Assembly: GCA_903925015.1 (NCBI GenBank) | Contig: CAIYDY010000176.1 | Span: 1-32,993, forward strand | Length of the DNA stretch: 32,993 nt | Direction of reading: 5' to 3' | DNA from: an uncultured Acidobacteriia bacterium | GTDB taxonomy: Bacteria; Acidobacteriota; Terriglobia; Bryobacterales; Bryobacteraceae | Part shown: piece by piece, positions 1-32,993 of the stretch | Layout: each line of letters begins with the position of its first letter | Numbering within the stretch: position 1 is the stretch's first letter | Translations under genes and position numbers: made by a program | The notes under the pieces: generated by a model | The model's input: only the letters and a program-made list of their open reading frames with translations | Databases searched by the model: none | What the model was told of the DNA's origin: nothing

Positions 1-1
1 C

Positions 2-586
2 AAGTCCGCGGGCGGGCCAACTTGGAGGCATCCCGCCATCTGGGCCTACGTCGCTGCGTATTCCCTCGGGGCCGCACCACTGGGGATGATCCTCTACTAC
101 GCATCCCTGTATTTAAGAGCCCGGTTCCACTATGATCAGGCAATGCTCGGCAAAGTGCTCTGGATTCCCCCGCTTGGCTGGGAACTGAGTTACTTCTTCT
201 GGGGTTTCGTTATCGACCGCGCTGGGCCAAGATTCCGCGAAATGCTGCTTGCCTGCACCCTGCTGAGCCTGCCCTTCGCGTTCATGAATTCTCTGCCCAC
301 AGGCCCACTCGTCCTGGCCGGTATGTTCATCGCCATGTTCGCCATGGCTGGATTCCTGGTGCTTTCGGTCGCATGGGTTACACGCGTATTCCCGCCGGAC
401 CACGCCGGGCTTCTATCCGGGATTGGTGCGGGCTCATGGAGCGCCGTCGTGGCCGTGACCAGCCCGGGCTTCGGCCTGCTGTTCGACCAGGCAAACTACG
501 CGACTGCTTTCCAGCTTGCGGCGCTCTTCCCGATCGCGGGATACGCGATCTGGTGGGTACTGCAGCGCCGGTGCCGGTTCCTGTAG
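2..586 (+). CDS. MFS transporter, C-terminal part (5' end outside window)
   Basis: The reading frame is open from the left edge of the window, so this is the C-terminal half of a longer protein rather than a gene starting at the first ATG (base 86). The translation is very hydrophobic, with about five or six membrane spans. A short loop, WGFVIDRAGPRF, has the D-R-G/P-R pattern of the conserved cytoplasmic loop of major facilitator superfamily transporters. The final span ends in a short basic tail (LQRRCRFL). The substrate cannot be told; sugar-phosphate or anion:cation symporter-type MFS proteins are possible. It converges with the peptidase gene downstream, with only about 30 bases between the stops. 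The MFS call is fairly safe; the transported molecule is unknown. Confidence 0.7.
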   Translation, partial: KSAGGPTWRHPAIWAYVAAYSLGAAPLGMILYYASLYLRARFHYDQAMLGKVLWIPPLGWELSYFFWGFVIDRAGPRFREMLLACTLLSLPFAFMNSLPTGPLVLAGMFIAMFAMAGFLVLSVAWVTRVFPPDHAGLLSGIGAGSWSAVVAVTSPGFGLLFDQANYATAFQLAALFPIAGYAIWWVLQRRCRFL

Positions 587-618
587 ACTTGGTTCGGCAC
601 CCGCGCTGGAGCTGAATA

Positions 619-2214
619 CTATCGGTCCTTGGGCAAACAGCTATCAATAAAATCCGCGAAGTCGTGCTTCAGCTTTACGTGGGAATCGCTGTCGATATAC
701 AGCATGTGCCCGGCCTGGTAGTAGTCCCAGCGGATGTTCTTGTGCTGCTGCGGGCTCAGGCCCATGTGGTTGAACGTGTATTGCGCCGCGAAAGATGGCG
801 TCGCCAAATCGTAGTAGCCCGCCGCCACCATCACCTTCATGTAGGGATTCTTCACCATCGCGGTGCGCAGCATTGCGGTCGTGTCGCCGAACCCGTTCTG
901 GACCCCGTAATCCCACGGCTGGATGCCGCCCGACGGGTAGTAGTACATGTCTGTCTTGTAGTTCAGCTCGTTGCGGACATAATTGGTGAACATGGCCGTG
1001 AACGGCGGGGTGATCAGCGTGCTCGACGGGTCGTAATCGCTGGTCTCGTTGGTGTTCAATGCCGAGGGGCCCGTAAGCCGGCCGTCGTAGCGTCCGATGG
1101 TTTCGTGGCGGTCCCGCAGCAATTGCCGGGTGAAGTGGGCCACATCCCAGCGCAGGTTGGTTTCGTCGATGTACCTCGCCTCCAAGCCGGAGTAGCGCGC
1201 GACCTTGTCGATCACGGTCTTCCGTTCGGCCGCACCCAAGTCGTCGCCCTTGGCCAAGGCTGCGGCGTAGTCGCCCATGGCGAAGGCTTCGGCTTCCTTG
1301 AGAACCGTCTTCAAGTCTTTCTTCTGCAGGTCCGCCGGAAGCTTCTTCTGGTACCAGGCGTCGGCCGTGTAGGTGGGGAATTCCAATTGGTAAACCAGAT
1401 CGTCGCTGCGGCTCCAGATCGTTTCCAAATTCAGAGTGGTGCCGATCAGCACAATGCCATTGAACGCGATGCCGCGGTCGATCAGATATCCGCCCAAGCC
1501 CGCTGCGCGGAACGTGCCGTAGCTTTCGCCCGCAATGAACAGCGGCGAAACTTGGCGGCTGTTGCGCGCGATGTACATCCGCATGAACTCGCCCACGGAT
1601 TGGATGTCGCCCTGCACCCCGTTCATGCGCCGTGCCACCTCCACGCTCTTCGCGCGGCTGTAGCCGGTGCCAACCGGATCGATGAACACCAGGTCGGTCT
1701 TGTCCAGCCAAGTGTTCGGGTTGTCGCGCAACTGGTACGGGGGCGGCGGCATGCTGCCGTTGGGCATCAATTTCGGGCTGCGTGGGCCCATGCCGCCCAT
1801 ATGTACCCAGAGCGACGCCGATCCCGGGCCGCCGTTGAAACAGAAAGTCACGGGCCGCTTCGACGCGTCGGTCACCCCGTCCAGCGTGTAGGCCATGTAG
1901 ATAATGTGCGCCTCGGCCTCGCCCGCCGCGTCCTTCAGCGGCATCTGCGCCACGGTGGCGGTGTAGTTCAGGGTCTTGCCGTCCACGTTGATGGAATGGT
2001 GCGTCACAACGGGCGTTTCATCCACCTCGCCCCCGATTGCCGGACCAGGGCCGGAAACCCCTCCTCCCCGACCCGCGCGTCCGCCTGGAGCGGCGGCTGG
2101 AGCGGCCGGCGCTGCCGTGGCTGGAACCGTTGCTCCGGGAGTCTGGGCACCGCGGCCGGTGCCTTGGGCCATTAGTTGGGGGACCAATAGGAGGGCGAGA
2201 AGGATAGCGATCAT
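619..2214 (-). CDS. secreted S10 family serine carboxypeptidase-like protein
   Basis: A 531-residue exported alpha/beta-hydrolase of peptidase family S10, which removes C-terminal residues from peptides outside the cytoplasm. The order is: signal peptide (MIAILLALLLVPQLMAQ), a low-complexity Ala/Pro/Gly linker to about residue 60, then the catalytic domain. The family marks are visible: GGPGSAS (128-134), the nucleophile elbow GESYG with Ser231, Asp469 in GYYDLATP and His503 in AGHMLY. The frame stays open upstream to base 2451, but that extension has no export signal and would overlap the divergent gene. The ATG at 2214 sits directly on the signal peptide and was chosen. It is transcribed divergently from the DUF1549 gene, leaving a 77-base shared upstream region. 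S10 proteins of this type with long Gly/Ala-rich linkers are common in acidobacteria. Substrate unknown. Confidence 0.88.
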   Translation of the reverse strand: MIAILLALLLVPQLMAQGTGRGAQTPGATVPATAAPAAPAAAPGGRAGRGGGVSGPGPAIGGEVDETPVVTHHSINVDGKTLNYTATVAQMPLKDAAGEAEAHIIYMAYTLDGVTDASKRPVTFCFNGGPGSASLWVHMGGMGPRSPKLMPNGSMPPPPYQLRDNPNTWLDKTDLVFIDPVGTGYSRAKSVEVARRMNGVQGDIQSVGEFMRMYIARNSRQVSPLFIAGESYGTFRAAGLGGYLIDRGIAFNGIVLIGTTLNLETIWSRSDDLVYQLEFPTYTADAWYQKKLPADLQKKDLKTVLKEAEAFAMGDYAAALAKGDDLGAAERKTVIDKVARYSGLEARYIDETNLRWDVAHFTRQLLRDRHETIGRYDGRLTGPSALNTNETSDYDPSSTLITPPFTAMFTNYVRNELNYKTDMYYYPSGGIQPWDYGVQNGFGDTTAMLRTAMVKNPYMKVMVAAGYYDLATPSFAAQYTFNHMGLSPQQHKNIRWDYYQAGHMLYIDSDSHVKLKHDFADFIDSCLPKDR

Positions 2215-2291
2215 CTTGTGGCAATTTTCGCACAACTTCCCTTCCGCGTGGACTGGCCGTCTACGGGATATCATAAAGGTCAGAACTATCC

Positions 2292-4316
2292 ATGCCGGGA
2301 ACCTTCGGGAAACTACGCCTCGCCGCCGCCACTTTAGCGTTGACCGCGCTCGCCTTTGCAGCTGGCCCAGTGGTCGGACCGAAGGAAACCTACACCGCTG
2401 CCGAGCGCCGCCACTGGGCTTTCCAGCCGCGCTCCAAGCCCGTCGTTCCAACTTTCCAGTCCGAATCCGCGCGCGCCTGGGTCGCCAATCCGATTGACGC
2501 TTTCGTCCTCTCCAGATTGCAGAAGGAAGGCCTCAAGCCCGCCCCCAAAGCGTCCCGCCGCACGCTGATCCGCCGCGTGTACTTCGATCTCACCGGTCTC
2601 CCTCCCACCCCCGCCGAAGTGGAACAGTTCGTGGCCGACCCCGACCCCCATGCCTGGGAAAAGCTTGTCGACCGCCTCCTGGCTTCCCCCGAGTACGGCG
2701 AGCGTGCCGCCTCCCACTGGTTCGACACCGTCCGCTACGCCGAAAGCGACGGCTTCGAGTACGACACCCACCGGTCCGACATGTGGCGTTACCGCGACTA
2801 CGTCATCCGATCCTTCCAGACCGACAAGCCCTACGATGTTTTCGTCCGCGAGCAATTGGCGGGCGACGAGTTGGCCGGAAAGGTCGCAACTCCGCAAGCC
2901 GACGAGCTCATGATCGCCAGCGGCTTCCACCGCCTCGGGCCTTTGCGCAAGAACGCCGGAAACCAGGACATCGCTTACAACCGCAACGAAGTCCTGATCG
3001 AAATGACCAACGTCATCGGCAGCGCATTCCTTGGGATGACCATAGGCTGCGCCCGTTGCCACGACCACAAGTTTGACCCCATCCGCCAGAAGGACTACTA
3101 CCGGATGCAGGCCTTCTTCGCCCCGACCCAGCAGGTCGACGTACCCCTCTACACCGACAAGGAGGAGGCCGAGTGGAAGAAGAAAAATGGTGCGATCGAA
3201 GCCGAGATGGCCCGCTTGCGGAAGTCGCTGCCCCATGATGACGGCCCCGCTCGCCAAGCCATCGAGCTGCAGTTGATCGAAAAGGAAAAGGAACTCCCGC
3301 AGCCCCTGCCCCTTTTGAGCACAGTTGCCAATGATCCCAAGCAGTTCATGGCGGTGCACGTGTTGACCCGGGGAAACTCGGCCGCTCCACTGGACAAGGT
3401 GGCCGCCCGTGTTCCCGGCGTCCTGCTGCCCGACGGTGCTCCCGAATTGGACGACGACGATCCCCAGCCGCGCACCACGCTCGCGAACTGGATCACCGAT
3501 CCGTCCAACCCGCTGCCATCGCGCGTGATGGTCAACCGTATCTGGCAATCGCATTTCGGTACCGGGATTGTGGCCACTCCCAATGATTTCGGCCGCATGG
3601 GCGCACGCCCCTCGCATCCCGAATTGCTGGATTGGCTGGCGAACAAGTTTGTCGACGGCAGGTTCCGCATCAAGGCCATGCACCGGATGATCCTGCTGAG
3701 CAACACCTACCAGCAGTCGTACATCCCCGCCTCCACCGTCGCTGCCGAAACGGATCCGGAGAACAAGTACCTCTGGCGCTTCCCCCGCCGCCGCCTGGAA
3801 GCCGAGGAAATCCGGGATTCGATCCTCGCCGTTGCAGGTCGGCTGAATTTGCAGAAGGGAGGGCCGTCCGTGATTGTTCCTGTCGAGCCGGAACTGCTGC
3901 GGTTGGCCTACAAGCCGTCCCAGTGGGCCGTGAATCCCGACGAAGGCCAGTTCGCCCGCCGCAGCATCTATCTGTATGAGAAGCGCAACCTGCGATTGCC
4001 TTTCCTGGAGGTCTTCGACCTGCCGGACCGGCTCCTGAGCTGCGCCCGCCGCGAATCCAGCACCCACGCCCCGCAGGCGCTGGAACTGATGAACGGCACG
4101 CTGACGCGTGGCATGTCCTTGGAATTTGCCCGCCGTTTGGACAAGGAAGCGGGTGGATCCATCGAAAAGCAGGTGGATTTGGCCTACCGTCTCGCCACCG
4201 CACGGCCCCCATTGGCCGCCGAAAAATCAGCCGCCGTGGCATTCCTCAAGGAGAATCCACTCAGCGAATTCACATTGGCGATGTTCCTCGTCAACGATTT
4301 CCTCTACGTGAACTGA
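2292..4316 (+). CDS. DUF1549/DUF1553 (planctomycete cytochrome-type) exported protein
   Basis: A 674-residue exported protein. It has an N-terminal signal segment (residues 4-24), then DUF1549 (about 60-265) with the hallmark strings FDLTGLPPTPAEV and YGERAASHWFDTVRYAESDG. DUF1553 lies in the C-terminal half, beginning near LANWITDPSNPLPSRVMVNR. A CxxCH site (C253-A-R-C256-H257, followed by DHKFDPI) could bind c-type haem. Many relatives carry an extra N-terminal cytochrome c domain (PSCyt1) and a carbohydrate-binding-like insert between the two DUFs; neither is present, so this is a short form. The next gene (DUF1501) starts one base after the stop, so the two are surely co-transcribed. These pairs occur in planctomycetes and acidobacteria and are suspected to act on polysaccharides or in extracytoplasmic electron transfer, but the reaction is not established. 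Confidence 0.88.
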   Translation: MPGTFGKLRLAAATLALTALAFAAGPVVGPKETYTAAERRHWAFQPRSKPVVPTFQSESARAWVANPIDAFVLSRLQKEGLKPAPKASRRTLIRRVYFDLTGLPPTPAEVEQFVADPDPHAWEKLVDRLLASPEYGERAASHWFDTVRYAESDGFEYDTHRSDMWRYRDYVIRSFQTDKPYDVFVREQLAGDELAGKVATPQADELMIASGFHRLGPLRKNAGNQDIAYNRNEVLIEMTNVIGSAFLGMTIGCARCHDHKFDPIRQKDYYRMQAFFAPTQQVDVPLYTDKEEAEWKKKNGAIEAEMARLRKSLPHDDGPARQAIELQLIEKEKELPQPLPLLSTVANDPKQFMAVHVLTRGNSAAPLDKVAARVPGVLLPDGAPELDDDDPQPRTTLANWITDPSNPLPSRVMVNRIWQSHFGTGIVATPNDFGRMGARPSHPELLDWLANKFVDGRFRIKAMHRMILLSNTYQQSYIPASTVAAETDPENKYLWRFPRRRLEAEEIRDSILAVAGRLNLQKGGPSVIVPVEPELLRLAYKPSQWAVNPDEGQFARRSIYLYEKRNLRLPFLEVFDLPDRLLSCARRESSTHAPQALELMNGTLTRGMSLEFARRLDKEAGGSIEKQVDLAYRLATARPPLAAEKSAAVAFLKENPLSEFTLAMFLVNDFLYVN

Positions 4317-4317
4317 A

Positions 4318-5748
4318 ATGGACCTCCACTCCAAGCCGACCCGCAACCGCCGCGAATTCATCACCGACGCCTTCAACGGCTTCGGCTCCGTGGCTCTCGC
4401 CGCAATGTTCGCCAAAGAGGGGCTGGCGGAGGAGCGCGCACGCGCGGCAGCAGCGAATCCCCTCGCGGCCAGAAAGCCCCATTTCCCGGCCAAAGCCAAG
4501 TCGGTCATCGTCCTGTTCATGGCGGGCGGGCCCAGCCACTTGGAAACCTTTGACCCCAAGCCGCTCCTGAACAAGCTCGACGGCCAGCCGATGCCCGAAA
4601 GTTTCGGTCGTGTTCCGCGCCAGTTCATCAAGGGCGAGCCCCGGCTGATGGGGACCAAGCGCACTTTCAAGCAGCACGGCAAGAGCGGTCTCTGGGTGTC
4701 CGACCTGCTCCCCCACACCGCAACCTGCGTCGACGACCTCGCCGTCATCCGGTCCACCAAGTCCGACGCCGTGGTCCACTCCGCAGCGCAGTACCAGTTC
4801 TTCACCGGGCGGATCATCCCGGGCTTCCCCAGCATGGGCGCGTGGGCGATGTACGGGCTCGGGTCCGAAAGCGAGTCGCTGCCCGGCTACGTGGTGATTC
4901 CCGACCCCTTCGGCACCATAGAGGCGGGCCAGCCGGTCTATTCGAACGCCTTCCTGCCATCCGTCTACCAAGCCAATATCTTTCGAGCCGGACGCAAGCC
5001 GGTGCTGAATCTGGACCTGCCCCAAGGCGTGTCGGAGGCCCAGCGGGCGAGGACCCTCAAGCTGGTGCACGAGTTGGACGCGGCCGGGGTCAAGGCTGGC
5101 GACGAGGAATTTTCCGCCCGCCTGAACACCTACGACCTTGCGTTCAAGATGCAGACCGAGGCCCCGGCGGTGTTCGATATTTCCGGCGAGCCCAAGCATG
5201 TCCAGGATCTCTACGGCATGGGCGATCCGGTGACCGACGATTTCGGTCGCCGCTGCCTCCTTGCCCGGCGCTTGGTGGAAAAGGGCGTGCGGTTTGTGGT
5301 CCTGGTGTCGGGCGGTCCGGCAGTTTCGCAGTGGGACGCGCACGACGACATCGAGGAAAACCACCTCCGCATGGCGGCGAAGACCGACAAACCGATCGCG
5401 GGACTGGTGAAGGACCTGAAACAGCGCGGGCTACTGGATTCGACCCTCGTGGTGTGGGGCGGGGAATTCGGCCGCACCCCCGAAGCCCAGGGCGGCAAGG
5501 GCCGCGACCACAACAATACCGGCTACACCGTTTGGATGGCCGGCGGCGGCGTCAAGGGCGGCGTGACGGCGGGCGCGACCGACGAGATCGGCCTCAATGC
5601 GGTGGAGGAACCGCACCACCTGCGGGACATCCACACCACCGTTCTCCACCAGCTTGGGCTGGAGCAGAATGCGCTGAGCTATCTGCACCAGGGCCGCAAG
5701 GAACGCTTGACGGAAGTCCAGGGCGACGTAATCCAGTCGATCTTGTAG
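4318..5748 (+). CDS. DUF1501 Tat-exported protein (sulfatase-like fold)
   Basis: A 476-residue DUF1501 protein. DUF1501 is related to the alkaline phosphatase/sulfatase superfamily, but its activity is not established. The N-terminus NRREFITDAF followed by a mildly hydrophobic stretch is a Tat-type export signal. Family motifs are FMAGGPSHLETFDPKP near residue 67, RRCLLARRLVEKGVRFV in the middle and VVWGGEFGRTPEAQ with GRDHN in the C-terminal third; the GEFGRTP...GRDH segment is probably metal binding. The ATG lies one base after the stop of the DUF1549/DUF1553 gene, a tight two-gene operon in the order usual for this pair. No clear terminator is visible after the stop at 5748. Family assignment is certain; function is not known. 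Confidence 0.9.
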   Translation: MDLHSKPTRNRREFITDAFNGFGSVALAAMFAKEGLAEERARAAAANPLAARKPHFPAKAKSVIVLFMAGGPSHLETFDPKPLLNKLDGQPMPESFGRVPRQFIKGEPRLMGTKRTFKQHGKSGLWVSDLLPHTATCVDDLAVIRSTKSDAVVHSAAQYQFFTGRIIPGFPSMGAWAMYGLGSESESLPGYVVIPDPFGTIEAGQPVYSNAFLPSVYQANIFRAGRKPVLNLDLPQGVSEAQRARTLKLVHELDAAGVKAGDEEFSARLNTYDLAFKMQTEAPAVFDISGEPKHVQDLYGMGDPVTDDFGRRCLLARRLVEKGVRFVVLVSGGPAVSQWDAHDDIEENHLRMAAKTDKPIAGLVKDLKQRGLLDSTLVVWGGEFGRTPEAQGGKGRDHNNTGYTVWMAGGGVKGGVTAGATDEIGLNAVEEPHHLRDIHTTVLHQLGLEQNALSYLHQGRKERLTEVQGDVIQSIL

Positions 5749-5882
5749 TCCACGTGGGGCAGGCAACAACGGTATTAGCCCGGACCGACCCATGCAACCT
5801 TGGATTCGTTGGAGGGGCAACCGGGCCTTCTCCAGCTTCCAGAACCACGGGAAATCCGCTATTCTGGTCTCGAGGTTCCACC

Positions 5883-6248
5883 ATGCCCGCGATATTGGAC
5901 GAAACAGCAACGGATACGACAATGCTGGAACAACTCCGCCAGCACTACAACTTCTCTTGTAGCGACGCCGTCATGGCGGACGCCCTCATGGCCCAGCCGG
6001 GGCTGTTTCCGCTGCTTCGGGAGGCGGTGGAACCTCTGCGTCGGGACTTAACGCGGTTTCCATCTCCGAGAATTCAGGCACTGCAATCCGACGAGGGCAC
6101 CATCCTTCGTGTTTTAGTCCAATTGCCGTCCGGCCCAGAGCCGCCAGCGGTCCAAATGCGCCGGTTCAGGAACAACTGGTGGGTCAAGAATTGCCATCGG
6201 GCCGATGCTGGCCTCGTGTTTGACTACGAGATCGCCGATGGCATTTGA
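5883..6248 (+). CDS. small protein, first gene of a HEPN-like two-gene module
   Basis: A 121-residue cytoplasmic protein without signal or membrane segments. The start is the ATG at 5883; the frame is open further upstream, but there it is only the out-of-frame shadow of the DUF1501 gene. The helical N-terminal half has a FPLLREAVEPLRR element, followed by a beta-rich part ending in RRFRNNWWVKN and VFDYEIA. This layout (helix with 'EA.P.L.R..', a strand with 'L.V.', then 'F...WW', then a terminal 'DYE' strand) recalls an unnamed bacterial family I have seen upstream of HEPN-like genes. That is recollection, not a search result. It overlaps the next gene by 11 bases, so the two are translationally coupled. 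It may be the antitoxin or partner subunit of the HEPN-like protein. Function unproven. Confidence 0.6.
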   Translation: MPAILDETATDTTMLEQLRQHYNFSCSDAVMADALMAQPGLFPLLREAVEPLRRDLTRFPSPRIQALQSDEGTILRVLVQLPSGPEPPAVQMRRFRNNWWVKNCHRADAGLVFDYEIADGI

Positions 6249-6726
6249 TTGGCGGGAGTTCCTGCTCCTTGCCCACCGTCTTCGGCACATCGGGGCCGAC
6301 AGTGAAGCCGACCACAGAACCGCCGTCGGACGTGCCTACTACTACGCTTACAACGAGGCTCTCGCCGAAGGGCGGAAACTCGGATACAACCCGAATGCGC
6401 CATCGAGACTCGGCGTCCACCGCCGGTTGTGGCCGTGGTACTCGTCCTACCCCGATCCCCAAGTCGCAGCCTTGGGGGTAATGGGCGCTACCCTCCATGC
6501 GCGCCGAATCGAAGCCGACTACTACCGTGACATGTCGGGGGATGTCCGTTGCCAAGTGCAACGCCAGCTTGAGGACACCCGTGAGTTCGAAATCCTCTTG
6601 GCTCGGGTGGCCGACCGCCCTGAACCGCCTCCTTTGGCACTCAACGGTACCAGCCCCGGACCGGCCTGTGCCTCCCCTCCCCCGAATGCTAACCTGAAAG
6701 ATCGGATCCTGATACGTGTGTTCTGA
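6238..6726 (+). CDS. HEPN-like helical protein, partner of the preceding gene
   Basis: About 162 residues. The ATG at 6238 overlaps the stop of the upstream gene by 11 bases; an earlier in-frame start at 6205 is possible but unneeded. The core (residues 26-105) is all-helical, with HRTAVGRAYYYAYNEA and, further on, HARRIEADYYRDM. Both elements match the conserved helices of HEPN-fold proteins ('R.A..RAYYA.F..A' and 'R..ADY'). HEPN proteins are often RNases in toxin-antitoxin or defence modules. The canonical R-x4-6-H catalytic motif is not evident (the nearest is R-L-G-V-H), so it may be non-catalytic. The last 40 residues are Pro-rich and look disordered. The module sits between the DUF1501 gene and recO, ending ten bases before recO, so it may be read through into recO. 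HEPN assignment is moderate; the role is inference. Confidence 0.55.
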   Translation: MAFDWREFLLLAHRLRHIGADSEADHRTAVGRAYYYAYNEALAEGRKLGYNPNAPSRLGVHRRLWPWYSSYPDPQVAALGVMGATLHARRIEADYYRDMSGDVRCQVQRQLEDTREFEILLARVADRPEPPPLALNGTSPGPACASPPPNANLKDRILIRVF

Positions 6727-6735
6727 CGCCGTTCT

Positions 6736-7509
6736 ATGCCCGCTCGCGTGAGCGAATCCTTCGTCCTGCAAACCTACCCTTTCAAGGAGGGGGATCTCAT
6801 CGTCAGCTTCCTGACGCGGGACTTGGGGAAACTGCGCGGGGTCGCCCGCCGGGCAAGGCGTCCCAAAAGCGGATTCGGGTCGGGGTTGGAGCGGCTGTCG
6901 CATATTCAAATGTCCTACTTCCAGCGCGAAAACCGGGATTTGGTGAGCCTCGACTCCTGCGAGATCGTGCAGTCGCAGTTCGGACTCTCGGGCGACTACG
7001 CCTCCGCCTGCGCGCTCGATTTCTTCGCCGAAGTCACCCAGCAGATGCTGCCCGACGCCGAGCCCGCTGAAAAGTACTTCCGCCTCCTCGAAACCGTCCT
7101 TGGGCACCTCCGCTCCCGGCAGCCCAACGCCGTCTGGCGCGCCGTCACCTATTTCTCACTCTGGACCGTCCGCCTTTCCGGGCTCCTGCCCGAATTGCAC
7201 GCCTGCCTCGAATGCGGCAATTGGCTCGAAGATCCCGAAAACCCCCGCAGGGCCTTTTTCAACCGGTTCCAGCACGGACTCCTATGCGACGAATGCCGTC
7301 GCGGGCTCGACATGCGGAACGCTTGGGAGCTGGACGCCGAGGCCCGGTTCCTCGCGAAAGAAATGCTGCGGACGCCGGTTGCGGCCGTCCGTGAAAATGG
7401 CTGGCCCGATACCGCCGCCGCCACGCTGTGCAAGTTCCTCGTGCAGCGCATCGAATCCCAAATTGAACGGAAACTTGTGACCTTCGCCGCCCTTGAGGGC
7501 GCTGGTTGA
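6736..7509 (+). CDS. recO: DNA repair protein RecO
   Basis: A 257-residue cytoplasmic protein that promotes annealing of single-stranded DNA and, with RecR and RecF, loads RecA at gaps. The N-terminal OB-fold is clear ([38 protein letters not shown], residues 8-45), followed by the helical domain. A four-cysteine zinc site is intact: C157-x2-C160 and C184-x2-C187, as in Bacillus and Deinococcus RecO but unlike the E. coli protein. Length is normal. It starts ten bases after the HEPN-like gene and stops 19 bases before glyQ, so it probably belongs to one transcript with glyQS. Recognition is confident. Confidence 0.93.
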
Positions 7510-7528
7510 GGCACGCCACCGAAACAAC

Positions 7529-8524
7529 ATGTCAGAACAAGCGCAAGGGGTGCCGGTCGCGGCACCGATAGACCAGGGACCCACGCAGGATCCGCCGCGT
7601 TCCCCTGCCACTTTCCAGGAGATCGTCCTCCGGCTCAAGCAGTACTGGGGCGCGCGCGGTTGCGTCGTCCAGGAACCCTACGACATGGAAGTGGGTGCCG
7701 GTACGTCCTGCCCCGAAACCTTCCTCCGGGCGCTCGGCCCCAAGCCCTACCGCACCGCCTATGTCCAGCCCAGCCGCCGTCCCGCCGACGGCCGCTATGG
7801 CGACAACCCCAACCGCCTCTACAAGCACATGCAGCTGCAGGTGCTGTTGAAGCCGACCCCGGCCGACGTGATCGAGCTCTACATGGGCAGCCTCGAAGCC
7901 ATCGGCATCGACCTCCGCCAACACGACCTCAAGCTGGAGGAGGACAACTGGGAAAACCCGTCCCTCGGCGCCTGGGGCGTGGGCTGGCATGTCATGCTGG
8001 ACGTCATGGAAATCACCCAGTTTACCTATTTCCAACAGGTTGGCGGCATTGACCTCGATTTGGTTCCCGCCGAAATCACCTATGGCTTGGAGAGACTCAC
8101 GGCCTTCCTCCAAGGTGTGGATTCGGTCTACGACATCGAATGGACCACCGGCGTGAAGTACCGCGATGTCCGGTACAACGACGAACTGCAGTACTCGGTC
8201 TACAACTTCGAGACCGCGCATGTGCCCACCCTGTGGCAGCTTTTCGAAATCCACGAGGCTGAGGCGATGCGCCTGCTGGCTCTTTACCGCGAATCCGCCG
8301 AGAAGCACCGCTTCCCGCTGCTGCCCACCTATGACCACGTGCTCAAGTGCGGCAACCTCTTCAATACGTTGGACGCGCGCGGCGCAATCAGCGTCACCGA
8401 GCGGGTGGCGGTGATCGGACGCATTCGCAAGATTGCGGTGGCTGTTGCGGAAGCTTGGGTGGAACAGCAGTCGGCGGCATCCGCTCCAGCAGCGGCGGAT
8501 CAAGTAACGGAGCAGGCAGCATGA
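7529..8524 (+). CDS. glyQ: glycyl-tRNA synthetase alpha subunit
   Basis: A 331-residue alpha subunit of the bacterial alpha2-beta2 glycyl-tRNA synthetase. It forms glycyl-adenylate and carries the class II active site. Recognised by [31 protein letters not shown]-type sequence near residue 30, [13 protein letters not shown], the substrate-pocket segment [19 protein letters not shown], and [12 protein letters not shown]. The start was set at the ATG at 7529; a TTG 36 bases upstream would overlap recO and adds nothing conserved. The N-terminus has about 25 extra low-complexity residues and the C-terminus an Ala/Gln-rich tail, both slightly longer than usual. Its stop overlaps the start of glyS by four bases (ATGA), giving coupled translation of the two subunits. 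Confidence 0.95.
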
Positions 8525-10566
8525 ACCTTCTATTGGAAATTGGATGCGAGGAAATTCCCGGCTGGATGCTGCCGGGTGCCTTGGAGTATTTGGAGAAATC
8601 GGTCGGCGACTTGGCGCGCAACCGCCAGCTGGGCGATGTCACATTCCGCATGGATGCCACCCCGCGCCGCTTGGTGCTGCGCGCCGAAGGTCTGCTGGAG
8701 CAGGAGCCGGATTCGAGCGAACGCGTCTGGGGGCCGGCGAAAAGCGCACCTCCCGCCGCCGTCGCCGGATTTGCCAAGAAGCAAGGCGTTACGCCCGGGG
8801 ATCTCGAAGTCCTCTCGGACGGCAAGGTTGAAAAGTACAGCTACGTCCGGCAGACCGCCGGGTCCAGCGCCCTCGATATCCTCGCCGAGGAACTGCCCCA
8901 GATCATTCTGAAGACGCCGTTCCCCAAGACCATGTTCTGGCCCGGCAAGGGCGGAGCCCGGTTCATCCGGCCCATCCGGTGGATTGTGGCGCTTCTGGGC
9001 TCGGATGTGATTTCATTCGAAATCGCGGGCGTCTGGGCGGGCAACGAGTCCAGCGGCCACCGCAAGCTGGGTGCCGTGCGATTCCCCGTCACCTACGATA
9101 CATTTGAAGCGCGACTGCGCGAGAACTTCGTCATCCTCTCCGCAGCCGAGCGCCGCGCCCGTATCCGCGCCGTACCCACCAAGTACAAGTGCGACAACGA
9201 GTTGCTGGAAACCCTCGTCTACCTCACGGAATGGCCGACGCCGATCACCGGCTCGTTCGACACCGAATTCCTGGCTCTGCCGGGCGAGGTGCTCACCACC
9301 GTGATGCGCTACCACCAGAAGTATTTCTCGGTTGGAAACCCCGAGGGCGGGCTCGCACCATTGTTCGTTGCCGTCACCAACACCGACGGCGATCCGGCCG
9401 GACTGATTCGCCTCGGCAACGAGCGGGTCCTTCGTGCCCGCTTCAACGACGCCCGGTTCTTCTGGGATACAGACCAGAAGCGGAAACTGGAGGACCGCGT
9501 CAAAGACCTCGCCAATGTTACGTTCCAAGCCAAACTGGGCAGCTATCTGGAGAAGACCGAGCGGGTCACGGACTTGGCCTTCACCTTGCTGATCCACGCC
9601 CGGGCCAACGGCGCTCCGGTTTCGGACCAGGATCTGAAGGACGCGAAAGTCCGCTACGCCTTCGGTGAGGACAAGTCAGAGTTCCATGCTGTCCGCGCAG
9701 CAAGGCTCTGCAAGACTGACCTGACGACCGAGCTGGTGAAGGAATTCACCGAGCTCCAAGGCGTCGTCGGCGGCCTCTATTGCAAATTCCAGGGCGAGCC
9801 CGAGGAAGTGGCGACAGCTGTTTACGACCACTACAAGCCGGTCAGCATGGAGGATTCGATCCCCCGCACCGAGGCTGGCCGTGTCGTCGCCATTGCCGAC
9901 AAACTCGATACGCTCCGGGGTTGCTTCAAGGTGGGCCTGATCCCGTCGGGCTCCAAAGATCCGTTCGCATTGCGCCGTGCTGCGCAAGGCATCGTCAAGA
10001 TTGCGGTCGACGGCCAAATGCGCCTGCCCCTGCGGAACTTGATGGGCGACGACGCAGCTTTGGCCGATTTCTTCCTCGACCGTGTCCGTTACTATTTCCG
10101 CGAAGTCCTGGGGTACAAGTACGACGAAGTCAACGCTGTCATCGCATCGGGTTGGGACGATCTGGTCGACGTGGCCGAACGGCTGGAGGCGATCCGCGAG
10201 GCTCGTCCAACGGAGGATTTCGAGCCGGTGGCCGCCGGATTCAAGCGGATCAAGAACATTCTGAAGCAATCGGGTGGAGTCTCGGGTGGTTACATCGACC
10301 GGGCGTTGATCGAGGAGGGACCTGAAAACGGGCTCTTCGAGGCGACATCCGCGGCTGCCGAGCGGATGCCTTCGCTCTCGTGGCGGGAGAAAGTGCAGAC
10401 GCTGGCTTCCATGCGTCCCTACATCGACCGATTCTTCGACGGCGTCATGGTGAACGTGCCGGACGCAGCGGTCCGCCGCAACCGGTTGGCGCTGTTGGGC
10501 ACCATGCTGGCCGAGTTCTCAACAATTGCCGACTTCTCGGAAATCGTCACGGGCGGCGAAAAGTAA
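8521..10566 (+). CDS. glyS: glycyl-tRNA synthetase beta subunit
   Basis: A 681-residue beta subunit, which binds tRNA-Gly and is needed for aminoacylation together with GlyQ. The N-terminus [18 protein letters not shown] is the canonical start of the family. [42 protein letters not shown] and the HD-domain stretch [24 protein letters not shown] follow in the expected order, with the anticodon-binding DALR-like region at the C-terminus. Long upstream readings of the frame (to 8347) are only glyQ read out of phase; the ATG at 8521 overlapping the glyQ stop is right. Normal length, no lesions. Two hairpins follow the stop. Confidence 0.95.
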
Positions 10567-10572
10567 CCCACG

Positions 10573-10608
10573 CTGCCCCAAACGGAATGCACAAACCGTG
10601 TGGGGCAG
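10573..10608. terminator. hairpin after glyS (bidirectional terminator candidate)
   Basis: CTGCCCCA (10573-10580) pairs perfectly with TGGGGCAG (10601-10608). After one mismatch, ACGG (10582-10585) pairs with CCGT (10596-10599), closing a ten-base loop. It starts seven bases after the glyS stop, between convergent genes. There is no T-run, so it may be a Rho-dependent or structure-only terminator. Confidence 0.55.
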
Positions 10609-10622
10609 CCATTCTTGGCTGC

Positions 10623-10641
10623 AGCCGCCTTTGAGGCGGCT
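10623..10641. terminator. second hairpin between glyS and the convergent gene
   Basis: AGCCGCC (10623-10629) and GGCGGCT (10635-10641) form a perfect seven-base stem with a TTTGA loop. It lies 11 bases beyond the stop of the minus-strand gene and after the first glyS hairpin, so it could end transcription from either side. No T-run follows. Confidence 0.5.
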
Positions 10642-10651
10642 ATAACCGGCG

Positions 10652-11137
10652 TCACGTTCTCGGAAACTCCACTTTTAGCGTTCCCCCCACCGGCGTCGCC
10701 CGCCACTCCTCGAACAACTCGGCCCGCGTGGCCCGCAGCCGCACCAATTCCGCTTCCGACACCGGTCGCGGTCTTGGTCTCCCCGAATTGGCAGCATTCA
10801 TGGCTGCCGTCTCGTTGAACTCCCCACTGCTGAACACCACACCGCAGTTGCGTTCCGTATCCAGCACGCCCACCAGGTATTCCACTTCGATCGCCTCCTC
10901 CGGCAACGGCCCCCGGGCACCCTTCCCGCTGGTGTCCTCGATATCCCACCCCTGCGATATCAGCCCGTAGAAGCCGTTCCTGAATCCCAGCACGGACTCC
11001 ACCGTCAAATGCGTCAAGTCATGCAGTGCGAAATGGGCTCCATGCTTCTTCTGTTTCTGCCACGTTACGGAATCATCCTCCCGCGTGCACCGCAGCAGCC
11101 CGCTTCCGTCCTCCGTCTTCCGGATCTCCACTTTCAC
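10652..11137 (-). CDS. conserved hypothetical protein (about 161 aa)
   Basis: A soluble protein without signal peptide. The GTG at 11137 gives an N-terminus MKVEIRKTEDGSGLLRC that looks like a natural beginning; an in-frame ATG at 11161 would add eight residues of no evident character. Recognisable stretches are DSVTWQKQKKHGAHFALHD, followed by LTHLTVESVLGFRNGFYGLI and GWDIEDTSGKGARGPLPEEA. The His-rich HGAHFALHDLTH part could bind metal, but no fold is recognised. I believe similar proteins are widespread in acidobacteria as lone genes, from memory only. The C-terminal 45 residues are Arg/Glu-rich and helical. It converges with glyS and is divergent from the secreted-protein gene at 11191. 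Function unknown. Confidence 0.7.
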   Translation of the reverse strand: MKVEIRKTEDGSGLLRCTREDDSVTWQKQKKHGAHFALHDLTHLTVESVLGFRNGFYGLISQGWDIEDTSGKGARGPLPEEAIEVEYLVGVLDTERNCGVVFSSGEFNETAAMNAANSGRPRPRPVSEAELVRLRATRAELFEEWRATPVGGTLKVEFPRT

Positions 11138-11190
11138 ACGACCATCGTGCCACAAACACATGGGCCTCGCATCCGCTGTAGAATCGGGAT

Positions 11191-12567
11191 TTGGACATCA
11201 CGCGCCGCACCGCCTGCCTCAGCCTGATCGCAATGCCCGCCCTGCGGCTGGCGGCGCAAAACCGCCCGGACGGGTTCCGCGTCTATACGGACGCTCCCCG
11301 GCTCTTTCTGCGTCCGGCGCGGCTCCGCCTGTTGCGGCGCGAAAAGCAGCGCCAATCCATCCGCTGGGAGCAGTTTGAAGGCCTCTGGGCCGGCAACGCG
11401 CCCTTCCCCGAGCCAGGCTGGACCGCCGCGCTCCACTACCAGATCAGCGAGGAGGCCGGTTCCGGTCGGAAAGCCATCACTTGGGCCCTCGAAAACTCCT
11501 CCACCGACCTCCGCCAATTGGCGCTCATCGCCGACTGGTGCGCCCCCCTGTTGTCGGCCTCGGAAAAGACCCGGCTCCATGCGAAACTCCAGCGCGGTGT
11601 CGCCGGACCATCGCCGAAAACCCTCGCCGCAGCCCGGGACCGCGTCATGGGCGCCGTCGTTCTCTCCGCAGCCCAGCCCGAACTGGCCGAAAAGGTTCTA
11701 ACCGACGTTTTCGACGGCTTCTGGCTCGGCAACTTCATCGCCAACCTCAAAGCCGCCAAGACACGCCTTCCCAACGCCGACGCCGCCCCCCTGATGGAGC
11801 TTCTCCACGTCTTCCGCGACAGCGTCAATTTTGACCTGCGCGATACTTTCCCCAAGTGGTTCAAGGAATACCCCCTGATCCACCTGATGGCCCACTACCC
11901 GCCACCCTTCCCGGCCTCCGAAAACGAATACCGCATCCCCGCCGATTCGCTCATCGACAAGCGCGGCCCCGACCTCGACAAGGCCGTCATGTCCCGCACC
12001 GCCGAACTTTCGATGGTCGCCTACGATACCAATTCCGCCGAAACCCAGCTGCTCCAGGGTTTCCTGATGAATGACCGGTTCCTGATGCGAGGCACCGCCG
12101 GACTCCCCTACGAACTCATGTGGGCCAACCCCTACCAGCCCGGTCTCAGCTACTACCACGTGCCGTTGGCGCAGCACGACCCCATCGGTGGCCAACTCTT
12201 CGTCCGCTCCACCTGGGAGGATGACGCCACTTGGATCGGCTTCTTCGAGGGCCAGCTCCAGCTGTTTTCCGAAGGCAGTGTTACCCGCTTGGACCCGAAG
12301 ATTTCGCGCGAGCCCCTCGACATCGAGGAAGCGACGGTCTTCTTCGCCCGCAATGCCGACAAGTTCACCGTCCCCGCGCGCAAAGCCGAGGAGGCCACCG
12401 ACGACGTCTTCCTCGTAGGTCTCCAGCCCAACAAGGCGTACCATGTCGAAGTGGATGGGGAGGAGATGGTGGAGGAGATGGCCGACCCCGGGGGCATCAT
12501 CTTCCTGCCCGGCCTGCCCACCAGTGCTGTCGTTCGTCTGACCCCCGCACCGGTTTTCTCGGCGTGA
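11191..12567 (+). CDS. exported protein of unknown function (possible lyase-like architecture)
   Basis: A 458-residue exported protein. Translation appears to begin at TTG (11191), giving MDITRRTACLSLIAMPALRL, a twin-arginine-containing signal segment, with AAQ as a likely cleavage point. Residues 40-240 are predicted mostly helical (many WALENS, LRQLALIADWCAP, DRVMGAVVLSAAQPELAEKV-like repeats). Residues 270-458 are beta-rich, with GGQLFVRSTWEDDATWIGFF and FLMRGTAGLPYELMWANPYQPG. A helical toroid followed by a beta-sandwich is the build of heparinase II/III-type polysaccharide lyases, but I see no signature catalytic residues, so this is only a suggestion. Synonymous codons are strongly C-ending. 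It sits alone between divergent and co-directional neighbours. Confidence 0.7.
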   Translation: MDITRRTACLSLIAMPALRLAAQNRPDGFRVYTDAPRLFLRPARLRLLRREKQRQSIRWEQFEGLWAGNAPFPEPGWTAALHYQISEEAGSGRKAITWALENSSTDLRQLALIADWCAPLLSASEKTRLHAKLQRGVAGPSPKTLAAARDRVMGAVVLSAAQPELAEKVLTDVFDGFWLGNFIANLKAAKTRLPNADAAPLMELLHVFRDSVNFDLRDTFPKWFKEYPLIHLMAHYPPPFPASENEYRIPADSLIDKRGPDLDKAVMSRTAELSMVAYDTNSAETQLLQGFLMNDRFLMRGTAGLPYELMWANPYQPGLSYYHVPLAQHDPIGGQLFVRSTWEDDATWIGFFEGQLQLFSEGSVTRLDPKISREPLDIEEATVFFARNADKFTVPARKAEEATDDVFLVGLQPNKAYHVEVDGEEMVEEMADPGGIIFLPGLPTSAVVRLTPAPVFSA

Positions 12568-12584
12568 CGCGCTAATCTGGCTGT

Positions 12585-13313
12585 ATGGGTTTCCTGACGC
12601 CCGTCAATGTGGCGAGCAGTTTGTTTTTCGAAACTCCGACGGAGATTTTCGCCCGCGTTCACCGCGAATTGCGCCCGAGGACCACGGTTCCGCCGATCCA
12701 GATCGAATACAAGGAGTTCGCCAACGCCGATAGTCGGATCAAGCTGGAGGGCGGTCTGCTGGACGTGAAGATCACGGACCTGCTTTCCGGCGCGCCCTCC
12801 CCAGTCACCGAATCACTGGCGCAGATTCTTCTGTCCAAGCTCTACCGGAAGCCGATCGGCAAACAGTATGAGCACCGCTACCGGCTATACCTGAATCGCA
12901 AGGAGATGCGGAAGCGGATCAGCCACGTACGTCAGACCCGCGGACGGAAAGTCCACCTGGGCAGCCAGGGCGCGGTGTACAACTTGGAAACTGTGTTCGA
13001 GGATTTGAACGCGAAGCATTTCGGGGGGATGATGGCCCGTCCCTCGCTGGGTTGGAGCCACGTTCGGTCGCGGACACGGCTGGGGCACTTCGATCCCTCC
13101 CACCAGATGATCGTGATCAGCCGCATCTTCGATGACCCGAAGGCCCCGAAACTGGCTCTGGAGTACGTGATGTTCCACGAAATGCTCCACCTGCACTATC
13201 CGGTGGACCATTCCGGCACCCGAAGGTGCGTCCATACGCCGGAATTCAAGGCGCATGAAAAGCAGTTTCCTGAATTCACCGAGGCGAAGGCCTTGTTGAA
13301 GAAGATGTGGTAA
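12585..13313 (+). CDS. SprT-like zinc metalloprotein
   Basis: A 242-residue cytoplasmic protein. The C-terminal half is a SprT-like (zincin) domain: VFEDLNAKHFGG at about 137, LGWSHVRSRTRLGHFDPSHQMIVISR, then H198-E-M-L-H202 (the HExxH zinc site with general base Glu199), and a probable third ligand His217. The N-terminal 110 residues are not recognised. The codons are G-ending, opposite to the C-ending preceding gene 18 bases upstream. SprT/Spartan relatives cleave DNA-protein crosslinks in eukaryotes; the bacterial role is not established. The start ATG at 12585 is the first in frame and fits the spacing. It is followed within 40 bases by tRNA-Arg. Confidence 0.82.
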   Translation: MGFLTPVNVASSLFFETPTEIFARVHRELRPRTTVPPIQIEYKEFANADSRIKLEGGLLDVKITDLLSGAPSPVTESLAQILLSKLYRKPIGKQYEHRYRLYLNRKEMRKRISHVRQTRGRKVHLGSQGAVYNLETVFEDLNAKHFGGMMARPSLGWSHVRSRTRLGHFDPSHQMIVISRIFDDPKAPKLALEYVMFHEMLHLHYPVDHSGTRRCVHTPEFKAHEKQFPEFTEAKALLKKMW

Positions 13314-13349
13314 CGTGGGGATATTCCTTCCGCAGTTGTTCCCCCTTGT

Positions 13350-13426
13350 GCGCCCGTAGCTCAGTTGGATAGAGCGGCTGGCTTCGAACCAGTAGGCCGG
13401 GAGTTCGAATCTCTCCGGGCGCACCA
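13350..13426 (+). tRNA. tRNA-Arg(TCG)
   Basis: A complete 77-base cloverleaf. The acceptor GCGCCCG pairs with CGGGCGC. The D-arm contains GCTC...GAGC. The anticodon arm is GCTGG-CTTCGAA-CCAGT, with anticodon TCG reading CGA. The T-arm is GGGAG-TTCGAAT-CTCTC, the discriminator is A, and CCA is encoded. It lies 36 bases downstream of the SprT-like gene. tRNA genes are common integration points; the accessory DNA that follows (13.4-15.7 kb) begins right after it, though no second copy of the tRNA 3' end is visible in the window. Confidence 0.97.
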
Positions 13427-13458
13427 ATCGAATCCATTACCGGAACTACACTGGGCAC

Positions 13459-13620
13459 CTCCAGCGCTGGCCATAAGTACATTCTGAGCAGTCTGGGGAG
13501 CATGATTACCACGAGGAACAAGACAAAGCCCGGGTGGACCCTTTCAAGAGGGAACTGTGCCAACCCGTCGTCCTGGATCAATAGGTATGCGGGTAAGGCA
13601 AAAGTCGTTGCAATGATCAT
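13459..13620 (-). pseudogene. remnant of a small membrane protein, paralogue of the next entry
   Basis: The ATG at 13620 begins MIIATTFALPAYLLIQDDG and runs to LLRMYLWPALE, 54 residues that align end-to-end with the neighbouring 55-residue ORF (13657-13824): start MMIAS/MIIAT, AFLLI/AYLLI, TPKLIKAYL/LPRLLRMYL. Where the paralogue stops, this frame has lost its stop codon. It reads on through the reverse complement of tRNA-Arg and into the end of the SprT-like gene (to 13276), which cannot be functional coding. I therefore treat it as a decayed copy. One or two membrane helices are likely. Function unknown. Confidence 0.35.
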
Positions 13621-13656
13621 GCCTTCCTACATGCACCTGGACAGCCAATCGCCGCA

Positions 13657-13824
13657 CTACTTGTGATCGGCCGCCCGCAGGTAGGCTTTGATCAACTTGG
13701 GAGTAATCAGGGTCGCAGCGACCAAGGCATATCCCCAAGGGGCCGATTCGGCCGGAAACTGGGAAGTTCCGAAGTCTGCGATCAGGAGGAAAGCGGCGTG
13801 GCAGGCGGAGGAGGCGATCATCAT
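13657..13824 (-). CDS. small putative membrane protein (55 aa)
   Basis: The start is ATG at 13824 (the codon after it is also ATG). The product is two hydrophobic segments (MMIASSACHAAFLLIADFG and APWGYALVAATLITPKLI) joined by a short polar turn, ending LRAADHK. It resembles the translated region immediately downstream (13459-13620), which supports it being, or having been, a real gene rather than chance. A longer version from a TTG at 13860 is possible. It lies in otherwise gene-poor DNA between tRNA-Arg and the dnaE-tail repeat. Role unknown; it could itself be a relic. Confidence 0.35.
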   Translation of the reverse strand: MMIASSACHAAFLLIADFGTSQFPAESAPWGYALVAATLITPKLIKAYLRAADHK

Positions 13825-13981
13825 GCCCTCAAGATTGCAGCTGATTTGCCAAATCTCCAAATGATTCGGCTTCCAATGGAATCAATGGTTTAGGGTTGGT
13901 GCGCATCTGCTTCGCGCGAGTGGTGTTCCAAAACGGAATGTTCCGCCGCCGTCTATGTTGGACCGATACCGACACGACTTG

Positions 13982-14026
13982 CATCCCTATGTTCTTCAAC
14001 GTATCCGCTCCGCAAGTCCGCGTGAC
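13982..14026 (-). repeat. diverged copy of the dnaE 3' end (direct repeat, left copy)
   Basis: 45 bases match 15735-15779 (the last codons of dnaE) at 37 of 45 positions, in the same orientation. All eight differences are transitions. Read on the minus strand it encodes TRTCGADTLKNIGM, against TRICGVDTLENMGM at the DnaE C-terminus. The dnaE stop codon that should follow is changed (TAG to CAA). Similarity ends abruptly at the inner edge. It may be the displaced original 3' end of dnaE after insertion of the 1.7-kb segment, or a relic of another dnaE gene. No other gene is visible between 13827 and 14053. Confidence 0.7.
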
Positions 14027-14053
14027 CCATCCCTGATAGGATAATCGTTCTAT

Positions 14054-14302
14054 ATGGCTAGTCAGTTCGATTCCGAAGAACACCAGTTGATGGCCCAGTG
14101 GGTTGCTACTTGGCGTACCGCGAGCCCGGAGCTTGCCGCCGTGCGCCGTGCGGAATCCCGTTCGCTGGCTGTGCAGGAGGCTGTTCTCGATCTTTTTGAC
14201 GGCATGGATTCCGTCTTCACCGCTGTCGGTTCGACTACCTCGGGATTAGTGGAGCAGCAAATGTGGTTCTCCCGGCTGCGGGAATCCGGGACCGCGAAGT
14301 GA
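14054..14302 (+). CDS. small protein upstream of the nucleotidyltransferase (82 aa)
   Basis: An 82-residue soluble, mostly helical protein: RTASPELAAVRRAESRSLAV at residues 22-41, LDLFDGMDSVF in the middle and TTSGLVEQQMWFSRLRES at the end. The 'R...R...A...L.DLFD...' and 'TSGLVEQQ..F..L' elements look family-like, and the gene is coupled to the nucleotidyltransferase gene, whose likely GTG start overlaps this stop by four bases (GTGA). The start ATG at 14054 has an AGGA about 14 bases upstream. It is the first gene inside the segment bounded by the dnaE-tail repeats. By position it could be an antitoxin or subunit partner of the nucleotidyltransferase; unproven. Confidence 0.6.
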   Translation: MASQFDSEEHQLMAQWVATWRTASPELAAVRRAESRSLAVQEAVLDLFDGMDSVFTAVGSTTSGLVEQQMWFSRLRESGTAK

Positions 14303-14871
14303 ATGCCCTGTTGGATGCCGCAGTGGGCATTCAAAACCTCTTGGACCGGTTTGGTTGGCGCTACTGCATTATTGGCGGAATCGCATTGCTCAGATGGGGT
14401 GATGCCCGCTTGACCCGTGACGTGGATTTGGCCCTTCTAACAGGTTTTGGTCGCGAAGACGAGTTTACGATCCCTCTCTTGGATGCCGGCTATGTGGGAC
14501 GCATTCCAGATGCTGCCGCATTCGCCCGGCGCAACCGCGTCTTGCTCGTTACCGCGCCGAACGGAGTTCCGGTGGATATTTCGCTAGCGGCATTGCCCTT
14601 CGAGGCTCGGGCCGTGGAACGGGCGACTCACTTCGAGTTTGCTCCCGGATGTTCGCTCAAGACCTGTTCGGCTGAGGATCTCCTTGTATTCAAGTTGTTC
14701 GCGTTCCGCCCCCAGGATTTGGTGGACGTCGAATCGGTCGCGTCAAAATGGGGTCGATCCTTGGATTGGGCCTACGTGGAGGAGAACCTGGCACCTTTGG
14801 CGGAACTGAAGGAGACGCCAGCGATCATGCAGAAGTTGGCCGGATTGCAGCGGACGCACGAACGCAGTTGA
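14299..14871 (+). CDS. AbiEii-type / DUF6036-like nucleotidyltransferase
   Basis: About 190 residues from a GTG that overlaps the upstream stop by four bases; another GTG at 14263 is in frame. It has a nucleotidyltransferase (DNA polymerase beta-like) fold. The signature is IIGGIALLRWGDARLTRDVDL, with G26-G27 and the metal ligands D41-x-D43; a third acidic ligand is D93 in GVPVDISL. The segment KTCSAEDLLVFKLFAFRPQDLVDVES matches the C-terminal part of AbiEii/MenT-like toxins and related nucleotidyltransferases ('S.EDLI..K..A.R..D..DV..'). Family members transfer nucleotides to tRNA or proteins in abortive-infection and toxin-antitoxin systems. No AbiEi-type transcriptional repressor is next to it; instead there is the 82-residue protein before and an Abi-alpha-like protein after. 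Confidence 0.75.
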   Translation: MNALLDAAVGIQNLLDRFGWRYCIIGGIALLRWGDARLTRDVDLALLTGFGREDEFTIPLLDAGYVGRIPDAAAFARRNRVLLVTAPNGVPVDISLAALPFEARAVERATHFEFAPGCSLKTCSAEDLLVFKLFAFRPQDLVDVESVASKWGRSLDWAYVEENLAPLAELKETPAIMQKLAGLQRTHERS

Positions 14872-14911
14872 GCTGGGGCGCCTGCATGCCATCGCATGTT
14901 CATGTCTTTGG

Positions 14912-15724
14912 GTGGCAGGGCCGGTCCGGACCAAAAACTGTCTCCGATATGGAACATTTGATAGACTCATCCGTTTGGATCAGATAACTGCATACGTTGC
15001 GAACCTGGTACTTTCGGAAGCGGCGAGCTTCATGGCACGACTTGCGCGTCAGGAAATTAGGGACAGATTCCAAGATTGGAGTGAGCGCCGACAACAAAAT
15101 AGCCTTCAACTCTTTGAGCGGGCGGGCAGCTTCCTTCACAGCCGGGAAGTGCAGCCGAGTTGGCCACCTCCCAAACTTCTGGGAGCGATTCTTGAGTTCA
15201 GCACCCAGGAAGAAGACAGGACGCTTCAAGAAAAGTGGGCAGCTCTGCTCGCATCGGCGATGACTCCGACAGGAGGTCCAACGGTGCATCCATCTTTCCC
15301 AAGCATCCTCAGCAATTTCACCGTCGCGGACGCTTGGCTGCTGGACTGGTGCTATCAGCGCGCATGCACCAAGAATCGGGACGCCGACAACTATAATACG
15401 GAGATTGGCAGCGAGGAGGGCCTGCTTGGCGTGTTTCGCGGATCTCCCTTTGCCCGAAGTAAGGCCGCCGCGGTGCAACCGCAATGGACCAGAGATCACG
15501 TCGTCGAGTTCATGTCGACAAAAAAGGAGGACGACGGCAATGGTGCAATGGCCCTGGGCACGTTGGTAAGTTTTGGCTTGTTGAGACAACGCCAAGAAGA
15601 AGCCACTGAATACCAACGTTCCTACACGACGCTACTCTTAACGCCCTTGGGTTTCTGTTTCGCTGCCGCATGCCAACCCGGTTTGCGGGACATATACCCT
15701 GACGATATTGACGAAGGCTGGTAG
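14912..15724 (+). CDS. Abi-alpha/DUF4393-like protein
   Basis: Up to 270 residues from a GTG at 14912; an ATG at 15032 (residue 41) is an alternative. The best-supported segment is residues 86-117, PPPKLLGAILEFSTQEEDR then LQEKWAALLASAM, followed by HPSFPSILSNFTVADAWLLD. This is the core pattern of the Abi-alpha (DUF4393) family: 'P.K....IL..AS.E.D..LQ..WA.LLA.AM...HPSF..IL..L...DA..L'. Members are linked to abortive infection but the mechanism is not known. The C-terminal part (GTLVSFGLLRQRQ and LLLTPLGFCFAAACQ) resembles a winged-helix-like tail. It starts 40 bases after the nucleotidyltransferase and ends 7 bases before the convergent dnaE stop. Base use is clearly more A+T-rich than dnaE, consistent with transfer. 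Confidence 0.65.
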   Translation: MAGPVRTKNCLRYGTFDRLIRLDQITAYVANLVLSEAASFMARLARQEIRDRFQDWSERRQQNSLQLFERAGSFLHSREVQPSWPPPKLLGAILEFSTQEEDRTLQEKWAALLASAMTPTGGPTVHPSFPSILSNFTVADAWLLDWCYQRACTKNRDADNYNTEIGSEEGLLGVFRGSPFARSKAAAVQPQWTRDHVVEFMSTKKEDDGNGAMALGTLVSFGLLRQRQEEATEYQRSYTTLLLTPLGFCFAAACQPGLRDIYPDDIDEGW

Positions 15725-15731
15725 CCCCCCC

Positions 15732-18700
15732 CTACATCCCCATATTCTCCAACGTATCCACCCCGCAAATCCGCGTAATTTCAGCCCGGAACTCCTTGTC
15801 CGGACGCACCTTCGCCGGCACATCCAGAATCACCGTGAAATCGCGCTTCTGCTCCAACCGCAGCCGGACCTGCGTCTCCCCCGGCTTCCGGTCGAATAGC
15901 TTCTTCAATTCCGACACCCGGTCGATCCCATTCGGTGTTGCCAGAATCGGCACCTTGATCCCAATCAGCGACGGCATCGGCACCCGCACCACATCCAGCG
16001 GCACAATCTCCTTCACCGAAACCTTCGTCGGATTCCCGTCCTCCGGCAATGCCGACCCCCGGATCAGCGCCGCCACGTCCTCCTGCAGCATCGACTGCAA
16101 ATTCTCATACGACGTCGTGAAAACCATCCCCTCGATGGTCCCCATCCGGTCCTCGATCGTCATCGACGCCCAAGGTTTCCCCTCCTTGTTCCGTCGCCGT
16201 TGGATGGCCGTCAGCATGCCGCACAGCGTGACTTCGGCACCTTTCTCCAAACCTTCCATCGTCGCCGAATCCTGCTTCGCCAGTTCCGAAATCTTCTCCT
16301 GATAGGCGTCCAAAGGATGCCCGGTCACGTAGAACCCCAGCATCTCCTTTTCCCCATTCAGACTCTCCCGCAGCGTCCACGGATTGGCCTTCGGCAGCAC
16401 CGACTCCCTGGTCTCCGCCGTCATGATCGCCCCGAACAAACCCTCCTGGCCGCTCGCCCGATCCTTCGCCGCCCGGTTGCCCGCCTCCATCGCGCCGTCC
16501 AGACCCATCAGCAGCTGCGCGCGCGTGCCCTTCAGCCCATCCATCGCGCCCGCCTTCACCAAGCTTTCCAGCACGCGCCGGTTCACCTGGCTCAGGTCCA
16601 CTTCCTCGCACAGCTGGTACAACGACCGGAAACTGCCCACCTCCGTCCGGGCCTTGATAATCGCGTGCACCGCGTTCTCGCCCACGTTCTTCACCGCGCC
16701 CAGCCCGAACCGAACCGCGTCCCCCTGCTCGTCCCGCACCGGCGTAAACGTCAACTCGCTCGCGTTCACGTCCGGCGGCAGCACCCGGATGTTCATTTCG
16801 CGGCATTCGTTGATGTACTTCACGACTTTCGCCGTGTTCCCGGTTTCCGACGTCAGCAGCGCCGCCATGAAATCCACCGGATAGTGGGCCTTCAAATACG
16901 CCGTGACAAACGCCAGGAACGCATACGCCGCCGAGTGCGACTTGTTGAACCCGTATCCCGCGAATTGCTCCATCAAGTCGAAGATCTTGATAACCTTCTT
17001 CTCCGGATGCCCCCGCTCCAACGCGCCCTTCACGAAGCGCTCGCGCTGCTTCACCATCTCCTCCAACTTCTTCTTGCCCATCGCGCGGCGCAGAAGGTCG
17101 GCGTCGCCGAGCGAATAGCCCGCCACCCGGTTGGAGATTTGCATCACCTGCTCCTGATACAGAATGATGCCGAAAGTTTCGCCCAGCAGTTCCTTCAACT
17201 CGGGCAAATCGTAGATCACGGCCTTGCGCCCGTGCTTGCGCTCGATGAAGTCGTCGAGCATCCCGCCTTGGATCGGACCCGGACGGTACAGGGCGTTCAG
17301 CGCCGTCAAATCCTCGATCCGGCTCGGCTGGTAGCGCCGCAGAATGTCCCGCATTCCCGGCGATTCGAACTGGAACACCCCCGACGTGTATCCCTTGCAG
17401 AAGATTTCGTACGCCTTCGGGTCCTCCACCGGCAGGTCCTCGATCACCAACTGCACCCCGTGCCGCCGCTTGATCATCTTCAACGCGTCGTCGATCAGCG
17501 TCAGCGTCGTCAGGCCCAGGAAGTCCATCTTGAGGAGTTGGAGCTTGTCCAACCCGTTCATGTCGTACTGGGTGACGATTTCGTCCCGATTGGTGCGGCT
17601 CAGCGGCACCAGCGTCTTCAGCGGTTCCGGTGAGATCACCACACCCGCCGCGTGCACAGACGAGTTTCGAGCAAACCCCTCCAGCCGTTGCGCAATGTCG
17701 AGGAGTTCCTTGACCTTGGGGTCCCGCGCGGCGGCGTCGTTGAATCCAGGCTCCTGCTCGATCGCGTCCTTCAACTTGATGTTGAGTGTCTCGGGCACCA
17801 TCTTCGTCAGCTTGGAAACATCCGCCATGCTGAACTCCAGAACTCGCCCCACATCCTTGATTGCCGCGCGTGCGCCCAGCGTATTAAAGGTGATGATCTG
17901 CGCTACCTGCTCCCGACCGTACTTGCGAGTGACATATTGAATCACCTCGCCGCGCCGGTTCATGCAGAAGTCGATATCGATATCGGGCATGCTGACGCGT
18001 TCCGGGTTCAGGAACCGCTCGAACAGCAATCCATACTGCAGCGGGTCGATATCCGTGATCTTCATCACGTACCCGACCAAGCTGCCCGCCGCCGAGCCGC
18101 GGCCCGGTCCCACCGGACTATCAATCGATTTCGCGTAACGGATGAAGTCCCACACGATCAGGAAGTAACCCGAGAACTTCATGTTCTGGATCACCTGGAT
18201 CTCGAAATCGAGCCGTTTGACGTACTCCTCCAGGTCGTACTTCAGCCAGCCCGATGCCCGCAGCGCTTCCAAACGCGGACGCCGCTGCTCAAACCCTTGC
18301 CGAGCCACGTAGGCGAAGTACGAATCGGTGTCGAAGGTCGGCGGAATGTCGAAGCGCGGGAACGGGTCCTTGACCTTGTCGAGTTTGATCGCGCACCGTT
18401 GGGCGATTTCCCAGGGGCGGTCGACCGCATCCTCCAATTCGCCGAACAACTCCATCATTTCGGGCCGCGTCTTCAGGTAGAAGGCGGGGTTGTCCCAGTG
18501 CATCCGGTTGGGGTCCGAAATGGTCTTGCCCGTGGAGATGCACATCAGGATCTCGTGGGCGCGGGCGTCGGTCTTGCGGAGGTAATGCGCGTCGTTGGTG
18601 GCGACCAGCGGGATGCCGGATTCGATGGAGAGCCGGTTGATGGCGGGGATGAGGCGCTTGTCCTGTTCCAGACCGTGGTCCTGGATTTCGAGGAAGAAGT

Positions 18701-19205
18701 TGTCCTTGCCGAACATGTCGCGGTAGGTGTGGGCAAGGCGGCGCGCGTCGTCATGCTTCTCGGCGAGGACGGCCTCATTGAGGTCGCCCCGGAGGCAGGC
18801 GGACATGCAGATCAGGCCCTTGGAGTGCTGGGCGAGCAGATCCTTGTCGATGCGTGGCTTGTAATAGAAACCTTCGAGGTAGGCGGTCGAGACGAGGTCG
18901 ATGAGGTTGCGGTAGCCCTCCTGGTTTTCGCAGAGGAGGACGAGGTGGTTGTAGCGGTCGGAGGTGGTGCGGGATTTGTGGTCGGTGGCGACGTAGACCT
19001 CGCAGCCGATCACGGGATGGACGCCGTTGGCCTTGGCGGTGTTGTAGAACTGGACGGCCCCGAAGAGGTTGCCATGGTCGGTCATGCCGACAGCGGGCAT
19101 CTTCTGCTCGGCGCAGAGCTTCATCAGCTGGTCGATTTCGCAGGCCCCGTCGAGCAGGGAGTAGTCGGTGTGGTTGTGCAGGTGTACGAAGGGGGGTTCG
19201 GCCAT
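15732..19205 (-). CDS. dnaE: DNA polymerase III alpha subunit
   Basis: The replicative polymerase catalytic subunit, 1157 residues, full length. Domains in order: PHP (1 to about 210, starting FVHLHNHTDYSLLDG, with MTDHGNLFGA and NDAHYLRK), the palm with GPGRGSAAGS (367-376) and the catalytic aspartates in P-D408-I-D410-I-D412-F, the fingers/thumb with GYGFNKSHSAAYA, the tandem helix-hairpin-helix region, the OB domain near 990-1070, and a short C-terminal tail ending DTLENMGM. There is no extra exonuclease domain, so it is DnaE1-type. Codon choice is C-ending for roughly the first 260 codons and G-ending afterwards. A diverged copy of its last 45 bases lies at 13982-14026. Confidence 0.97.
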   Translation of the reverse strand: MAEPPFVHLHNHTDYSLLDGACEIDQLMKLCAEQKMPAVGMTDHGNLFGAVQFYNTAKANGVHPVIGCEVYVATDHKSRTTSDRYNHLVLLCENQEGYRNLIDLVSTAYLEGFYYKPRIDKDLLAQHSKGLICMSACLRGDLNEAVLAEKHDDARRLAHTYRDMFGKDNFFLEIQDHGLEQDKRLIPAINRLSIESGIPLVATNDAHYLRKTDARAHEILMCISTGKTISDPNRMHWDNPAFYLKTRPEMMELFGELEDAVDRPWEIAQRCAIKLDKVKDPFPRFDIPPTFDTDSYFAYVARQGFEQRRPRLEALRASGWLKYDLEEYVKRLDFEIQVIQNMKFSGYFLIVWDFIRYAKSIDSPVGPGRGSAAGSLVGYVMKITDIDPLQYGLLFERFLNPERVSMPDIDIDFCMNRRGEVIQYVTRKYGREQVAQIITFNTLGARAAIKDVGRVLEFSMADVSKLTKMVPETLNIKLKDAIEQEPGFNDAAARDPKVKELLDIAQRLEGFARNSSVHAAGVVISPEPLKTLVPLSRTNRDEIVTQYDMNGLDKLQLLKMDFLGLTTLTLIDDALKMIKRRHGVQLVIEDLPVEDPKAYEIFCKGYTSGVFQFESPGMRDILRRYQPSRIEDLTALNALYRPGPIQGGMLDDFIERKHGRKAVIYDLPELKELLGETFGIILYQEQVMQISNRVAGYSLGDADLLRRAMGKKKLEEMVKQRERFVKGALERGHPEKKVIKIFDLMEQFAGYGFNKSHSAAYAFLAFVTAYLKAHYPVDFMAALLTSETGNTAKVVKYINECREMNIRVLPPDVNASELTFTPVRDEQGDAVRFGLGAVKNVGENAVHAIIKARTEVGSFRSLYQLCEEVDLSQVNRRVLESLVKAGAMDGLKGTRAQLLMGLDGAMEAGNRAAKDRASGQEGLFGAIMTAETRESVLPKANPWTLRESLNGEKEMLGFYVTGHPLDAYQEKISELAKQDSATMEGLEKGAEVTLCGMLTAIQRRRNKEGKPWASMTIEDRMGTIEGMVFTTSYENLQSMLQEDVAALIRGSALPEDGNPTKVSVKEIVPLDVVRVPMPSLIGIKVPILATPNGIDRVSELKKLFDRKPGETQVRLRLEQKRDFTVILDVPAKVRPDKEFRAEITRICGVDTLENMGM
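15735..15779 (-). repeat. dnaE 3' end (direct repeat, right copy)
   Basis: The last 15 codons of dnaE before the stop, matched by 13982-14026 at 37 of 45 positions. The two copies enclose about 1.7 kb holding the 82-aa protein, nucleotidyltransferase and Abi-alpha-like genes. If the segment came by integration, this is the copy that keeps dnaE intact. Confidence 0.65.
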
Positions 19206-19297
19206 GGGGGCGGGGGTGTCCTTATTTTAGCGGAGTGGGTGTTAAGACTCCATTTTTGGATAGGCACAGCGGTCGTACTCGGTCAGAGTCTGCCATC

Positions 19298-19358
19298 CCA
19301 AAAGTCGGGTCGCTGTGCGGGGCGCGCACAGCCCAACAAGCCGTGTGCCCGCTTTTGG
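19298..19358. repeat. nested inverted repeat between dnaE and the methyltransferase
   Basis: The inner arms GCTGTGCG (19312-19319) and CGCACAGC (19325-19332) form a perfect eight-base stem. The outer arms CCAAAAG-T-CGGG (19298-19309) and CCCG-CTTTTGG (19348-19358) pair with one bulged base. This lies in the 294-base stretch (19206-19499) upstream of both dnaE and the methyltransferase gene. In that stretch I see no gene, only this structure and A+T-richer DNA. It could be a regulatory site for the methyltransferase, a terminator, or an old element end. Confidence 0.45.
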
Positions 19359-19499
19359 AGACACCTTCAAAGGCCCAACCGGTGTGGTAGATTTGGAACG
19401 ATACTTGAGGAGCACTTGTGCTGATGCACGTTGCAATGACAGACCCAGTGTGCAGTCACGTCACGGATTTCCAGATGAGTACCATCAGCTAAAGCAGTC

Positions 19500-20600
19500 A
19501 TGACCATCTGCAGTGAGTTCGTACCAGATCCGTCAACCAACCCGGCTCACGGGATGCGCCCTCGCGGTTCCGTGGTGGACATCTTCTGCGGCGCTGGAGG
19601 GTTAAGCCACGGGTTTCGCCTTGAGGGCTTTCGGATCGCTGCTGGGATAGATATTGACGAGGGTTGCAGGTATCCATTTGAATTCAACAACCGAGCGCCT
19701 TTTGTGCGGAAGGATGTTGCTAGTCTTGATCCCATTGAAGTATCTCAGCTATTTTTTCGTGATGAACCAAAGGTTCTAGTCGGCTGTGCCCCATGCCAGC
19801 CATTCTCTACGTATAATCAGGGCATAGATGACCCTAAGTGGAAACTGGTAGGCGTATTTGCTCGGCTCATTGCCGAGACGCGACCCGATATTGTCTCGAT
19901 GGAGAATGTGCCTCGCTTGGTTGACTTTCAGGGAGGTGCCATTTTCGAAGACTTCTTGTTGGCACTGCGGAATTGCGGCTACAGCATCTCCTACAAAATA
20001 GCGTTCCTGCCTGACTACGGCGTGCCCCAAGCAAGGTCTAGGCTAATACTATTAGCATCTAGGCACGGTCGGATCACCCTACCGGATCCTACGTGCGAGT
20101 CGAGCGATTATCCAACGGTCGACTCCGCCATTTCAGGGTTACCTCCTTTGGCTGCTGGCGCAACGGACGTCTCCGATCCGTTGCATCAAGCCAGTCGGCT
20201 TTCCGCCCGCAACTTGGCTAGAATCCGTCAAGCGCGTCCGGGCGGGTCTTGGAAGGAATGGCCAGAATCTTTGGTTGCCGATTGCCACAGGCGCGAGCGC
20301 GGGAAAAATTACCTATCCGTGTACGGTCGGATGCGCGGTGATCGGCCAGCCCCTACGATCACCACTCAATTTTTCGGCTTTGGTAACGGTCGCTTCGGAC
20401 ATCCAACGCAAGATAGAGGACTCAGTTTGCGAGAGGGTGCGCTTCTCCAGTCTTTTCCCGCAAGCTATTCCTTTGTTCCTCCTGGGATGCGGGTGCACTT
20501 CAAGGCGCTGGGTAAGATGATCGGTAACGCTGTCCCGGTCACATTGGCAAGGCAGATCGCGCGATCTATCCAGCATCATATTAGCGGAGTAGGGTTGTGA
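19500..20600 (+). CDS. DNA (cytosine-5) methyltransferase
   Basis: 366 residues. The C5-methyltransferase motifs are in normal order: I DIFCGAGGLSHGF (27-39), IV GCAPCQPFS with catalytic Cys99, VI ENVP (135-138), VIII QARSRLILLA (177-186), a target-recognition region of about 90 residues, IX RPAPTITTQF and X IGNAVPVTLARQIA. It transfers a methyl group from S-adenosylmethionine to cytosine in a sequence-specific site that cannot be read from the protein. The start is ATG 19500; ATG 19554, just before motif I, is an alternative. Its stop overlaps the GTG start of the GHKL-nuclease gene by four bases, so the two form one unit. Base use is visibly more A+T-rich than in the flanking chromosome, a sign of transfer. 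Confidence 0.93.
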   Translation: MTICSEFVPDPSTNPAHGMRPRGSVVDIFCGAGGLSHGFRLEGFRIAAGIDIDEGCRYPFEFNNRAPFVRKDVASLDPIEVSQLFFRDEPKVLVGCAPCQPFSTYNQGIDDPKWKLVGVFARLIAETRPDIVSMENVPRLVDFQGGAIFEDFLLALRNCGYSISYKIAFLPDYGVPQARSRLILLASRHGRITLPDPTCESSDYPTVDSAISGLPPLAAGATDVSDPLHQASRLSARNLARIRQARPGGSWKEWPESLVADCHRRERGKNYLSVYGRMRGDRPAPTITTQFFGFGNGRFGHPTQDRGLSLREGALLQSFPASYSFVPPGMRVHFKALGKMIGNAVPVTLARQIARSIQHHISGVGL

Positions 20601-22582
20601 CACCCCATTTCGAATTGACTATTAGCCTTAATGTCTTGGAGCATCTGGGCATCAACCTGTACAGCAATGTGCCATCGGTTCTTTCAGAAATTGTCGCCAA
20701 TGCTTGGGACGCAGATGCCGAACTGGTCAACGTATCTTGGGACCGCACCAACGACCGTATCATCATTCACGACGATGGGACGGGAATGACACCGGCGGAA
20801 GTTAACGACCGGTTTCTAAAGGTTGGCCACCGACGGCGAGACTCTCAACCCGGCTCTACGCCAAGAGGTCGTCGCCCCATGGGGCGAAAGGGCATCGGCA
20901 AGCTTTCGCTATTTTCAATTGCGGGTACCGTCGATGTAGAGACCGTGCGTGACAATCAGCGCAGCGCATTCAGGATGAAGCTGGCAGACATCCGCAGGCA
21001 AGTTGCAAGCGAGGGTGGCTCTGGAACGTACTTGCCTGTGCCACTTCCCAGCTCCGCTATTGACTTCCCGCATGGCACAAGGATCACGCTCACAGATCTT
21101 CGCCACAGGCAGACCACAGCTACGAGCCGTGCCCTGCGGAAGCGAATAGCGCGGCGGTTTTCGATACTGGGTGCCGCTTATGATTTCAGAGTCGTTATCG
21201 ATGGCCACGAGGTCGTTCCCGCAGATCGAGACTACTACGACAAGTTGCAGTATATCTGGACCTATGGCGACCAAGGCGGCATTCTGGAGCTAGCCAATTC
21301 AGCAGCGGAGATCGAGCCTCGGCAGATTGGCCCTCAAATTGGAATTAATTTGACCGGGTGGCTTGGCACTGTCAAAGAATCCCGCCAGCTCCGGGACGAA
21401 GATGGAGACAATCTAAATCGAATTGCTGTCTTCACGCGCGGCAAGCTTGCCCAAGAAGACATTTTAGCCGATTTCTCTGAACGAGGGGTCTATGCTAGTT
21501 ATTTGATCGGTGAGCTTCGCACCGATGACCTAGACAAGTACGACGGACCGGGCACGGAATTCGATGAAGACGCTGCGACGAGCAGTCGGCAGCGGCTAGT
21601 CGAGGATGATGCGAGATATCAAGCACTGAAGACATTTCTGGCGACAGAACTCAAGCATATCCAGAATAGATGGAGCGAGTGGCGAGCCGAGGACGGAGCA
21701 AAGAGCGCTCTTGAGATTCCTGCTGTGCGTGACTGGATGCAGCAACTACAGCCAGCAGTCAGGGCAAAAGCCCGCAGGTGGTTGGGCAAGCTTAACCGAA
21801 TAAAGATGGATGATGTTGGCGAACGGAAGCAGCTGATAAAGCATGCGGTTCTCGGGTTTGAGTTTTACCGTTTGCACGAGAACTTGGATGCCCTCGATAG
21901 TATCTCGGACGAGACTATGGTGACTGCCATGGCCCTGTTCCAAGAACTGGATGGACTTGAAGCCAACCTATACGGGCAGATTGTTCGCCAGCGTATACAA
22001 GTGATCCAAACGCTCCAACAGCGCGTGGACGAGAACGCACTGGAGCGAGCGATTCAAAAATACTTGTTTGATCATCTCTGGCTACTAGACCCATCTTGGG
22101 AACGGGCTGAGGGTACTCAAGTGATGGAGACGCGAGTACAAACGCTTTTCGAATCCCTTGATGCGGATCTTACCGAAGACGAGCGACGGGGCCGATTGGA
22201 CATTGCCTATCGGAAGGCGGCTGGGGAGCACGTAATAATTGAACTCAAGAGGCCGGAGCGAGTTGTTACGAAGACCGAGATGATAGAGCAGTCGGAAAAG
22301 TACCTCTCGGGCATGCTGCGCTTGCTTGAGGCTCAGGGAACCCCATACGAACCAATTGAGATTGTTTTTGTTCTCGGCAAGCCTCCCAAGGAGTGGGGCA
22401 ACGGAGTAGGCGCCAAAGAGCGGATGACACGTCAGCTTCAGGAACAACACGCTCGGGTCGTCTTCTACGATGAGCTCCTTACAAATGCCGAGAAGGCCTA
22501 TAAGGATTACTTAGAGACGCGCGGTGCCGTTGACAAACTGGGACAGGTTATTGCGGCGATTGACGACTATTCCGTGGGCTGA
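20597..22582 (+). CDS. GHKL (MORC/MutL-like) ATPase fused to a PD-(D/E)XK nuclease
   Basis: 661 residues from a GTG start. The N-terminal GHKL ATPase has Glu31 and Asn35 in SEIVANAWDADAE (motif N), DDGTGM at 59-64 (motif I) and GRKGIGKLS at 96-104 (the lid motif). A middle S5-like and helical region follows. The C-terminus (about 480-640) reads as a PD-(D/E)XK nuclease: ERAIQKYLFDHLWLLDPSWE helix, R-L-D535-I-A-Y, then V-I-I-E549-L-K551-R-P, followed by a helix and EIVFVLGKP. Bacterial MORC-like GHKL proteins next to methyltransferases were proposed as restriction components (Iyer, Abhiman and Aravind 2008, cited from memory). This unit fits that scheme: the ATPase would drive conformational change or translocation and the nuclease would cut unmodified DNA. 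It is coupled to the methyltransferase and converges with the HigA-like gene 23 bases on. Confidence 0.88.
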   Translation: MTPHFELTISLNVLEHLGINLYSNVPSVLSEIVANAWDADAELVNVSWDRTNDRIIIHDDGTGMTPAEVNDRFLKVGHRRRDSQPGSTPRGRRPMGRKGIGKLSLFSIAGTVDVETVRDNQRSAFRMKLADIRRQVASEGGSGTYLPVPLPSSAIDFPHGTRITLTDLRHRQTTATSRALRKRIARRFSILGAAYDFRVVIDGHEVVPADRDYYDKLQYIWTYGDQGGILELANSAAEIEPRQIGPQIGINLTGWLGTVKESRQLRDEDGDNLNRIAVFTRGKLAQEDILADFSERGVYASYLIGELRTDDLDKYDGPGTEFDEDAATSSRQRLVEDDARYQALKTFLATELKHIQNRWSEWRAEDGAKSALEIPAVRDWMQQLQPAVRAKARRWLGKLNRIKMDDVGERKQLIKHAVLGFEFYRLHENLDALDSISDETMVTAMALFQELDGLEANLYGQIVRQRIQVIQTLQQRVDENALERAIQKYLFDHLWLLDPSWERAEGTQVMETRVQTLFESLDADLTEDERRGRLDIAYRKAAGEHVIIELKRPERVVTKTEMIEQSEKYLSGMLRLLEAQGTPYEPIEIVFVLGKPPKEWGNGVGAKERMTRQLQEQHARVVFYDELLTNAEKAYKDYLETRGAVDKLGQVIAAIDDYSVG

Positions 22583-22605
22583 TAATCAGGGTGCCATCTA
22601 CGACC

Positions 22606-22935
22606 TCAAGCCGCCGGTCGCCGCAAAGGCAGGAACCGCACTTCCACCCGACTATTCAACGCCGCCGCGATCCGCCTCAACATCGCCATCGAATGTCCCT
22701 CGTAGTCGGCATCCTCCAGCCGACTAATCACGGACGCCGTCGTGCCGACCAGCTTCGCCAACTGGGCCTGCGTCAGTCCCGCTTTTGCCCGCAGCTTCTG
22801 GATCTTGCGCGCGGTCGCATCGTTGGCCCGAGCTTCCTCAAGCGCGGCGATCCGCTCGGGTTGTCCCTCGTAGAATTCCCGGTGCAGGATCTCCAAGCCA
22901 TCGGTTGTCGCAGTTTCGATTGTCTCCATGTTCAT
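22606..22935 (-). CDS. HigA/XRE-family antitoxin
   Basis: A 109-residue helix-turn-helix protein. The XRE/Cro domain spans about 41-95: ARKIQKLRAKAGLTQAQLA, then LVGTTASVISRLEDADYEG and MLRRIAAAL. The N-terminal 40 residues form an acidic helix with FYEGQPERIAALEEARAND, likely the toxin-binding part. It probably neutralises the toxin encoded just upstream and represses the operon. The ATG start overlaps the toxin stop by four bases (ATGA). The toxin-first order is typical of HigBA-like modules. It converges with the GHKL-nuclease gene. Confidence 0.85.
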   Translation of the reverse strand: MNMETIETATTDGLEILHREFYEGQPERIAALEEARANDATARKIQKLRAKAGLTQAQLAKLVGTTASVISRLEDADYEGHSMAMLRRIAAALNSRVEVRFLPLRRPAA

Positions 22936-23318
22936 TCTCCTCGTCGTCCAATTCTCTCCAGCGTGTGGGTGGCGGGATCCGCTTCGAACAGTGCCTTCCG
23001 ACGGATCGCCAAATTGATTTCCCGCTCCGGCACTTCCCGTTCCTTCACCAGTCCGTGCGACACAATCGCCGCTGCCTTCCCGTGGAAAAAGTACAGCACC
23101 CTAAAGTGCCGTCCCCGCGTGCTGGCCCGCAACTCGTAGATACCGTCCCGCAGGTAATCCGCTTCGGGACGCCGCAAAGCGTGCCCCAACGATGCAAGGC
23201 GCTCCAAACGGACAAGGACCTTATCGCGCGCCTGATCCTGCAACTCGCGAAACCATTCCACAAATGGAGCTTGGCCAGTGGCCTCGCGGTAAAAGATCAA
23301 TCGCAGACGGTTCTCCAC
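22932..23318 (-). CDS. HigB/RelE-superfamily toxin (phage Gp49-like)
   Basis: About 128 residues. The GTG at 23318 gives MENRLRLIFYREATGQAPF; a TTG at 23339 is an alternative. Features of the Gp49/HigB family: FVEWFRELQDQARDKVLVRL, YLRDGIYELRAS, the basic active-site strand RGRHFRVLYFFHGKAAAIV and HGLVKEREVPEREINLA. These toxins usually cut mRNA in the ribosomal A site; the Arg/His-rich strand would hold the catalytic residues. No lesion is seen, so the pair may be active. It diverges from the VapB-like gene, with about 60 bases of shared promoter space. Confidence 0.85.
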   Translation of the reverse strand: MENRLRLIFYREATGQAPFVEWFRELQDQARDKVLVRLERLASLGHALRRPEADYLRDGIYELRASTRGRHFRVLYFFHGKAAAIVSHGLVKEREVPEREINLAIRRKALFEADPATHTLERIGRRGE

Positions 23319-23377
23319 GTACCACCAGTGTGGTCGCAAATTTGCGATGTGTCAAGCTCCGCAACGTGGTCACGCTG

Positions 23378-23626
23378 ATGCGGGTCTGCGACGCTTTTGA
23401 AATCTCTCCCGACCAACGCGCCACGGTCGAAGCGCTTCTCGGACGCGCCATCGCCCAAAACGAGCAAATCAGCGTCCGCGCGTTGCCTGTAGCTCCGGAA
23501 GCATCACCGGAACGCCGGGCCGAGATCATTGCCGAGATGGACGCCTACTTCGCCCGAATCGACGCCAAGCGCAGCAACCTCTCTGATGAGGAGGCTGACG
23601 AACTCATAATGCTTGACGCAGAGTAA
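23378..23626 (+). CDS. VapB-like antitoxin for the downstream PIN toxin
   Basis: About 82 residues, beginning at the ATG at 23378, where the sequence takes on a natural look: MRVCDAFEISPDQRATVEAL, then LGRAIAQNEQISVRALPV and EIIAEMDAYFARID. The frame is open further upstream, but that part overlaps the HigB-like gene antisense. A short acidic antitoxin with 'S..QR..VEALLGR' and a C-terminal acidic tail, 39 bases before a PIN-domain gene, points to a VapBC-type pair. The toxin partner is frameshifted, so this may be an orphan antitoxin. Confidence 0.6.
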   Translation: MRVCDAFEISPDQRATVEALLGRAIAQNEQISVRALPVAPEASPERRAEIIAEMDAYFARIDAKRSNLSDEEADELIMLDAE

Positions 23627-23665
23627 GGCTCTGCGCTCCACAAGACCAAACTACCGGCCCGTCCG

Positions 23666-24095
23666 GTGAGTATTCTGTGCGACGGCAACATCCTGTTCCG
23701 CGCCAATGAAAAGGCGACCGGCCCGGCCCGACGGCTCGTCAGAACGATTCTGCTCCAAGGCCGCGTGTTGCTGGTCAGCGGCGAAATGCTGGTCGAGCTT
23801 GCCCGAGTCCTGTAGGTATCCCCGCCTCCGGGCCCACTTCGGCCTCACTGAGGAGGAGATCTATGCTTACGTTCAGTACTTGCGACAAGTGGCCCACGTG
23901 GTCCGCCCCAGTCCAACCGTGAAGGCTCCGATGGGCGACGCCAATGACGTCTTCATCCTGCAGACCGCCGTAGTCGGGGATGCCGACGTGACTTGCACGT
24001 GGGACGCGGACTTCTACGACCCGAAGACTTTGGCCTTCTGCGCAAGATTGGGGATCCATGTGTGCGATGACCGAGCACCTATTGAACCGGCATGA
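23666..24095 (+). pseudogene. PIN-domain (VapC-like) toxin, frameshifted
   Basis: Two frames together give one PIN protein of about 142 residues. The first, from GTG 23666, reads MSILCDGNILFRANEK to VSGEMLVELARVL and meets TAG at 23813-23815. The second continues at 23814 with RYPRLRAHFGLTEEEIYAYV and ends HVCDDRAPIEPA. One extra T at about 23813 (CTG-T-AGG) separates them. PIN acidic residues are present on both sides: Asp6 (CDGN), D-A-N-D in PMGDANDVFIL and D-A-D in TCTWDADFYD. Without the extra base it would be a Mg-dependent RNase toxin of the COG1569 type. As it stands the product stops after 49 residues and lacks most of the active site. Confidence 0.75.
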
Positions 24096-24220
24096 GCGGC
24101 ACGCGTGCAACTAAGAAGCGGACGGGCCGCGCGGGACGCGGCTCCAAGTGAGGGAGGAACCGGTTCGCGGCCAAGTCGTCCGCGGTTCCTGAAAAGAAGG
24201 CTAAAGAAGACCTCGTCTGA
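24092..24220 (+). pseudogene. small Lys/Arg-rich ORF interrupted by an in-frame TGA
   Basis: An ATG at 24092 overlaps the PIN stop by four bases (ATGA) and opens MSGTRATKKRTGRAGRGSK, then TGA (24149). The same frame continues GRNRFAAKSSAVPEKKAKED and LV to TGA at 24218. The composition is uniformly basic on both sides of the first stop, as if one codon (perhaps CGA) had become TGA in a 42-residue basic protein. It may instead be a real 19-residue peptide or chance. The rest of 24096-24241 holds nothing else I can identify. Confidence 0.3.
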
Positions 24221-24241
24221 CCGCGCTACAATCACGACGGT

Positions 24242-24562
24242 ATGACCACGGATTCCCCCTACGTAGACTTTCGGTCGGGCGGCTACTATGTGGCCGGGAC
24301 CCGCGTGTCCCTTGATTCCATCGTGTACAGTTTCCGCAGTGGCGACAGCCCGGAAACCATCCAGCGGAACTTCAATACGCTCACCTTGGAGCAGGTCTAC
24401 GGCGCAATCGCATTCTACTTGCGGAACCAGGATGAGGTCGACCGCAATATTTTGGATGGCGAGGCGGCACTCCGGCGGCTGGTACCCTCGTTGAGCCAAC
24501 GGAACCCCGCGCTATGGGAACGGCTGCAGTCAGCCCGGGTGCAAGCAGGGCACATCGCCTGA
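24242..24562 (+). CDS. DUF433 antitoxin
   Basis: A 106-residue protein. DUF433 is clear: YYVAGTRVSLDSIVYSFRSG, then SPETIQRNFNTLTLEQVYGA and IAFYLRNQDEVDRNI. These small winged-helix proteins are the antitoxin side of pairs with DUF5615 (Mut7-C/PIN-like) toxins. The C-terminal 35 residues are the usual variable tail. The start is ATG at 24242. Its stop overlaps the first codon of the DUF5615 remnant, as in intact pairs. It has no lesion, so it is an orphan antitoxin beside a dead toxin. Confidence 0.85.
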   Translation: MTTDSPYVDFRSGGYYVAGTRVSLDSIVYSFRSGDSPETIQRNFNTLTLEQVYGAIAFYLRNQDEVDRNILDGEAALRRLVPSLSQRNPALWERLQSARVQAGHIA

Positions 24563-24778
24563 GCATCAAGTTCCAAGCCGACAATGACCTGAACCGGATC
24601 ATTGTGGCGGCGGTACTCCGCCTGGAGCCCGCAATCGACTTTCAAACAGGCCGACTACACCGCATTCCACGGCGTGGATGATCAAGCGGTCTTGCGGCGA
24701 GCCTCAGAGCAGGGACGGATTCTGGTCACACACGACAAGCGGACGATGCCCGGCCATCTCGCCGACTTTCTTCGGTAG
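24559..24778 (+). pseudogene. DUF5615 PIN-like toxin, broken three ways
   Basis: The frame from 24559 reads SIKFQADNDLNRIIVAAVLR up to DFQT, then, after one extra G at about 24649, ADYTAFHGVDDQAVLRRASE, GRILVTHDKRTMPGHLADFLR. These are the DUF5615 landmarks: 'IKF.AD..LN..I', 'G..D..VL..A...GR.L.THD..TMP'. Three defects are visible. The expected ATG overlapping the DUF433 stop is CTG. There is a one-base insertion. The C-terminal part after LADFLR is missing, because the sequence switches within a few bases into the surface-protein remnant. The gene is dead. Confidence 0.75.
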
Positions 24779-27526
24779 TGGTAGCTTCACCGTTGCTGCA
24801 ACTTCGGATTCCGGACTAGCGGTCAGTTTCTCCACCTCCACCAATACGGCCTGCACCGTCACGGGTACTACAGTTGCGCTGATTGGTCTCGGCGTTTGCA
24901 CCATCCAAGCCGATCAGGCGGGCAACTCGGGCTATGCGCCCGCTACCTCGGTTTTCCGAACCTTTACGGTCTATCAGCTTTCCCAAACGATTGCCTTCGC
25001 CGCTCCCTCGGACCGCCCCCTCGGAGTTGCCCCGTTCACCCTCGGAGCCACCGCATCGTCCGGCCTCGCCCCCTCCTACTCCGTTGTTCCGTCGCTGATT
25101 GACGTCCAGTTCGGCTGCACGGCCGGAACTCAATGCGCCGGGTCCACCGGCAACGCCTCCACTCTCCAACAGTCCGGTGCGGCCGTCATCGGCAAAGCTG
25201 GTGATGTCTGGAACATGGTTTCCGGCGTCGGCGGACTCGGCACTACCGGTACCAACGTCCCGTTGACGGACTCCACCGGAACCCCCTCGCCAGTCAGCGT
25301 GAGCTGGACCTCCGATCTGCTCTATACCGTCGGTACCAGACCCGGCAATTTTGGCAGCACTCAATACCGGAATCTGATGAGTGCCTACCTTGTGAACCAT
25401 GTCGGGCAACCTTCCCGTTCCATCACGATCTCCGGCCTGATTCCAGGTGCATCCTACGACCTCTACATGATCACGCAGGGCGATGTCGGTGCGAACACCC
25501 GTAGAACATCCTTTGCCGTCAACGGCGGGACAGTCGTCTCAACCACGGCTGGCGCAGACATCGGCACATACGTCAACGGACAGAATTACGTCCGTTTGAA
25601 TGCCGTGGCCAACAGCTCCGGTGTCCTCAACGTCGTGTGGCGGGTGGTATCCGGCGAAGCCAACGTCAACGGCTTCCAGCTGGCAGGCAGCTTCGCCTGC
25701 AGTGTTTCGGGTTCAACCGTGACGCTTTCGGGCATTGGCCCCTGCACCATCCAAGCCTTGCAGCCGGGCAATGCCAGTTACTCAGCCGCCACACCTGTTA
25801 CCCGCACTTTCAATGTCTTGCAGACCGTAACGATCCTCACGACACCTGTGAATTTGAAGGTGAGCGTGGATGGCGCAACCGCCCAGTCCGCTCCGGTCAC
25901 CGTGAACCTGACTGTCGGCTCCCACACCGTCTCGGTCGACCCGGCCCCGCAGACCGGAACCCCCGCTAGCCCCGGCACCCAGTATGTCTGGAGTCAATAG
26001 AGCGATGGTCTGCCTATCTCCCATACCGTAACCGTCGGCGCGTCGGCACCCACGTACACGGCCGCCTTCCAAACCCAGTACCAATTGACAATGGACCTTG
26101 CCGCCGGCTCGCTGGGCACCACGACGCCGCCTTCTGGAAACTACTACAACGCGGGCTCGTCGGTCCCCGTCACCGCAAATCCGGGTAGCGGGTGGGCGTT
26201 CCAGTCATGGTCCGGCCCAGTGGCTGCCCCGTCGGCGACCTCCACCACCGTTACCATGAGTGCCCCGCGGTCGGTCACCGCAACCTTTGTCCGGGCACCC
26301 TCGATCCTCTTCCAATCGCTGGTCGATGGTTCAGCCTCAACCAAAATCATGGTCAGCGTTGACGGAGGCACTCCCAAGCTCACACCCTTCACCCTGAACC
26401 TGTCGGCAGGCCCCCATACGGTTTCAACCGTGGCGACTCAGCCGGGTAACTCAGGCACGCAGTACGTCTTGACGGGCTGGAGCGCCAACGTCGGCAATGG
26501 CGGTGCCATCACCATCGGTGGCACTGCCGACACCTACACCGCCAGCTTCGCGACCCAATACCAGTTGACGGTCGGGACCGCGTCCGGGGGCTCGGTCACC
26601 GCTCCGGCTTCCGGCGGCTACTACGCATCCGGGGCTGCTGTCACGATCACCGCCGTGCCGGCCGCCGGCTACGCTTTCAGTTCGTGGAGTTCCACCGGCC
26701 CAGCCACGCTCGCGAACTCCGGCAATGCGTCCACCACTTTGACCATGGGATCGGGTGTGCAGAAAATTACCCCGGTCTTCGTGGCTTTGTCGGGTATCAC
26801 CGTCTTGACGAATCCATCCGGTCTGAAGGCCCAGATCACGCTGAATGGAATCACTCAGTCCACGTTCCCGGCAAACCTCGCGCCCGGTGCCGCTCCGACC
26901 ATCTCCGTAGCTGCAACCCAGACTCTGGCAACAGACCCAGCCGGTGTCCGGTATGTGTTTACCGGTTGGGAGAACAGCTCCACGAATCCCTCGCGCCTGA
27001 TCACCGTCGGCACCTCGGCCGCCACGTACACGTCATCCTTCGCCAAGCAGGTCTTGGTTACAGCCCAACCACTGCCCTCCACGACAGCGGGTTCCGGCTA
27101 CACCTTCTCCACATTCGGAGTCACACTGGGAACCACAAACCCGGCAACGTTCGTGGCAAATGCCCCGACGGCACTTTCAGCCAACTTCACCCAAACCGCG
27201 CCCCCGCTGGTATTTGGTATCCTCGGGGCTACGGACGGTGGGCCCGCTATCCAGTTCAACATCTCGGCGGGCAGCAAACTCCAAGGTAGTGTGAACGTTA
27301 CAACCAAGCTCGTCATCACGGTTGTGAGCGGCACCGGGTCGGTGACTCCGGCCTACTCCAATTCGACTCCGTTCCTGATCGACGCACACACCGGCGTCGG
27401 ATACCTCGTACCGCTGAAAGTGGCGGGGACCGTGAAAAAATCACGGTTACCTACACTGTCACAGCTACCGACCAAGCCAACCACCAGTTCACCTACACGA
27501 ACCTGCTTCCGTATTCACTTCCATAG
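24774..27526 (+). pseudogene. decayed repeat-rich surface protein (Ig-like and InlB B-type repeats)
   Basis: A large extracellular protein gene without its 5' end. It enters mid-repeat at GSGSFTVAATSDSGLAVSF, with no signal peptide. Recognisable parts: an Ig-like unit (to TFTV at about 24975), a second unit split by about 200 foreign residues, then several repeats of the divergent InlB B type (YQLT...GSVTAP..GGYYASGAAVTITA...GYAFSSWS). Two lesions break the frame. TAG at 25998 stands where VWSQWSDG-like context expects TGG, and the same frame resumes directly. An A6 run at 27435-27440 looks one base short; restoring it gives ITVTYTVTATDQ to NLLPYSLP and a stop at 27524. Adhesion or matrix roles are typical. 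The intact PEP-CTERM gene follows 34 bases on. Confidence 0.75.
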
Positions 27527-27560
27527 CTGCAACCGATTGCCCTGAGGAGCTTATTCAACA

Positions 27561-28076
27561 ATGAAACGATACCTACTGACCGCAGTTGCCCTGGTGGCGG
27601 GGGCTCTTCCTTGCTTCGCGGGTCCGTTCGCCCTCGTGCCCGGTCCCGACCTGAGTGGAGACCCGGGAACCACCCTGACCTGGCAACTGGCTTCGACCAA
27701 CACGGATGCCACTGTTTACCTACAGATCCTCGGGGTCGCCGGGGCGAACTACGACGGATCCCAGGTGGATAGCGTCTCGTTCGGGACCTTCAGCTTTCCA
27801 GCTGTCCCGCCCTCGACTCCAATCGAGATCGATGATTTCTACTCGCTGACGTGGGCCGCGACCGCCACGCCGGGCTACGCATTTGCCGGCGATTTCACCA
27901 TCACGAGCGCCTATTGCGAGGACGACCTCGGCAACGGCTGCGGCACATCCTCTGACACGCTCGTTCCCTATTCGGCCAGCGTCAACGAGTCGATCGTTGC
28001 CACCCCCGAACCGGCAACAATCGGTCTGCTTTCACTTGGTATCGCCGGAATCCTTTCCCGCCGCCTTCGCAGGTAG
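27561..28076 (+). CDS. PEP-CTERM exported protein
   Basis: A 171-residue exported protein. The signal peptide is MKRYLLTAVALVAGALPCFA, cut before GPF. The mature part is a small beta-rich domain with two cysteines (YCEDDLGNGCG). The C-terminus has the sorting tripartite signal: TPEPATIGLL motif, hydrophobic helix and RRLRR basic tail, which is recognised by an exosortase (EpsH/XrtA-type, encoded elsewhere). PEP-CTERM proteins are tied to exopolysaccharide and biofilm. A GAGGAG ribosome-binding site lies about 10 bases before ATG 27561. A perfect 12-base-pair hairpin follows the stop. No lesion, unlike the adjacent surface-protein gene. Confidence 0.88.
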   Translation: MKRYLLTAVALVAGALPCFAGPFALVPGPDLSGDPGTTLTWQLASTNTDATVYLQILGVAGANYDGSQVDSVSFGTFSFPAVPPSTPIEIDDFYSLTWAATATPGYAFAGDFTITSAYCEDDLGNGCGTSSDTLVPYSASVNESIVATPEPATIGLLSLGIAGILSRRLRR

Positions 28077-28099
28077 CAGCTCGCCCCGATGTCCGTGAA

Positions 28100-28144
28100 G
28101 ATTCTGGATGGCCCGCCGTGTGGAGACGAGCACCATCCAGAATC
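28100..28144 (+). terminator. hairpin after the PEP-CTERM gene
   Basis: GATTCTGGATGG (28100-28111) and CCATCCAGAATC (28133-28144) are perfect 12-base inverted repeats with a 21-base loop. They start 24 bases after the PEP-CTERM stop. A short T-rich stretch (CTATTTTCC) follows about 8 bases later. Likely a transcription terminator or mRNA-stabilising stem. Confidence 0.6.
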
Positions 28145-28278
28145 CATCACAACTATTTTCCGCCGCGCAAAAAGTTCTGCAACCCCAACAAAAATAACCC
28201 AAAAAACCATTCTGCCAGGGCTGTTTCCCGCCCTGATGGTTCGTTTTCCACCCCCGCCGGACTACAATGACCGCGCGA

Positions 28279-28575
28279 TGGAAAACTTGACCCATACCTC
28301 CAACCCGACCCAAAAAACACCCCGCACCCCGGCCCAAATAGCCGCCTCCCGAGCCAACGGAGCCAAATCCAAAGGCCCAATCACCCCCGAAATCCATTTC
28401 CGCCCGCAACTCTACGAAGCCTGGCAGCCAACCGACGAATACGAGCGCTGCTTGGTCGACACCATGCTTTGATCTCAAGTGCCACCTGCATGTGGCGCCG
28501 CATGCGCATGCTTGTCCTCGAATCCGTCACCCTCGACACCCCGCTCACCGCATTCGGCTGCACCGATACCGCCGA
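28279..28575 (+). pseudogene. degraded gene of a short acidobacterial family
   Basis: The ATG at 28279 starts MENLTHTSNPTQKTPRTPAQ and continues IAASRANGAKSKGPITPE. That N-terminus I associate, from memory, with a family common in acidobacterial genomes ('TP.QI.ASRANGAKSKGP.T.EGK..S..NA..HGL'). After GPITPE the usual 'GK..S..N...HGL' part is missing, and the frame jumps to LYEAWQPTDEYERCLVDTML, a late part of the family ('QP....E..LV..M'). A stop at 28470 follows. In another frame, MWRRMRMLVLESVTLDTPL continues the expected end ('WR.RR.L..E...LD'). So there is one internal deletion and at least one frameshift. Function of the family unknown. Confidence 0.5.
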
Positions 28576-28576
28576 C

Positions 28577-28830
28577 TGTAGTGGACCCCATTGTTTGGAC
28601 AGCGTTTGAGCAGTTCCTGTGGGGTGGCCCCCAGGATTTGGTCAAGGGGAGGCGCGGCTGGTGTCCGGCTTAGGGTACTGGGCCTCGATCCACGCAAGCC
28701 GGATCAGGCTTTGGGCCCTCTTGCGGTTCACCGCCGGTTCAAGTGTCATTCTGCGGCTGCCGAAGAATATCAGCTTCGTGTAAAGCTCGTCCAGCTTCCG
28801 CAATAGGGCTGGGTTGTCTTCGCGGAGAGG
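28577..28830 (-). mobile_element. IS3-family insertion sequence remnant
   Basis: The minus strand from 28830 to 28642 reads PLREDNPALLRKLDELYTKL, IFFGSRRMTLEPAVNRKRAQ and SLIRLAWIEAQYPKPDTSRA. This is the IS3 OrfB region just before the integrase core ('IDELY...PF.GSRRMT.....VNRKR.QRLMR...IEA.YPKP..S'), with about ten residues missing after SRRMT. The DDE catalytic core is absent. At 28577-28602 the sequence TGTAGTGGACCCC followed by ATTGTTTGGACAG looks like an IS3-type terminal repeat. It is therefore an internally deleted, inactive copy. The remaining 28831-29025 has a five-base-pair stem (ACGCC/GGCGT near 28932-28946) but no gene I can support. Confidence 0.65.
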
Positions 28831-29025
28831 ATTGTTCGGTCAGCTCGCGCCCGTGGGGTGAGGATGTTGTTGGGCATCGGTACTTCGCTCCTGCACCGAC
28901 TCCGCAGCAAACCAAGGGCCGCTGTGGCGAAACGCCGGAAAGGCGTCAGGTCGGACCATAACCCGCTCGAATACACCCTTTCGCTGAACCCTGTGACAGC
29001 CCCCGCGCATCCACCGGTACTAGGC

Positions 29026-30078
29026 ATGAATCTGTTCTCACCAATCCAACTCGGGGACTACACCCTCCGCAACCGCATCTTGATGGCTCCAATGACCCGC
29101 TCCCGCGCCGACGGGCAAGGCGTCACCGCCGCCATCACCGCCGAATACTACGGCCAGCGCGCAGACGCCGGCCTCATCATCACGGAAGGGACTGCCCCCA
29201 GCGCCATGGGTCTGGGCTATGCCCGCACTCCCGGAATCTTCACGGAAGCCCAAATCGAGAGCTGGAAGCCCGTCACCCAAGCCGTCCACGCGCGCGACGG
29301 GAGGATCTTCCTCCAAATCATGCATGTGGGCAGGATCGCCCACTCCGCCAACCGCACCATCCCCGATTCGCCTGTAGCGCCATCCGCCATCCCCGCAGCC
29401 GGTATGATGTGGACCGACGCCCTCGGAATGCAGCCCAACGACACGCCGCGCGCCTTGGAGTTGTCCGAGATCCCCGCCGTCATCGCCGAATTCGCCGATG
29501 CCACCCGCAACGCGCTCGCCGCAGGTTTCGACGGCGTGGAACTCCATGCGGCCTCCGGCTACCTCCCCAACCAGTTCCTCAGTCCCGGTGCCAACCACCG
29601 CACCGACGCCTACGGCGGATCCATCGAAAACCGCATCCGCTTCGTCGTCGAGACCCTCGCCGCCATGATCGAGGCCGCCGGCTCCTCCGGCAAGGTCGGT
29701 ATCAAGGTGAGCCCCGGCATGCAGTTCAACGACATCAACGACTCTGACCCCATCCCGACCTTCGTCGCGCTCGCCAAGGCGATTTCGCCGCTCAAGCCAG
29801 CCTACTTGCACGTCATGCGTGCCGGAGTTGGGGCCGAAACCGTGCTGCGGTCCGCCTTCGACGGCACCCTGCTAGTAGGCGGCGGCTTCCAAAAGGACAC
29901 GGCCAACGCGGCGCTCGCGTCCGGCTCGGCTGATGCTATCGTTTTCGGCACCAGCTACATCGCCAACCCGGATCTGGTAGCCCGCTTCGAATCCGACGCG
30001 ACGCTGAATGTGCCCGATAAAAACACCTTTTACACGCCCGGCCCCGCAGGCTACACCGACTACCCCGCCTTGCCCTAA
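29026..30078 (+). CDS. old yellow enzyme family alkene reductase
   Basis: A 350-residue FMN-dependent TIM barrel that reduces activated C=C bonds with NAD(P)H. The N-terminus MNLFSPIQLGDYTLRNRILM, MAPMTRSRA, and the FMN/substrate segment VELHAASGYLPNQFL and NHRTDAYGGSIENR are diagnostic; HVMRAG, LLVGGGF and FGTSYIANPDLVARF close the barrel. Tyr179 corresponds to the proton donor. His174 is the first substrate-anchoring residue, but the second (His or Asn in HxxH/N) is Ser177 here. The true start is ATG 29026; upstream in-frame codons have no family similarity. A strong hairpin follows the stop. It may act in detoxifying electrophiles. Confidence 0.92.
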   Translation: MNLFSPIQLGDYTLRNRILMAPMTRSRADGQGVTAAITAEYYGQRADAGLIITEGTAPSAMGLGYARTPGIFTEAQIESWKPVTQAVHARDGRIFLQIMHVGRIAHSANRTIPDSPVAPSAIPAAGMMWTDALGMQPNDTPRALELSEIPAVIAEFADATRNALAAGFDGVELHAASGYLPNQFLSPGANHRTDAYGGSIENRIRFVVETLAAMIEAAGSSGKVGIKVSPGMQFNDINDSDPIPTFVALAKAISPLKPAYLHVMRAGVGAETVLRSAFDGTLLVGGGFQKDTANAALASGSADAIVFGTSYIANPDLVARFESDATLNVPDKNTFYTPGPAGYTDYPALP

Positions 30079-30097
30079 GTGAGTCAGGCTGGGCAGC

Positions 30098-30126
30098 GCG
30101 TGCGGAGGTCGGCTACCTCCGCACGC
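30098..30126 (+). terminator. perfect 12-bp hairpin after the alkene reductase
   Basis: GCGTGCGGAGGT (30098-30109) and ACCTCCGCACGC (30115-30126) pair perfectly around a CGGCT loop. It begins 20 bases after the stop. No T-run follows (ACCCTAAG), but the stem is very stable. It separates the reductase from the DUF418 gene. Confidence 0.65.
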
Positions 30127-30168
30127 ACCCTAAGAGCGCGATGTAACAGCAGTGAGCAGGAGGACCGC

Positions 30169-31338
30169 ATGACACCGTGGAAACCCGTCGAAGTCGCCGA
30201 GCGGCACCAAGTCTTGGACCTACTCCGCGGCATTGCCCTCTTCGGAGTTCTCCTGGTCAACCTTCTCTACTTCTTCCGGCTCCACCTCTTCACCCACATC
30301 CTCAACTTCCACTCCCACCCCGGAGCCCTCAACCACGCAATTGATCTCTTCGTGGCGGAATTCGTGGAGTTCAAGGCATTCGACGCCTTCGCGATGACCT
30401 TCGGTATCGGCTTGGCAATCCAAGCGGATCGCTCCGCCGCCAGAGGCATCTCCACCGGGCTCTTCCTGGCGCGCCGTTGCCTGGTTCTCCTCGCCATCGG
30501 GACAGTCCACATGGTCCTTGTCTCCAACGTGGACATACTCATGATGTACGGACTCTGCGGCCTAATGGCAATTCCCCTGCTCCGGCTACCCCCGATGGGT
30601 CTGGCAGCGGCCGGCCTCGCAGCCATCTACCTCCCCTCGATTCCGGGTGGCTGGCTCCAAATCCCGGCCTCCGTGACCACGCCCGAATCCGTGGAAAGGG
30701 CGACACATATTTACGCCACCGGTGGATTTGTCACCATCACCGCCTTCCGATGGCACGAAACCCAGCACTGGATTCTGCCATTGCTGGCGGGAGTGGCCCA
30801 GCAGGCTTTCGGCTTGATGCTGATCGGTGCCGCCGTTTGGCGCAGCGGCCTCGTGGTCAATCCGGCCCGGCACCGACGCCAACTGTGGACATTCTCCTTG
30901 GTCGCGGGGACCATCGGCTTCGTGAACTCCACAGGCCCGGTCTTATCGAGGATCGGCCTTCAGACGATCCAAGTGCCAGTCCTCGGCATCCTCGGCACCG
31001 ATGTGCCAATCGCCCTCGCGTACATAGCCGCCTTGCTGGCGTGGCCCCGTACGGGGAACCCAAGCACCTTCGCGACCGCCCTCGCCGCCGCGGGACGCAT
31101 GGCCCTGACCAACTACCTGACCCAATCTCTCGTTTTCGGGGTACTCTTCAACGGCTACGGCTTCGGGCTCTTCGGCAAGCTGGACCAACAGACGGCGACC
31201 GCACTGGGCATCGCCGTCTACTGCATCCAACTGTGGTTCAGCGCATGGTGGCTCAACCGATACCGCTTCGGCCCCTGTGAATGGGCATGGCGGTCCGCCA
31301 CATACGGCAGACCCCAGCCCATGCGGTTGGCGGGCTAG
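30169..31338 (+). CDS. DUF418 integral membrane protein
   Basis: 389 residues, about ten membrane spans. The N-terminus LDLLRGIALFGVLLVNLLYF is the typical 'LD.LRG.AL.G.L..N' opening of this family. The C-terminal DUF418 part has GRMALTNYLTQSLVFGVLF, GYGFGLFG and RFGPCEWAWRSATYG. The start is ATG 30169, with an AGGAGG ribosome-binding site six bases upstream; upstream in-frame codons lie in the terminator region. Function not established; members resemble membrane acyltransferase or transport-like proteins. Its stop overlaps the convergent isomerase stop: the palindrome CTAG at 31335-31338 provides both TAG codons. Confidence 0.87.
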   Translation: MTPWKPVEVAERHQVLDLLRGIALFGVLLVNLLYFFRLHLFTHILNFHSHPGALNHAIDLFVAEFVEFKAFDAFAMTFGIGLAIQADRSAARGISTGLFLARRCLVLLAIGTVHMVLVSNVDILMMYGLCGLMAIPLLRLPPMGLAAAGLAAIYLPSIPGGWLQIPASVTTPESVERATHIYATGGFVTITAFRWHETQHWILPLLAGVAQQAFGLMLIGAAVWRSGLVVNPARHRRQLWTFSLVAGTIGFVNSTGPVLSRIGLQTIQVPVLGILGTDVPIALAYIAALLAWPRTGNPSTFATALAAAGRMALTNYLTQSLVFGVLFNGYGFGLFGKLDQQTATALGIAVYCIQLWFSAWWLNRYRFGPCEWAWRSATYGRPQPMRLAG

Positions 31339-32225
31339 ACGGTTTTCAAATATTCAAAGCTCTTCTTGAGGCTGTCCAAGGCGTCGCCCGGCGTCTGGTC
31401 CTGCTCCACGAAGTAGTGCTTCACGCCCGCCGCCGGGGCCGCCTTCAAAATTGCCTTGAAGTCCAGCGTACCGCTGCCCACTTCCTTGAACGCTGTCTTC
31501 GGAACACTCTCCACATACTGCACCGGCGTACCCTTTTCCTTGTCCTTCAAGTGGATCAGAGCCACACGACCCTTCCACTCCTTCAGCATCTCCACCGGAT
31601 CATGGCCGGCGACAGACACCCAGAAGACATCCATTTCGAGTGCCACCAGCTTCTTGTCCAGCCGCTCCTTGAACACGTCGATGGGCCGTTCGCCAGGCTT
31701 GCCGCCGAATTCGAAGGCATGGTTGTGGTAGACAAACTGGAGTCCGCCCTTCTTGCAGGCCTCCCCGACCTTGTTCATTTGGTCGGCGGTCCTCTTGTAG
31801 AAGTCCAAGTCACCCCGCTCGGCAGGCGTGATGTAGGCCATCGTGAAGTACTGCGCCCCCATCTTCTTCACGCTTTCCACGGCCTCATCCACGCTGGGTT
31901 TCGCCGTAAAGTTGGGGTACTTCTCCCAGTTGCCGGTAATCAAGGGCGTTTCCACATGGCAGGAAACAGCCTTCATTCCGTTTGCTTGAATCAGCGGCAG
32001 CAGCTTCAATAGATCCGCCCGCCCCGCGCCCTCGATCTCCTTGTACCCAATCTTCGCGATCGTCTGGATCACTTTTTCGGATTCTTTCATCAGCGTGCCC
32101 CGCACGGTATAGAGCTGGACGCCGACCGACTTTGGTCCGGCGGCCAAAAGCGACGGCAGTGTCGCGGCGGTCAGGAAGGAGGACGCCAGCATCTCGCGGC
32201 GAGTAGGGAGAAAGGAAGTGCTCAT
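31335..32225 (-). CDS. Tat-exported sugar phosphate isomerase/epimerase-like TIM barrel
   Basis: About 296 residues (ATG 32225; an ATG two codons earlier is equally possible). A Tat signal, TRREMLASSFLTAATLPSLL, precedes a xylose-isomerase-like (AP endonuclease 2) TIM barrel. Elements: VGVQLYTVRGTLMKE, YKEIEGAGRADL, VSCHVE, FVYHNHAFEF, VALEMDVFWVSVAGHDP, VALIHLKDKEKG and VEQDQTPGDAL. The E/H/D/E residues of the metal site are in the expected strands. The real substrate of such exported proteins is unknown; they are common in Solibacter-like and Bacteroidetes genomes. Tail-to-tail with DUF418; divergent from the next gene. Confidence 0.87.
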   Translation of the reverse strand: MSTSFLPTRREMLASSFLTAATLPSLLAAGPKSVGVQLYTVRGTLMKESEKVIQTIAKIGYKEIEGAGRADLLKLLPLIQANGMKAVSCHVETPLITGNWEKYPNFTAKPSVDEAVESVKKMGAQYFTMAYITPAERGDLDFYKRTADQMNKVGEACKKGGLQFVYHNHAFEFGGKPGERPIDVFKERLDKKLVALEMDVFWVSVAGHDPVEMLKEWKGRVALIHLKDKEKGTPVQYVESVPKTAFKEVGSGTLDFKAILKAAPAAGVKHYFVEQDQTPGDALDSLKKSFEYLKTV

Positions 32226-32294
32226 CGGCATCCAGTCTATCGCGTTCCAAGGTTTTTTGTGAACCAACTCCAACCCACGCGCGTAGGACAACCT

Positions 32295-32885
32295 ATGAAG
32301 CGCTTTGCGTGGCTCACCACGCTCCCCCTTTTCGCACTGGCCCTGCCCATGTTCGGCCAAAACTCCGGTAACTGCGGCCAGCCATTCGAGGCCCCGTTGG
32401 CAAGTGGCACCCAGGTAACCATGGACCTGCGCGCAGGAGATGTCGAAATTATCGGCACCTCCAAGCAGGGTGTCCGGGTCAGCTGCGATTCCAGCAACGA
32501 TCCGTCCACCAAGCAGGTCCGGATATCCTTCGCTGCGGGGCATCTGCGTGTTTCAGGAGGCCCGGACAATATCCGCCGCTTCCACTACCGAATCGAAGTG
32601 CCCACCCAGTCGGCTGTGGTGGTTCGGTGCAGTGCCGGGAACGTGTCGATGTCCGGCCTGCAGGGCGATAAGGATGTGGAACTAAAGGCGGGAGACCTGA
32701 CTATCTCGGTTGGACCTCCTGAAAGCTACCGGGTGGTCGAAGCGCAGGTATTGGCTGGGGACCTGAAGGCCAACGCGTGGGGGGTGAAGAAGGATGGGCT
32801 CGGCCAGAACTTCCGCAAGGACAATCCACGCGGACAATACCGGCTCAAGGCCAACGTGCTGGCCGGGAACTTGATCCTGAAATAG
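32295..32885 (+). CDS. secreted DUF4097-like beta-repeat protein
   Basis: 196 residues. Signal peptide MKRFAWLTTLPLFALALPMF, probably cut after GQ. The mature part is beta-helix-like: VTMDLRAGDVEIIGTSKQ, VRISFAAGHLRVSG, AVVVRCSAGNVSMSGLQG, DVELKAGDLTISVG, VLAGDLKAN and NVLAGNLILK, i.e. repeats of 'L.AGD(L/V).I.G'. This pattern fits DUF4097 putative adhesins. An AGGA site lies seven bases before ATG 32295; codons upstream are excluded because the signal peptide begins there. It diverges from the isomerase gene and faces a terminator downstream. Confidence 0.75.
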   Translation: MKRFAWLTTLPLFALALPMFGQNSGNCGQPFEAPLASGTQVTMDLRAGDVEIIGTSKQGVRVSCDSSNDPSTKQVRISFAAGHLRVSGGPDNIRRFHYRIEVPTQSAVVVRCSAGNVSMSGLQGDKDVELKAGDLTISVGPPESYRVVEAQVLAGDLKANAWGVKKDGLGQNFRKDNPRGQYRLKANVLAGNLILK

Positions 32886-32890
32886 CAGGA

Positions 32891-32935
32891 AAAAAACCCG
32901 GCCAATGCTCGAATCGAATCGAGGCATTGGCCGGG
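32891..32935 (-). terminator. Rho-independent terminator for the gene entering from the right
   Basis: CCCGGCCAATGC (32897-32908) and GCATTGGCCGGG (32924-32935) form a 12-base-pair stem, extended inside by TCGA/TCGA with one bulge. Read on the minus strand, the stem is followed by six T (AAAAAA at 32891-32896). So it ends transcription of the minus-strand gene at the right edge. It may also stop the plus-strand DUF4097-like gene, whose stop is at 32885. Confidence 0.8.
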
Positions 32936-32963
32936 CAGTAGATTTTAGATTTGCGTTTCGAAA

Positions 32964-32993
32964 CTAGGCGATGACGTCGACGCCCATGGAGCG
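32964..32993 (-). CDS. C-terminal nine codons of a minus-strand gene (rest outside window)
   Basis: From the right edge the minus strand reads RSMGVDVIA and TAG at 32964. The strong minus-oriented terminator 29 bases further on supports this being the end of a real gene. Too short to identify. Confidence 0.4.
   Translation of the reverse strand, partial: RSMGVDVIA

Follow-up and report, generated by a model that had tools for sequence, protein, structure and literature searches.

Type II restriction enzymes cleave DNA at specific sites, classically without ATP, and the locus described here raises the question of why an enzyme family that is filed with ordinary Type II systems retains an intact GHKL ATPase. 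The locus is a gene pair in a window of 32,993 nucleotides, this being the whole stretch of DNA analysed, from an uncultured Acidobacteriia bacterium; its features are collected in Table 1. A sequence-only reading had seen in it a complete C5 methyltransferase whose stop overlaps the start of a 661-residue protein, and the open reading frames, the GTGA overlap and a Pfam match (DNA_methylase, 8.2e-55) bear this out. The methyltransferase also scores 120.1 bits against TIGR00675 (cut-off 100.65), and its P98-C99-Q100 and E135-N136-V137 are unchanged across 15 rows. As judged from the open reading frames, Pfam and NCBIfam, the pair has the neighbouring methyltransferase and endonuclease genes by which Type II systems are recognised.

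Table 1. Features of the gene pair, in positions of the window
Feature	Position	Strand	Basis
Segment replacing other sister-genome DNA, between dnaE and HTH/Gp49 pair	19240..22603		blastn vs L130 (G018)
C5 DNA methyltransferase gene, 366 aa	19500..20600	+	ATG start; ORF list, Pfam DNA_methylase
Target-recognition motif YGR-x8-TI-x9-GRFGH, methyltransferase residues 275-301	20322..20402	+	regex; published motif (PMC2413257)
4-nt overlap GTGA, methyltransferase stop and large-protein start	20597..20600	+	ORFs, printed sequence
Restriction enzyme gene, BbrUII/HgiDII family, 661 aa	20597..22582	+	GTG start; NF050001, PADLOC REase_II
GHKL ATPase and S5/transducer half, residues 8-366	20618..21694	+	HATPase_c_3, structure model
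N-box E31...N35	20687..20701	+	89/89 rows; region used in row recruitment
G1 motif DDGTGM, residues 59-64	20771..20788	+	D59, G61, G63, M64 in 89/89 rows
G2 motif GRKGIGK, residues 96-102	20882..20902	+	G96, G99, G101, K102 in 89/89 rows
Helical linker region, residues 339-476	21611..22024	+	helices H339-371, H375-382, H386-401, H407-433, H438-476 in model
C-terminal PD-(D/E)XK-type nuclease domain, residues 472-661	22010..22579	+	separate model, structural matches
E483, first acidic residue of E-D-ExK	22043..22045	+	89/89 rows
D535, first hairpin strand (533-541)	22199..22201	+	88/89 rows; strand in model
E549-L-K551, end of second strand (544-551)	22241..22249	+	E549 89/89, K551 88/89 rows

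The 661-residue protein matches NF050001, the "BbrUII/HgiDII family restriction enzyme", with 788.9 bits (cut-off 550), a match that is well beyond chance and spans protein residues 5-655 and model positions 1-659; against PADLOC REase_II it scores 298.3 bits. Given this full-length membership, the pair is, by its sequence, a Type II system of a kind already known, and it adds a further member to a curated but little-studied family. It should be noted that the NF050001 cut-off is also passed by a homologue embedded in a DISARM operon (L082, 874.7 bits) and by a Cenarchaeum copy that has no C5 methyltransferase (L059, 767.1 bits), so that the profile mixes genomic contexts and a match alone is no proof of a two-gene system acting at GTCGAC. 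The analysis supports the proposal that the two genes make up a restriction unit whose GHKL ATPase and PD-(D/E)XK nuclease share one polypeptide. We consider it probable (about 0.78) that the pair is a Type II restriction-modification system of the BbrUII/HgiDII family, with GTCGAC as its most likely site, in which an ATP-binding nuclease cuts the unmethylated site. In such a system the methyltransferase would mark a cytosine in the recognition site, thereby protecting the host DNA; the GHKL/S5 half would bind ATP and should, as a dimer, close around DNA; the helices would relay the movement of the ATPase half to the nuclease half; and two C-terminal PD-(D/E)XK sites, one per chain, would cut both strands of the unmethylated site. 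Nothing in the open literature was found to say that HgiDII or BbrUII needs ATP, as far as the accessible text of PMC5867850, PMC5005818 and PMC4618763 goes. The term ATP occurs nowhere in PMC5867850, nor in PMC2413257 and PMC7559349, which deal with other enzymes, and the available parts of PMC11779793, PMC12373910 and PMC7559349 hold nothing bearing on the matter.

The GHKL motifs that had been read from the large protein (E31/N35, DDGTGM and GRKGIGK) are present and intact, and the Pfam profile HATPase_c_3 matches residues 26-137 (5.3e-20). Conservation was followed in an alignment of 89 rows, made up of the window enzyme, nine of 14 viral loci, 77 of the 79 genome loci and two more copies from L059, and built without L086 and L103 (cut), the plasmid and phage loci, and L002. 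The invariance of the GHKL motifs in it is partly circular, because the patterns by which rows were recruited sat in these motifs, the G2 motif being part of one of them. The predicted structure of residues 8-366 (mean pLDDT 87.5) is nearest to MORC3 and MORC2, with Z values from 23.3 to about 20, the best alignment being that with MORC3 (5ix2; rmsd 3.9, 296 residues aligned), while a sequence search of solved structures gave weak matches, the best of them Hsp90 (E 0.0056). The model thus supports a MORC/Hsp90-like ATPase. The MORC S5 signature GhXhhpXXRhl was found by regular expression in none of the 89 rows, the window protein reading RIAVFTRGKLA in the corresponding region, and this rules out MORC membership despite the fold. 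The earlier description of a MORC-like unit is to be corrected in that the protein belongs to the curated BbrUII/HgiDII family. A DNA-condensing clamp of the MORC kind, with a vestigial nuclease, would agree with the nearest folds of the ATPase half, but the missing signature and the nearly invariant nuclease residues make it highly improbable.

At the C-terminus, D535 and E549-x-K551 lie where they had been proposed, and E483 completes an E-D-ExK set; none of these four residues formed part of the recruiting patterns. Modelled alone, the nuclease domain reaches a pLDDT of 87.0 and a pTM of 0.82, and its best structural matches are EndoMS (Z 7.8) and the Shedu nuclease 8ti9 (Z 7.5, 140 residues aligned), both values being below the comparison tool's own mark of 8. 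Foldseek returned nothing at E <= 0.001 for the domain alone, and the nuclease fold consequently leans on the residues, the secondary structure and middling Z values. Conserved and well-placed catalytic residues, together with these middling fold matches, suggest that the C-terminal half is a PD-(D/E)XK nuclease. Structure prediction, which the sequence-only reading had put forward as a check on both halves, supported the ATPase half and gave middling matches for the nuclease half.

The likeness to 8ti9, together with a weak match to PF14082 (DUF4263/SduA_C; 16.1 bits), would agree with a Shedu-like defence protein that attacks phage DNA in answer to a trigger other than an unmethylated site, with the methyltransferase a mere loose companion. 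VcSduA, a protein of like architecture, defends as a single protein according to the accessible text of PMC12137116, and some branches of the enzyme family have no adjoining C5 methyltransferase. However, the PF14082 match lies under its cut-off of 27, the two genes overlap by 4 nt, and a C5 methyltransferase adjoins the enzyme in all eight rows of the set to which the window belongs, one of these rows being cut by a contig end. Moreover, methyltransferase and enzyme distances are correlated (r = 0.717 over 65 linked pairs, with none of 2000 permutations as high; L001, L015, enzyme hits below 600 bits and methyltransferase hits below 400 bits were left out), and since linked genes share their history, this correlation shows joint inheritance. 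We therefore regard the Shedu-like alternative as improbable and retain the two-gene restriction system.

The wider family shows the same association. A C5 methyltransferase lies within 500 nt of the enzyme at 52 of the 79 closest genome loci, a homologue of the adenine methyltransferase gene drmMI adjoins it at 12 more, and 14 loci have neither, which makes the link between enzyme and methyltransferase strong rather than universal. Homologues routinely lacking a methyltransferase neighbour, the finding that was to count against the restriction unit, are thus not what these loci present. Among the 89 rows, 25 were first scored as free of a C5 methyltransferase, in a neighbour scan that covered chosen open reading frames. 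Twelve of them, with the contig-edge row L088, are embedded in DISARM operons; L045 and L094 adjoin MZB-domain (drmB-type) genes, L045 also following DrmA and PLD genes; and L073, a single member, adjoins Druantia helicase and nuclease genes. Seven Cenarchaeum rows, L060, L064 and L066 are left without a partner. L063 and L071 were tallied separately, having a weak C5-type hit that lacks the motif at a distance of 1.9 kb. An AspBHI-type gene lies near L060.

The recognition site is suggested by the methyltransferase, whose residues 275-301 (YGRMRGDRPAPTITTQFFGFGNGRFGH) fit the pattern YGRx8T(LIM)x9GRxGH, a pattern of the GTCGAC type that is not exclusive to it, as M.TspMI illustrates. According to the accessible part of PMC2413257, this pattern is conserved among C5 methyltransferases of GTCGAC, and M.TspMI, which acts on CCCGGG, has an almost identical motif but with GRxLH. 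M.HgiDII is reported to be an m5C methyltransferase acting on GTCGAC (PMC5867850, available text), and HgiDII and BbrUII as GTCGAC systems (PMC5867850 and PMC5005818, available text). Because the window methyltransferase bears the motif published for GTCGAC enzymes, GTCGAC is our best guess for the site of the pair. At 44 of the 79 genome loci the motif occurs in a C5 methyltransferase that lies no more than 500 nt from the enzyme, with YAR in place of YGR at four more, and in none of five more distant C5-type hits at the same loci (L063, L071, L091, L092 and L096), a small control. The same two-gene system may instead recognise another site, as would fit the pairing of L091, L092 and L096 with C5 methyltransferases without the motif (by profile, and for L091 and L096 also by Pfam), the use of a near-identical motif for CCCGGG, and the absence of any GTCGAC depletion in the genome, where 2264 such sites compare with 1726 for CAGCTG, the reversed control. 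We hold this to be unlikely, since the window methyltransferase reads GRxGH, as published for GTCGAC enzymes, and the enzyme family is named after two reported GTCGAC systems. The genome count falls within the range of the genus (482-4109, as raw counts in genomes of 4.2-7.7 Mb); GTCGAC avoidance was dropped as a proof of specificity, the counts, being without avoidance, speaking neither for nor against the site.

How did the pair come to lie next to dnaE? The neighbouring gene is indeed dnaE (15732-19205, minus strand), and an HTH/Gp49 toxin-antitoxin-like pair flanks the other side. The adjacency to dnaE appears to be incidental, since by blastn the segment is present upstream of dnaE in none of the stretches from five genus-mates. 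The two genes have a GC content of 0.545 and 0.538 and a GC3 of 0.553 and 0.579, compared with a GC3 of 0.669-0.855 in 11 chosen other open reading frames of the window, so the A+T-richer DNA noticed before is real. Only one of 19 genomes of the genus exceeds the cut-off. When window positions 15001-26000 were compared by blastn with the sister genome G018 (L130), 15731-19239 matched at 87.4% and 22604-23356 at 89.9%, with no match between. In G018 the same slot is filled by a 336-aa gene without a match in Pfam, NCBIfam or PADLOC at the limits used (0.1, 0.001 and 0.01, respectively); its product starts with LLGAGASR, a start that may resemble that of SIR2-type defence proteins. The low GC3, the rarity within the genus and the unrelated DNA between the same flanks support the view that the pair was acquired by transfer, as had been suggested. 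Silencing or decay is a common fate of transferred restriction systems, and the methyltransferase could be active beside a silent or decayed restriction enzyme; sigma-70-like promoter patterns were no commoner than chance (three found against 2.2 expected, a weak test). This is decidedly improbable in view of the full-length open frame and the intact catalytic residues, and an active pair remains the preferred reading.

By itself, the pair is ordinary, and the DISARM-embedded homologues are the better lead. They form a branch of 13 of the 89 rows, without a C5 methyltransferase and with an SH-aLRT support of 99 in a quick tree, and lie inside DISARM operons, where drmMI precedes and drmA follows the gene. 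Across the order, 399 genomes were drawn around one carrier, and DrmA exceeded the cut-off in six of them; apart from the carrier itself, the nuclease was present in none of the five others and in none of the 13 genomes that match DrmA at all at E <= 1e-100. These counts led us to reject the nuclease as a core part of DISARM; some DISARM systems carry it as an optional accessory. No description of a GHKL nuclease as a DISARM gene was found in a search of the open literature, including the accessible part of a DISARM structure paper (PMC9142583). In that part, DrmC is dispensable, the recruitment of a nuclease is called a mystery, and other host PLD nucleases are proposed. The embedded homologues suggest that DISARM has recruited a former restriction enzyme as a nuclease. 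Our tentative proposal, for which we would give rather less than even odds, is that the family represents an ATP-gated nuclease which travels, as a portable module, from one defence system to another, and that one branch exchanged the C5 methyltransferase for a role as an optional nuclease of DISARM, its GHKL half being licensed by DrmA/DrmB or by the adenine methylation state rather than by an unmethylated GTCGAC site. If true, some DISARM systems gain the executing nuclease that the structure paper left open, and the window pair, as the simple two-gene form, lends itself to the study of the ATP gate. With two genes and probably one site, it would allow an ATP-gated restriction nuclease to be assayed cleanly.

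In terms of known systems, the window enzyme is a simple relative of MutL, MORC and GHKL-Shedu. The pair is like BbrUII/HgiDII in its full-length NF050001 match and in the adjoining C5 methyltransferase with a GTCGAC-type motif, and no difference was found in a comparison made through the family profile, the window pair being known from its genes alone. MORC ATPases share the fold of residues 8-366, whereas their S5 signature is missing from all 89 rows, and MORC proteins are not known to carry a restriction nuclease. The view that few such proteins have been studied needs qualification, considering that the site of M.HgiDII is reported (PMC5867850) and that VcSduA (Shedu type I-D) mutants have been tested, E27A in the ATPase and K557A in the nuclease each abolishing phage defence (PMC12137116; accessible text of both). 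By description, VcSduA shares the N-terminal GHKL ATPase and the C-terminal PD-(D/E)xK domain with the window protein; it differs in that the available text mentions no methyltransferase partner and in that the DUF4263 match of the window protein is sub-threshold. The window protein also fits, by description, the paraMORC3 architecture of Iyer, Abhiman and Aravind (2008), in which N-terminal GHKL and S5 modules precede a restriction-fold domain that bears E-D-ExK (PMC2292703, accessible part): it has a GHKL module with all ATP-binding motifs, an S5 module seen by structural alignment (residues 8-366) and a C-terminal E-D-ExK restriction fold, recognised by residues and hairpin placement with a middling fold match. 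Consistent with this, a homologue in phage PhiR44_1, which adjoins a Dcm gene, is labelled ParaMORC3 in GenBank. The accessible part of the paraMORC3 paper tells of standalone members; here, the enzymes that lack a C5 methyltransferase have their largest branch in DISARM operons. DISARM thus holds this branch of the enzyme family, while the window pair, flanked by no drm genes and lacking the adjoining drmA, drmB and drm methyltransferase that mark such a system, stands outside it as a two-gene relative.

The gene pair is real, and the outline drawn by the sequence-only reading is correct: a 366-residue C5 methyltransferase gene is followed by an overlapping frame for a 661-residue protein, whose start lies within the methyltransferase stop (GTGA), and the GHKL and nuclease motifs attributed to this protein are found at the residues named, with E483 making up a full E-D-ExK site. 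The pair belongs to an already known restriction family. Over its whole length, the large protein scores 788.9 bits with the curated NCBIfam model NF050001 (BbrUII/HgiDII family restriction enzyme), whose cut-off is 550. The protein of the DISARM locus L082 (874.7 bits) also passes this cut-off, as does a copy from a record labelled Cenarchaeum (L059, 767.1 bits) that has no GTCGAC-type methyltransferase. The score is a family placement of the window's enzyme, and the putative two-gene GTCGAC assignment rests on the neighbouring methyltransferase.

Features of the window and of the loci compared with it (L-numbers)
Feature	Locus	Position	Strand	Remark
tRNA-Arg (anticodon TCG)	window	13350-13426		near left edge of lower-GC stretch
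Abi genes	window	14263-15724		opposite end of dnaE
C5 methyltransferase gene	window	19500-20600	+	366 aa; Pfam DNA_methylase 8.2e-55
Restriction enzyme gene, BbrUII/HgiDII family	window	20597-22582	+	661 aa; Pfam HATPase_c_3 5.3e-20
HTH/Gp49 toxin-antitoxin-like pair	window	22606-23339	-	
DUF433 gene and sub-threshold PIN-like neighbour	window	23706-24562	+	
Slot gene of sister genome G018	L130	5034-6044	-	336 aa
Viral-contig homologue	L018	5004-6856		
Escherichia phage PhiR44_1 pair	L009	5992-9040		
Rubrobacter marinus plasmid member	L073 / L026	62-4799 (L073)		
Microvirga terrae plasmid operon	L141	2482-20475		
Loci of record OY282369.1	L058, L059, L068, L071, L074, L090, L104			
DISARM branch	L013, L075, L076, L078, L081, L082, L083, L084, L085, L088, L093, L097, L099			

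M.HgiDII is reported to be an m5C enzyme for GTCGAC (PMC5867850), and the same target is given for M.BbrUII (PMC5005818). A motif conserved in GTCGAC C5 methyltransferases, YGRx8T(LIM)x9GRxGH, has been described, with the caution that the CCCGGG enzyme M.TspMI carries GRxLH (PMC2413257). The corresponding stretch of the window methyltransferase is YGRMRGDRPAPTITTQFFGFGNGRFGH. Based on the family reports and this motif, GTCGAC is our best guess for the site of the pair.

Among the 79 closest genome loci (from the best 80 of at least 538 relatives in at least 594 stretches), a C5 methyltransferase lies within 500 nt of the enzyme in 52, tandem upstream in 48, convergent in three and downstream in one; the GTCGAC-type motif is exact in 44 of these, has YAR in place of YGR in four, and in the other four is absent or the gene is cut by a contig end. 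The remaining 27 loci of this best-80 sample comprise 12 in DISARM operons, one with insufficient flank and 14 that, with the DISARM-embedded loci counted apart, lack a C5 methyltransferase at this distance. In a tree of 89 rows made by a quick method, the window groups with L010, next with L031 and L037, and next with four further rows; every row of this group adjoins a methyltransferase, one of them cut by a contig end.

Several homologues lie in other settings. The viral-contig homologue (58% identity in the best segment) has its enzyme frame in two pieces beside an open methyltransferase frame, and is probably a broken copy. In PhiR44_1, a phage with P2-type gene names, a homologous convergent pair stands between portal and replication genes. 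Record OY282369.1, a 3.17-Mb MAG labelled Cenarchaeum, holds nine full-length copies of the enzyme and one partial copy, three of them inside 12 kb in L059; no strong C5 methyltransferase was found in the stretches examined around them, one copy lacks D535, and transposase genes lie near the copies in L059 and L074.

A branch of 13 rows (SH-aLRT 99 in the quick 89-row tree) lies in DISARM operons, and no C5 methyltransferase was found in the stretches examined there. The enzyme is placed downstream of drmMI, a homologue of which is present in 13/13 rows (weak in L088, 134 bits), and ahead of drmA, which follows directly within the locus in 11/13; in L075 and L083, drmD and one more gene intervene and DrmA lies about 5 kb further on. 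Each of the 12 genomes that carry the non-viral members has a DrmA above the curated DrmA cut-off. In five loci (L013, L075, L078, L084 and L085) a homologue of a KAP-type NTPase, named as such by Pfam in L075, lies between drmMI and the nuclease. In the reverse direction, among 399 genomes drawn around one carrier, the nuclease was found in none of the five others with DrmA over the cut-off; the link from DISARM to the nuclease is loose, in contrast to that from the branch to DISARM. Elsewhere, L045 and L094 adjoin drmB-type genes, a Deinococcus plasmid carries in a row the restriction pair, Vsr, drmC, a DUF1998 gene and drmA, and the Rubrobacter marinus member adjoins the Druantia genes DruE (helicase, 939 bits) and DruK (PD-(D/E)XK protein, 92 bits). 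On the Microvirga terrae plasmid, a relative of the window methyltransferase (53% identity) and Vsr head a DISARM operon, whose slot between an MmeI-type gene and drmA holds another "ATP-binding protein" and an "O-methyltransferase". DrmC is described as dispensable and nuclease recruitment to DISARM as a mystery, for which PLD nucleases of the host are proposed (PMC9142583). In the portions of the literature covered by our search, no description was found of a BbrUII/HgiDII-family gene within DISARM.

The nuclease residues, which played no part in recruiting the 89 rows, are kept almost throughout (E483 and E549 in 89/89, D535 and K551 in 88/89), while the GHKL residues are invariant, which is partly built in because the recruiting patterns include GHKL motifs. 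In the AlphaFold2 model of the protein (mean pLDDT 87.5, pTM 0.76), residues 8-366 match MORC3 best (Z 23.3, rmsd 3.9, 296 aligned), then MORC2, and after it Hsp90 and SMCHD1 at Z of about 20-21. The C-terminal domain modelled alone (pLDDT 87.0, pTM 0.82) matches EndoMS (Z 7.8), the Shedu nuclease (7.5), BspD6I (6.7) and FokI (6.2), interspersed with non-nucleases such as RPB5 (6.8). These predicted nuclease-fold matches are middling by the comparison tool's own yardstick; despite this, the modelled catalytic layout is right for a nuclease: E483 is helical, and a hairpin has D535 in its first strand and E549-x-K551 ending the second.

GC3 is 0.553 in the methyltransferase and 0.579 in the enzyme, compared with a range of 0.669-0.855 across 11 further ORFs chosen from the window. 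The NF050001 cut-off is exceeded in one of 19 genomes of the genus (the window's own), in 2/61 relatives overall and in 3/396 genomes of a phylum draw, own genome counted in; short matches at contig ends in G014 (same genus) and G043 (same order, adjoining a methyltransferase) may represent truncated copies. The DnaE N-terminus of G018 is 98% identical to that of the window. In this genome, blastn similarity covers dnaE (87.4%) and the HTH/Gp49 pair (89.9%) on either side of a slot of 1.84 kb, which has no blastn similarity to the 3.36 kb that hold the restriction pair in the window, and in four other genus-mates it is confined to dnaE. The slot is therefore a site of turnover. No family match was found for the G018 slot gene, which has an LLGAGASR-like motif near its start. 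Since the HTH/Gp49 pair and the DUF433/PIN-like genes are close by, the restriction pair lies within a small defence and toxin-antitoxin island. The Abi genes, an AbiEii-like nucleotidyltransferase (25.6 bits, cut-off 22.5) and an Abi_alpha protein (65.8 bits, cut-off 29), stand in lower-GC DNA.

Most likely, the methyltransferase would mark GTCGAC and the enzyme would cut sites left unmarked. GHKL halves normally dimerise upon ATP binding, and we infer that closure around DNA would place two C-terminal sites at both strands of the palindrome. The main interest of the pair lies in this ATP question and in the DISARM branch. The enzyme is not a MORC in the strict sense: the S5 signature uniting MORCs, GhXhhpXXRhl (PMC2292703), is present in 0/89 rows. 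The architecture is that of paraMORC3, described in the same paper, and ParaMORC3 is the GenBank name of the PhiR44_1 homologue, which adjoins a gene annotated Dcm. The strongest experimental precedent for the proposed mechanism is VcSduA, in which defence was lost with E27A and likewise with K557A (PMC12137116).
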